A stretch of DNA of 64,000 bases, taken from assembly GCA_949358305.1 (NCBI GenBank), contig OX442316.1, positions 16,244,001-16,308,000 of the forward strand, written 5' to 3'. The stretch is from Strigamia acuminata. Lineage: Eukaryota > Arthropoda > Chilopoda > Geophilomorpha > Linotaeniidae. Each line of letters begins with the position of its first letter. The first letter of the stretch is position 1. The translations under genes were made by a program, and so were the position numbers. The notes under the pieces were generated by a model. That model made no database searches and was not told the DNA's origin. It saw nothing but the letters and a program-made list of their open reading frames with translations. This document shows positions 1-64,000 of this stretch, piece after piece.

Positions 1-522
1 CATCTTGCAAGTGGGGGGTTTAAAAAAGCCACCTATCCCCATTTAATTAAATTGGAGCTGGAGAGAAAAGAAATTGTACAACTTTTCCAATTTTCATTTT
101 TCTTGCAACAACAGGATTTATTGCATTCAAGAGTCTCCCCAAGTTAAACAATGCACCAATAACTTTCCCAATTACTTTGTTATGGAGTAATAAGTAGTGA
201 ATACATAAATTATCCAAAAACAACTTTTAAAACTAAGCAAACTGTGTTAGATATTCACGAATCAATAAATCGATCAATCGATCATAGGTTGCATAAGTTG
301 TTTTTCCAATGTCTAACTACCGGTACTAAATAATAAGTACTAAATAATAAATTCAGAATTGCATTCACATAGGGTCATAAAATTCTAGAGGGTCCTCATT
401 TTAATTGATCAGTTTACCAAAAATTAGATTAAAATAAAACACCGTAAATGCTCTAACTGAACACCATCGCTCTTTCAACAAAACCAATATTTCCTCCGCA
501 AATTTAAATATTCAATTCAATT

Positions 523-840
523 GGTTTATTCAATTTAGACATTTATTTTAGGCGTTTTGTTCAATTTAGACATTTATTTTAGGCGTTTTGTTCAATTTAG
601 ACATTTATTTTAGGCGTTTTGTTCAATTAAGACATTTATTTTAGGCGTTTTGTCAAGTTTTAACATTTATTTTAAGCGTTTTGTCAAGTTTTAGCATTTA
701 TTTTAGGCGTTCTATCACGTTTAGACGTTTATTTTAGACGTTTTCTTACGTTTAGACATTTATTTTAGGCGTTTTCTTAAATTCAGAAATTTATTTAAGG
801 CATTTTGTTCAATTTAGATATTAAATTTAATCGTTTTGTT
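523..840. repeat. Minisatellite, 31-bp unit, about ten copies
   Basis: Successive units share the core ACATTTATTTTAGGCGTTTT followed by GTTCAATTTAG, with a 31-bp period. Units towards the right diverge through point changes and small length differences. Confidence 0.9.
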
Positions 841-1639
841 CAATTAGCATTCCCCTTACAATATAAATTTGTAGGGCCCCCATTTAGTGCCAAATAGTCC
901 AGGACCCCTAAGCACCACTGAAATTGTAATTACACATCACAATTCCACATAAATTGGATTGAACCTGTGTTTGCCACCTGCAAAACCAACTTACGACAAG
1001 CAATATTGACAAAAAGCTCATTATCTACTGAATTATTAAAAATAAATTCATAAATCATTCATTAATACTTGAATTCCAGAGAGAAAGGCCAAAGACCAAG
1101 GCGCAGGGTCGGAAATTCCATAATGATCTTTCTCTTGTTCACCAACGTTATTATTCAACTGCAATTCATAAAATGTAAATAAACACGTGACATTCTATTG
1201 TTTGAGCCATTTATTGCAGCGATATTGTCACTTACTTTAATGGTGACAGATAAATCCTGACTGGAGTTGGGGTCTGAAGAATTACATTCGGAGTCTCCTT
1301 TCATTTCTTGACTTTTCTAAATGAAGCGGAGCTATTTTAAAACGTCTTATGTAATTTCTTGAAGCCGGTGTAATTATCCGCTCACCCTGAATGAATGAAT
1401 GACATGTAAGAGGAATTAGTGGAATCGCTTTTATAATTTAGTTTCAGGCCGAGAGGCTTAATAAACGTTTCAAAATAGTGCTATTATTCAACTTGTCTAG
1501 AAGTTGTGTCGCCGCTGGAGGGCGCTGTAAATTATTTTCTTTGTGGAAGTTTTTTGGGAGGAGTGGTTGGGAAAAAAGAGGAGGAGGACAGTAAATGGTT
1601 TTTGAAATTTGGTATTTTACTTTTTTGGTTTAGATTAAT

Positions 1640-1810
1640 TTTGGTTTTAATAGAAACCAAAAAAAGTCAATTAAAGTCTAAAAACATAAAAAAAGTCAAT
1701 AAAATTCTAAAAACATAAAAAATGTGAATAAAATTGTAAAAACATAAAAAATGTGAATAAAATTGTAAAAACTTAATAAAAAGTCAATAAAACTAAAAAG
1801 CATTAAAATA
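1640..1810. repeat. A-rich tandem repeat, unit about 32 bp
   Basis: Repeated blocks of the type AAAAACATAAAAAATGTGAA followed by TAAAATTGT. The repeat decays rightwards into general A-rich low-complexity DNA up to about 2150. Confidence 0.7.
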
Positions 1811-3385
1811 AATGTCAAAAATTTAATAAAAATATGTTTAAAAAAAGTCTAAAAAATTCTATAAACAAATGTACAACTTGAAATAAAATTATAAAAACCA
1901 AAAAATAGTAAGAATAAATTTTTAAAAAACTCTAAAATTTACAAATAAATAAATAAATAAATAAAAAATGTTGAAAAATACAAAAATAAGTTATATAAAT
2001 AAAAAAATGTTTAAAAATATAGAAAAAATATAGAAAAATATTTGTAAAAAAATCAAAACTATTATAAAAACACCCAAAAAATAAAAAAAATATTTCTGAA
2101 TAAAGCAAAAGTCCAGAAAATTAAAAATAAAAATAAAAACCCAAAAAAAAATTTTTCAATGTACATAAAAACCGCTGGAAATTATAAAAATACAAAATTT
2201 GCATACGTTTTAAAGATTAATATCATATTATATCATATTCTATTCATTACAAACTGTGTATCCTTGACACTGAAAGAAAAATCGATAGCAAAGCATTTTG
2301 AATCGCGAGCAAAACCCGCAGCGAAGCTACAACATGGCGCGCTGTAGTCACATCTAATTAAAACCAAACATCCGCGTGAAACCACGTAGACATAATTCGA
2401 GTAAGTAATTACAATCACCTCAACTCGATACTCGTACTAGATCATACCTTAATCATTTCTCGAGTGCGGAACTCAAGATTCTCATTGCCTCCGCTCCGCA
2501 ACCGGGAAAACAAATCGATCATGTGCGCAAGCAAATTCAAACAACTTCCGCCAGAGTGCGCAAACGCACGTAACTTTCCATCATTACATAAGGCGGTGTT
2601 TACTCGAAATCTCGTTTCTTTCTAGGTTAACACTTTACTTCTCGGTAAGTAAATTTACACGATCAACAAATTACTCAATTCCTTATTTCGACATCTTTAT
2701 CTGATTACAACGACAAAAGAACACCTGCTGCAAGATCGTGTTGGGTCTTAATGGCTTCCTTACCCACTATTACAAGCCAATAAGAAATATTGCTGTTGTT
2801 TCGGTGTTCTTGCACTTCCACTCAACCGAGAAACATCTAACTTTAGTTTCAACTTTCTGCTTCCAAACCCCACTCTACTTTTTTTGTGTTTTTGCTTTTT
2901 TGGCACTTTGCCAGCTATCTAAATTTAATACTGTGCTGAAAATTTTCTCCATGCTTTATGAATACACTTAAGGCTGAGCATAATGATGATGACTTTTGAA
3001 TAAAGTTTAGGTGAATAACGAATTTTATCAGCAAGAAAATTTGCTCACTTGTTGCCAGATTATGCCATTTTACAAAATTAGGCAGTAATTAAACTTTTAA
3101 GGTGGGTTAACACATTGCGCAATCATCCAAAGTGCCATAAGTACCCGAACACTCTATGGTCATGTTTCGGGACGCTCAATGCGTGGCAAAGCCAATGTAC
3201 AGTCGTCGTGTTCAAAAAAACTGGACCTTCACTCTATGCTGGTAATTGAAATTGTGAGTAATTTCGTATTTTGCCACTAGGTTAAACACCAGACATCAAT
3301 AGGTGATAATATTCGTATAAACTTGTCTGCTGTACACTACTGTACATCGGTGTAAATTGCTAGCATCATTTTAATGTCACGATTT

Positions 3386-3436
3386 GCACGTTCTGTTGGA
3401 TTTGCCTGGGCATGCGTGCTCGTTTGAGCAGCGTTG
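3386..3436 (-). pseudogene. Relic of a gypsy-type integrase
   Basis: The minus strand reads QANPTERANRDIK, closely matching the end of the integrase catalytic core seen intact in both gypsy elements of this window (QANPVERVNRDIK in the plus-strand element). The frame cannot be followed far either way, so this is a decayed fragment. Flanking sequence (about 3100-3660) probably belongs to the same dead element. Confidence 0.5.
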
Positions 3437-3836
3437 ATACAATAGCATTAAAAGTTGCTTCCAGGCCAATGCCGATTTACTTACAAGTTGCCCAAATGTC
3501 CAACCATGGTTTGCTGGATCTTATGGCATCATCATGGAGCAGCGCAAAGCACATCTGCTCTGACTAATTCCTTACTGTTAACTAACTGACCCTTGTATAC
3601 TGCCTTTCCTTATTCCCATATCACATTGCAGGGACAAGCCCATTTCCTGGAACAGTCCAACCAGTGACCTTGGGTTGAAGTATTAAATTAATCTTAAAAT
3701 AAAATTATGGTTTTGATCAAACTGTAAAAGTCATTTTTCAAAATTAAATCAACAATTTATGAGTCTCAATTGCATGACAGAAGAATTATAAAATCAATTA
3801 TGTTTGTCTCAATTCACAAATTATAATCATTTTTTT

Positions 3837-6800
3837 TTAGTTTTCTTGTGGAGGTGTTATTTCAGTTTTTTCAGAAGTTGTTTCCCTACGAGTACTTCTT
3901 CCAGTCTTAAAGGTTGGACAAAAGGGAACATATTTGGTCCAAGACAATGCTATTATCAAGTTCATTGCAAAACAACAGTCGTAGGTGTCATGAGGGTACA
4001 CTGCAACACCTGATACATCTTCTATGGGAGGCTTTTCCCATTTAGTGAGTCCTCTTTCTTTTTTCAAACCTGGGACTGTATTATCCAAAACAATTGCCAA
4101 AAATCCACCAACAAACACACTAGTGCTTAATAACACCTCAAGAGTATTATCCACCTGTACATTCCCTGCAAAGAGATTAATCTAATTACAAAGCCTTAAA
4201 TTAATTAAACTTTTTCACATTTTACCAGATTTTATTGCATCTTTGTTCTTTTCCAGCCATTTTGGAATTACTAAACCACAAAATAAAGGTACTCCAAGCA
4301 CAAATAAGTTTCTAGAGGAGTTCAGATTGATATACTGAATCTGAGACAAACCAGTGGCAGTTATCATGGAAAATGTTATCAAAAAAATGCCACCAACCAA
4401 TGGTGCTGGAATTGTGACAAAAAAAGCACCAAATTTGGACATTATACCAAAGAAAACCAAGATAAGAGAAGCTGACTGCAACACTCTTCTGCTACCAACC
4501 TGCATGATTTACTCAGGATTAATCATTAACCATATTGCAAATAAATACAGAAATCACCAAAAAAGTGTATTTGATTCATACTTTAATGATACCAATCACT
4601 CCAATGTTTTCTGAATAGGAAGTGGTGCCGTTGCCAGTGCCAAACAACCCAGCTAAAATGGTCCCTGCACCTTCCACTAAAATCCCTCTGTTGATTGCAT
4701 GATCTGGTGGTCTTGGTGCTCCGCACAGTTTAGCGCAAGCATAATAATCACCAACTGATTCAACAATAGATGCTAAAATGCCACCAAGCATCCCTAAGCC
4801 AGCAGACAGACTGAAGGTTGGAAAACCCCATTGAACTGCAATTTAATTTAATTTAAACTAAAACAAACAAAATAGAAATGGTTTCTCCACTCACATGGGT
4901 ACGGTAGCCCAAACCAAGGAGTTGAGTGTAGAAGTTTCAAATTTAGGTCAGTTCTTGCTGCATTTCCTGGGTGAAGTACATCTGTTTCAGTTAGAATAAA
5001 ACAAACAATCCACATGATTATGAGAGTCAGCAAAACCTAAAATCAGAGAAAATAAATACAACTGATTGGAAGCCTCAATCTTCTAACTACATACTGGAAA
5101 CAACTTAAAAAATGGCACGCTTAATACTCGGCATGTATGAGATTTGTAAATAGGCAGTGGAATTTTGATGTTTTTCAAGTAAACAGAAAATAAGCCAATC
5201 AAAACTGCTGTTCTGTAGAAAGCAATGACAACATTACAGTGTGGAGAGGTGGGAAAATGAGTTGTGTACTCACACTAAGGCGATGATCCAATTGCCACTC
5301 ATTAGATTTGCAGCACTGTCTACAAGGCCAAATCCTACCAAAGCAATAACTGGGGCAATTACCAAAGGTGTAATGAATGGAAGTAGCAGGCCTATCAGCC
5401 CACTTGCTCCAAAAAGCAGTTCAAAAACACCTGCCACTACAATGGCTCCTTGAATTTCGCAAATTCGACTTTTCCAAACAATATCTCTTTCACTTTGGGT
5501 ATATAATGTAGTATTGGAGGCTACAATCAAATATACACCATATTACCCCGCTTTGGAGGGCTTGCCCCAAAATGAGAGTTTGACCACATCTGTCAAATAA
5601 TTTAAATTATCCGGCACCCAGGTAGGACTCCATGATTTTAGATCATGTCCTCCAAAGAGAGGTAATATGGTATGAAGTATACCGTCAATTTCTCTCTAGA
5701 CCGGGCGCCTCTAATATCTAATATCCGGCACTGATAAATGCGTCTCTATACTCTTGTTCGACTCGAAAGGGTTGCCTTCTCCCATTGGCCGAGCCGGGTT
5801 ACTCCTAACTCCAGTCTGTATTACTAAGAAATAAAGTTTTATGCACAAATAAATGTAAAACTCATGTTTGTTCTGTTTATTGGTTGCTTTGTTTGGAAAA
5901 CACAATATTTTGAAATTTTGGATGTTACCTAAGCAATCGATTACAATGTCTGTACATTGTAATGCATTTCTGGTGTTTGGGTCTATATTTTTGGATCACT
6001 ACACCAGTGATACGGATCAGCCAATGGGAGAAGGCAACCCTTTTGAGTCGAACAAGAGTATAGACCAGGGTTTCTTAAAGTGTGGGTTGCGTAATATGGG
6101 GGTCTCGAAAATTATTGATTCGTATATACCGTATTTTATCGATTAAGAACCGCGGCTCTTATTCAAAACTGCCATTTTTGTCAGCAATTACAATTTCAGT
6201 TTAATGTAACAAACGAAGTCTGAACGTCACAAACGTAGCGTACGTTCATCGTTCGTGAGGTTAAATATACGGCATTCTTGATGTCTCAGCCGCGGCTATT
6301 ATTCGAGGGCGACTCTTAATCGGTAAAATACCGTATTCTACAAATATAACACCGGCATTCTATGAGAGGATTCACAATATCTTTAAAAAGTGCAATTGTT
6401 GTGGTTGCTTTACACTCAGCCATATCTTTTGGACATTCCCATTGCGATAAATTCAATATTGCAAAAGTTGGAACTAATAAAGTAAAAGTTCCTCCTTGAA
6501 GAATTGGTAATCTGTAAAAGAAAAATAAAAACTGAATTTAAGAAATGGATAACCTCAATTGCTTCCAAAGTCAAACTTATTTCAAATAATAGTTCAATTT
6601 TTCAAAGCAATTCATTTTTTATAAAAAAAAACCTTATGCCACACGTTGTTTGTAAAAATGTCACTATTCCAGATACAAAAAACAATGTAGAAATCAGGTA
6701 AGATCTAGCTGGATCGTCAGGCCCAATGCACAGTGATGGAGATAGCAGAAATGGAATAGCAATTGCAGCACCAAACATTGTCAAGAAATGCTGTATTCAA

Positions 6801-6970
6801 TTGAGCAAATAATGAATCTTAGCACTTCTATAGGAAACAGGATTTCAACTTACTTGGAAACCTAAAAGTATTGTAAGATACCAAGGAGGAACATCATCAA
6901 TTGAGTACAAAAGTAGACTTCCAGGTTGGGATGTTGTGCTTGCAGTTGCTGGTAAATGCAATGGCTCCAT
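3837..6970 (-). CDS. SLC23 family nucleobase/ascorbate transporter, gene A
   Basis: A multi-pass membrane permease of the SLC23 (NAT/NCS2) family, which moves ascorbate or nucleobases with sodium. Coding exons on the minus strand: 6970-6854, 6790-6633, 6511-6414, 5520-5274, 5212-5095, 5036-4895, 4835-4582, 4499-4226, 4165-3837. All have GT-AG ends and phases that join into 579 codons including the stop (578 aa). Family marks: IDDVPPWYL before TM1, [70 protein letters not shown], and KYVPFCPTF near the C-terminus. The start MEPLHLP follows an in-frame stop and has a good context, but an upstream exon cannot be excluded. The signature ends in GIIK where the family has a threonine (gene B: GITK). 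Its last exon lacks the intron present in gene B. Intron 3 is filled with MITEs. Substrate cannot be decided from sequence. Confidence 0.93.
5535..5672. mobile_element. MITE family 2 (TACCRYATTACCCCGC ends), copy in gene A
   Basis: The left end reads ATTACCCCGCTTTGGAGGG. The right end is its approximate inverse, CCTCCAAAGAGAGGTAAT. The same ends and internal phrases (GAGTTTGACCA, GGTAGGACTC) occur in the copy at 8099-8392. It is non-autonomous and has no coding capacity. Confidence 0.7.
5751..6058. mobile_element. MITE family 1 (CTCTTGTTCGACTC ends), copy 1
   Basis: Inverted repeats of about 40 bp begin CTCTTGTTCGACTC and end GAGTCGAACAAGAG, flanked by TATA on both sides (TA or TATA target duplication). 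The interior matches, in inverse orientation, the copy at 48680-49078, including the phrase CAATCGATTACAATGTCTGT. There is no transposase. Confidence 0.85.
6126..6336. mobile_element. MITE family 3 (ATACCGTATTTTA ends), copy 1
   Basis: The left end is ATACCGTATTTTATCGATTA and the right end is its near inverse. The subterminal part contains the palindrome AGCCGCGGCT in variant form. Related partial copies lie near 10447-10500 and 20485-20975. Confidence 0.7.
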
Positions 6971-7319
6971 TTCCAATTCAAAATCACACAATTTCCATTG
7001 ATTTGTCACTGTTCAACACTACCCACATCTGCATTGAAAAATTAAACTCAAATAAATAATTAAATAATTCAATTTGAAGAGGTGTCTCACCTAACCAAAA
7101 GACTAACACTTTGTATAAAATAATTGAAATTAGCAAGCCGTAAAGAAGATCAGTCAACATTGGCAAAAAAACATTAAACAAATCTCAATCCCAATGGTTT
7201 ATCAATTCAATGATGATAGATTTCGAAACTTTAAAATGTCATAGCAACCAAACAACTGCCAACAACTGCCACCTGTTGTTGAAAATTGAAATGTTACAAA
7301 CAGAATTGTGACTACCGTC

Positions 7320-7490
7320 AAATAAACTCTTTATAACAAATCGCGATGTAACGAATTATCGATATAATAAATACCTAAAAATGTCTGTTTTGGTTGGCTG
7401 GCCATAGAACACCGTGTTAAAAAATTTCGATACAACGAATCTATTTTTCGGGTCCCTAGCGATTCGTTATAAAAAGTTTCGACTGTATTT
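7320..7490. mobile_element. Degenerate pogo/Tigger-like MITE fragment
   Basis: Carries ACTCTTTATAACAAATCGC on the left and its inverse, ending AAAAAGTTTCGACTGTA, on the right. It also shares the internal phrase GGTTGGCTGGCCATAGAACA (as its inverse) with the longer copy at 15036-15605. It lies upstream of gene A. Confidence 0.6.
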
Positions 7491-7859
7491 CTCAAACTTA
7501 ATAGAAATTTTATCAACGTGCACATTTTTTTTTGAAAAGTTTCTTTTCTCAATTGTTTTATTCAACATTAAACTGTTACAAACATTTGACACATGGAAAA
7601 TTGATGATAGTGAGATTTTCACCAGTTTCTCATCCCAACTTCCAATCTACTTAATTTTTTTTATTATCTTCCTAGAGCTTTACATTGTCAAATCAACTAT
7701 ATCCAAAACACTATTTGTTTCTGTAGCTGAGTGGTTGATACAATAAAAACGATAAAAAAAAAGATTATTTTGAGCACATACATCTTACTGTCAAAATGAG
7801 GCCCAAACATTTCCCATTAAAATTTTTTCCTTAAAAACACATTAATTTATACAATTATT

Positions 7860-10400
7860 TCATTTATTGCCATATCTTTTGCATCTAAACAAAGATGAAT
7901 CGAAAGTTGGACTGATGGGAATGTATTTAGCGAAAGACCGGTTTCTGATCCATTTCATTCCAAATGGTAAATCATAAGTCTCTAAACATCCCTGATTGGC
8001 TTCATTTCCAGTTCCAACATGGCTTTGAGACCACGCAGTTAACCCTCTATCTTCATCACTTCCTGAATCAATACCAATAAAATAATTACATCAATTCATA
8101 CCGCATTACCCGGCTTTAGAAGGCACACCCTAAAATGCGAGTTTGACCAGATCTGGGGATATTCCTATCCGCGACGTCGCGGGTATGAATGTCACAGGTA
8201 AGAATATCGCGCGCATTATGGATCTTCCTAGAAAAGTCAAATTCCTGCCAGAAAATCGACACTAGTTTTATCCGGCACTCCCAAATGATTCAATTGTATA
8301 ACATCAACAAATAAATGATATTATTTATGGCACTCTGGTAGGACTCACGACTTTAGGTCATACCCTCCAAAGCGGGGTAACATAATGCGGTACCTGGAAT
8401 AGTGTTATCCAAAATAATAGCTAAAAACCCTCCGACAAACATGCTGGTACTCAATAAAACTTCAATAATATTATCCAGTTCCGTATAACCTATTTTCTCT
8501 AGCTGTAGAATTACAAGTAATAAAATACGACATTTCAATATTTACCAGTGGAAATTACTCCCTTATTCTTCGTCAGCCATTTTGGAATGGCCAACCCACA
8601 AAATAGAGGAAAACCCAAAACCATCAGATTCCTCGGTGAATTTAAATTCACATACTGAGTTTGAGATAACCCAATGGCTGTGATCATGCTAAATGTGACA
8701 AAAAACACCCCACCAATCAACGGTTCAGGAATAGTGACAAACAAAGCTCCAAATTTGGACATCAGACCAAAAACAATCATAATAACAGCTGCAGTCTGCA
8801 ATACTCTTCTACTTCCAATCTAAAACCAAACATTTCAGCAAAAAACCCAACATTCTCCTTCAAAATATTTTACCTTAGTGATACCAATAACACCAATGTT
8901 CTCTCCATAAGATGTGGTGCCATTTCCTGTCCCCCACAGCCCTGCTAAAACAGTTCCTACACCTTCTATAGTCATTCCTCTATTGATAGCATGAACTGGT
9001 GGTGGCGGTGCTTCAGCTAACTTAGCACATGCGTAGTAATCACCAATAGACTCTATCACTGTGGCCAATACACCACCCAACATGCCTACACCAGCTGCCA
9101 AACTAAAAGTTGGAATTCCCCATTGAACTGTGGATAAAATATACACATGTAGGTAAGACGTAAAACTCTCTTGATCAGAGGCAGATTTGTGGCCTTCTCG
9201 CAACCATTTTTGGAGCCCTTTTTGGGTCCTTCTCCTGCGATAACCATAAATCTGTCCCTGGATTCATTCAGGGCCAGCTCAAGGCATGATCCAGCGATGC
9301 AACCACAGAGTGCCCAAGGCCGCAGCAAACAAGTGTGCAAATTGTGCACTGCACAAGGAGGCCACGCCAGAGGGACGCACGGCATTTTGCTTAACCCTTC
9401 AAACTCTAAGATGGGTCTTTTCATTATTTTTATGTAGAATAATTTTTTTTAAATCTGATTTTTGCTGACTATTCCTTTGAAACATCACTAGACGCTACAC
9501 CACAATTGAAATTTTTTTAATTTTTTAGTTTTGTCTGTAATTCGAAACCAAAGATTAACTGTGATTTATGGGCCCCAGAGGCAAATTTCTGGTCTGAGAG
9601 GGCTCTTCTCGCACCCCTTTTCATGTTGCTGATAGACTTGAAGCCGGCCCTGTCTTGATTCACTCACAAGGATATGGAACTCTCACCCAAGGAGCACTAT
9701 TTAAAATATTGACTTTCAGGTCAGTTCTTGCTGGATCCAGTGGTGGTAACGCATCGGTGTAAGTGAGTACCAAGCAAATAATCCACATAATAACAAGTGC
9801 TAACAAAACCTGTAATTTGTACATTAGTATTTAAAAATAGTCCAAACAAATAGATATACTTAACTGGAAACAATTTAAAAACCGGTATCCTGACCACTTT
9901 GCAGCCACTTCCTCGAACAAAAGTGCCCATCGGAATAGAGATGTTTGTCAGGTATAAGGAAAAAACAATTATCATGCTAAAGGTTCTGTGAAATAATCAC
10001 AATCAAAAGAACAATTCAATATTTCATGATCACTTGCTTACGCTACAGCAATGGGCCAATTTCCACTGGCCAAATTGGCAGCGTTTTCAAACAAGGCCAA
10101 TCCAACTAGTGTTATAACAGGGGCAATTACCAAAGGAGTAATAAATTTTAAGATGACACCAGTAAGTCCAGTTGCCCCTACCATCACTTCCAAAATGCCT
10201 GCTAATATAACCGCTCCTTGCACTTCACACATGCGTGAATTCCAAGCAACATCCTTTTCTTCTTGTGTGTATTGTGTGCTATTACTAGATGCTGTAATGA
10301 AATGATAATAAAACCCATTTTTAATAATACTCTGTAATTTAAAGTACAAAGCCACTAAGTGAACCACTAATTTTTAACCTGCGAGCAATAATAATAATAA

Positions 10401-10448
<48 letters not shown>

Positions 10449-12520
10449 CATATTTTACCAAGTAAGAGCCGCGGCTCTTATTCAAAACTGCCATTTTTTG
10501 TCGAAAATTGGACAAAAGTTAAAATATTTTCGACTTTTTTATTAAAATAATCATCGAAATCTTTCCGAATCCCATCCGAATTCTATGAAAGATTCGAATC
10601 TCTGACACGCAGATTCTGATTGCCGCACCCCCTGGTGTGAACGGTCAATTATCTTCTACCAGCTGGTACTCTCGCAACACTCGTATAAACTAAATGATGT
10701 GCTAACCTTCAGCCATTCCTTCAGGACACTTCCATTCAGGTAAACTTAAAATAGCAAATGTTGGAATTAGGAATGAAAATGTTCCGCCCTGCAGAATTGG
10801 TAATCTGAAAATGCATTCTTAAAATAAATCAAAAATTGAGTTTGCGAATATAAAACTCACCTAACTCCAATAGTAGTCTGCAAAAATGTAATCATTCCCG
10901 ACACAAAAATTATTGTGGAAATTATGTAAGCTCTAGCAGGATCATCAGGTCCAATACACAGTGCAGGTGACAACAAATATGGAATAGACACTGTTCCTCC
11001 AAACATAGTTAAAAAATGCTGGACAAAAATTAGGAAATCTATCAACAAACAATTCTACACAATTCTACACAACATATCAACCTGTAAACCTAAAAAGAAT
11101 GTCAAGTAAGGTGGTGGTACATCGTCAATTGCATACATGAGTTCACTCTTTGAAACTTCCCTTTTATCCGAGCAGTCCACATGTGGATCACAATCTTTCA
11201 TCTAAAACAAGTAACTTAGAATTATTCACTGCAAGAACTTTATTCTTGTGCTGATATTTCTGTTTACATTCAAGAAGAAATTATCAGTACAAAGTGCAGA
11301 AAAGTTAGATAAACTATTACAGGCCACCACGATAGCTTTAAAAATAAAGATTATCGCTCGTATTGTGCAACTGTGAAAGCGTAGCCAGCCAAGGCTGGCC
11401 ATCGGTTCACCATAGTGACGCCCAGTGGGTAGGTGGTGGACCAGTTGCAGCTAGTGTGTTTTTACACTAAACTCTGATTAATACATCAGCAAAATAAATA
11501 GACAACTGTGTGAGTTGAAAGTGGACTAAAGAGTGGTTTATTTTAGGGTCAGAATAAGGGAATGCTGGCCAAGGGCAGAGTCACATATACAAAAGAGCAA
11601 TAAAAGTGCAAGGTTACGTAGGGAGGCGAATATAGCAGCTACCACGAGTACGGCAGAACGGTATTCAGTATTCCAATCACACAGCACTTGCTCAGATAAG
11701 AGTCACCAACCCCTAGACAACGATCAAAGGCCTAAACTACCATTAATACGGTGTCCCTGTCTGCTTCTTACGTGAGTGAGCGTCCACTATCGGAGTAAAT
11801 TGTCCCCAGGCTTGCCCTTATAGCATCCACGTGTCACACAAGATTTGAAAACGAGTTTCTTTCTCAGTAAGGGTGTTAAGTGACGTTTCCTTCTAAACGT
11901 CATCCTATTGAAAAGTTTGTAAAGACCAAACTTGTTCACAAAGTTACAGAGTGCATATACTGCGCCAGACTAACTCTAACGCCGGGTAGACAGCGGCGAT
12001 TTCGGAAATTGACGCCGGTCCTGAATAAGCGACAAGTCCGGTAAAATCATAGACTTTTTGCAAAAAATCGGTGATTTTAACGGAAAAATCACCATTTATT
12101 GCCAAAAATCAGTCATTTTTCGCGTATGCGCCGGGCCCGAATAAGCGCCATAAACAGAATTAAACGCCCGGGCTATTAAACGGGGCGGTACGGTAGACAT
12201 TTTACAGCCAGCCAGCTGTAAAAATAATAATTTCTTAATCGAACATTACATCCATCATTGCCACCTGCTCAAATTCATTCCATTATATAAAATACACAAA
12301 AAAACTTACTTCAATTTGAACACTGTTGACTTTAATAACTGGCAAATGTCGCTTTCCCTGCAGGTCATCCTATTGTAAATCAAAAACAATTTATTAACCA
12401 CTTACAAATAAAAGAGAAAAAAAATTCCACCATAAAATTTAGTCTGCAATAAAGCAGCCAATAAGTTAAACCAAGTGTTTTTCATACCTGAGTCTCATAC
12501 GTTGGATTATCCATCACCAT
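7860..12520 (-). CDS. SLC23 family nucleobase/ascorbate transporter, gene B
   Basis: Tandem paralogue of gene A, same strand. Exons: 12520-12488, 12369-12310, 11201-11082, 11018-10861, 10804-10707, 10291-10042, 9985-9865, 9809-9668, 9127-8874, 8819-8546, 8498-8394, 8062-7860. Splice phases are consistent throughout; 606 codons including the stop (605 aa). The N-terminus is [11 protein letters not shown]; the second methionine is an alternative start. Family marks: [85 protein letters not shown] (intact signature), [25 protein letters not shown]. Exons of 158, 98, 142, 254 and 274 nt match gene A exactly, showing that the pair arose by duplication of a spliced gene. Intron 11 (8063-8393) is absent from gene A and is nearly all MITE. 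An acidic, soluble N-terminus is encoded by exons not found in gene A. Confidence 0.94.
8099..8392. mobile_element. MITE family 2 copy forming most of intron 11 of SLC23 gene B
   Basis: A 294-bp element with inverted ends: TACCGCATTACCCGGCTTT at left, and AAAGCGGGGTAACATAATGCGGTA at right (given as two overlapping parts: AAAGCGGGGTAA and CATAATGCGGTA). It fills 294 of the 331 nt of the intron. Its right end lies one base inside the splice donor, so the T of the GT donor is its terminal base. Confidence 0.8.
9269..9653. mobile_element. Possible hAT-like non-autonomous element in intron 8 of gene B
   Basis: Ends CAGGGCCAGCTCAAGG and TTGAAGCCGGCCCTG are imperfect inverted repeats of a type common in non-autonomous hAT elements. 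I could not see a clear 8-bp target duplication, so boundaries are tentative. Confidence 0.4.
10387..10446. repeat. AAT trinucleotide microsatellite
   Basis: About twenty AAT/ATA repeats with a single G interruption, in intron 5 of SLC23 gene B. They abut a partial family 3 MITE end (10447-10500). Confidence 0.95.
11330..12200. other. Intron 2 of gene B: transposon debris
   Basis: This large intron holds a 300-400 bp block (about 11460-11830) with the look of an old LTR read in inverse. It also holds a foldback block (about 11980-12195) containing GACGCCGGTCC, GGCGCTTATTCGGGCCCGG (as inverse) and internal complementary AAAAATCGGTGATTTT / AAAAATCACC stretches. There is no coding sequence. Confidence 0.4.
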
Positions 12521-15035
12521 TCACCACACAACACCAAAACAGTGTGTTATGTTTACACCTGCAATATTCTCTTATATAAAAATTCTCTCTGCCATAAAAC
12601 CCATCCACGTGGGAGTGAACAAAGAGACATCATTCGGACCACTGCCTCTCTGTCTACACCGAGAGCATACATTACTTTTGATGGAAAATTTCAAGGTTTT
12701 GTCAACAGGAAGAGGAAGAATTGTGTCAAGTTGTTGCAAAACTTTGCAGAAAAAAAGGTCGTTACGATGTGTCAAAATTATCTTATCTTGGAAACATGAA
12801 TAATAAGAATTCCAAGTGCACTAATGAAATAAGTGGATTGATTGCAGAAAAAAGGTAATTTTCCTTTTAATTTATTTAATTTGTTTGTTTTTGCAATTCA
12901 ATGATTTTTTTTACTAGACAATTTTCTAATGGCGAATTTTGGAAACCTTAAAAGAGATTTTTTTTCATAAAAAAAATTAAATTTTAATTATTTAATTTGT
13001 TGGTTCGTTCCATGATCATGGCAGAAGAAAACATCCAAAATTAAATTACAAATTGAATAACAGATACCATAATAGCAAAATCAATTCGTAATTTGATAAA
13101 ATATCTAGTATTACATGCAAAATTGTAGGAAGACGAAAGGAAAAAGCTGAAATAATATTTTTAAAACATTTTAAAGTGCTTCAGTAAAAGATATTTCATC
13201 ATGCTTGACCTTGCGCAGTTGGTTGTACAACATTAATTGCCACAGATGGCGCCACTAAAACGTGGCAAAACTAACTGATATTTGAATTAAGTAATTTTTA
13301 TTTAACATTCACCCCTTAAAATTCAAATCCACTGAACATATGAACAACTTTAAAATGAATTTAAACACCCCCAGAGTGTTTTTATTTCATTATTTATTGT
13401 ACAAGTGCATTAGTGAGATAAGTGAATTGATTGCATGCACTTTTCACAAAGACTAATTTTCTTTGCTATTGAAAAGAATGCATTTGTAATTAGGCTTAAG
13501 AAAGCAGACTTTAAATCCATTCAAATAAATAATTAATTTGTTATTTCTGTCACTTTAAATTTAAAAATTAGCACAAAACTAACTGTTGCTGTAACATTAT
13601 AATATTTTGATAACCACGGTAATTAAGAGACAAATATGCATATTAAAATGTTGGAGGGTAAGATAATCTAATGGTTATTTGCATACTAGAAAATGTCACT
13701 TCATGTAGACGTGATGTGCTCGAAAGTCGAATTAAAGCGCTCCAGGTCTATTAAAGCGCTCATTTGGCTCGAATTAAACGCGCCTGACAGCTGGTTTTGT
13801 TGTTTTGGGAAAAACCAGGTGTGCTTCTTGATTGCTTCCTTTTTTATAGCGCAATTTTGCATTTTCAAATTTGCATACGTTTACGGTCGAGCAAAATATC
13901 TCTCGCCTTTGCATTCCTGTCGTTGCCTATACAATCATTTTCTCATTTGTTTCTCTCAACTTTTCTGATCAAACATTTCTTTCTCAACGCAAATATTTGA
14001 TATAGCAAAGATAAAAAAAAAACATAATAAATCCAAAAAGCGAAAAAAAGCATTAGCACGCAAACATCCAGGTCTAACCCAGTGGTTTCTTGCTCGCAAT
14101 TTTTGAATTTGTGTGTCGCATAAAATGCATACTGCTTGTTTGTTTGTCTGAATAGTGCAAAATATTTCCACCAGGTGGCGAGTTGTCTATCACGGTGTTT
14201 GAAACAACAACAAAATGGCGGAGTGATTAGTCCTTCTCTATTAGTCCAAAGTCGCATAAACACATCGCAATGAGATGTCGCAAACGATAGATCGTAATTT
14301 GCAATATATCGCACTTTCGATGTGATATATCACAACCAAATGAATATGATTGCCATATCGTATCCATATTTGCTTTGAAAAATAATTATACAGGCCTACA
14401 CAAATCACAAATTGACTTATTCATCTGAAATGACTTCTCCAAACAAGATATGACAAACAAGATAATTTTCTCGATGTCAATGTCTCAAAACTGATTTTTT
14501 TTATCTTTATGCAACTCATCATGATTTGTCCTGTTTTTATAAAAAAACTAAAAATAAAATGAGTAAAAATGAGTTAATCAGGTGCAAAAAAATACCACAT
14601 TAAAATAAATGGCATTGGTTTATACGGCTTTAAAATTATTGCATTTTTTATTTCTTTTTTAAAGCTCGAATTTAAACCTCTCTTCTACTCCACAATGACT
14701 GTAGATGTTCGAGGAAAGATAAAGTAATAAAATAGGAGCTGGCAGTTTGAAATGAGGGAGGTTTTATTTTATGATTAGTCTTTCAACAACGTGGTTTAAT
14801 GGACGACAACTCCACGCCGGAAATGAAGAGCAAGCTGTTGATCGCGCCATTTAAACCAACGCTCCATCTTCACAGCTTTCATCCCTCTTTATATCTTCCA
14901 ACAAATAATAGTTGGCACATAAATTGAATGTTCATCACCTATACACAAGGTGGACCGTGCTGCCACCACGCGTGATTACACCCTAACTACAAACTGAGAC
15001 ACTAGTGCAGACATAACTAAACTATTTTGCAAATA

Positions 15036-15605
15036 CAGTCGAAACTCTTTATAATGAATCGCAAGGGACCGGACAAATCGATTCGTTATAACGAGAATTC
15101 GTTAAAACGAATTAGCTGAAAAAAATAAAATTTCATCATAATCAACATTATTTATTCATAAAATCATGTTAATTTTATCCCGATTCTTAAAAACTGTTGA
15201 AATTGTTAAAACGGGACAAATTAAACTCAACTGCTACAATTGGTAGCTTCTTGCCATTGTTAATGGCATTAAAAATGTTTAACTTGTCCTAAATCAAAAT
15301 TTCTTTTCATTTGGCAGCCATTTTAAAACACAAAATTTTTCATTTTTTCTAAATGTGTTCCTAACATGGGCATAAGATGTTGTGAGTCATGTGATCAGTT
15401 TTGAAAATTCGTTATAACGAGGGCTTGTTGGTATTACAGTGTACCTGAAAACTTGTTCGTTATAACGAATAATTCGTTATATCGAAATTCGTTATAACGA
15501 ATATATTTAACATGGTGTTCTATGGCTGGCCAACCAAGTCATTTTCAAGAATTCGTTATAGCGATAATTCGTTATATCGCAATTCGTTATAAAGAGTTTC
15601 GACTG
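15036..15605. mobile_element. pogo/Tigger-like MITE (CAGTCGAAACTCTTTATAA ends)
   Basis: 570 bp bounded by CAGTCGAAACTCTTTATAA and its inverse, flanked on both sides by TA. This matches the target duplication of the Tc1/mariner/pogo superfamily. The subterminal zones are packed with the motif ATTCGTTATAACGA in both orientations, which may be transposase binding sites. There is no transposase frame. Confidence 0.8.
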
Positions 15606-15689
15606 TAGCCACAGGTGTCGTCAACTAATCCCTCGTTAAGTTACAAACATCCTATTTCTTTGATTCAAAATACTGTGATGTACTACATT

Positions 15690-15920
15690 TTAGCGATTTC
15701 ATTTTAGCGATTTCATTTTAGCGACACACCATTTTAGCAAACGTGTCATTTTAGCAACACAAAACGGCACTAATACTAACACTAATATTAACCTAACCAT
15801 ATAGTTTAGGTTTAATTCCTAAGAAGGGCTAACCTTGCTGGTTTTTTTATGCAAACCACTTTTTTGAGCCGGCTTGTCGCAGTAAATTGTGTCGCTAAAA
15901 CGTGATCGCTAAAATGGACC
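15690..15920. mobile_element. Foldback element (TTTAGCGAC repeats)
   Basis: The left part repeats ATTTTAGCGATTTC and TTTAGCGACAC. The right part has the inverse, GTGTCGCTAAAACGTGATCG followed by CTAAAATGG. Boundaries are approximate. Confidence 0.5.
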
Positions 15921-15945
15921 TTTTTTTGACTATAACCGAAATACT

Positions 15946-16220
15946 GCGTTTACATGTAACTGTCATGTAAACTGTCATGTAAACAGGGATGACAAGGATT
16001 CTTCGAGTAGTGAATAATCCCTCGCAGAAGGTTGTTTAATTCGAGTCAACTCTAACTATTTTTATTGCGCATGCGCGCATCGCTTCCGTCACTTCCCCAT
16101 TGGTCGAAAACCAAAAGTGATCACGAATTATTTTCTGCGTGTAAACACAAAAATTTGATTTTTTTCACCACTCGAATTATTCACCACTCAAAATAGTCGG
16201 TGCATGTAAACGTAGTATTA
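15946..16220. mobile_element. MITE with AATACTRCGTTTACATG ends
   Basis: The left end AATACTGCGTTTACATGTAA and right end GTGCATGTAAACGTAGTATT are inverted repeats. The interior contains complementary ATTCGAG/CTCGAATTATTC blocks. Confidence 0.6.
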
Positions 16221-16226
16221 AACGCC

Positions 16227-16300
16227 ATCGATTCTAAGACCCACCCCGATTTTAGAGATGTTTATACGGGAAAAAAGTGCGTCTTAGAATCGAAGAAATA
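16227..16300. repeat. Short foldback (TCGATTCTAAGACCCAC)
   Basis: An inverted pair TCGATTCTAAGACCCAC ... GTGCGTCTTAGAATCGA separated by about 40 nt. It is likely a small foldback element abutting the previous MITE. Confidence 0.55.
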
Positions 16301-17485
16301 CTGTATTCACGCAACAACAACAGTAATAGAAAGCAAAACAACCGGTGACGGTAATAAGAATGACTAAAAACATGGTTCCCATCCAGAAACGATTACAAAC
16401 ACACACAACAACCATTAACATACACAAATTGGGGTTTTATCCCACGTAAACAAACCTGCAGAGATAATAATGACATCTGTTTCAATTAAACTTTTTTTTC
16501 CTTGCAAAAAAAAAAGAAAGTACTTTCTACTATTTCGTTACTCAACAACTGTCTTTTCCAGCTTGGAAAAATAAACATGGAAAACCCACACGAGGTGTTT
16601 TTATTCTCGGGGACAATTTCTCATTTGCATTAAACAATCATTTGTATTTCGGCATACAATTACTCTTGCTGAACACTCACCAAATAAAACCCAATTGTGT
16701 TTACCTTCTCGCAACTCCTGTTGTGACACCAAGCCGTGCCCAGTATTTGTACTTTGCACTCGTCTTTATTAGAAATTGTTTTAAAGATGAAGAAATTCTT
16801 GATGCGGCCATCTTGGCATTAGCGACGTAATTGCACTCGTCGCACAAAGAACCTGGAAGGAGATTAAAGTATTACATATAATCGAGCAAAACCTATACAT
16901 CATTACGTTAGGAAATAGTAAATCCTCGATCGGACAAATTTCATCCTCCCAGGTCACCAACCGTGGATGAGTTAAAGCTAGTTCCTTCGTGGGTGTAAAT
17001 CTTAGGGTTAAACCCCGTTTGGGGAAGAATAATGGAGGTCGTTAACCTCGTTGCCAGTTACGTCGCTTCTGGTCGAGCGGCAAAATGCGGAATTAATCGC
17101 TGTAAACAGGAAATGATAAATATACTTTTTAGAACGAAAAGAAATATTTTTTTTATCTAAATAAAATAAAATACAAATAAATAAAACAAAAATTCAAAAC
17201 GTTCAAAATCTAATTTTCAAATTTAATTGCATAAATTACCACTAGGATACCTGTCAAATCCGATTACAAAACCGCAATTAATCATTTATTAATTTCTTTA
17301 AATTCAAAATATATTTTCATGATCAAATCCAATAAATAATTAAATTTTGCTTCGTTGAACGTCTTCCCTCATTTATTTACAACTTAAATTCATTTCGTGA
17401 ATTTATAACGCATTTTTAAACTTAACACACCATCCAATTTTCCCACAATCCGTCAAATGTTGATTCCCATTGAAACTTCCAACCT

Positions 17486-17647
17486 ATACTTACCTGGCGT
17501 AGACAACTCCGAGATCTACAATTCGGATTGTCCAGAGTGAGACCCTTTCATTGCACTTGGATAGGGTTGACCTTTGCGATTATCCCTAATTGGGGTAACT
17601 CGGGCGCATAATTTTTGTTAGTGGGGGTCAGCGTTCGCGCTACCCCT
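17486..17647 (+). ncRNA. U1: U1 spliceosomal snRNA
   Basis: U1 base-pairs with 5' splice sites. The 5' end ATACTTACCTGG is the invariant donor-recognition sequence. Further U1 marks in order are the stem II loop region CATTGCACTTGGATAGGGTT, the TGCGATTATCCC...GGGGTAACTCG stem III, the Sm-protein site ATAATTTTTG, and the final stem GTGGGGGTCAGCG-TTCG-CGCTACCCC. The length of about 162 nt fits metazoan U1 (164 nt in human). All core elements are present, so it looks functional. Stem-loop I is more diverged than the rest. RNA polymerase II snRNA promoter elements should lie just upstream (about 17,420-17,470), but I cannot identify a species-specific PSE. Confidence 0.95.
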
Positions 17648-17679
17648 CGGAATAAACAATCAAAAATGAGATTTAGTGT

Positions 17680-18971
17680 TAGAAGCGACACTTGTGTTGT
17701 TTTCTATGCGCTGCACAGAAGTTTGCGGCTGGGAAAGAAAGTTGTGCGTGTTATTGATCGCTGATTAAATCCGTCCGTGTTGAATTGAATCGGCCGCAAA
17801 CGACGTCGATATGGGTGAGTATGTGCACATTCTGCCTGCCAATGCTATGAATTGACAGTTGATGACCGACGTTTGGCATTTTGAGAAAGGCGAAGGGTTT
17901 GGGGGTAAATTGGACCAAGGAAATTCACTTAAAGATTGTGAGAGTGCAGCAGGTGGCGTGTGGTAATGGCGAGTTATGAAAAATCAATTTATCTCTGTTG
18001 GGTAAATTAAGGAAATAAAATTTGACTTTGAGACGAGATGAAAGTGAGTGGGTGAAGTGCATGGGGTTGAGGTGGAGGAATTTGATTGTAGAAATAAATT
18101 GTTTGGAATTTCCGAAATTGTTTGATGTTTCCGAAATTGTTTGAAATTTCCGAAATCGTTTGAAATTTTCGAAAAACTTTTAAATTTTCGAAATAAGTTG
18201 AAATTTCCGAAATAAGTTGAAACTTTCAAAAATTTTCGAAACAAGTTGAAACTTTCGAAACAAGTTTTAATTTTCGAAATAAGTTGAAATTTTCGAAATA
18301 AGTTGAATTTTTGAAATAAGTTGAAACTTTCGAAATAAGTTTTAATTTTCGAAAAACTTTTAATTTTTCGAAATAAGTTGAAATTTCCGAAATAAGTTGA
18401 AACTTTCGAAAATTTTCGAACAAGTTTTAATTTTCGAAACAAGTTGAAACTTTCGAAACAAGTTGAAACTTTCGAAACAAGTTGAAACTTTCGAAACAAG
18501 TTGAAACTTTCGAAACAAGTTGAAACTTTCGAAACAAGTTGAAACTTTCGAAACAAGTTTTAATTTTTGAAACAAGTTGAAACTTTCGAAACAAGTTGAA
18601 ATTTTCGAAACAAGTTGAAACTTTCGAAACAAGTTTTAATTTTTGAAACAAGTTGAAACTTTCGAAACAAGTTGAAACTTTCGAAACAAGTTTTAATTTT
18701 TGAAACAAGTTGAAACTTTCGAAACAAGTTGAAACTTTCGAAACAAGTTGAAACTTTCGAAACAAGTTTTAATTTTTGAAACAAGTTGAAACTTTCGAAA
18801 CAAGTTGAAATTTTCGAAACAAGTTGAAATTTTCGAAACAAGTTTTAATTTTCGAAATATGTTGAAATTTTCGAAATAAGTTGAAACTTTCGAAATAAGT
18901 TTTACTTTCGACAGCCAAAAAATTCACGAAAATATCCACCTTTCTTACTTTTTCGAAATTTCCGAAATAAA

Positions 18972-19003
<32 letters not shown>

Positions 19004-19162
19004 ACTTGCAAGCAGCATGTTGAAAAGCATCCGTGGCTTTGGGCCTAGCTTTAAAAGCTCTCAACTGCAATATTAAGTGTAGATGATGCCAGCGCCGTGA
19101 CCAACCTGCTGGATCTCCTCTCGAACGTTGCCTTGGATACCACAGGATACATCTAATCTTTC
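17680..19162 (+). CDS. Possible two-exon small gene (25-aa product) next to U1
   Basis: A GC-richer block after U1 ends in ATGG followed by the strong donor GTGAGT (ATG at 17811, exon end 17814). A matching phase-1 acceptor may lie at about 19,083, giving a second exon that reads, with the first codon joined, MDDASAVTNLLDLLSNVALD and five more residues before a stop at about 19,160. The intron (about 1.27 kb) contains the 19-bp minisatellite. I recognise no family. A product this short is unusual, so the true second exon may lie elsewhere. Confidence 0.25.
18110..18960. repeat. 19-bp minisatellite GAAACTTTCGAAACAAGTT
   Basis: About forty tandem copies of a 19-bp unit containing the palindrome TTCGAA. 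Variants carry ATAAGTT or TTTTAATTTT in place of single segments, and some groups form higher-order patterns. Because 19 is not a multiple of three, and no stop is present in most minus-strand phases, long artefactual open frames arise on the minus strand. A poly-A tract (about 18977-19002) follows. Confidence 0.95.
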
Positions 19163-20484
19163 CGGTCGAGCAACTTTTGAATGCAAATTACCAAACCTCC
19201 TTTTTTCACCAAACAAAAACCAAACAAAACCTAATAAAACCTCATCTTTACTCAAAATGAAAACATCAAGACACCTAATTTTATTCATTAAACAACACTA
19301 TTAACTCCACACACCCCCCAACAAAAAAAAACACAATTTCCATATTTTTATTACACATTAAACCCCCCAAAAAAACTTATTTGCATATTTAATCAAACCC
19401 TACTTAATTATCTCCACAAGCTTCCACATCTTTTTATCCCCCGTCTCCATTAAAAAACGCAAACTCCAAATCACACCTCCAAGCCACTGGGTTGCCATAG
19501 CAACCAAAAATAATTTGTCGCCAAAGTTGAGTGACAAGTCACCAAAAAACTCACTTTTTCGATGGTAAACAAACTTGTAGACTTGTGACATTATGCAACT
19601 TGACTTTTGGCTTATAACTCAATAAAAGACTCCGGAGTCCTCACTTCTGGTGAAGAGATTTGCTACACAAGTAATTACTTCATTCAAAGTTAAAATAAAC
19701 AATGTAAGAGGCTGCAACGTGTCTCTACAAGTCTCTATTGTTTGCAGATGCAAGAAAAGGCTGGTGTTTACATGTTATACAATGGGAAAAGCTTTTTATT
19801 CAGCATTGATCTGGATCTTGTTTGTATTCATGGCAGTTTTCTTTAGAATATTGAAAGTGGATTTAGAATCATGAGATTCATTCAGTGACCATAGGAAGGA
19901 TTGGTTAGTGTTATTTGTGAATTGTTATAATTAAGGATTTATTAGAAGGTCAGGTTGTGTTGTAAAAGTAATTTATTTATATTCATTATGATTTAATTGG
20001 TTAAAGTTTGAGCGCTGATACAGAAATTGCGTGTTGTAGTGTAATAAGGTATAAATATTTCCACTGTCATCTTGTCACGCTTTCATGACTTAATAAAAAT
20101 GACAGATTTCATCTCCGGTGTGTGAAGGTTGTTATTCTGTGCCGTCGTGAGATTTAAGACTGTTCTGGAATGGACAAAGAAGTGTGGACTTGAAATTTAA
20201 ATTAGGAATGATGCAGATAAGATAGAAAAGCAAAAGAAAAATTCTAGAAAGGTGAAACTTGCTTTGGCGACGGTTTCTTATCGACAAGTTTTTTAGGCAC
20301 CGCAAGCTTCACCGAAAAGGCCTGGTAAAACAAAATTCAACGATTGGCAATTTTTGTAAGTCTGGAAACACCTTTTTTCTTGAAAATGGTGAAAGATATA
20401 TCAATTCTAATATTGCGATCAAATAAAGTTACAGCAAAATTTCTAATTACAAAGTTGTAGAGCACCATCGATTTCAAATACTAT

Positions 20485-20975
20485 TTTTTACCGATTAAGA
20501 GTCACCCTCGTTCCTACTATTCGAGGGCTTTTGTAACCAAGCAGGAAACGGTTAATGAAATATTCGTCGATGATGATGGTTATTTAGATAGAAAATTAAA
20601 AAAAAATAAGTGAAATTTCACAGGAAAAAGTTGAAATTTCACAGGAAAAAATTGAAATTTTACAGGAAAAAATTGAAATTCCACAGGAAAAATTGAAATT
20701 CCACAGGAAAAATTGAAATTCCACAGGAAAAAATTGAAATTTCACAGGAAAAATTAAAATTTTAATGGAATAAATTAAAATTTCGCTAAGAAATAAAAAT
20801 TTAATGAAAAAAGTGGAATTTTAATGAAAAAGTGAAATTTCAATGAAAAAAAGTAAAATTTCAATCAAAATATGGTAAACAATTGTAGTAAGAGCTGCCC
20901 TCAATTAAGAGCCGCAGCTCAGAGTGCCCGTTTTGAATAAGAGCCGCGGCTCTTATTTTGTAAAATACGGTATTC
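20485..20975. mobile_element. MITE family 3 copy enclosing a tandem repeat
   Basis: The left end TTTTTTACCGATTAAGAGTC and the right end, with AGAGCCGCGGCTCTTATTTT then GTAAAATACGGTA, match the ends of the copy at 6126-6336. The interior is expanded by the repeat at 20605-20870. Confidence 0.6.
20605..20870. repeat. Tandem repeat, unit GAAATTTCACAGGAAAAAAT
   Basis: About a dozen units with a 20-21 bp period. Later units lose the CACAGG core and become ATTTTAATGAAAAA-type. Confidence 0.85.
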
Positions 20976-21381
20976 AGAAAAACCAAACAATTGTCAAAGC
21001 TGCGATCACCAAATTTCCACATATTTCAATCAACAATTACCATTACCAACCAACAACAACAATTTTCTCAGAACATAAATTTAACTTGTATTTTGATGAT
21101 GAAAGAATGAATCAAAACGAATTATGCAACTGAATTCACAACACGTACAAGTGGACTGCAGAACCATTCGAATGTCACGATCTTAACAACGCGTTTCTTA
21201 GCAACGTAAACAACACTTAAAACTAATCAACTGCCAACTTCATTCACCACAGAATACAACTCATAAATAAACGACATTAACAATACACACTAATTTATTT
21301 GTATTGTATCAAATTGCTGATTGAATCGAACCTTCCAACCGGTCGAAAACACCCAATCAAGACTGACACAGACCGCTTCTA

Positions 21382-21425
21382 GATGGAGCCACAAGTATAG
21401 CCGCCCCTGAATGGTTTACCCAACT
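21382..21425 (+). promoter_or_regulatory. Two short upstream ORFs in the leader of the BH3-like gene
   Basis: Upstream of the start at 21513 the leader contains ATGGAGCCACAAGTATAG (five codons and a stop) and ATGGTTTACCCAACTTGA (five codons and a stop). If transcribed, they could reduce translation of the downstream frame. The transcription start is unknown, so this is inference. Confidence 0.3.
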
Positions 21426-21512
21426 TGACTGCCTTGATCCTCCAGTTGCTGTTAGGAGTTTGAGAAAGAAGCAACATCCAGACTCCTCTAGCAAGGAGAT
21501 AAGTGAAATCTT

Positions 21513-21919
21513 ATGGCTCCGAGTGACACAGATGATGTTGATAACCTCTCGGACACTTCCAACTCGTTGTGGAGCCACCCGTGTCAACTGGAGATGGAGA
21601 CGCAACTTGATTTCTCAGGTAAAGTTACTTTTTTCTCCGTTTGATTTATGAAAATCGCTAATTAATATTTTAATTAAAAACAAAAAAAGGAAGTGATAAT
21701 TTATATAAATAAGATTGAATGAGCACTGCAGGGAAGTGTTTAGCTAATCGTATCGGTGCTCGGTGGCGGCTTTTGTCAAAGGTTGGTGATGAATTACACG
21801 GATTGATGCGTTTTAATAAACTTTTAACCCTTGGTAAATCGAGTAGATTTTGTTGGGGGCGTCTTTTAATCGTTGCAGGAGCATTTTACGGCACTCTTTA
21901 CGTTTTAAAGTCAATTTAG
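21513..21919 (+). CDS. BH3-only-like, C-terminally anchored protein (two exons)
   Basis: Exon 1 is 21513-21618 (35 codons plus one base, donor GTAAAG). Exon 2 is 21732-21919, after acceptor CTGCAG. The phases agree and give 97 aa. An in-frame TGA just upstream of the ATG fixes the start. The N-terminal half is acidic and serine-rich (DTDDVDNLSDTSNS). Residues around 45-60 read LLSKVGDELHGLM, matching the BH3 consensus LxxxGDxL found in pro-apoptotic Bcl-2 regulators. The C-terminus is a hydrophobic segment (RLLIVAGAFYGTLYVLKSI) with a terminal lysine, typical of a tail anchor for the mitochondrial outer membrane. Size, BH3 position and tail anchor match BIK/HRK/EGL-1-like proteins. The first hydrophobic BH3 position is not clear. 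No other Bcl-2 homology domain is visible. Function is inferred from the motif only. Confidence 0.65.
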
Positions 21920-24900
21920 GACTTTTAAAAGTGGATTTTTGAAAAATATTCACATTTTTAATACAAATATGCAAATATTTATGCAAATATTTATGCAAAT
22001 TGCTCATTTTTTCCACGTTTAAAACCAAAAAATTGAAAAATTCAATATTTATGACAAAAATCAGCAAACATTTATGCAAATTACTCATTTTTTTCAAGTT
22101 TAAGACCAAAAAATTGAAAAATCTCAAGATTTACGACAGAAATCAGCAAAAATTTATCCGAATTCTTCAATATTTCCCATTTTAAGACGAAAAACTCGAA
22201 AAATCTCAAGATTTTTGCATATTTTTATTAAAATACAAATATGCAAATATTTATGCAAATTGCTCATTTTTTCCACGTTTAAAACCAAAAAAATAAAAAA
22301 TTCAATATTTACGACAAAAATCTGAAAACATTTATGCAAATTACTCATTTTTTTCAAGTTTAAGACCAAAAAATTGAAAAATCTCAAGATTTACGACAGA
22401 AATCAGCAAAAATTTATCCGAATTCTTCAATATTTCCCATTTTAAGACCAAAAACTAGAAAAATCTCAAGATTTTTAATACAAATGTGCAAAAATTTCTT
22501 CAAATCTCTCAATTTTTCACAGTTTAAGACCAAAAACACACAAAAAAGTTGACACCACCAAACTGTCGAAATATCTTTAAAAACAAACCCCTGGTTTGAA
22601 AATGTCCACATTTGCTGCCAATATTTGGCACGGAAAACTCTCCAAACGAGAGTACGACCGATATTACGCACAAGGCTCACGACTTATGGGCTTTCGGCAC
22701 CAGAGATCCAGCATCTTTTGCGCCATTTAAAACATTCGTAAAAATTCTATTCTAGAAAATCTGCGTGTTTATTGCTCCCTCGGTTAGAATGCGATGCAGG
22801 AAAGCGGCTCCCTGTGCGGTGTTTCTACAGCACTTATCCCTTATTTGTCAAGAGGTCTAGCGGGACAAATCGTGCCTTGCAAATTGGCTTCATTCTCGTT
22901 TTATTCATTCATTCCCATATTTTGTTGTCCAATTTGCTGTTATTAATCCCAACAAAGAAACAATCCCTCTTGAATACTAATCCACTCCCAAAACTACTTA
23001 CGCACGTTGCAAATTCGTATTTAAATGTCGTTTTGTCCTCCAAACCATCGATTTTTGAGAGAAAATAATTCCATCTAAATACCTTAAACCCATCATTAGA
23101 TTGGCCTTTTTTTTTCAAATTCAAAAAAAAAAATTTTTTTTATATAAATGTTTAAAAAAAAATTTTTTTTTATTATTTATTTTATAAAAAAATGAGTTAT
23201 GTTATTGATTGGTTAACGATGCAGTCATTAAATATTTCTGGGATGACTAGAATAATATTTGAGATAAAAATTTGCATATTGGAAAAACAGAACTAATTTC
23301 GACACTTCTGCCGATACTGTCATCTGCAAGTGCAAGTGAAGTGTGCAAGAAATTAAGAAAAAATAATATTTTTTTTTGTCTTTATTTATTTCCTTTGAAG
23401 TGAAAATTCAATTTAAACTCGCAATTTATTAATAGCGAAAAAACGAGAAGTAATTAGCAGCTCGATTTATTGGAAATTCAATAAAACTGCTGCAATCAAG
23501 GTAGAAATCTGCTTTTAAAGCCAAGAAACTGACCACTTGTAGCTAATTTATTGCCCCAACCGTTAAAAACACTAAAAATCAACATAAAAAACAGTTAAAA
23601 TCAATTTTCTTTTTTTAAAAAAAGATAATAAATTTCGACGGGAATTGGCTGCCACCAATGCCGCGTACCGCGCGCCCGAGTCGGCCGCATCGACAGCCGA
23701 TCCCCGTCTACACAAGCGCCTGTCACTTCTAACTTTGATTTGGTGTAAATTAATATAAATGAGCAAAGTTTCGCGTTTAGTGTGAGAAATGGCGCACTGA
23801 TGCAATTACACGTGATGACATTCAAAGTTAGTTGTCATGACAACCAATTTTTTCCTCACCCCCATATTTATTTCATCTGATGCATTTAATACGAATTTCT
23901 CAAGACTTGAATCAAAGATTTCTATTTCCAAAATTGTCATTCAGGAATAATCCAAACTCGCGAGTGTCAATCAATCCTAGGGAAAGAATGACGCAATATT
24001 ACATCAGACACTGCAAATAAAAAATCGCCCGTTAGTCACCTAACACTTCTCCTCAAATGTTTATTATTAGTGCAGCGTGCTCTGGGGCAAAAAGTGCTGA
24101 CAATAGTTGCCAAGTTGGGAGATTCTGATCACTCTGCGCCACCCACATTGCCCCTAATAATAGAAACTTTACAATTTATAACTTCTGCTATTATGGCGTG
24201 TCAAGTTTTCGCACTTGGAAGCGCGCTCCCGTGGCAGTTTTGTGAAATTACGGCGTTACAGTCCTACCCGATTCTGTTATGACGTAGAACTCATACGCTT
24301 TCATACTCAAATGCTTTCAGAGTCTAAATATGTTTACAGTCTTAATTTTTCAACAGCACCATTTCAAGCGCAATGTTTTATCTTCTTATTATTCATAGTC
24401 TGATATATTTGTGGTACTCATGAAATTGTCACCAGAAAGTTTCCGTACTCTTAAACTGTGTGAGTCATTGTTGCTTGTTTTGCAAATGGTTGGCAATGGC
24501 AATGAAGCTTTGTACGACTTTTCGGACTTAAATAATTTTAAAATCAGTTTTGGTCTTTTTGCAATTAAAAAAGCATTTATTTTGTCTGAAATGCAGGCAA
24601 AAATATAATTCTACTAACCTTCAATAAACAACGTGTCCAATTGTAGTAGTTGGGTGTCTTTGTTTGCAACCGGCTGTGACCAGTTGCAAATTTTAGATAA
24701 AAAACAAGGGAATTCTGGGTAGACAAAATTTATTCAGAGTCTGAAACAATTAAATTTTTCCGTGCACCATCGGGGCCGGAAACAATTCGTTTCCACTTGC
24801 AAGGGTGATTCAGAGTCTAAACAATATTTTTATGAGCACCACCCTTGGCAGGAAACTTAAGACTTTGATTCCTGTTACCATTCCAAGGAAGGAATGGTGT

Positions 24901-25650
24901 TATGAGTACTAGGCTTAAAAGCATAGTACTCATAAGCACTTTCCTGTGGCGGAAATCAGTCTGCCAACAATTCTCGTAACGGAAATGGAAACCAGCGCCA
25001 GTAACGGAAATGGATACCGGCGTCAAAAACAAAAACAACGAAACAAATAACAATAAAACCACAAGTTCTGCGTTGCGGCAGTTATTATTGTGACCTTTGT
25101 AATTTTTTATGTGGTAGATTAGTTTCAGAAAAAGTCACATTGCGTCTTGGGGCATCAAATGATACAAACGTGTCATTTTTAGCCAATCATGCGCAGGAGA
25201 GGATTAAGGCTTTCAGGGGCCTGGAGCACTTACGACAGGATGGTCCATGAATGTATTCAGAAATAACATTTTCACAGCGTTTTATTGCTAAAATGCCCTG
25301 TGTAGGCGAAAAATGTATTTTCAAGCAAACAAAATGCATTTGTGTGAGAAAGAAATTCATTTTGAAGTGAAAAAATTGCATTATCACATAAAAAGAGAAA
25401 TTTTCCGGTGAAATAACGCATTTTTGTGAGAGAAAAAATATTTTATTAGATAAAAAAATGCATATTTAAGTGACAAAAATGCATTTTGTATGTGTACCAG
25501 TATTTGGGGACTCAGGACCAGTTGCCCCGTTGGTCTTCCTCTCTTAACCCAGCCCTGATCATGAGTAACATTTTTGATGACGTCATTTCTTCGAGTCAAT
25601 GAAAAGTGACATATGTGTATTGAAGTAATTTCTTTAAGTCAATCACATTA
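21920..25650. other. Non-coding stretch with tandem duplications
   Basis: Includes the 272-bp duplication (21961-22480) and low-complexity T/A tracts (23110-23190). It also includes a CpG-richer patch at 23640-23740, which could be an exon or promoter but has no recognisable product, and foldback-rich DNA at 24650-25050 (for example TATGAGTACT...AGTACTCATA). No gene is supported. Confidence 0.5.
21961..22480. repeat. Direct duplication, unit about 272 bp
   Basis: The unit beginning ATACAAATATGCAAATATTT at 21961 recurs at 22233 with few differences, and a partial third start appears near 22473. Each unit is internally repetitive (TTTAAGACCAAAAAATTGAA motifs). Confidence 0.85.
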
Positions 25651-28600
25651 GGTGCATTCAATCCTCAAAAGACAAATTGACTTCTCTTTAAATCACTTAA
25701 AGAAGTGAATTTTCAATTGATCACATTTGCGCAAATGCGTCAAATCGACCTCCGAAGTTTCAAAAAACAAAACTTCGGACCACTCATCCAAATAAACAAC
25801 ATTGTCTTGTGATCCGTAAAATACGATAATCAAAGAAGCGATTTCAATTTCACTTAATCTTAATCCTCCTACATGACCTTTAAGAATTGTCGCACTTTCC
25901 GGGTTACAAACACTGCTGAGATACCGTAAACAGACTTACAATGCTGCGATCCGGGTTTTATCAAACTAATTTCTAATAAACTAGCTTGAATACCGCAGGT
26001 GAGTGCTACAAAGAGTCTTATATCGTTGCGACCTGAAATGTCTAGGGTTAAGTTATTAAATGAAAAAGACAGTTTTTGTAGTCTCTGAAATACAAAAGAT
26101 TAATACTATCGAGATCATCACAACCTAAACATAATTTTTATGTCCCCACACTCGCCCCTTAATACTTTTTATTTCCCTATTAATCTATTAGAATAAGTTC
26201 TCGTCCTTTGGAAAGCACAATTGAACTAATGACCCATAAAGGGTACGTGATGATAGTCCAGCAAGAATGAATGAGACCGCAAAGCTTAAGAGAGAAAATG
26301 GATTTTCTTCTTCTCCTTTTGCTAAGAAAAATGGAACCTTGAAATCTGTTGGCATCCAAGTGCAATAAACAGAATTCCTGGATAATGATTATGATGTTAT
26401 ACTCATAGCAGACAAATTGCCAACACTCAGAATGACCCAATGAGGGGCAATAAATAACTGGGCATGATTAAAAGAGAAAATGCTCAAGCCCAGAGCAATT
26501 TGCTTTTCATTTCTTCTCTTTTTCATGCACCACATGAATTTAGGATAAAAATTAACTTGGGATATAAATTATCATCAATCCTCCAACAAATTTATGGTCA
26601 GAAATTATCATTTTAAACTTATAAAGGTGTTATTTATTACACCCGGTGACTTGTGTTCGGTGGAACGGTTCAAAACTTCTCAAGCTAGCTTCACACTATG
26701 TTCAAACTAGCGGTAAGAAAAGTAATGCAAGAACAAAGTGCATTGTGGGGGAGTAATAAGGCAGGAAGAAAGTAATAGCAGTGATAGCACCAAAAAGCAT
26801 GGAGAGAGAGGTGGGATTCAGCCGAAGCTCAAAATTTCCCGTTAACTAAAACGGAAGACTAAATCCCACCTGGTGGAACCATGAACCAAGGCTAACATGG
26901 ACACGTATCCGAGCGTTATTTCTTAATGATTCGTTGTTCTGTGCGCTGATTGGATAACAGCAATCACGTGTCATGCATTGCTTGCTAACTTAGCATGTTT
27001 GTTACCTGTTGTCATCCCAGAATACAGTGCGGCCATATATTATGTGGCGCCATCAATGGCAAAACGCATGGAACATGTGGATACGTATACATGTTTTCTT
27101 AATTTTCTGAAGATTATTACTAAAATCTGAGTAAATTTATAGAAATTTAGGCCAATTTTCTACATTTTGGACATCTAAAAATGCTTTTTATGCATGTTTA
27201 GGCTCAATTCTTATTAAAAAAAATCGCACTCACTCACACTGGCAGGCTGATAAAAACAAGGCTTATCGGCAAGCCCGTAAAACTCGTCAAATACTTAATT
27301 TTCTGAAGATTGTTACAAAAATCTGGGTAAATTTATAAAAATTTAGGCCAAAATTTATAAAAATTTAGGCCAAAATTTATTAAAATTTAGGCCAAAATGT
27401 ATTAAAATTTAGGCCAAAATTTATTAAAATTTAGGCCAAAATTTATTAAAATTTAGGCCAAAATTTATTAAAATTTAGGCCAAAATTTATTAAAATTTAG
27501 GCCAAAATTTATTAAAATTTAGGCCAAAATTTATTAAAATTTAGGCCAAAATTTCCTAATTTTGGACATCTTAAAATTTATGCTTGTTTCGGCTCAATTC
27601 TTATTGAAAAAAATTTGCTCGCACTATACCGGCATGCGGCTTAAAGCGGGGTAATGCGGTAAGTATAATTAATTAATTACTATTTTATAATACTGAAACA
27701 CTCATGGAATCCATGTTGTTTTCATCAGATGATCAAAATTTCTAGTATAAGAACATAACATAAGGTTATAATTGAAACCTACCGCAACCTCATACATAAG
27801 ATCATAAAGGTTATAAAAATCAATTTTTTTTTAAAAAATCATGTCCTCAAAATCTCTATTGACATTAATGGCGCTTTAAACAAACAATAAATCAAAACCA
27901 TAGGCCTGAACATAGCGTTGTATAATTAAGTGATGATATTTTGCTATCACCAGCTTTTGGTGACAATAAAAACAGGAATAGTCTTCGATAACTTAAACTT
28001 CTTTGCTTTGGTAAAATTCTGAATGCCTGAAGGGCGCCAAGTGCTTTACCAGCTGTTAAACGCACGAGTGGTTTCATCAAAATCAAGAAATTGGATCAAA
28101 TCAATCTAAAGTCGAGCTCAGTTTAAATGTCATTCAAGCAGACAATTTTTAAAGCGATAATCAGTGCTTCGTGCTGTTTTCTCTATCTCTTGAAATTTAT
28201 AACTTGCTCCACCGATCATTAGCAGCAGCCAATGTCGCTTGCGATACCATCTACGGTAACATTCTTCACTATCGTTGTCAAATAAATAAAACTGCGATAC
28301 ATGAATCTACGCATCCAATAATTGTTAAATTATGAAAAATAAATCTCCGACAGCTCGGCCTAGGATGTGCATCACAAAACAATTAGGTGCATTCAATTCT
28401 AAAATAGCTTTCAAAAACCGTTTTTTATCGTTTTCCGAAAACGAAATTTCTGCTTTATAAAACATTTCCACAACTTCACAATTTCTCCCAAAAACAATTT
28501 CAATCCTAATTCAATTTCCTATCCATACACTCACATGTAAAACATCTTTCTGAATACCAAAAGGTTCAATATCAAAGAGAAATGTATGTTGGAACCTAAG

Positions 28601-29547
28601 AAGACTGCTCAATGCTCCCAGCATATAAATAAGAAATGAGAGTCCGAACTATATTAGTAGGATGGTCATTTATTATAGTCAAGGGACTAAGCAGCCTTCT
28701 CGCTAGCAAAACCCGGACGGTATCCCTTGATACCTATGCCAAGGCGAGATGTTCCACTATTCACTTTGATCTCTTATACATGTCTGTTGCCCACTTTGAG
28801 ATGTCACTTCCACTTCTACCGTCCTGGGATCGAAGAATAATGGTTTTACTTCCGAATGTTTGTTCTGCACAAAAAAAAAAACTCCAGTTGCCAGGTTCCA
28901 ACCCTTAAGCCCCTCAAGCTCTGTGAAGCAAGCGAGTTAAATCACTCAAGCACTGTGGAACCCATCATCTGTTGTAATTTTTACAGACAAAGGTGGATAT
29001 GTTTTCTGGGTGCAGCTCGGGTGCAACAGCACGTGCACAGACATCAATAAAAGTCATTTTTACTTCACCGAATAAGGTATTCTAATAAAATGGGCATTTT
29101 GTCTTACGATCACTCGAAATCCCTCCGAAGCGACAAAGCGAAAGTGGACTGCGAAAACAATCCCAGCAGAGCCGTCGTGAAGATTCTTTGGGCCTAAGCA
29201 AACAACACATTTGGCATCCTTTGATGCTTTGATGTTTGTTAGTAATATTGTTTAGATAATGTATCACTAAATTGCATTGTACATGTGGTTGTCAAGGAGA
29301 AATAAACGCACAGAATGAACGTTTGAATATGGAACTTTAAAACTTCAAACTTAAATGATGCATCAACAAATAAGCACTGCAGTCATTTGTATAGATTGTC
29401 TATCATATTACTACAGGTCGGAATCTAGGTACCCTATCTGTTGACAAATACGTTTTTAATCCACATGATGTAAAATACGTCATATCCTATTTAGAAGAGT
29501 CATTTCGGACAAGTAAGTCACTTCGTCTTTTGAGGATTGAATGCACC
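25651..29547. mobile_element. Possible 3.9-kb element with GGTGCATTCAAT ends and TTA duplication
   Basis: The left end GGTGCATTCAATCCTCAAAA continues GAC, and the right end is its exact inverse over 23 bp. Both are flanked by TTA, a 3-bp duplication of the PIF/Harbinger type. A related end (TTA then GGTGCATTCAATTCTAAAAT) lies inside at 28386. I see no transposase, so it is a non-autonomous or decayed element, or two independent ends. The interior holds the 22-bp repeat at 27337-27560 and LTR-like debris (26640-27000, 28590-29060). Confidence 0.45.
27100..27660. repeat. Dispersed repeat with internal 22-bp array
   Basis: Two copies in a row (from about 27100 and about 27295) begin TTAATTTTCTGAAGATT and contain AAATTTAGGCCAA, TTTTGGACATCT and GGCTCAATTCTTATT. 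In the second copy the AAATTTAGGCC segment has expanded into about ten 22-bp units (27337-27560). A third copy of the family lies at about 46040-46275. The right ends carry TAAAGCGGGGTAATGCGGTA, related to the ends of MITE family 2. Confidence 0.8.
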
Positions 29548-29662
29548 TTATTGCGAATAGCAATTCGATTTTGTATTTGGAAACAATTAGTAGTGATTTG
29601 AAAAGTTGATGTAAATGGATTTAAACTGATTGCTTTGGATTCGAGAAGAAACACGCATACGC

Positions 29663-30658
29663 TGTCGCGCTCAACTCGGTCTGTCGCTGATACGTGGTAT
29701 GAGTCACTCTCTGATCTCGCAATACCGCTTTACTCAAGCGGTTACCCAAATAATGTAACACGGCAAGACAATGTAAAAGGTAAATATAATAAATGTATTT
29801 ATTATACGGGAATATACAGTTAAAAGGGAATAAAATATGTAAGGGAATAAAAAGGTAAAAGGAAAGGGGTGTGAAGTTGGCGGGAAACTGGTCGAGGTCG
29901 TCCTTTGTCGCTGTGGATCCAAGATGGCGTCCGCGTGGCAACGTGGTGTCGTCTTGGGCCGGCGTGGCAATGAATGGCGTCCTCGTCTCACGTTTCTCGT
30001 TCGGTCCTTCGGGCTCACGCTGGTCGGGCGCGAGTGAATGCCTGAAAGGTCTTACTTCTGGTCTGTTGTCTAGGTTTAGGGTTTTTTGTAGGTGTCCGGC
30101 GATCACACAGCGGCGGACGCTTGGTGGTTCCCGGCGATACACACAGCGGCGGGAACGCTCGTCGTGGTTACTGCAATTTAGGCTTGTGCGACCGTTTGTC
30201 TGCACAACTCGCTAAATTGGAGTAGGTTTACTATTTCTAGCTGGCTTGCTAAAATAGTGTGGTAATCTTGTTTCGCAGGTTACTCTGCGGAGGTTAACAC
30301 AAATCAATCGTACTCACGTTGAAAGTCCCTTGTCCTAGGTCACTCCTGAAGTCTTTGTACTTAGGCTTGATCGTTTTAGGACGTTTGGCTTTTACGTGTA
30401 TCTTGGTTGATTTTTGTGTTGGTTCTCTCCGCTCAGTGCAAGGCGAATTCCTTTGCACAAAGCGGGGGGTGACAGGTGACTAAAGCCACCCAATAGTGGA
30501 GAAGACGAATCTCCCCCACTCCCCCAGGGCAGACGCCCGTCCATTGACTGGATGTCAATGCTCTGAGGGAAGGGAGGCGCGCGTGCGACTCCCCTTCTTT
30601 ACCCGTATGTAGGCCACGAGAGAAACTCTTCGTGCCCCACCCCAGTCGGGTCACCACA
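29663..30658 (-). repeat. 3' LTR of E1
   Basis: 996 bp. On the transcribed (minus) strand it starts TGTGGTGACC and ends GCGCGACA. An AATAAA is present on the minus strand near 29798-29803. It contains several strong inverted repeats, including two with a common interior (30094-30118 and 30127-30156). The small open frames within it occur identically in the other LTR and are not genes. Confidence 0.97.
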
Positions 30659-30660
30659 CG

Positions 30661-30670
30661 TCCCCCTCCC
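30661..30670 (-). promoter_or_regulatory. Polypurine tract of E1
   Basis: On the minus strand GGGAGGGGGA lies two bases before the 3' LTR. It is the expected primer site for plus-strand DNA synthesis. Confidence 0.85.
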
Positions 30671-30697
30671 AGCTCTGACCGCCGGTGTTCGGAGCGA

Positions 30698-33600
30698 TCA
30701 ATCCTTCTTGCTGGGACCCGACGCTGGATCCATCGCCTGGGCGAAACTCACTCCAGGGACGGGCGGCTCAGCGCCGGGCGGCACAGCGCCGGGCGGCAAA
30801 ACCAGATCTCCAACCAAGGCTGAAGACTGGTCGCGGGGGTCCTCGTGCTCGGAAATAAAGCACAAATCGTGGCCGCCGGCTGGCTCGTACGGGGCACGCC
30901 TCCTCTCATGCAGCCAAACCCGCGGAATGAACGCCGAAAACCCGGAATTGGTGTGCCGGATTGCGTTCGCCTCCGCGGCCGTTCGAGGCGCACGGTGGGC
31001 CCTCAGCAAACGCTGATGGAGGATCAAATCGGTGGTCTGGCGCACCTGGTTGTGTAGCCAAACGAATACCGATTTCCCCTTGTCTCTCTGCGCGAGGATG
31101 AATTTGCGCGTCGCCGTCGTCATTGACAGCTGAGAGAACTCGTCACACAACTTCTCATAATAGTTCGTCTGAAGCTTCGCCGCTTTCGCTGGCTTGGCGC
31201 TCTTCGGAACTACCGCTTGTTGGACAGTCTCTTCCCGCGCTTGTTGGGCTGCGGGAGGCGTCAGGCTCTGGCGAGCGGCGGACATCGTTGGTGGCGTCCG
31301 ACATAACAAGCGTCTGGGTCTACCCGCCGCATTTGATAGGACGGGTGTCTGTGGTGTCGCCGCTGGTGGCATCGAGGGCGGCGGCGGCGGCGGAGGTGGA
31401 GTTGGGGCTCCACGTGAAGCAGTCGAAGAGGCGGCGTCGCTCTCCATCGGCTCTTCACTCGTGACCATCATTGCGTGTGACTGCGCTGACGGTGTTGGCT
31501 CCCACGTGGTAACGGCGTGGCGGAAGGCCATGCTCCGCAACTTATACCCCTCCCATTCGGGGTTCACCACGTCCCGGGTCAGCTCGAAGCGAGTCATCGC
31601 CGGGTTGGGGAGAATGGCGCTCCATTCCCCAACGAGTGCGCGAGGTATCTGCACACCCTCTCTGTCGACTACGGACCAACAGGCCATCGCCTGTCGTCCG
31701 ACCCCAAAGAGCGAGGGGGTCAATAACTGGACCATGATCTTCGTCAAAGCCAGCTGTAGACTGCGCCGATTTACAGGGTTGCTGCGATCAGGATCTGCAG
31801 CGAACGCGCGCGAGTGGTGCCGCATCATCGAAATCCCCCACTCGATGAAATGGCGCTGAGTGACGTCGGCGCCCTGCAGAGCAGCGGCGGCGGCTCTCGG
31901 GTCCTCCATCACAAATGCGAAGGCCAAGAGCTCTTCGATCGATGGATTGGCTGCTTCTCGAGCCAGCCGTGCGTTTTCGTCACGCTGTTCATACCACATC
32001 GCGGTGCGGTCGTGTCTTGCCTTGCTCGGGTAATATTCTCCGAATCGGGCGTTATGGCATTCCCGCGCAATGCTCTGGTGAACGGGCAACATCACCGAGT
32101 CGTCGACGGCCAAGTTCGGCGTAGTGCTCGAACCCGGCATCGGCGGCGGCGGCGGCGGGGGCTGCGTCGGCGGCGGCAGCGGCTGTGTCGGCGGCGGCAG
32201 CGTCAGGGACTGCTGTGCTGGCAACGGTTGCGACGTTGATGACTGCGTCGGCAACAGCAACGTCAAAGACTGTTGTGTTGGCGGTGGCAGCGTCGCTTGC
32301 ACTCCAGTCGGCGTGACTTGGAGTGCCGGGAGCTGGCTTACAGTACTCGTCGGTGGAACGACGGCCGTAGGCGCGTTTTCTACACGCGGTCGCGAATTGA
32401 CATATTCGCTTAACCACCGTGCCACTTCGTGTGGAATCACGGTACCATGCTCGACGACGCCCATCTTGCGAGCGAACTGCATCGCGGGGTCGAAACGAGA
32501 CAATTTCTTGCGTTTCATCTGGGTGATGATCTCGCGAAGGTCCCGCGTGTCTGGCGCTAGGACGCGACGCTCCCCGGAAGATCGGCCACTCGACTTCGAT
32601 CGTGCCTCTCTCGCTTCCTTCGCTTCGATTGCTTTGAGAGCGTGTTCGGGAAGGGGAATTCCTCGCGCCTCGCAGCGAGCGAAATACCGCTCTTTGCGGT
32701 CTCGTTTCCGCTGCTCACGATGAGTTAGCGGATGTCTGCCGACACGGGGACGAGAGACTCGCTCTTCGTCACCCGAAATCCAGACTTCTCGAGTCTCTTT
32801 ACCGTCTTTCATCTGACGGTTGACGAACACCCTTGGTCTGGTGTAATTCGCGGGGTCGCGCGGTGGCTGCGCTGACGTTCCCGCTCCATCGTTGACGGTC
32901 GAGTGCTGTTCGACGCACTGTTTCTTCGACCGTCCCGGGGAGCGCGATTCGCTGCCCCCGGTTCCCTTGGAGCGCTTGCGCTTCCTTGGGAAATTATATT
33001 TGGGGCCGAGAATTCCCAAATAGTGGAGTTGCCACATTTCAGCTTGTGACGTGAGAATCCCCATTCTCGGTCGCCACTGTGGCGTAACTTCTCCCTGCCG
33101 AATCTGCTCGCACCACAGATGTATATCGGCGGTGCTCATTCCGTCGTCTTGCAAAATCCGCTCTGCAACCGCCGGCGCAGTGTCGATTAGCTGCTGGCGG
33201 TAGTGTTGATACACTTCTTCGCGGGCCTCCTCGGTCTCGGCCGCTTGCCACGCGAACAACACATGCTCCTCCGCCGGCCTGCCGGAGTATTGGCTCGACA
33301 GGGCCGGGTGGAAGATTGGTGACTTCGGGTCATCGATGCGAGCGAGCTCTGCAGCGACGACGTTTCGCACCGACTCCGGGAACGCGTCCAGGAGTGTACA
33401 ATCGTTAACCCAACGCTTGGCGAGGGCGCGCGAAAATAATACGCGCAGGCGGTATGGCTTCGCATCTTCGCCAAAGCAGCGGCGCAGAAAATCGGGCAGT
33501 ACGCCTCGATATATGCCCGCTCGCACTATGCATGTGGGGCTGAGCGCTCCCCATGTGTCTCGGAGCTCCATCTGCAATGATGGAAACAAAATAATTAATG

Positions 33601-34465
33601 AAATCGCCAATAACACGGAGATAAATAGGGGGTGGGCTCGAGGAACGTCGCTGAAACGTGCGACCGCTCGTCGAGTCCTATTCCTGTTCATTGATTCGTC
33701 CTTGTCAGGAAGAAAAGAGTCTTCTTGGCACATCTGGTTCACGTCCAATGATAACCACGAGACGGAATCGAGCGTATTAATCCGGAAATTTTTCTTCGGA
33801 TTGCTTAATTTAAAATTAAACTGTAAATTTGTATTTAAACCAATAAATTCGCGAAATCGTTCGTGAAAATCTCCAATAACAATTTTAGAACATGTAAACA
33901 AATGTTCTTGTCGTGAATTAACTTGTAAAGAAATAAATTTGTCTAATAATAACTCCAAAAATTCGGAGTTAAAGTCGAGTTAAAAAACGAATCTATAATA
34001 AATTAGTGTCATCGGGAAAAAATTCGCAAATAAAATAGCAAATAAAAATAGAAACAACGTTCTATAAATTCTTTCAAAATCCATCCAATAAATTATTCCC
34101 ATTTCTGGAATATAAAAAGAAAGCTCGTTTCCTTTGTCTCGTTCGTGTCAATTGTCGTGAGTCATCTTCAAGGAGCGAGGCGACAGTTTGTCTGCTATCG
34201 CGTCCTTGAAGACAAATAATAGGAGAAAATACAATCGCTCTCGCGATCGTGGATATTAGTATAATAATTATACACGATTTCGAACGCAGAGCGTTCATGT
34301 CAAGTATTAGTCAAGTGTATCTTTAATTCGACCGCACGGAGCTAAATCTCGTGCGGCGATGCCGACTACTACCTGATCGGGTGGAACTACGTTTATGTCC
34401 GGGTCCCAATTCTCGTCATGATGCTGTATTTCAAGCATTTCCTCGTCCCCTCCTTCCTCATCCAT
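30698..34465 (-). CDS. E1 ORF3: spliced third gene downstream of pol
   Basis: Inferred exons on the minus strand: 34465-34373 (31 codons, MDEEGGDEEMLEIQHHDENW..., donor GTAGTA) and 33571-30698 (957 codons and stop, after acceptor CATTGCAG). The join is in phase 0 and gives 988 aa. Residues about 32-230 are homologous to E2 ORF3: ELRDT, FSRALAKRW and TSQAEMWQL match QLRET, FSKALNKRW and TCQSEMHQL. Then come a basic stretch (PRKRKRSKG), an Arg/Glu-rich part, proline-rich spacers, a conserved-looking domain around residues 535-730, more proline runs and a C-terminal domain. There is no signal peptide, membrane segment or protease site, so it is not an envelope protein. The exon 2 frame stays open leftward of the acceptor by 129 codons of AT-rich sequence that I take as intron. 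Function unknown; a nucleic-acid-binding or regulatory role is a guess. Confidence 0.75.
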
Positions 34466-34945
34466 CGTGAGGATTGCGCGTTCAGTCAGACCACGATTAA
34501 AAAACTTGAAAACTTCTCGTAAAATGGATCAAAAACTTGGTTAAAAATGCACTCGCTGTGTATCACGTGCGGACGACGATCAGCTGATTTTAGCGGAAGT
34601 CCGGGTGAAAACGAGGCAATCGTGGTGGGTTCTGGGTAATTTTACTCCAGAACCAGGTGCTTATGACTGTGCGCAACAGCCCGTGCGCATGTTACGCTAC
34701 GGGGCTCCTTTGTTTCTACGCCCGTGCGCGATCGCTGCTACGGGGTCTTTTGCACGCGGTATCCGACCCGTGCCGATAATTTTGCTACGGGTCCCGCGTT
34801 TCCACGCCATCTCGTGACGCGAATTCGACCGATATCCGCTTTGTTGGACTTAGCGAAATTTTCAGAGTCTCGGATTTTGATGGCTAGCGCTGTCGATCGG
34901 TCAATTTTTTTGTTTTTCAGCGTCGCCATCGACTCGTAACGTTTT

Positions 34946-37900
34946 CTACTCCTTTCCTACGACCTTTCCGTCTTTTATAAACGGATTACTTCCACGGGGC
35001 CGCAGGTGATGAGTCGAGACAGGTACGATATTTTTTGTTGTTTTTTGTGTCTGTACCTCCTCATTATTGTTTTCTTTTTTATCCGTGTTTTTTGTGTTTG
35101 TTTCAGGAGTTTCTCCTGTTTCCCCCCCGACCAAAATTGGATCCGGAACGGATTCAACTATCTCGTTTACCGGTGGTGAAGGGGCGTCGAAATACTCCTC
35201 GTTGTCACTTGGCGGTGCTTTTTCCGACTCGCCAGCGAACATATCGACGATTTGGCCGTCAGTTTTTGACTTGACTTGGCCCTTGGCCCACATTTCTTGC
35301 GGGAATTCCGGAATGTACGGAGTTAACTCTCGTACCTGGATCGATTTGTGCTCGGTATTGTCCTCGAGCTTACGTAATTTATACGCGTTACCGCCATGCT
35401 TGCCGATGATCACATACGGACCGTCTCTTTTGTCGGCCAAGCTGGCGGTGATTCCTCTCGCTGCATTTGAGAGGATGTGTGTGTCCTTCCACACTAAATC
35501 ATTAATCTCGAAATTCACGAATTTTCCACCGCTTTTATCTTGTAAAATGCGGTCGCGCATGTTAAAAATGTGCGCCATCATGTGCTTGTACGTGTTGGAG
35601 ATGGTTTGCTCCAATTTATACACGTACTCATGTGGTTTCTCGGGGTCCACCACATTTACTGACTCTGCCACTCGTGGGTCCCAAGGCACTCGTAGCTCCC
35701 GGGCGAAGTTGAGGTAGGCCGGAGAAAAATCTCTCGTCCTCGAGACTGTTGTTCGTATGCTGAACGCGATCTCCCTCAAGTATTCATCCCACCTATTGTG
35801 GATGTCAGTGAATATACTTAGTGCATATTTAATGTCCCTGTTGAGTCGCTCAACGGGATTTGTTCTGGGATTGTAGGTCGAAGTATGTGACGCCACAATC
35901 CCGAATTTCTCACAAAACTTACCCCAAATTTTCGAGATAAATTGGGGTCCGTTGTCGGATATCATTTTACGTGGAAATCCGTAACGTAACGCTACGTCGT
36001 AGATACATTCAACGATTTTTTCTGCTGAAGGTCTAGCGACGGCGTACAACTCGGGCCAACGAGTCGCCACGTCCATTATAACGATAATGTACGCATTTTT
36101 ATTTCCCGTAACGGGTTTTGGGCCCATCACATCGACACTTAAACAATCAAAAGGCGCGTAAGGCCCTAAGAAAATAGTTTCGAATGGTGATTTACTCCTC
36201 GGCTTGCACGCTTGACATCGCTGACATTGGTGGACAAAAAGAGCAATATCTTTTTTCATCCCTGTCCAGTGAAAAAGCTGTGTAGCACGATAGAGTGTTC
36301 TGCTTACTCCCGCATGGCTCGCAAGCGGGTGCCCGTGTAACAACCACAGCACGCGACCGATTAAGGAAGCAGGTATTACTACCTTTACTGCGGTGTCCGA
36401 TTCACTCAAGTCATCTTGGTGATTTGGGTGATGTTTCACCAAAAGGCCGTCATCCAATAGGTAATCTATGGATTCGTGTGCATAACGACGCTTCTGCCTT
36501 CTGGTTAAGTTGGGCGGATATTTTCCTGTCAGTACGAATCTAGCTCTATCCTGACATTTCTTGTCTAATTTTTGTTGCACAATTATTTCCTCCCTTGTCG
36601 GGGGATTGCTTCGCATTTGCTTGCCGACATGAGTGTGGAAGGCGCTTAGAAGCGGGTCATTTATTCTCCGCTCTAGCTTAAATTCCTTCTTTGCATTTGG
36701 GTAATTGTCAGCAGCTGGTTGGTATAACCGCGTCCAGAATCCACAGAATTTTACATCTGCTGGAGACGCGGTGGGAATTTCATTTATTTTCCTTAAATCC
36801 CAACGGTGACAACTCGTCGGGCAGTAAATGATGCGGGAATCATCCTCGCCATCATCGTCAGCGTCGATAGGATCTGACACTGGTGCCCTTGATAGAGCGT
36901 CAGCCACGACGTTATATTTGCCGGGCTTGTATTGAATGGTCAAGTCGCATGCCATCAGTTCTAACTGCCATCTGGCTAGTCGACCGGCTGGCTCCTTTAA
37001 TTTCATCAGCCATTGTAACGCTTGATGATCTGTGTGGACTACAAATTTGGTATATTCGAGATAATCTCTGAATTTCCTTATAGCCCACACAACTGCCAAA
37101 CACTCCAACTCTGTGGCGTTGTAATTTTTTTCAGCGCCTTGGAGTTTGCGACTTATGAACATGCACGGCAGGTCTTGTTCGACTCCGTCGCGCACGTGTG
37201 TTTGGAGCAACGCCGCTCCTAACCCAACTCTGCTGGCGTCCGTATGTAATATGAACGGCCGGTTTAAGTCGGGTAGAGGCATTACGCCGACTTCCGTCAG
37301 CATCCTCTTTATCGCATTAAATGCGATGTTGCACTCATTTGACCATACAAATTCGTTTTCATTCTTCAGGAGGTCGGTAACTGGGGCTGCCACTTCAGCT
37401 AGACCCGGTAGCAACCTGCCGAAGAAGTTTATCATTCCCATAAACCGTTGGACACCTTTAACGTCCTCGGGTGGTGGGAAACGATTAATCGCATCGATTT
37501 TTTCGGGGCCAATAGCTAAACCGTTGACTCCAATGCGATAACCCAGGAAGGCAAGCTCCTTTCGGCAGAACTTGCTCTTGCCCGGATGAACGTGTAACCC
37601 AGCTTTCGCCAGCCGGGTGAGCACTTGGTCGATGTGCTCAATGTGCTCTTCGAATGTTTTAGAGGCAATAACTATGTCATCTAGGTATGCCCACACGAAC
37701 TGATGCAGGATATCACCCAATACGCTTTCGATTAGTCTCTGAAAGGTACTGGGAGCATTCACTAAACCAAACGGCATGACGTTGAACATCAACCGTCCAA
37801 TTGGCGAGTAAAATGCTGTTTTTAGCTTATCCTCTGGCCTCATCTCAACTTGCCAGTATCCCTTCGACAGATCCATCGTCGTAACCCAAGAAAAGGGGCT

Positions 37901-39016
37901 AAGCTCTCTCAAAATGGATTCGATAGACGGCATCTGTATGGGATCTATCTCTGTCACCGCGTTTAATGGGCGGTAATCAATGCATAGGCGTGGGTCCGAG
38001 CCCGGGCGCATCACGAGCACAACTCGCGTCGCGTATTCTCCCTGGGCCTCGGAGACAATGCCACTGTCTAGCATTTCTTGGCACATTTTTTGTACTATTT
38101 CACGTTTTTGCGGGTTCATTCCCTTATACGCAACTCGTATAGGTTTATTATCCGTCAATTTAATTTCGTGAATAGCCCTATTCGTTCGGCCCGGTTTTTT
38201 CGACAGGATCCCCTCATATTTAAGTAGGACCCTTCGTAGGGCTGCCGCTTCGTTTAATTCTAAAGCGGCGTCGGCGACAAGCGTTTCCACTACATTGTCC
38301 CGTTGCAATTCTGTTACGAATGCTTTAAAATCGTAGTCTTGAACGAATTTCTTTAGGCCTTTCTCCCACTGTGTCTTGTCGGCCGCTTCTTTGATAAGAG
38401 CTGGTGGCACGACAATTGCGGGTCTTTCTCTATCATTTCTGATATAATTCCAAGATTTCGTTATTGGATTTGGTTGTATTTCCATTGACGCCATGAGGTC
38501 TAAGCCCAACAGAAAAATTCTGTCGCACGTGGGCAGGACCAGGAAAGGGTGCTGTTCTACCCCTCCGAGCCACTCCATGGTCAATAATATAACTCCTTTT
38601 GGACGCGCCATTCCGTTGGCGGTTTTTAGACGTACATTTTTATTAACGCCTTTTATCTTATCGGTGAGACCCAATGATGCTACTATGTCTTCGGAAACGA
38701 ACGAGCGATCTGCTCCCGAGTCTAGCAGTCCCATAATTTTTTCGCGTTCTATTGTCATGGGCAGCATACATAGGCGGCTGGTATATTCGACCGCCACGTT
38801 GCACATGAAAACACGAAATTCTTCTGTGTCTTCGACTACTTGAGGTAATTCTTCAAGCAGTAGGTTTGGTTCTTCCGCCTCAGCCTCAGCGTTTGCGGTA
38901 ATTACCTGCAAAGCGTTGTTGGCCCTGTCTTGGATCTGGGCGTTAGCTATGTCACTACCCATTTCTTTGACTGGTGGCGGTTTATCGAACCCTTTGTTAA
39001 ACCCCTTCTTCTTCAT
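34946..39016 (-). CDS. pol: E1 Pol polyprotein (protease, reverse transcriptase, RNase H, integrase)
   Basis: 1356 codons from the internal ATG. Aspartic protease at residues 99-101 (DSG). Reverse transcriptase with LCIDYRPLN, FGLVNAPSTFQ and catalytic YLDD (second motif Asp at 446). RNase H with HTDAS and YNATELECLAVVWA. Integrase with an HHCC zinc finger (HGHPLASHAG...CQRCQACK) and catalytic D962, D1021 and E1056 (spacing 59 and 35), then a GPY/F-type module (KRDGPYVI). All catalytic residues are present. Translation probably does not start at this ATG: the frame is open upstream across the gag stop and joins Gag by a -1 shift at tandem A AAA AAC sites (39067-39085). It overlaps the end of gag in a different frame. 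Confidence 0.96.
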   Translation of the reverse strand: MKKKGFNKGFDKPPPVKEMGSDIANAQIQDRANNALQVITANAEAEAEEPNLLLEELPQVVEDTEEFRVFMCNVAVEYTSRLCMLPMTIEREKIMGLLDSGADRSFVSEDIVASLGLTDKIKGVNKNVRLKTANGMARPKGVILLTMEWLGGVEQHPFLVLPTCDRIFLLGLDLMASMEIQPNPITKSWNYIRNDRERPAIVVPPALIKEAADKTQWEKGLKKFVQDYDFKAFVTELQRDNVVETLVADAALELNEAAALRRVLLKYEGILSKKPGRTNRAIHEIKLTDNKPIRVAYKGMNPQKREIVQKMCQEMLDSGIVSEAQGEYATRVVLVMRPGSDPRLCIDYRPLNAVTEIDPIQMPSIESILRELSPFSWVTTMDLSKGYWQVEMRPEDKLKTAFYSPIGRLMFNVMPFGLVNAPSTFQRLIESVLGDILHQFVWAYLDDIVIASKTFEEHIEHIDQVLTRLAKAGLHVHPGKSKFCRKELAFLGYRIGVNGLAIGPEKIDAINRFPPPEDVKGVQRFMGMINFFGRLLPGLAEVAAPVTDLLKNENEFVWSNECNIAFNAIKRMLTEVGVMPLPDLNRPFILHTDASRVGLGAALLQTHVRDGVEQDLPCMFISRKLQGAEKNYNATELECLAVVWAIRKFRDYLEYTKFVVHTDHQALQWLMKLKEPAGRLARWQLELMACDLTIQYKPGKYNVVADALSRAPVSDPIDADDDGEDDSRIIYCPTSCHRWDLRKINEIPTASPADVKFCGFWTRLYQPAADNYPNAKKEFKLERRINDPLLSAFHTHVGKQMRSNPPTREEIIVQQKLDKKCQDRARFVLTGKYPPNLTRRQKRRYAHESIDYLLDDGLLVKHHPNHQDDLSESDTAVKVVIPASLIGRVLWLLHGHPLASHAGVSRTLYRATQLFHWTGMKKDIALFVHQCQRCQACKPRSKSPFETIFLGPYAPFDCLSVDVMGPKPVTGNKNAYIIVIMDVATRWPELYAVARPSAEKIVECIYDVALRYGFPRKMISDNGPQFISKIWGKFCEKFGIVASHTSTYNPRTNPVERLNRDIKYALSIFTDIHNRWDEYLREIAFSIRTTVSRTRDFSPAYLNFARELRVPWDPRVAESVNVVDPEKPHEYVYKLEQTISNTYKHMMAHIFNMRDRILQDKSGGKFVNFEINDLVWKDTHILSNAARGITASLADKRDGPYVIIGKHGGNAYKLRKLEDNTEHKSIQVRELTPYIPEFPQEMWAKGQVKSKTDGQIVDMFAGESEKAPPSDNEEYFDAPSPPVNEIVESVPDPILVGGETGETPETNTKNTDKKENNNEEVQTQKTTKNIVPVSTHHLRPRGSNPFIKDGKVVGKE

Positions 39017-39021
39017 GAATG

Positions 39022-39085
39022 GCGCAGACGGTCGAGAAGTTATTTCTTCGCCGCCTGCGCTGACTCGTTTTTTGACTCGTTTTTT
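39022..39085 (-). promoter_or_regulatory. -1 ribosomal frameshift signal of E1 (two slippery heptamers and hairpin)
   Basis: In the gag frame the minus strand reads GCA AAA AAC GAG TCA AAA AAC GAG TCA. It therefore contains the canonical heptamer A AAA AAC twice (39085-39079 and 39073-39067). Six bases after the second, a hairpin (39060-39022) pairs GCGCAGGCGG with CCGTCTGCGC, including one G-T wobble. It has an inner CGAAG/CTTC-type extension, and the gag stop lies in its top. The -1 frame runs directly into pol. Confidence 0.8.
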
Positions 39086-42000
39086 GCCATGGCGAGTTTA
39101 ATCTCTGCCATCTGCTTCATTATCGCGTCAAACTTAGCGTCTTCTTTCGCTGTTCTTGGGCACTCATTGGAATAGTGACCCGGTTGGTTACACTTAAAAC
39201 AACGAATATTTGATTTGTCTCTTGGGGCTTCAATCGATTTCTTTTTTTCAGGGTCTACTTTCGACGGTGGCGTGTAATTTTTTCGAAAATACTTCGGAAT
39301 TCGGCCGGCATTTGGTTTTAACCTGGCGCGAAATTCTTCTACCGCTCTATCTCGATGGATGAGATGTACTAGCGGTCCTTCCTCATCGCAACCCGTTGAT
39401 AAGGTATCGCGATAGCTTCGTATTTCTTCGTCCGTCGAATAATCGTCTTTTTCTTCTTTTTCGTCTGATTTTCCGACATTTTGTTCGGCTTCCTCCCCCT
39501 CCTTGACCTCCTCCAGTGTCGCTTGCATGGCTGACGCTGTCGGTGCCTTTTTAGGGGCGGCCAATGGGTTGGAAGGCAGCGTGGATGTCAGTTTATTTTT
39601 TATTTGTAAACCAACGCTAGCTTCTGCCAGCTCCATTATACCGCTAAGATATTCAGTAGGGCGCATGATTTTGTCTGTCGCCCCATATCTTTCCGCACTC
39701 AACTTGAGACGTTTAGCGGTTGCTGCTTTCTCCGCTTCTGGTAAAGCGGAATAATATCTCTTCTCGATATCTATCGTGTTCTCGAACAGGAAGGCGCTCA
39801 TTTCTTCGTAGCTGCCTCCTGTCGGTGCCCTTTCTTCAAGTAGCACCCGTTGCGAGTATTCCGACAAACCGCCGAGAAAGAAAAGGTTGAATCCCGTGGC
39901 ATGAAATTCCATCGGGGCCTTTTCGAACAACAATCTGGCGCGAATGTCGTAATCCATTATGGTTTCACCAGGCATCTGGCGAAGACCTCGCATCTTTCGG
40001 CTCACCTCTTCGGGTGTCTCGCCGTAGCGCAGGTCGAATCTCATTAAAAAGTCGTCCCAATTGACGCCTTTCAATCCTTGGTACCACTCACGTGCCGAGC
40101 CTGTCATTAGCTCGACAATACCGTGGGTGAGCATGTCTCCTACGGTGGCTTTAGTGGCAGTCTTAATCCGAATTACTTCGTCAAGGAAGCGATCTCCCGC
40201 TTTCCATGACCCGTCGAAACGGTTCTGAATATAAAATTGCCACCTAATATTCCCGGTAACACTCATGGTGTCACGTCGGGAGACAGCGTATTTTTTCTTT
40301 ACGCGGTCACCAGTGTTACGATTACGATCATTTCGTTTGCTCAGATCGATTCCTTCGGCTTTTAACGAGCCAAGCAGGGCTCTTCCAAGCTCTCCCATCG
40401 TATACTGCCGACCCGTCGAATCGGTAAACGCGCTTTGTCGGGGAAGGTCCTGAAACTCCTCCCGTCGGTGGTCGCTATTTTCCGATCGACGTCGTTTCTC
40501 TCTATCGCGCGGAGAGTTGGATCTCTTCCGGCGATTACTTGACTTATCCTTTCGTCTGTCGTCGTTGGACGAGGGGTCGGAGCTGGGGTCGGGAGACGGT
40601 GAGCGGCGTGGCGGGTTGCGCCGTGAAGAGTTTGACTCTTTCCGGCCCCTACGACGGTCGTCACGTTCCCTTTCCCTGCGTTCATCGCGTTCTCTTTCCC
40701 TTCGTCTTTCTCCGGAACCTCTCTCCGAATCGTGATGACTGGGTGCATTCGACTCCAGTTCATCCGACGACGAATCACTGTTTCCGTAGTGATACTGTTG
40801 CTGTCCTCTTTCGCGTTGACGTTCCTCTCGTGACGATGTGCGGTCTTCGGAAGGTTTTCTCGAAGGTCCGTCGTCTTTGAGGATGGGTACCGGCTGTTGC
40901 CAGTCGTTACCCCGCGGGTCGTCGCGTTGTCGGCTCGTGTGAGTCTGTTCTTCGTTACGACGCGCGTTGTTCGCATTTATTAATCGGTTGATAGCGTTGT
41001 TAGTGTTATCGTCTAACGCCATCATGCGAGGTCGAACGCGTTGTTCGGTCGAGACTTCCCGTTTGCGTGGAGTGACTGGCACTTCCTTTTTTCGCTCGGG
41101 TTTGGGGCTGACCTTCGGCGTGCGCTTCGGGTCGCCTTCTACGCTCTCGTCGGACAATTCGGACGAGCTAACTTCTGGCTTGCGAACGGATTTTGGTTTG
41201 TCTCGTTGCAGCCTAGTCATGAAAGCTTGTTCAGCTTCTTGTTGAGAACGGAATGCATAACGATGTGCATGTAAGGCTCGATCAACTATTTCGACTTCTT
41301 CTGGAGTAGTCGGAACGCGCTGGGATTTGCCGTACTCGAGAGCTCGCGCTTCTCTTTCCGCCAGCTTCCGCTTTCTCTCGCGGATGGCTTGTCGGGCCTC
41401 ATTCTCGGCATCCGCTTCGAATTGAGCGGAGTCTACCATTTGTTGAGCGTATGCGCCTTCAACAACGGTGATTTCCGGGGATAACCTGTGCGCTCTTAAA
41501 GCTGCACGTACGATTTGTAATGTTTCGTACACAGTTATTTTTCCCGTTGGCAGAGTGTATCGTACACCTTCTGCCTGTGCCAACTGCATCGTGTCAACCA
41601 ATGTGGCCGAGACGCTGTAAGGCTGGCTCGGAACACGCTCAGTTTTTGACGCATTGGACTTGTGTCCTTCGGACCTGACCGAAGCTGGGCGGCTTTGCGT
41701 AATTGGCGTGTTTAGTGCCGAATTAGCTGTCGTGTTTGAGGCCGTCTTTTGTATCGGAGACGCCGCTTTCGGACTGCCCACCTCGGTGTCGTGCGTTAGA
41801 CGAGGCGATGGGTTACGGGATAAAACCTCGTTTCCGCTCGTCTCGCCGTCACGGTTAGAACGCGGCAGTTTGGAGTGAGATTGCTCTTCACCCCGCTCTG
41901 TCTCGTCCAATCGCTGCCTCGTCTCGGAACGAGACGGGTGCGATGCCTCTGATGCGCTTCTGCGATCGGGTTTAGGCTTGCGCCGTTTTTGCCTCGCTTC

Positions 42001-42120
42001 GTGCGCTGAGGCTTTGGGTAAGGGACCTCCAGATCGCAAATGATAATCGGCGCCTTTACGGCTACCGGCTCTCTTGTTTGCGTCGGAGTCGGAATCCGTT
42101 ACTCGGATATTGTCTGCCAT
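39040..42120 (-). CDS. gag: E1 Gag
   Basis: Capsid/nucleocapsid polyprotein, 1026 aa from the first true ATG (MADNIRV), which has a good context. In-frame sequence upstream of it lacks an ATG. The N-terminal 550 residues are highly charged, with long Arg/Ser/Asp/Glu runs. A retrotransposon-Gag capsid region lies around residues 640-780 (MTGSAREWYQGLKGVNWDDF, LRYGETPEEVSRKMRGLRQMPGET). A single CCHC zinc knuckle, CFKCNQPGHYSNEC, sits at about residues 974-987. The stop lies inside the frameshift hairpin. At over 1000 aa it is much longer than typical gypsy Gag (300-500 aa), mainly through the charged N-terminal extension. Confidence 0.95.
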   Translation of the reverse strand: MADNIRVTDSDSDANKRAGSRKGADYHLRSGGPLPKASAHEARQKRRKPKPDRRSASEASHPSRSETRQRLDETERGEEQSHSKLPRSNRDGETSGNEVLSRNPSPRLTHDTEVGSPKAASPIQKTASNTTANSALNTPITQSRPASVRSEGHKSNASKTERVPSQPYSVSATLVDTMQLAQAEGVRYTLPTGKITVYETLQIVRAALRAHRLSPEITVVEGAYAQQMVDSAQFEADAENEARQAIRERKRKLAEREARALEYGKSQRVPTTPEEVEIVDRALHAHRYAFRSQQEAEQAFMTRLQRDKPKSVRKPEVSSSELSDESVEGDPKRTPKVSPKPERKKEVPVTPRKREVSTEQRVRPRMMALDDNTNNAINRLINANNARRNEEQTHTSRQRDDPRGNDWQQPVPILKDDGPSRKPSEDRTSSREERQRERGQQQYHYGNSDSSSDELESNAPSHHDSERGSGERRRERERDERRERERDDRRRGRKESNSSRRNPPRRSPSPDPSSDPSSNDDRRKDKSSNRRKRSNSPRDREKRRRSENSDHRREEFQDLPRQSAFTDSTGRQYTMGELGRALLGSLKAEGIDLSKRNDRNRNTGDRVKKKYAVSRRDTMSVTGNIRWQFYIQNRFDGSWKAGDRFLDEVIRIKTATKATVGDMLTHGIVELMTGSAREWYQGLKGVNWDDFLMRFDLRYGETPEEVSRKMRGLRQMPGETIMDYDIRARLLFEKAPMEFHATGFNLFFLGGLSEYSQRVLLEERAPTGGSYEEMSAFLFENTIDIEKRYYSALPEAEKAATAKRLKLSAERYGATDKIMRPTEYLSGIMELAEASVGLQIKNKLTSTLPSNPLAAPKKAPTASAMQATLEEVKEGEEAEQNVGKSDEKEEKDDYSTDEEIRSYRDTLSTGCDEEGPLVHLIHRDRAVEEFRARLKPNAGRIPKYFRKNYTPPSKVDPEKKKSIEAPRDKSNIRCFKCNQPGHYSNECPRTAKEDAKFDAIMKQMAEIKLAMAKNESKNESAQAAKK

Positions 42121-42168
42121 TTTTGGGTATAAAAATGATCTCAAGTTCTATTCGAGTCGTTTAAATCG

Positions 42169-42186
42169 ATCCCGGACAGGCCCCCA
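42169..42186 (-). promoter_or_regulatory. Primer-binding site of E1, tRNA-Pro-like
   Basis: On the minus strand TGGGGGCCTGTCCGGGAT begins two bases after the 5' LTR. It differs at two positions from the tRNA-Pro primer-binding site known from murine gammaretroviruses. The gag ATG follows after only 48 bases, so the leader outside the LTR is very short. Confidence 0.8.
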
Positions 42187-42188
42187 CG

Positions 42189-43184
42189 TGTCGCGCTCAA
42201 CTCGGTCTGTCGCTGATACGTGGTATGAGTCACTCTCTGATCTCGCAATACCGCTTTACTCAAGCGGTTACCCAAATAATGTAACACGGCAAGACAATGT
42301 AAAAGGTAAATATAATAAATGTATTTATTATACGGGAATATACAGTTAAAAGGGAATAAAATATGTAAGGGAATAAAAAGGTAAAAGGAAAGGGGTGTGA
42401 AGTTGGCGGGAAACTGGTCGAGGTCGTCCTTTGTCGCTGTGGATCCAAGATGGCGTCCGCGTGGCAACGTGGTGTCGTCTTGGGCCGGCGTGGCAATGAA
42501 TGGCGTCCTCGTCTCACGTTTCTCGTTCGGTCCTTCGGGCTCACGCTGGTCGGGCGCGAGTGAATGCCTGAAAGGTCTTACTTCTGGTCTGTTGTCTAGG
42601 TTTAGGGTTTTTTGTAGGTGTCCGGCGATCACACAGCGGCGGACGCTTGGTGGTTCCCGGCGATACACACAGCGGCGGGAACGCTCGTCGTGGTTACTGC
42701 AATTTAGGCTTGTGCGACCGTTTGTCTGCACAACTCGCTAAATTGGAGTAGGTTTACTATTTCTAGCTGGCTTGCTAAAATAGTGTGGTAATCTTGTTTC
42801 GCAGGTTACTCTGCGGAGGTTAACACAAATCAATCGTACTCACGTTGAAAGTCCCTTGTCCTAGGTCACTCCTGAAGTCTTTGTACTTAGGCTTGATCGT
42901 TTTAGGACGTTTGGCTTTTACGTGTATCTTGGTTGATTTTTGTGTTGGTTCTCTCCGCTCAGTGCAAGGCGAATTCCTTTGCACAAAGCGGGGGGTGACA
43001 GGTGACTAAAGCCACCCAATAGTGGAGAAGACGAATCTCCCCCACTCCCCCAGGGCAGACGCCCGTCCATTGACTGGATGTCAATGCTCTGAGGGAAGGG
43101 AGGCGCGCGTGCGACTCCCCTTCTTTACCCGTATGTAGGCCACGAGAGAAACTCTTCGTGCCCCACCCCAGTCGGGTCACCACA
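42189..43184 (-). repeat. 5' LTR of E1
   Basis: 996 bp, same length and ends as the LTR at 29663-30658, and apparently identical over the stretches compared, including all small open frames. It should hold the element's promoter. The paired hairpins occur at 42620-42644 and 42653-42682. Confidence 0.97.
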
Positions 43185-44844
43185 ACGCAACAAAGTTACA
43201 TTGAACAGTGAGTTTTATTAAAAACAGGATATGCTAATTTATAGCCTCGTCCCCCCTTTATACATGAAATAGAATAACCCATTACAGTATGGGTCACCGA
43301 AGTGACCTTCTGGTGACCAAACATGGCGTCGCCTTCAATTCCCCCCTAGATGGCGCGTTCTTTAGAAACTCCAGTTTCCACACACCTGGTGACAGAGAAA
43401 AAAAGAAGTTTTACAATTGCACTTTCCGTTAGCGATAGCTTTTTATCCACAATTCTTTCATCTTTTGCTACACACAAAAACAAAAGTGAGAGAATTTCAG
43501 CAACACTTCTGCATGCTTTCTAGTGTTCTAGTGACATCTGGTGAGAAAACAATTGAGAAGAAAAGCTTCTTTAATCCTACTACAAACTAAAGCTATTCAA
43601 GACATGTGACAAGCCAATCAAAAGGTTGTGTTTATGCATCAACAATTTGATTAGGTGGAGGAATGGAGGTAAGATGAAGCTTGGTGGCCATGATAACCAT
43701 GTGGAATCAGGCGACAATTTTCACCAATGGTGTCACCGTATCAGTCATCCATTAATCACAAAAGTCTCTGTCTTTTCGAAAACTAAGTATGCAGCTCCTG
43801 TCCGATTAAGTTTCCACTTTATTTGACGGGGAAGATGATTACAATCATTAGGGATTACTGGTGAGATGTTGCTTGCACCGTCTCATAGAAAAGTAGATTC
43901 ATCACTCTACAGCAATGTGATAATAAAAATTGATTCTTTTCTTTAATGGCTGTAAGAGGCTTCCACACATCCTAGGATTTGATCGGTGTGTAAATTATGT
44001 CAGAAGAATTCTGCATGCGGGCGACTAAGTTTTCAATCCCGCAATGGCTCCTGAACTTGTATGTGGGCCCCGCATCCAAGTACTAACCAGACCCAATGCT
44101 GCTTAACTTCTGCATTCTAAGAGAAACAGGCTAGCTTACATCAGGCTAATGTGTTTGCACCATGAATTTTAAAAGCCGCATATCTGGGCTAGTGTGTGCC
44201 ACTAGACAATCAACTGACCACCGTAAGGATTGTGGAAGTGTTCTACACTTGCTTTGGTAGTTATCTAGCTCGTACAACTAGTTTTGCATTATCTGGTTCG
44301 AACGTTTTTAAACTAGATAATTTTGGGCTACATTTTCAGTACTACAGTGAGGGCAAAAACTAAGTTAACAAACGCATCATGTTGATTCTTATGGCTGTAT
44401 CTCGGGAAAAAAGAGAAAAAAATTTATGAAATTTTAACTGGAGACTCGTATAACATCTTACTTTATTCACCTAAAATTTTATCAACATCTATCCATCAGT
44501 TTCTGAGAAAAAAATTCTTTTGTGAAGTGACAAAAAATTAGAGGCAAAAAGTAAGTTAACATACCCATTAACCACAAACAATTAGCCATTCCCATTGTAA
44601 AATATGTGGCAAATATTAAAATTTATCCATAAACACGTGTGTAGTCACTCATACACTTCATTAAAACATCCAAACCACAAGCAATGCCATTGTGGAACAC
44701 TGAGCAATTGCCTTGACTTTATGCTTAGAATCATTTTTCTGCTGAAATATCTATGTCAAAGGCAGTTCATCATCTGCAAATGGAAGCATAACAATCCTCC
44801 AATACTTTTTTATAAGTATATTGGTCCATGATACCCTTAATTTA

Positions 44845-44934
44845 ATGTTTTGGACCGATACACACACAGGAAACCATCCCCAAGCCATTTTGCTATTGGG
44901 ATGGTTTTTCCATATGGATATCGGTCCAAAACAT
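44845..44934. repeat. 90-nt imperfect hairpin
   Basis: ATGTTTTGGACCGATA at the left pairs with TATCGGTCCAAAACAT at the right. Inside, AAACCATCCC pairs with GGGATGGTTT, leaving a loop of about 14 nt. It could be a tiny foldback element or a small-RNA precursor. Confidence 0.8.
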
Positions 44935-45530
44935 CACCCGTTCAGTGCTCCGTGACCACAGAAATAGCGTTGATTAAGGTATTGCTTACCTAACAATGAT
45001 TACTCTACTCAAAATGATGGCTAAGAAGTTCTGCCGTGGACAAAAAAAACTTCCCTTCAGTTTAGATGTTTTAAGATTATCTATCATTATTTACCCGGTC
45101 TATCTTTTAATACTGTTGTTAGGGCAAGGTTAGAGTCGTCATCGAAACAAGTGTTCATTATGTTCGTCATGTTTCAAATACAATAAATAAAATTTTAAAA
45201 TTTTGATTATTTTTTTTAATAATTTTTTTTGGATCTCTAGAGAGCATGAGTTTATGATTAAAATTTATTTTTTCAAAGTTAAAGTTGAACAACTTTAAAA
45301 ATAAAGGAAAGAAAATGAAATCCATAAATTAAAAATGAAATGAGCCCTTGATTGAGAAATAAATAAAAAAAAAACCAAAAAAAAAACCTCAATTGAAACT
45401 TTCAGGGTTTCAGTTTCAAAAAAAAAAAAAAAAAAAAAACACATTTTTTCTCCTCATTCTGAACCAGTTAACGGATCAATATGTCACTTTTTTTTCCTCC
45501 AGATTTCCTCTTAATTTTTTTTCTCCGGTG

Positions 45531-45809
45531 TCATCTGAACATGTAATTGCTTTCAACTACTTGTAGTAGACACAATCCAATCATTCTTCCCATCACAATC
45601 CCTTTACTTTCTCTTACAAATTCAAATTTAATACCACCATAATCTATTTCATTTAGGCCTAATTTTACAACCAACCCAAAAAAGCTATTGTGGATTTTAT
45701 AGTTGAAAATCCAAATTTGGATTTCAACACCATGAAACCTAAAACCAGTCTTACACAAAGCTTTCACTTCCCCATAGATATCCTCACACTTCATTCTTAA
45801 ACTTGCCAT
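45531..45809 (-). CDS. Hypothetical 92-aa open frame
   Basis: A single ATG-to-stop frame with protein-like composition (MASLRMKCEDIYGEVKALCK at the start, then hydrophobic and basic residues). I recognise no domain and see no clear splice sites or neighbours. It may be a real small gene, an exon or chance. Confidence 0.2.
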   Translation of the reverse strand: MASLRMKCEDIYGEVKALCKTGFRFHGVEIQIWIFNYKIHNSFFGLVVKLGLNEIDYGGIKFEFVRESKGIVMGRMIGLCLLQVVESNYMFR

Positions 45810-46039
45810 TCCTCTCAGATAGTGCTGCCACCAGACAGGCTTTTACTGAAACTGCAACCATCTACCCACATATAAAATCCCTGATTCTTAACCTTTGTAA
45901 CAGTTGACACTCCCTTGACTTTTAAAATCTGTGCTCACACTCCTCGCCAAAAGAAAATATTTTGTTTGAACTAATTTTTCACTACACCATTACTTACTTA
46001 AAAGACCCCGGATGAAGAATTATGTTAGAATTTGGGCCT

Positions 46040-46275
46040 AAAATTTGAGGTTTCTTAATTTTCTGAAGATTATTACTAAAATCTGGGTAAGTTTATAGAA
46101 ATTTAGGCCAATTTCCTACATTTTGGACATCTAAAAATGCTTTTCATGAACATTTAGGCTCAATTCTTATTGAAAAAAATTCGCACTCACTTACACTGGG
46201 ATTCTGGTAAATTATCAGCATGCCCGTAAAACTCTTACTATACCAGCACGCAGCTTAAAGCGCGGTAATACAATA
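46040..46275. repeat. Third copy of the TTAATTTTCTGAAGATT dispersed repeat
   Basis: Matches 27100-27265 in order: TTAATTTTCTGAAGATTATT, AAATTTAGGCCAATTT, TTTTGGACATCTAAAAATGC, GGCTCAATTCTTATT, CGCACTCACTTACACTGG. It ends with GCTTAAAGCGCGGTAATAC. Confidence 0.8.
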
Positions 46276-46285
46276 CCGATAAGAA

Positions 46286-46585
46286 TTATCTTAAGTTAAA
46301 TTTTTCAGAACGCGCGATATTGCAGTAACGCATGGCAGTGCTATTCACGACATTTGATTGAGTTCTGTACAGCTATCAACTAATTAAGTGATACCTAGAA
46401 ACCAACTACCAACCATCCACCCACACTCCCTCCCACCCAATCATTAACCCGGTGATCCATAATATGCGCAATATTCGTACGCGCAACATGTAAGAATTAT
46501 TTTTACACGTGATGTCGCGCATACGAATAGCACTGCCATGCGTTACTGCGATATTGCGCGTTCTGAAAAATTTAACTTAAGATAA
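46286..46585. mobile_element. MITE with about 62-bp near-perfect inverted ends
   Basis: The left end TTATCTTAAGTTAAATTTTT and the right end AAAAATTTAACTTAAGATAA are the outer parts of an inverted repeat. The repeat runs on through CAGAACGCGC and GTAACGCATGGCAGTGCTAT with only a couple of mismatches. The centre contains GATCCATAATATGCGCAATA, similar to an inverse block inside the MITE at 8099-8392. There is no coding capacity. Confidence 0.85.
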
Positions 46586-48679
46586 CAAAGATAAGTTGTA
46601 TAGTACTAATTTGATGGTGCTCTACAACTTTGTAATTGGAAAATTTGCCTTATCTTAAACGGTTTAAAAGTTAGCAAGTGAATGACCTTGAAAATGACCT
46701 TCAAGGTCAAATTTGATAACGTCATTGGATTGCTTTCACCCAACTTCCTATACGATCGCTTCATCAAAGTTGGCCTAGATGCATTTGCTCAGGAAATATT
46801 TGGAGGAAACCAGACTTTTAGGACAACCTGTATATTAAACATTTTCTGAAGTGGCTTCGCACCAACCGAAAACCCATCTCGCACCCGACTAAGAAGCGCT
46901 GCATTAAATCAAGTACCTCCATCCTAAACTACACAAACAAATTAAGTGATTGCTTTATTACACAAAAGATTTATTAATAATTTAATTACAAGCTACTATA
47001 CATAAACCATCACAGATAAGGTGGAAAACCCATAAAAGCTAGTAAGAGTGCTTGTACTACTTGACATTGACATTGTGTAAATAACTTTGACATAAACATA
47101 AAACTTTAATTGCTTCATCAATAATGAACTAATGAGTAATTTTCTTATGCTGTGATAAACACCAATGCTTACTTGAATCATATCTTATGCCTGATTGATT
47201 GACCCAATGGGCAATGTCTTTGTTTGTCCATTAACACTTAATGACACAAAGAGAACAAATTACTCCATATCTAAAAATAGAATCAAAACAACAATGGCTT
47301 CACAAAGTGGCCTTTTCAAAATAAATCCAATTTGTTTTTGCATAGCTTTACAATGCACTTACTTTCCTTCTCCCTCTCAACAATCACATCAAGCAGTGAC
47401 AAGTCCAGGAAATGGAAGCTTGTTTAGTAATCAATACTAATTGCATCCATTTCCTGTCATTCTTATAATTTCTTTTGTTGCATGTTCATTTTTCACTGGT
47501 GAAAAAGAGATCAGCTTATTGAATTTATTGCCTACTGACTCTTTTCTTAGCATGAGGTCCATAGAGAAGGACAGCTGGTCATGTGTTAGAAGACTATTAA
47601 TCAAAGTCAAGATTAATGTTTAAGAGAAGATTTTGGTTTGTGGGCAGGGGAAATCTTTAATGCACTGGAGACATCTGAAAAGGCAAAGAAAAAAGTGGCA
47701 ATTGGATTTTGCTTCATCTCTTGTTGATTTTAGGGTGTAGGCCTAAATTCCTTGGAGGGTTTTGTGTTAATGTTTTGATCCATATGTGGGTGTGAGTGTC
47801 ATATCTTGAAATTGTGATATTAATCAAATGCTTTCAAATTTATGTTTTCTATGATCAGAAAACCATTTATAATAAACAAATGACATCACTTTGCTGATTC
47901 TCTATAAAATTGGCTTTTTTTAACAAAAAATTTTTTTTTTTTTTTTCTAGAAAAATCCTAAACTTGTCTCATTTAACAAATGATTTATGACTTATTTTTT
48001 GGAACTCAACTTTTAAGTATAAAATGGAGGGCAATGCATCAAAAAATTGCTGTTTTGATGTATGGTAGCCATAGTTTAATAGACTGTGTGTCAACTGATA
48101 TGTCTACTATACAATAGAACATTTCCACCCATTTCTTCTACAACTTTTTCTATAAATGTCCAAGTGTATTAAAGCTTGCCAAGAATTCTGGATTTTGGTT
48201 CAAGTGATTACTTTTTAATTCCCTTTGATCCTAAGTGCTACAAGTATAACTGTATGTTTGTTCTTGTAGCCCTGATTACTCCAGGTATTATGTTTTATGG
48301 GCTTAAAAATTAAAATTAAATTTTAAAATGCAAAAGTTTGTTTTGTCCAACAAAAAAAAAATTAAAGAAATCCTCTGGAGGAGAATAAGTAAAACTACTA
48401 GGACTAAGTGCTGGTTTGCATGTAGAGCTCTTATCTGGAAACAGAAAAAAGGTTTTCATACAGAAGATGAAAAGATTTTCCCCTTCTGCCCTAAAGTAGC
48501 ATAGAGATGTAACAAAAGCATATAAAAAGGTAAAAATATAAATGTAGTCTGTACAGTAGAAAAGTCGATAACCGAATGCCGATTATCCGAACGACAGTTA
48601 TGCAAACGACCAAATTTTGTAATATTTTTGTTACTAATGAAACAACTTCATCCTAGTTACTGAAAAATGTGTTACTAAA

Positions 48680-49078
48680 CTCTTGTTCGACTCAAAAAGG
48701 TGGCCTTCTCCCATTGGCCGAGCCGTATCACTGGTGTAGTGCTCCAAAAATATAGACCCAAACACCAGAAATGCATTGCAATGTACAGACATTGTAATCG
48801 ATTGCCTAGGCAACCGCCAAAAATTCAAACTTGTTTTCTTTCCAGACAAAAAAACCGATAAACAGAACAAAAATGAGTTTTTGATTATATGTTCATATAA
48901 CTTTATTTCTTAAAAGGAAGTAACATTTCTTGATACAAATAATTGAAATTATACCAACTTAAATGGTTATAGCAATCACAAATCATAATAAAAATAAAAA
49001 CTACTTCTCCTAGTGGTAGTAATACAAACTTGAGGCTTGGCCAATGGGAGAAGGCCACCTTTTTGAGTCGAACAAGAG
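48680..49078. mobile_element. MITE family 1 copy 2
   Basis: Ends CTCTTGTTCGACTC and GAGTCGAACAAGAG with long inverted repeats (GGCCTTCTCCCATTGGCC). The interior is the inverse of copy 1 (5751-6058), including ACAGACATTGTAATCGATTG. The right flank is TA; the left flank is not a clean duplicate. Confidence 0.85.
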
Positions 49079-50559
49079 TATACTGTGCCCCTCTAAATCT
49101 TTTTTTTTTAGAAAAATTTTTATTTCCGAAAACCAAATAATCAATTTCCAATCTTGTTCACAGTCCACTGCAAACCATTCAAAGTCAGCCGGTTGCAACA
49201 TTATCATTTGCATATGCAAACTACCAAAAGCAAAAGAAAAAAGATTGGTTTTCTGCATCAAAGTCCATGCAGTGTTTGGTCTTGACCTCTTTAATCCAAG
49301 AAAAAAAGAAAACTCAAGACTCTTGCTTCAGATCACATTGTGCAGTAGCATGCAAAGATGTAATACACACACTCAGAAAATACAATTTCATGGGCTGTAC
49401 CTCATTTTCCTAACATTGGATGCAATGTCATGAAAATGATGTTTCTAAATGAAGAGGCAAAAAATCTCATCAACTCCATTGTGAACAAGCTGTACCAAAT
49501 TCCATTCATTTTTGTACCAAGTAGCCTTTTTAGCACACAGAAGGAAAAATGAGAAAAAGAAGAAAAAGAAAAAAAGATGGAGGATAAAAAAAAAAAAAAA
49601 AAACTAGATTAAAAACTCAGTGAAACCACATCATGTTTCAGAATGAATTGGATCATCTCTTTCAATACTTCAGAGATATATGGAATAAAAATAAAAAGGG
49701 ATGGTGGGCTTGTATTTGATTGGCAGGTTGAATATAAAGTTGTCATTTCAATATTAAACTTTTCTTGTAGGAAATGTGTTAGTTTACTTTAAGCACCATC
49801 AATTTTTCAATCTCATTTTTCTTTTTCTTCCCAAGGGGAAAAACATATTGAAAATATATGTGGTGAGAGGTTGAATGTGGAGAGCAATGAGTTCTTATTC
49901 CACATTGTGTAAAGATGAAGAGTAATGGATTAAATGTTTCATTCCTTCCTCACTTGACAAATAATTGAGATTTCAATTTTAAAAATGGAAATGGTTTGTT
50001 TTTAAATAATGGTCAATGTCATAACAATCATTTTTTTAATTTATCACTTCAGTAAATCAAATTATTGACAAATGCATAAAAAAAATTATTTCATTATTCA
50101 TTGTTTAATTTCAATGCATTTTAATGAGAATTAATAGTCAAATCATTAATTTAAAGAAAAAAAATTTCACCTCGCATGATTTGACATATTTTTCCATTTC
50201 AATGTTATCTTAAAATGTCAATGATGGAAATTGATGACAACATCAAAATTACTTGAGTAGGTTCCTATTGTTTCATATTGTTTGCAAAATGGCAGCAATA
50301 ATAAAATGTTTAATCAAATATCAAATCTGCACTTTGCGGTATTTTGATGCCAAATTCATACTGCGCATTCCATTCTGCACACACGATTTCTAATTTCAGT
50401 TTTCACTTAGTGGAACTAAGCCTAATGCTAAAATATGTGGTGACCTCAAATATTCCTATTTGAGTGCGCACCATATTTCCAAATCGTCTTATAAACATAT
50501 TCAACAAGCTTATATGTTTTGTTTCAATGTAAATTGAAATAAAACATACATTAATAAAA

Positions 50560-50566
50560 TATAAAA
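50560..50566 (+). promoter_or_regulatory. Candidate TATA box of the E2 LTR
   Basis: TATAAAA about 125 bases into the LTR. A start about 30 bases downstream would fall within the hairpin at 50571-50598 and would put the hairpin array in the transcribed leader. Confidence 0.5.
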
Positions 50567-50973
50567 CAAGACACAATATTACCCAAATAATATTGTGTTT
50601 TGCAGCAAGTTTTGGCCCAGCAACAGCGTCAACCAATCACGCTGCAGCGTGCATTGCTTTGATGATGCTGCTAGGCGTGTGCCTGGGCGGAGCATCCCTT
50701 CCCCTCGCGCGTGCCCGGCTCAATTGTTGCACACGACCCGAAGGCGGCCGTGTGTGATCTTTGTGCAACTCGTCATCTGCGCAGCTTTTCTGAGCAGATT
50801 TAGAAGTGAGCCAAACGGTTTTGGCCCACTCTTCCCGCACTCTTGATTCCACCTCCAAACTGTTCACAACCGTGTCAAACTTCTGCCAAAACTGCAAAGT
50901 GTGATCTGTGATTCTTGGACGAATTGAGTTTCATCGCTGGTCTGTACCCACTGTACGGAATAGCAACTTTCTA

Positions 50974-51300
50974 GCTTGAATTACTACACGTAATTTAAGC
51001 CATTTCTGTGTGTGAATTGACATTGAGCTTGCTCTGTCAATTTGTAGTTCTTTGTGTCGAGCTTGCTCCACAAAGAAATCCGTGTGAAACTAACATCGAG
51101 TTTACTCTGTTAGTTTGAAGGCTTTGTGTTGAGTTTAACTCCACAAAGCGAATTGTGTTAAGACGGATTGTTACGTCGAGCTTGCTCCGTAATAATCAAA
51201 CCGCTGTGTGCAAGACGTATTCTCGTGTTGAGCTTGCTCCGCGAGGATTTTTAGTATATTTTAGCAAAGTATTTTAGCGTCGAGTTTACTCCGCTAAAAT
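50974..51300 (+). promoter_or_regulatory. Array of seven covarying bulged hairpins (plus one plain hairpin) in the E2 LTR
   Basis: Hairpins at 51015-51042, 51048-51077, 51087-51116, 51121-51149, 51166-51197, 51219-51248 and 51271-51300. Each reads: arm of 8-10 nt, then TC or TT, then GAGC or GAGT, TT, then matching GCTC or ACTC, then the complementary arm. Arms differ completely (AATTGACA, TTCTTTGTG, AAACTAACA, GCTTTGTG, GATTGTTACG, ATTCTCGTG, ATTTTAGCG), yet each pairs with its own partner, using G-T wobbles in the fifth and sixth. H4 has one extra loop base. As RNA, the GAGC form makes a G(CUUG)C tetraloop with a 2-nt pyrimidine bulge four pairs below. A plain 11-bp hairpin (50974-51000) precedes the array. 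Confidence 0.9.
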
Positions 51301-51350
51301 CCCGCGCTCACACGACGCCATCGACGCCATCTTGGAGCCAACGGTCAACT

Positions 51351-51356
51351 GTGAGT
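51351..51356 (+). promoter_or_regulatory. Candidate leader splice donor of E2
   Basis: GTGAGT after ACT in the LTR, downstream of the hairpin array. It could supply a leader exon for a spliced ORF3 message. This is inferred from the motif only. Confidence 0.25.
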
Positions 51357-51576
51357 GTACATTTGAAGAAGAAGCCAGATCGACCCCAAACATTTTAAAT
51401 AATACCTCCTTTGTATTTTGAACGATTAAAACTATCTAATTTTTCCTTTACTCTGTGTAAAATCATTCCCCTAGACAAACATTTGGCCACAGAGTAGAAG
51501 TCCTGTACGGCATCTCTACGACGATTGCTTATTGAATTTACATAATTTAATAAGTAAAAACCCGGATCGCCGCACT

Positions 51577-51594
51577 TGGGGGCCCGGCCGGGAT
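51577..51594 (+). promoter_or_regulatory. Primer-binding site of E2, tRNA-Pro-like
   Basis: TGGGGGCCCGGCCGGGAT starts two bases after the LTR. It differs from the known tRNA-Pro site at two positions and from the E1 site at two. Confidence 0.8.
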
Positions 51595-51666
51595 AGTTTT
51601 GATTGTTAAAATCCGATTTTTGCGAAAAAATCCTTTATTTCCATTGTTCTTTTTCAATTTGACAAA

Positions 51667-54561
51667 ATGGCGACGCCAATGCAAATTGTAAAACGACAGC
51701 GAGGTCGACCAAGCACTCAGAAACGAGCAGCGACGGTTTTGCCGGCTCTCGAGCCTGAAATGCTTATGGAGAAAATTATTTCTGAAGAAATAACACCAGT
51801 TCCAGATCCGAAACAACTCAAGGATGCTGAAAATGAAGTTGCTAGAGCATTAAGCGCTTCAAGTGCGAGTTCTAACGACCAAGAACTCCCGCCACTTCCA
51901 CTGGAGGAAGTGGAAAATACGTTACGTGAAATGGAAAGTGAATCGTCTCACGAATCACCTCCTCGCATGACCATGCTGGATGCTTTGAGAAATCAAGCAC
52001 GCCAGGATGGCGCCCAAATAACGGACGACATGACGGTGGAAGAGATTCATCGCGCCATGATACGACTTCACACTGACCGAGCCGTTTCAAATTTACAATT
52101 TGAAATGGAACGAAAAGAAGCTGAGCTTCAACAACAAAAAGCGGAGGTTGAGCTCCAACACATGGAACTCAATCGACAAAATGAGGAATTTCTAGCCCAA
52201 AAAGCTAGAGAATACAGGTTAAAAGGTGAAGTGGAAGATCTTTCTAAAATGAATACTAGAAATGAACTTTCAATTCGCTCACACCAAGAGGCGCGAAGAC
52301 AGCTCGAGCTTACCAAAAGTAAGCTGGAGCAGAAAAATAAAGAACTGATTGATTTGGCAGACCACTACCAACGCAATCATAATCAACTAGTGAGATATGC
52401 TGCTGAATTAGACACACGTGCTAAAACACAGCGTACTCGCGAAAGCAAAATAGCTAAGCGTGAAGACGAGATTTTCCACTCACTGGATCAACCCAGTACG
52501 AGCGGACAAGTCAAGTCTAGCGGCTCTGCTAAGCGATTACAACCAGGAGAATCGCAAAATCAAATAAATGAGAATGAAATTCTCCGAGCTGATTTGTTGC
52601 GCGCTCAAGAAGAGCTTGCAGAAATGAAAGATCGTTTGCAAGCAAGAAATTATACTGACCAATTGGTGCAACCAGAAATGGCTGCGCCAACTGTTCCTAT
52701 TTTGACTCCCGAAACAATAACAATTTCTGTTGTTTCAGAGTTAAGTAGCCAATCTGGATTATCGAGTGATGACGACCAACGTTCGCGTCGCCGCCATCGC
52801 TCAAAAAGAAAACGTCCTTCAGATTCCGAGGAAAGGAGAGCTGATCGCAATCCACTTCCTGGTAATCAAAATCCTATTTTTCACAACAGTGACCGACTGT
52901 TGGGGATGGTAGACGATCGAAATAGACGGCATGAAACTGGTATTCATGTTACTCGAACGATACCATTGGCTCAACAGCAAGACTCGTCAAAAAGAAGTCG
53001 ACGAGACACGAATCCAGCACGCGAACCACCCGACGGACATGAAAGCCCGCCAGGTGGGGGTCAGTATAGAAGAAATCCACCAGATGGAGGAAATCCAGAT
53101 GGACATGGAGATGGACCACCTGGAGGTGGACGTCGACCGCCAGACGACGACGGCGACCCACCCGACCCACCTGAAACACCACATTTTAACACGCCTTCAA
53201 ATTCACAATCTGATTCAAGGTCGGATTCTGATGTGAATGCGCAACAAGAACGCGATAATCGACATCGATCTCATCGACGTCGACATCGAGGCCACTCTTC
53301 TCGGCGTAATACGCATTATTACACTGCTGAAGAAATTGATCGATTATTAGCTGATCGTCGATCTTCCGATCGATCTGACGCTACTGCCGATAATGCTGAC
53401 ATCGCATTACGACAGAAAATTGCACAATATACTGCAATCAACTGGACTCACGATTTAGTTGATGAAAGGACTATTAGATGGGATCACATCAAACCCGCTT
53501 TATTCGATGGAGAATGGGAAGCTGGATCCACTCTTTTAGATGAAGTTTTACGAATTTCAAGGTTGAATGGCATTGCATGTCACACTGCTTTGAAAAGAGT
53601 AGTACCTAAAGCTCTTATAGACCGAGCTGAGAAATGGTTTTATTCTAAACAATTTCAAAATTGGAACCACTTTGTAGAAGAATTCATGACTGAGTATGGA
53701 GAGTCAAGTGAAGACTTATTACAAATGTGGGATAATCTTTCTCAAAATAAAGGCGAAAGTCTTCGCTCTTATTTAAGAAGGACTGAGGATTTATTGGTCA
53801 CTCTCCCTTATACGATGGGAGACGCAGCCATTGATCGTCAATTCCGTCGTGGATTGACAGATTACTCAAAAAATGTTCTACTTTCTGTACGAGCACCTTA
53901 TCCGGGTGGTTTCGCTGAATTAGCCAAATTTATGCGAGCCAATCAGATAAGGATTGACGAAAATTATAAAGCTTATCTACCAGCTGATGAAAAAGTTGCG
54001 TACGCTAAGCGACAGCAACGGAGAAAGGAGTTGGCAAAAGACACACGTTTTGCTAACACCCCTCTTTTGCAACCCCAAAAACGAGGAGATTTTTTGGCAG
54101 AAACTGCTAAAGAATCAAAAAAGGGATCGGATGGAAAAAATCCTCATCCAACCCCTAAAGCTCACTTAGCCGAAGTGACTGAAATGGAGGCTGCTTCTGA
54201 ACCAGAGAAATCTGACTCGGAACCAGAAAGCGAGGCTGCAGCTGCTTTATTAGCCCGTAATAACGCAGTAGCTCGAAAATTTGGACCAAAGATGGCGCCT
54301 AAAAACGTTACTTTTGGTTCACCAAAGACAGACGCGCTCAGTAGATCGAAGTCGCCGACCCCTAAGAAGGACGAAGCCAAACGTTCAAGTTCGCCTTCGC
54401 CAAAAGTCGCGAAATCGCCTGCTACTGACCCGTGTAATATTTGTAAAAAATTGGGACATTGGGCTAAAGAATGTCCTGACAGAAAATCGAGCAAAGACAA
54501 GATTATAGAAGAGTTCGAGAAATCGATGAAATCAATCGGCGAGCTTCTAAAAAACTTGTAA
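51667..54561 (+). CDS. gag: E2 Gag
   Basis: 964 aa from ATG in a good context (AAAATGG). The region of residues 130-260 is a predicted coiled coil (long Glu/Gln/Lys runs such as EAELQQQKAEVELQHMEL). Residues 380-560 are basic, Pro/Gly/Asp/His-rich and disordered. The capsid homology region lies at about residues 600-760 (LIDRAEKWFYSKQFQNWNHF, MTEYGESSEDLLQMWDNLSQ). The CCHC knuckle CNICKKLGHWAKEC is at 923-936. It ends ELLKNL just after the slippery site. Like E1 Gag it has a long N-terminal extension, but of coiled-coil rather than Arg/Ser type. Confidence 0.95.
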   Translation: MATPMQIVKRQRGRPSTQKRAATVLPALEPEMLMEKIISEEITPVPDPKQLKDAENEVARALSASSASSNDQELPPLPLEEVENTLREMESESSHESPPRMTMLDALRNQARQDGAQITDDMTVEEIHRAMIRLHTDRAVSNLQFEMERKEAELQQQKAEVELQHMELNRQNEEFLAQKAREYRLKGEVEDLSKMNTRNELSIRSHQEARRQLELTKSKLEQKNKELIDLADHYQRNHNQLVRYAAELDTRAKTQRTRESKIAKREDEIFHSLDQPSTSGQVKSSGSAKRLQPGESQNQINENEILRADLLRAQEELAEMKDRLQARNYTDQLVQPEMAAPTVPILTPETITISVVSELSSQSGLSSDDDQRSRRRHRSKRKRPSDSEERRADRNPLPGNQNPIFHNSDRLLGMVDDRNRRHETGIHVTRTIPLAQQQDSSKRSRRDTNPAREPPDGHESPPGGGQYRRNPPDGGNPDGHGDGPPGGGRRPPDDDGDPPDPPETPHFNTPSNSQSDSRSDSDVNAQQERDNRHRSHRRRHRGHSSRRNTHYYTAEEIDRLLADRRSSDRSDATADNADIALRQKIAQYTAINWTHDLVDERTIRWDHIKPALFDGEWEAGSTLLDEVLRISRLNGIACHTALKRVVPKALIDRAEKWFYSKQFQNWNHFVEEFMTEYGESSEDLLQMWDNLSQNKGESLRSYLRRTEDLLVTLPYTMGDAAIDRQFRRGLTDYSKNVLLSVRAPYPGGFAELAKFMRANQIRIDENYKAYLPADEKVAYAKRQQRRKELAKDTRFANTPLLQPQKRGDFLAETAKESKKGSDGKNPHPTPKAHLAEVTEMEAASEPEKSDSEPESEAAAALLARNNAVARKFGPKMAPKNVTFGSPKTDALSRSKSPTPKKDEAKRSSSPSPKVAKSPATDPCNICKKLGHWAKECPDRKSSKDKIIEEFEKSMKSIGELLKNL

Positions 54562-54600
54562 GCGCGCATCCAGACGGTCTAGTGGATGCGACGCCTACCG
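54549..54600 (+). promoter_or_regulatory. -1 ribosomal frameshift signal of E2
   Basis: In the gag frame CTA AAA AAC contains A AAA AAC (54549-54555). Nine bases later CGCATCCA (54565-54572) pairs perfectly with TGGATGCG (54583-54590) across a 10-base loop. CGGT in that loop could pair with ACCG at 54597-54600 to make a pseudoknot. The -1 frame passes the gag stop and continues into pol (LVSAHPDGLVDATPTASEN). Pol has no ATG near its beginning, so it depends on this shift. Confidence 0.85.
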
Positions 54601-57600
54601 CCTCGGAAAATGAACTAACACCATCTCAGATTTTAGATGAATTTTTAAATACACAGATTAAATTAGAATTAGAAAATAATTTAATATTTCCAAAAATTGA
54701 TGTTTCCAGTTTAAGGCTTGTGCTGCAAAATGAAAACATCACTGAAGAATTTTTTAAAGAAAAAGTTCAACAAATAAAAGTTGATTGGGAATCTAAAATA
54801 AAAGATGCTGTTACTTTACTTGATGAAAAAACTAGGCCAACACCAGAAATCATTGAAAGGTCAGATAAAATTGATTTACCTGGTCTTGATGAATGCATTG
54901 AAAAATTAATGGCTACAACGCTAGTCACTAATGATTTATTGGACGAATTACCATTGGATCCGCCAATAGAAATTAAGCCACCGCGACGTTTTAAATGCAA
55001 GTACGCGGACATACCAAACAGCAATGATTTGCCGACGATTCGATTGCAGACGGCAAACGGTATGATAACAGGGATGTTAGACTCTGGAGCTAATCGAAGC
55101 TTCATGGCCTACTCCGTAGTAATTTCGCTGAAACTGGAAGATGAAATTCGACCAATAGGACCGGATGTGAGAGTTACAACTGCTTCAGAAGATGTAGTCC
55201 CTGAAGGAACTCTCCTACTTTCTTTTGCGTGGACTCACGGGATGTTAAGTCATCCATTCATAATTTTAAGAAATAAATATCCTATTGTTTTATTAGGATG
55301 TGATTTCATGAATCGACTCAACATACAACCAAATCCTAAGACCATGTCTTGGAATTTTGTCAAGTCTTTGAAAGAAGATTTACCTTTTGTTCCTCAAGCG
55401 ATTCTTGATCGTTATCAAGAGTTCCTTGATCCACCCGAAGAAATAATGAGACGCGACTTTATTAAAGCAAATCACATGAAAGCTGGTTCCGCCACTGCAT
55501 GTCAAGCTAAAGTTGCCAATGAAGAAAATGTAGTACAAAGACTTGTTAGCGACGCTAATTTGTCAATGGAAAATAATTTAATGCTTGAAAGAGTATTAAA
55601 GAAACATGAAAAGATTTTATCACGCCGACCAGGTAGAACACACCTCGTTAGGCATGAAATTAAACTGGACACTAAAGTTCCAATTAGAGTTCCGTTTAAA
55701 AGCGTAAATCCACAGAAACGTGAAATTATCCGTCAAATCTGTCAAGATATGTTGGATAATGGGTACGTTGAACAAGCCACTGGAGACTATGGAATGCGAA
55801 TAGTTCTAGTGATGCGTCCGGATTGTGATCCGAGACTCTGCATTGATTTTAGACCACTCAATGCACATACATTATACGATCCTCCTCAAATGCCGAGCAT
55901 TGAGGAAATCTTGCGAGAACTCGGAAGGTTTGAATGGGTCACAACAATAGATTTGTCAAAAGGCTATTGGCAGATAGAGGTTCATCCGAACGACCGTGCT
56001 AAAACTGCGTTTTGGAGCCCTTTGGGTCGACTACAATTTCGAGTCATGCCCTTTGGCCTCGTAAATGCGCCGTCAACTTTTCAAAAGTTGATAGAAAAAA
56101 TTTTGGGGGATGCCTATCGAAAATTTGCATGGGCATACCTCGATGATATGATCATTATATCTAAAAATTTTGAAGAACACATGATTCATCTGGAAGAAAT
56201 TCTGAGTAAACTTGAAAATGCAAATCTTCATGTTCATCCAGAAAAATCGAAATTTGGCAGAAAAGAATTAACTTTTCTTGGTTACAAGTTAAGTGTTCAA
56301 GGAGTTAGTGTCGACCCTAAAAAAGTCGCCGCCATTAAAGAAATGCCAGCTCCTTCAAATTTGAAAGAGTTGCAAAGATTTTTGGGAATGGTGAACTTTT
56401 TTCACCGATTACTTAAAAATCTGGCAGTAATGACAGAACCTCTACGTCCTTTACTCAAAAAGGATGTGGAATTTATTTGGTCAGAAATTCATCAAGAAGC
56501 TTTTGATCAAATAAAAGATGCTTTAACAAATGCAGAAACAATGGCCATGCCTGATTTGACAGAACCATTTATTGTGCATACCGACGCCAGCAGAAAAGGA
56601 CTAGGCGCCGCGCTTATGCAAATGAGAGAAATCGATGATCAAAATATCGAAGTGCCTTGTGTTTATGCCAGCAGAAGTTTGCAACCTGCTGAGATAAATT
56701 ACAGCGCCACAGAATTGGAGTGCCTAGCGGTAATCTGGGCATTACGTAAATTTCGACATTATTTGGAATTTACAACATTCATAGTAAGGACTGACCATCA
56801 AGCATTAAAATGGTTGATGCAGTTGGACGAACCTGCTGGAAGGTTAGCACGTTGGCAAATGGAGCTAATGCGCTACTCTTTCGAAATACAATATATTAAA
56901 GGTCCACTAAATGTTTTAGCGGATGCTTTATCCAGATCACCGATTGACAAACCGGAAAATCCTGAAGATGATGGAGATAATGACGAATTATTATCTTACT
57001 GTCCATCACCACAACGAAATTGGAAAATGGGAAAATTCCATGAGCTTCCTGTCTCCACATTAGAGGAAAAGGAAGATCATGAATTCGTCAACTATTGGAC
57101 TAAAATCTATGACCCCTCTGAGGAATCAGATGACGTCATAAGAGCGCAAATTTCGAGGAAATTCCAAGTTCCTTCGTCAAATGTTTTAATAAAAGCATTT
57201 GTCGCCAAAATTGTAGAACGTCTTGATTGTGAACCTCCCACAAGGGAAGACATAATCAAGGCCCAAAAAGAAGATAAAGTTTGCCAATTGATGCGTAATT
57301 TTTTAAATTGTAATCAATTTCCGCCTGACGTCACAACGCGACTCCAGAGGAAACAATATAGAAAACACGCAACCACCTTCTTAATTGAAGATGACTTATT
57401 AATGCAATTTCATCCCACAATGTCTGATGAATTGGGGGAGGATGGGAGAGCACTCAAAGTTTTTGTACCTCAGACATTGAAGTATAAAATTATTTGGCTA
57501 ATGCATGGCCACCCACTTTCTGGCCACCCAGGAATTGCAAGGACTCTTTATCGAGCACGCCGAATTTATACCTGGAAAGGCATGAAATCGGACATTACGA

Positions 57601-59030
57601 GATTCATTCGACATTGCGAGCGTTGTCAAGCTTGCAAGCCTCGAACGAAGGGACAAATTGAAGCAGCGCAAATGGGTCCTTACAGCCCATTTGACTGCCT
57701 AAGTGTTGATTTGACCGGCCCGAAACCTCGGACGCGCAAAAACAACACACATATTTTAGTCATACTTGACGTGGCAACTCATTGGCCAGAATTATATCCA
57801 ATGTGTAACCCCACTGCTGGAAAAGTAGCAAATTGCATTTATCACCTTTCCATGAGCATGGGATTCCCTCGTAAAATTATTTCTGACAACGGCCCGCAAT
57901 TTCGTGCCCAAGTCTTTAAAAAATTTTGTGAAAAGTTCAAGATGGTTCCAACACCAACTTCAACGTATCACCCACAAGCTAACCCGGTTGAAAGGGTTAA
58001 CCGTGACATCAAATATTTGGTTGCAATTTATTCATCTATTCATTCCAAATGGGACGAATATTTGCGTGAATTTGCATTTAGCTTGAGAACTACGGTGACG
58101 AGAGGAAGAGACTTCTCTCCCGCATTTCTTAACTTTTTTCGCGAACTCAGAGTACCTTGGGATCCAAGAATACCTGAAGGAATTTTGGTCGTAGATCCAA
58201 AAAACCCACATTTATACGTGCAAAAATTAGAAGCCGTTATCGCCGAAACATATCAGCACATGATGTCACACGTGTTAGATTTGCGTAGACGAGTAAATCT
58301 TAAAAAAGAAGGTGAGAAGTTCTCCAATTTTAAATTAAACGATTTAGTTTGGAGAGATTCTCATGTTTTGTCGAGCGCTGCCCGCGGCATTGCAGCTGGC
58401 ATCGCTGATAAAAGAACAGGACCTTATGTAATAACCAAAGTATTACAGGGAGGATCCGTAGAATTGAGAAAGCTAGAAAATAACGAAATATTTCCAGCTG
58501 TCCATTCGTCGGAATTAACTCCGTATTTCCCGAGTTTCGATCAGGAAGTATGGCTCGAAGGCGAAGAAGTCGGTCAAAAGACTGAAAATATAATTAATAC
58601 GTTAGATGACGATGAATTAAAGAAAATACCTGTCGATAATTCATCCAAACCACAAATGGAGTCAGACCTCGTGAATAACGACGTTGAGCTTCGTGACAGT
58701 TTCAAAAAACTTGAAATTGCTAAAAAATTAAATAAAAAGGTGTTTTTAGAAAAGAAACAAAAAACATCTGAAATAAAAGACTCATCTGACTCAGTCTCCG
58801 ATGACAATGAAGACGGCGATTTAAATACAATAAATCCCTCGCCGACAAAGAGATATAATCTTCGGACTCGTAAACCGAGAGGAAAAAACAACATGTGTCT
58901 TCTCCCCTCGATAACCTCGAGATCCAGGGATCAGCCGTATGACGTAAGGAGCAATTCCTCAAGCCATACTCAAACCAATCAAACAGTAAGATTGGATGAC
59001 GTCACTAACAGCGACGTTACCCAAACGTAA
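54556..59030 (+). CDS. pol: E2 Pol polyprotein
   Basis: Translated as a Gag-Pol fusion by -1 frameshift; I start the feature just after the slippery site because no early in-frame ATG exists. Numbered from position 54582: protease DSG at 167, reverse transcriptase LCIDFRPLN and YLDD (Asp 521), RNase H HTDAS and YSATELECLAVIWA, integrase zinc finger HGHPLSGHPG...CERCQACK, catalytic D1043, D1102 and E1137 (spacings 59 and 35), and GPYVI module. The C-terminal tail is long, acidic/lysine-rich and ends after an RRG-like basic stretch. All catalytic residues are intact. It is strongly similar to E1 Pol throughout. Confidence 0.96.
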
Positions 59031-59153
59031 CTTCCGGTATTTGAACTGATCACTTCGCGTCTGAGTTCACTTCGATCTCACACGTGTGCTAAGTGCTCAT
59101 CTCCGAAAAACCAAAAGCGAAACAACTGGATAAATTCTCCCGAATCTTCAATT

Positions 59154-59232
59154 GTAAGTAGTTTTTTCTTTGGAATTTTCCAAAGAAAAACTAATAAATT
59201 AATTTTCGTTTTTTCTTTTCCATTTGGATTAG
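59154..59232 (+). other. Probable 79-nt intron in the leader of E2 ORF3
   Basis: CAATT then GTAAGTAG at 59154, and a pyrimidine-rich acceptor ending GGATTAG at 59232, eight bases before the ORF3 ATG. This implies a small non-coding exon between pol and ORF3, hence a separate or subgenomic ORF3 transcript. Confidence 0.5.
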
Positions 59233-59240
59233 TCGTTCAA

Positions 59241-60416
59241 ATGGAAGGAGAGGAACCGAAAGAAGGAAGCGAAGCCGGCGCCAACAGCCTCGAATTAGAA
59301 ACAAATTCGACGCTGCTTGGTTCCGCAAACACTTCGAATGCATCCGTGGATGTCACCGAAGAGTCCGCCGAAGCGTCCGCTGAAGCTCAAGCCGCTCTAG
59401 CCGACGCTGCTGCCCGTCTGCCAGTCACGCCGCCCCGACCACAACTTCGAGGAGGCCTATTCGCCGATCCAAACGGCGAAACTCGTGCACAGAGACACGA
59501 CCGGGTAAATAATTTAAAATAAAATTACCTTTCAGTCATGAAAAGTAATTAAAAGTGCATTTTCACTCGGAAAAAGCGAAAAGTTCGTTGGTAACGCCTT
59601 CGCAAGAAGGCGCCGCCATTTTTATCATCAGATGGCGCTGTGTCTCATTTTTGAGGCGTTGCTACGGCAACGCTCCAAACACTGAAACATAGCCGTCGGA
59701 AACAACGTTTTTTACGATTTTTCAAATATTTTGAAAAATTTAATGAATCTAAACTGTCGAATGAAATCTCACCCGTGATTTTATTCACTGAAAATTTCGG
59801 AAATAATTATTTTACACGAAAAAATGGATTTTAATTATTTCTTCGAATATTTTTACAGATTATCCAGCTTCGGGAGACACATCTCGAACTACACCCCGAT
59901 GTTCCGACCGCTCCTGGTGTCTGGCGACACGCATTGCTGCCAGAAATCATAAAGTCGAAAGGACGACTGACGTTTTGGGCGGCCCGACACAAATTCTCCA
60001 AGGCCTTAAACAAGCGATGGGGAACGAAGTTTCGGATCGCCTATTTAATCGATGGATTCGGCCATCGCGACGCCCTCGAGTGGGCAATGAAGCGCGACAC
60101 CTTCGGACCACTGCGAAACGTGTTGCTCGACTTCGCCTTCACAGTGATCGCACAAGAAACGCGAGACCATCGCCGTTACTTCAACGCTCCTGCGTGGGAG
60201 CGTCGACAGATTTTGGAGGACATTTTCCAACGCTTGGATCAAACCAAGGCCGAGGTTGTACGCCTCTACAACGAATCTTTCCGTGTAACAACGGACGGAA
60301 AGAAACGTTGGGTGCCGACATGCCAATCGGAGATGCATCAGCTAGCCATGGGCGGATGTTTCCATGCTGATTTCGTGCCAAACCCGTATCTAGAGCCTGA
60401 GCCCCGGGTATATTAG
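59241..60416 (+). CDS. E2 ORF3: spliced third gene downstream of pol
   Basis: Exon 1 is 59241-59504 (88 codons, donor GTAAAT). Exon 2 is 59859-60416 (acceptor TTTTTACAG). They join in phase 0 for 273 aa. Exon 1 encodes an acidic, Ala/Ser/Glu-rich segment (MEGEEPKEGSEAGANSLELE...). Exon 2 begins IIQLRETHLELHP and carries LLPEIIKSKG, FSKALNKRW and TCQSEMHQLAMGG, which align with the E1 ORF3 second exon at the same distance from the intron. No membrane segment, signal peptide or known domain. It is about a quarter the length of E1 ORF3, so the shared region (about 190 aa) is the core of the family and the rest of E1 ORF3 is an addition. Confidence 0.8.
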
Positions 60417-60478
60417 TATGCGATTAATTATTTTGTCCGTTTCCCCATGCATTTCTGGATAGGCATGGCAGATATGTG

Positions 60479-60843
60479 TGTTGGCATCCTTTGGATACCC
60501 GTGTAGCGCATATTAATGCTACTCTTGTGTGTTAACACACATATTCTATGTTTCTTGTGTCGTCTGCTTGAGAGAGCGATAAATGTTGTTTTCCGTGTTG
60601 TTTATCGGTTAATTATGCCTAGGTTAACAATTACTTATATTGTAAAGAACAAATCAATGCTTGTTGCTATTGATTTGTCCTATTGTCATATTTTGTACGG
60701 TTTGAGACCAATTAGCCTCAAACCCAGTTGCTTTTATGCTTTCATGTGATTAAAACATGGCGGGCGCGAAGTGCGAGCTCCCCGCACATTTTAAGCTGGT
60801 TTCAACTCCTTTCCGATGTTTCCTGGCCTCCACGGACTTATCA
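60479..60843 (+). repeat. Probable 5' LTR of E3
   Basis: Starts TGTTGGCATCC, a typical copia LTR beginning, and ends TTATCA two bases before the PBS, giving 365 bp. The partner LTR is outside the window, so the left boundary is tentative. Confidence 0.55.
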
Positions 60844-60845
60844 AA

Positions 60846-60857
60846 TGGTAGCAGAGG
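60846..60857 (+). promoter_or_regulatory. Primer-binding site of E3, initiator tRNA-Met
   Basis: TGGTAGCAGAGG is complementary to the 3' end of eukaryotic initiator tRNA-Met, the usual copia primer. Confidence 0.75.
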
Positions 60858-62002
60858 TCTCACGATCGGGCCAACAGGTTATTGACGAGTTCGTGAGGTT
60901 TTTCGGGCGAAAACGAACGTTGGAAGTTCGTCGCAGATCGTCGCCGAGACGTATCGCCGAAAACCGGAATTTTTCGCGAAGGACAGCCGTGACGACGTGT
61001 GCGGACAATTCTACAGTGAATTTGGAGCAAAACGGTGTAAGGAACATTGCATTTCGTTTATTTTTCGCCGATATAACCGAGTTTTTCTCGGGCGGCGCCA
61101 TTTTTGTTTGCGAAGTTAGCGTGTCTACGAGTGTGTACGGAACGACACACGCACGCCCAACGTTTCGACGAACGAATACGTCGATTAGCCGCCGCATTTG
61201 GTGTCTTTCCAGCGTGGGAACGTCTGGAAACCGTCATTTTGCGAAGAAATCGTCGCGAATCGACGATTGTTGCACCGGCAGCCATTTTCGTTGGATTTTT
61301 CGTCAAGAACGACGAGATTCAACTCGCGAATTTAATCCGGCGATCACCGAGAAGTCCTGCACACGATAAGCGTGTGTGCAGGCGGTTATTTCCGTGCTTC
61401 GCATCCAGGAAAGCGGGTACGAAGGCGTGGACGTACGCAACATCGATTTTGGCCGATACACGGAAGTGTGTACGCGGTCTGCACGTCAGCCCAGTTCCGT
61501 GCGAAGACAACGTGAAGCCGACGTTTACTGCAACGTGGGAACCAATTACGACGCAAGGATCCCGTAATTGGCCAACTTCACATCTGAAAAGTGTATTTTA
61601 GTTGCTATTTTCGTGAAACTCTGTTAATTCTTAAGGTTTTTGTTTTGGGGTCCTTTTGTTTATTCTGCACCCTTTAGGCAGTCGCCTACGTGCAGTCTCA
61701 TTCCGGTCTGGGCTTGTCCGTGGCCAACTAGTCGTCCCGCGGCCCCCAGGTGGGTCGGTCGGAAGCTAGTAGGGCGACCAGATTCGGGTTTTTCACCTCA
61801 CTTATTGAGGTGCCCAAAGGGAAGTTTGTGATTGTTTCGCCTTCAATTTTTGGGGGTGTTTTCGCTTCTCTGCACGGCATATTCACCGGAATTGTGAATA
61901 TTAGTGTGTGTTTTCATCAAATTGGTGAATTTTTCGAGTGTTTTTCGCCGAAATTTGTGAATTTTGTGATTTGTGCATCGATTTTTCACCAAATTCTTCA
62001 CC
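60858..62002 (+). other. Long leader of E3
   Basis: About 1.15 kb between PBS and gag start, GC-rich, with several open frames up to about 200 codons that have no recognisable domain. It contains a stable hairpin around 61353-61384 (CCTGCACACG/CGTGTGTGCAGG). It is unusually long for copia and its role is not evident. Confidence 0.6.
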
Positions 62003-64000
62003 ATGTCGAATTGGGACCGACATGATGATTACAAGGATGTACGCAAACTGGACGGCTCCAATTATCCCACCTGGAGCATGCAGATCCAGCTTTTGCTTCA
62101 ATCATACAGTGTTTGGGGACATGTGACCGGCAAAATCAAGGAACCGCCTGCTGGATCGCCGGCAAAGGAAATTCGTGACTACGAAAAGGGCGAAGAAAAA
62201 GCCCGCTCCACCATTTGTCTGGCTTGCAACGAACCACAGCAAGTCGTGGCTGTGGCCCACCCAACCGCGAAGGGTGTGTGGGAAGCGCTGAAAGCGGCTT
62301 ACCAGCCGACCACGCGCGCACGCAAAGCCCGACTCCGGCGGGAATTCCTCGATATGCGTCTACGGGAGGATGAAGAGATGGTCGTCTTTACTTCCCGTGT
62401 CGACCGGAAAGTTACACAACTCGCCGACGTGAAGATTGTGGTCTCGGATGAGTTCCACGCTTTCCAGTACTTGGACCTTTTGCCGCCCCAATTCGAGCCA
62501 GTCAAACAGACAGTGTATCACTGGCCCGACCCGGAATTTACGGCCGCTGCCGTGAAAGAAAGACTTTTAGGCGAGTATAATCGCCTTTACGAGAAGGGGG
62601 ACGAATTTGGAGTGCCCAACCCGACACCGTTGGAAAACACTGGAGCCTTCTTTGGCGGAGGCAGTGGTCAACGTGGACGCGGCGGAACCGCGCCCAGTTC
62701 CCCACGTGTGTGTTTTACCTGCGGTGGGACAGGCCATTTTTCCCGCGACTGCCCTTCTCCACCTAAACAGCAACTTACTGGAAGAGGCGGATCAACAGGA
62801 CAGTTTAGGGGCAATCCACGAGGAAAATCACGTGGAAAAGGCCGGCAAAAGGCCGCCGTCACCCAAATGAATATTTTTGATGACGTCCCCATCTCTTACT
62901 TCTCCGCAGCGATTTCGAATCAAGAGCAACCTCCTGTCGTATCGCTGGTGTCACATGCGAACTTTGATTCGCAATGGTACGTCGATACAGGAGCGACAGA
63001 CCATTTCTCGTTCAACAAGTCCTGGTTCTCCGACTTCAAACCATTAACTGGTTACAGCGTCCAGCAGGGCGAAGGAAAGTCGAAAATCGAGGGCATCGGG
63101 ACTGTGACATTAATATCTTTTTATGGACAAAAGAAACGGGAATTACAATTGAAAAATGTCTTCTACGCTCCAAACTTCAGAAAGAATCTGATTTCATTAG
63201 GTCGTGCAGATGAAGCTGGGGCTACCACATTTGTAAAGAATGGAAAAATGTCCATTTTTCATGACAGTATTGATGCGCCTTCTATCACTGCGACACGTAC
63301 GAGTGATAGAATGTATAAAGTCAATTGTCAAGTGAATACTGCACACATTGTTAACGCTGCTGCATTACCTGCGCAACAGAATGCGGCAGTGGAGCCTAGT
63401 CCACCTTTAAAGGGTGAAGAAATTGTTAATTCATTACTAACTCATTTAGATTTTAAGACTGCATTAACCCAAAATTTGAGTAAGACAGGGAAACCTGCAA
63501 TTGCGAATATGGGGCAAGTGACTGCTGCGAACAATGCGCCAGCGATCGTTGCGAATAATGCGAGTCCGAAACAGAAATTGAACGTTTTGAATAACACACA
63601 CACTGGCCTGGTAGTCAACAATGGGAATAAATCAAAGACTGCGAAGATTTCCAAACAAGGTGTGCAAAACAGTTTGAAAGATAATGGTGGGAATAAGGCT
63701 CTTATTAAGCCTGACAAACCTCAAACGATGGATGTTTGGCATTCACGTTTTGGGCACCTTAATGCGAAAGGGATTGCATTGTTGGAGAAATCCGATGAAG
63801 TATTTGGGCTGAAACTTTCCAACAATGAATTGTCGGCTTGCGATGCTTGTTCGAGGGCGAAAAGCACACGTGCAAGCTTTCCTCCCATTATTAATATCTC
63901 CACTAAAGGGATTTTGGAAATTGTTCACTTAGATGTTTGGGGGCCCTCACCGGTTAAGAGCATTGGTGGGGCATTTTATTACCTAATTATGGTTGATGAT
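62003..64000 (+). CDS. gag-pol: E3 copia Gag-Pol polyprotein (partial)
   Basis: One frame of 666 codons, open to the window edge, from ATG in the context CACCATGTC. Gag capsid at the start (KLDGSNYPTWSMQIQLLLQS, UBN2-like). CCHC knuckle CFTCGGTGHFSRDC at residues 237-250. Aspartic protease DTGAT at 328-332. After a variable Asn/Ala-rich linker comes the pre-integrase zinc finger with H580, H585, C613 and C616. Integrase begins with the first catalytic Asp (LDVWGP, residue 644). The remaining integrase, reverse transcriptase and RNase H lie beyond the window. No stop or frameshift is present, so it may be a live copy. Confidence 0.95.
   Translation, partial: MSNWDRHDDYKDVRKLDGSNYPTWSMQIQLLLQSYSVWGHVTGKIKEPPAGSPAKEIRDYEKGEEKARSTICLACNEPQQVVAVAHPTAKGVWEALKAAYQPTTRARKARLRREFLDMRLREDEEMVVFTSRVDRKVTQLADVKIVVSDEFHAFQYLDLLPPQFEPVKQTVYHWPDPEFTAAAVKERLLGEYNRLYEKGDEFGVPNPTPLENTGAFFGGGSGQRGRGGTAPSSPRVCFTCGGTGHFSRDCPSPPKQQLTGRGGSTGQFRGNPRGKSRGKGRQKAAVTQMNIFDDVPISYFSAAISNQEQPPVVSLVSHANFDSQWYVDTGATDHFSFNKSWFSDFKPLTGYSVQQGEGKSKIEGIGTVTLISFYGQKKRELQLKNVFYAPNFRKNLISLGRADEAGATTFVKNGKMSIFHDSIDAPSITATRTSDRMYKVNCQVNTAHIVNAAALPAQQNAAVEPSPPLKGEEIVNSLLTHLDFKTALTQNLSKTGKPAIANMGQVTAANNAPAIVANNASPKQKLNVLNNTHTGLVVNNGNKSKTAKISKQGVQNSLKDNGGNKALIKPDKPQTMDVWHSRFGHLNAKGIALLEKSDEVFGLKLSNNELSACDACSRAKSTRASFPPIINISTKGILEIVHLDVWGPSPVKSIGGAFYYLIMVDD

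What the first reader, a model, noticed from the sequence alone, without database searches (positions are those of the whole stretch)
51015..51300. Seven tandem covarying bulged hairpins in the E2 gypsy LTR
Seven hairpins in 286 bases have the same architecture: arm, 5'-side TC/TT bulge, GAGC/GAGT, TT, GCTC/ACTC, complementary arm. The arms share no sequence but every one pairs with its partner, and wobbles appear in the fifth and sixth. The cap covaries too (C-G to T-A in three hairpins). This is what selection on RNA folding looks like, and simple duplication cannot explain it. As RNA, the cap is a G(CUUG)C tetraloop above a dinucleotide pyrimidine bulge. A pyrimidine bulge below a GAGC/GCUC stem is also the plan of lentiviral TAR; I regard that as analogy, not homology. 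Such an array could bind a protein many times, for example for packaging, transcription or translation. ORF3 or Gag are candidate ligands.
Basis: partly seen in the sequence, partly recalled or inferred. Interest (0 to 1): 0.92.

Follow-up and report, generated by a model that had tools for sequence, protein, structure and literature searches.

The report
Covarying RNA hairpin array in retrotransposon

Summary
Seven bulged hairpins lie at window 51011-51300 inside a 1139-bp gypsy LTR (50436-51574). In 46 distinct homologous arrays, 99.1% of the pair cells of HP3-HP7 are standard pairs (38-48% with partners slid) and eight pairs change on both sides. Non-Watson-Crick states found in two or more arrays are 14 G.U against 1 A.C; one-off states are 6 against 9 (Fisher p 0.005). 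That points to selection on the sense RNA, not on DNA palindromes. Two details of the finding change: the seven-hairpin array is a five-hairpin array plus a second allele of its first pair (HP1-HP2 match HP3-HP4 of L092 and L095 over 74 of 75 bases), and the arms are not free (fifth pair below the bulge U-A in 223 of 230 cells). The same cap recurs in diverged repeats. The most constant parts (bulge U, then G-C and A-U) are those of the arginine-sandwich motif of HIV TAR and 7SK. I propose a multi-copy docking site for an arginine-rich protein, Gag first, on the genomic RNA. The fold is well supported; ligand and function are inferred.

The parts
50436..51574 (+). 5' LTR of gypsy element E2 (1139 bp, TG...CA)
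   Evidence: bounded by its identity (1139 of 1139) to an LTR 36.5 kb downstream on the same strand, taken to be its 3' LTR
51011..51046 (+). HP1: arms of 12, TT bulge, GAGCTTGCTC
   Evidence: 74 of the 75 bases of the HP1-HP2 unit align without a mismatch to the HP3-HP4 unit of L092 and L095
51048..51077 (+). HP2: arms of 9, TC bulge, GAGCTTGCTC
51087..51116 (+). HP3: arms of 9, TC bulge, GAGTTTACTC; four pairs with a change on both sides among 46 arrays (one of them in a single array)
51121..51149 (+). HP4: arms of 8, TT bulge, GAGTTTAACTC (3-base loop); two pairs with a change on both sides
51166..51197 (+). HP5: arms of 10, TC bulge, GAGCTTGCTC; no both-side change, varies mainly through G.U
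51219..51248 (+). HP6: arms of 9, TT bulge, GAGCTTGCTC (GU loop in 27 of 46 arrays); no both-side change, three pairs drift between U-A and U.G
51271..51300 (+). HP7: arms of 9, TC bulge, GAGTTTACTC; two pairs with a change on both sides in three combinations
51425..51430 (+). ATTAAA, possible polyadenylation signal downstream of the array (inference)
   Evidence: sequence; role recalled, not tested
50633..50690 (+). CCAAT (50633-50637) and GGGCGG (50685-50690), possible promoter boxes upstream of the array (inference)
   Evidence: sequence; not tested
51610..54561 (+). Gag frame (983 aa) with Retrotrans_gag, CCHC knuckle and an arginine-rich stretch at residues 391-402 of the frame
54480..59030 (+). 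Pol frame (1516 aa): weak protease match, RT, RNase H, integrase

Best explanation
It is a cis-acting RNA element of the E2 gypsy family: five (or, after recombination, seven) tandem copies of one hairpin module, read in the sense RNA. The module is a covarying stem, a two-base 5' bulge that starts with U, and a short cap (G-C, A-U, G-C, Y-R closing a loop of 2-3 bases). Most of the stem only has to pair; the bulge and cap are the recognised part. I think the bulge U folds onto the A-U pair above it, as in the arginine-sandwich motif of HIV TAR and host 7SK, so that each hairpin holds an arginine-rich segment of a protein; five to seven copies give high-avidity binding. The likeliest ligand is the element's own Gag, for selecting or exporting the unspliced genomic RNA. 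Supported by data here: the fold, its sense-strand selection, the constant bulge and cap, and recurrence of the cap in other repeat families. Inferred: protein recognition in several copies (about 0.7), arginine-sandwich geometry (about 0.35), Gag as ligand (about 0.25).
For: Covariation on 46 rows: 99.1% of 2952 cells paired against 38-48% slid; 111 both-side cells against 36.1 shuffled; score 0.139 against 0.093. Sense RNA: G.U 14 against A.C 1 in two or more rows, 6 against 9 one-off. Bulge in 230 cells: TC 147, TT 81, TA 1, gap 1 (summed). The A-U pair second above the bulge is kept in 228 of 230 cells and the G-C next to the bulge in 221 of 230 (summed). The motif TNNYRTYGAGYTTRCTCYRNNA occurs 912 times in the genome, 0 in the reversed control. 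In 21 hairpin forms from diverged loci UY-GA stays while the third cap base is G, C or A (found with a model that favours these letters). TAR contacts (U23 with A27-U38, G26, G28, base before the bulge) are from passages of PMC6189040. The Gag frame has RSRRRHRSKRKR at residue 391.
Against: No binding or transcription data. GAG/CUC with a pyrimidine bulge could suit other proteins. TAR's hexaloop is absent. Arginine-rich stretches are also in Gag of sister element E1, which has no match to this hairpin in its LTRs. The start of transcription is unknown. Copies share ancestry and recombine, so independent events are few: HP5 and HP6 have no both-side change, 15 of 500 shuffles also reach eight both-side pairs, and further pair types (28) are fewer than in the shuffles (30.4). 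Unpaired columns with a change in two or more rows lean weakly the way that would give G.U (17 against 10). In the diverged family F2 many stems have a C.A mismatch (12 of 21 forms printed).
Confidence: 0.6

Rival explanations
1. A nuclear export or translation element read by the third ORF or by a host factor, as Rev/RRE in lentiviruses (recalled) or CERV in the gypsy element Cer1.
For: Cer1, a Ty3/gypsy element, needs its extra protein CERV for export of unspliced genomic RNA (PMC10309623, abstract and passages). E1 and possibly E2 have a further frame downstream of pol.
Against: The main text of PMC10309623 holds 'response element' 0 times and 'hairpin' once, in a protein fold name. E1 has the longer ORF3 (1093 aa) but no match to this hairpin. 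The third frame of E2 was not followed as one open frame in this copy.
Confidence: 0.2
2. A localisation (zip-code) element: the host's Egl-BicD-dynein adaptor or a similar transport protein binds several stem-loops and carries the element RNA, for example into the oocyte, as for the I factor.
For: PMC13186709 (passages): Egl favours U-A pairs at two sites 8 bp apart, prefers pyrimidine-purine, tolerates 5'-strand bulges, and recognises two stem-loop elements in one transcript. Here the fifth pair below the bulge is U-A in 223 of 230 cells and the pair 8 bp above it is the Y-R closing pair (21 of 21); the array offers 5-7 stem-loops.
Against: The paper says the required kink comes from 3'-strand bulges; here the bulges are on the 5' strand. 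The upper site would abut a 2-3 base loop. The cap would not need to be so constant.
Confidence: 0.12
3. Mutation, not selection: hairpins were made and kept perfect by template switching or quasi-palindrome correction during reverse transcription or replication.
For: Such correction makes exactly matched arm changes (general knowledge); the array does gain and lose units beside TGTGTG repeats.
Against: Correction should erase wobbles and the bulge; instead 14 G.U states are shared by two or more arrays, the 2-base bulge is present in 229 of 230 cells, and A.C states are hardly shared although one-off A.C states are as common as G.U.
Confidence: 0.06
4. A DNA element: dyad-symmetric binding sites for a transcription factor or insulator protein, like the Su(Hw) array of Drosophila gypsy (recalled).
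For: It lies in an LTR between promoter-like boxes and a polyadenylation-like signal (inference); gypsy insulators are also arrays (recalled).
Against: A dyad site has no reason to prefer G.T over A.C on one strand, nor to let the arms vary while keeping them complementary.
Confidence: 0.05

Closest known systems
Arginine-sandwich hairpins: HIV-1 TAR and 7SK stem-loop 1 (PMC6189040, passages)
   Same: Pyrimidine bulge of two or three bases with U as the triple-forming base; purine before the bulge; G, A-U, G above it. In TAR the upper stem is GAGC/GCUC (recalled).
   Different: Here 5-7 tandem copies, a 2-3 base loop instead of the hexaloop, a gypsy retrotransposon instead of a lentivirus, no Tat-like protein identified, and a third cap pair that varies in diverged forms.
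Egl-BicD localisation signals, including the I-factor ILS (PMC13186709, passages)
   Same: Bulged stem-loops in retrotransposon or maternal RNA; U-A pair at a fixed place; more than one stem-loop per transcript.
   Different: Those signals need 3'-strand bulges; here bulges are on the 5' strand and the cap is nearly constant.
Retroviral packaging signals with several stem-loops (recalled; review PMC7599994 seen in a search listing only)
   Same: Cis-acting hairpins in the untranslated part of genomic RNA that Gag reads.
   Different: Those stem-loops differ from one another (recalled); here one module is repeated with covarying stems.
Cer1/CERV genomic RNA export in a gypsy element (PMC10309623, abstract and passages)
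   Same: Ty3/gypsy element with an extra protein needed for handling unspliced RNA.
   Different: No hairpin response element is named in its main text by the words searched.

Membership tests
Lentiviral TAR | bulge starting with U below G-C and A-U pairs | tested here: met
   bulge U first in 229 of 230 cells; A-U 228 and G-C 221 of 230
Lentiviral TAR | apical hexaloop that binds cyclin T1 (recalled) | tested here: not met
   loops of 2-3 bases: UU, GU, UUA and rarer forms
Lentiviral TAR | lentivirus with Tat | tested here: not met
   Ty3/gypsy-type gag and pol domains; no Tat among Pfam hits of the three frames scanned
Lentiviral TAR | at the very 5' end of the transcript | not testable with these tools
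   start of transcription unknown
Arginine-sandwich motif | bulge pyrimidine forming a triple with a stem pair; base before the bulge as floor | not testable with these tools
   secondary-structure requirements are met; the 3D triple needs NMR or a crystal
Arginine-sandwich motif | arginine-rich ligand | tested here: inconclusive
   Gag frame has RSRRRHRSKRKR and other stretches; binding untested
Egl-BicD localisation signal | kink from 3'-strand bulges | tested here: not met
   bulges are on the 5' strand
Egl-BicD localisation signal | U-A (or Y-R) pairs at two sites 8 bp apart | tested here: inconclusive
   U-A fifth below the bulge in 223 of 230 cells; Y-R closing pair 8 bp higher in 21 of 21 hairpins
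Any Rfam family | match to one of 4227 models | tested here: not met
   no match at E up to 1 in 50400-51700
Ty3/gypsy retrotransposon (host element) | LTRs, gag with CCHC, pol with RT, RNase H, then integrase | tested here: met
   (protease match only 17.2 bits, below the 28.2 cut-off)

The most novel reading that the evidence does not exclude
A gypsy lineage outside the vertebrate retroviruses has independently evolved a multi-copy TAR/7SK-like system: 5-7 arginine-sandwich hairpins per RNA, swapped and duplicated between subfamilies like cassettes, read by an arginine-rich element protein or by the host's HEXIM/P-TEFb machinery to control its genomic RNA.
Probability: 0.3. Interest if true: 0.87.

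Novelty: new variant of a known kind. Interest (0 to 1): 0.72.

Why it matters
Few RNA signals of LTR retrotransposons have evolutionary support for a fold (general knowledge, not a search result). Here many copies in one genome act as a natural mutagenesis that separates what must only pair from what must keep its letters. That makes a ligand search direct (a hairpin of about 28 bases with defined mutants), offers a natural repeat array of the kind used as RNA tags, and tests whether TAR-like recognition has arisen outside lentiviruses.

Tried and rejected
Rfam: no match. Literature: in open-licence PMC papers, the listings (8-15 titles each, of 5 to 392 papers holding the terms) showed no paper that by title and abstract start describes such an array; most subscription papers are not held, so absence in print is not shown. 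DNA-palindrome and mutational explanations: disfavoured by the G.U/A.C test. E1's LTRs as holders of the same hairpin: no hit at E up to 10; two other inverted repeats were seen there by eye, but the minimum-energy fold of a 401-base piece does not form them. Isolated hits of the bare 12-mer core: of the 100 or so places listed, 19 chosen isolated ones were fetched with a hit; 15 have arms of 0-2 bp and look like chance, 3 (L125-L127) are one further repeat family (4 bp with a wobble, a C.A mismatch, then more pairs), 1 (L136) has 10-bp arms. Naming the host by its COX1 gene: the request did not complete. The reverse-transcriptase search listed 120 of 1492 proteins at 33-48% identity, from arthropods, fish, algae and metagenomes, so the species is not identified.

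Full report
WHAT IS THERE. The window belongs to a 237.5-Mb genome in 157 contigs, held without a name. Element E2 is a Ty3/gypsy-type retrotransposon: 5' LTR 50436-51574, Gag frame 51610-54561 with Retrotrans_gag and CCHC, Pol frame 54480-59030 with RT, RNase H and integrase. An LTR identical over all 1139 bases lies 36.5 kb downstream on the same strand; I take it as the 3' LTR, which would make this a young insertion. Seven hairpins lie at 51011-51300, positions 576-865 of the LTR. Each has arms of 8-12 pairs, a 2-base pyrimidine bulge on the 5' side, and a cap GAGC-TT-GCTC or GAGT-TT-ACTC (HP4: GAGT-TTA-ACTC). The fold of 51000-51320 is -99.3 kcal/mol against a mean of -77.4 for 100 shuffles.

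HOMOLOGOUS ARRAYS. A DNA search with 50900-51400 gave 54 matches from 40 scored candidates of 274; searches with diverged copies gave others. One search looked at loci L001-L100. Three (L041, L045, L046) lacked the anchors and were dropped; the rest gave 98 arrays, 46 of them distinct. Many of the 98 repeat one another (places fetched twice, or the two LTRs of one insertion), so they are not 98 independent copies. Read from the alignments, nine of the 46 distinct arrays carry seven hairpins and 37 carry five (one of these, L084, has lost part of HP6). Of the 75-base HP1-HP2 unit of the window, 74 bases align without a mismatch to the HP3-HP4 unit of L092 and L095, which have five hairpins. The simplest reading is that the seven-hairpin form is a five-hairpin array that gained a second allele of its first two hairpins, joined at TGTGTG.

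COVARIATION. On the 46-row alignment of HP3-HP7 (A1) with the hairpins' 65 pairs, 99.1% of 2952 cells form a standard pair; with partners slid by 1-3 columns it is 38-48%. Eight pairs have a change on both sides (HP3 four, HP4 two, HP7 two, HP5 and HP6 none; one of the HP3 pairs rests on a single array). Cells with such a change are 111 against a shuffled mean of 36.1; the covariation score is 0.139 against 0.093, with 0 of 500 shuffles reaching it. Against this: further pair types (28) are below the shuffled mean (30.4), and 15 of 500 shuffles also reach eight both-side pairs; shuffles ignore relatedness. HP3 has three changed pairs that mostly travel together (CG/AT/TA in 23 rows, TA/GC/CG in 20; one row is CG/GC/CG and two carry a non-Watson-Crick state); HP7 shows three combinations (AT/GC 26, GC/AT 14, GC/GC 6), so at least two events; the three variable pairs of HP6 examined show four haplotypes made only of U-A and U.G.

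RNA, AND WHICH STRAND. If the hairpins mattered as DNA, or if arms merely decayed, G.T and A.C mismatches should be about equally common. Counting each non-standard state once per pair, states seen in two or more rows (mostly passed on by transposition) are 14 G.U, 1 A.C, 1 other. States seen once (mostly decay after insertion) are 6 G.U, 9 A.C, 10 other. Fisher's exact test on G.U against A.C gives p 0.005; pairs are treated as independent, which they are not fully. Unpaired columns show no such bias in one-off changes (7 against 9) and a weak one in shared changes (17 against 10, same call). Over all cells the counts are 2773 Watson-Crick, 153 G.U, 11 A.C, 15 other, 38 with a gap. So the sense RNA is most likely what selection saw.

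WHAT IS CONSTANT. The bulge is TC in 147, TT in 81, TA in 1 and missing in 1 of 230 cells (summed). The A-U pair second above the bulge is kept in 228 of 230 cells, the G-C next to the bulge in 221 of 230 (summed). The fifth pair below the bulge is U-A in 223 and U.G in 7 of 230 cells. Across 21 hairpins of different arms (A2: 14 from E2 arrays, 7 from diverged loci) that pair is U-A in 19, and the pair next to the bulge is purine-pyrimidine in 21. These 21 were picked from a script that asked for the cap and for at least six of eight arm pairs, so the pairing percentage of A2 is biased; the 46-row alignment was made by anchors, not by pairing. Loops vary: in HP6 27 of 46 arrays have GU, 18 UU.

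HOW WIDESPREAD. The bare cap TYGAGYTTRCTC occurs 1156 times in the genome against 494 for the reversed pattern. With the fifth-pair T...A and the neighbouring Y-R and R-Y letters added (TNNYRTYGAGYTTRCTCYRNNA) it occurs 912 times against 0. The pattern does not ask its N positions to pair; the places listed (about 100, all on contig C1) show 17 distinct strings, and 15 of these pair at all five positions; the two that do not are the two of L041. L041 belongs to another repeat family (F2, not shown here to be an LTR) with two such hairpins 78 bases apart and other arms. Aligned to the E2 LTR, its two best-scoring matches are 16 of 16 bases at two caps (E 0.03 each); other matches are weaker. 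Twenty DNA relatives of L041 were fetched; a loose core scan found the hairpin in 5 of 20. The covariance model, trained on some of these hairpins, found weaker forms in more. Of 21 forms printed from diverged loci, 20 have UY-GA directly after the 8-base stem and one (L102) after four extra bases; the third cap base is G, C or A. Results against strict pairing in F2: 12 of the 21 forms have C.A at the fourth pair below the bulge, while L112 and L111 have C-G there; L116 and L119 replace the fifth-pair U-A by C-G. L125-L127 are a third family and L136 a further context with 10-bp arms.

MECHANISM. In HIV TAR and 7SK an arginine is held between a bulge pyrimidine, which forms a triple with a stem pair, and the base before the bulge; in TAR U23 contacts A27-U38, and Tat arginines contact G26 and G28 (PMC6189040, passages). 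The most constant parts here are the same: U first in the bulge, purine before it, G then A-U then G above it. In diverged forms the third pair, the G28 equivalent, may change, but U, G and A stay. The Gag frame of E2 has RSRRRHRSKRKR at residues 391-402 and RRRHRGHSSRRN at 556. I therefore propose a repeated docking site for an arginine-rich protein on the genomic RNA. Host HEXIM, which binds 7SK through such motifs in that paper, is the alternative ligand. Whether the array lies in U3, R or U5 is not known; CCAAT and GGGCGG upstream and ATTAAA downstream suggest R (inference).

RIVALS. The Egl-BicD rule (two U-A or pyrimidine-purine pairs 8 bp apart, two stem-loops per transcript) is partly met, but its 3'-strand bulges are absent (PMC13186709, passages). 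Export by an extra protein has a precedent in Cer1 (PMC10309623). DNA dyads and mutational palindrome repair do not predict the G.U excess or the preserved bulge.

VERDICT. The array is a real and, on this evidence, selected RNA structure; the number seven is the product of duplication or recombination; the cap recurs in at least two other repeat families of the same genome; the ligand and the step of the life cycle remain to be shown.

Noticed in passing
window 42620-42682 and 30094-30156 (minus strand), LTRs of E1: The sister gypsy element E1 (Pol 49% identical over 1310 columns) has two short inverted repeats in each LTR, arms GTTCCCG/CGGGAAC and GTCCG/CGGAC around a shared CCGCTGTGTG(T)ATCGC (read by eye, places); the minimum-energy fold of a 401-base piece does not form them. 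CCGCTGTGTG also occurs between HP5 and HP6 of E2.
   Followed up: partly
window 29659-43184: E1 looks recently amplified: all 40 scored matches of a 201-base LTR piece are 100% identical (of 696 candidates). Its third ORF of 1093 aa (30698-33979) has no Pfam match.
   Followed up: no
window 61970-64000: A copia-type Gag/Pol frame (Retrotran_gag_2, gag_pre-integrs) lies downstream of E2 pol. The two identical E2 LTRs are 36.5 kb apart, against 11.7-11.8 kb for most neighbouring LTR pairs, so an insertion into E2 is likely.
   Followed up: partly
window 50436-51000: The E2 LTR folds into further hairpins upstream of the array, among them 50974-51000 (TACAC loop) and long A+T-rich stems near its start (z down to -5.3); their covariation was not tested.
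   Followed up: partly
window 51326-51335 and the E1 LTR: GCCATCTTGG (YY1/Pho-like, recalled) lies downstream of the hairpins in E2 and occurs in the E1 LTR too.
   Followed up: no
L101-L120 (F2-related loci) and genome places: A variant cap GACTTGTC after the same UY occurs 93 times against 50 in the reversed control, some in pairs 78 or about 161 bases apart.
   Followed up: partly
window 18141-18911, 21980-22537, 27329-27554, 525-851: Tandem-like repeats seen in the window self-comparison.
   Followed up: no
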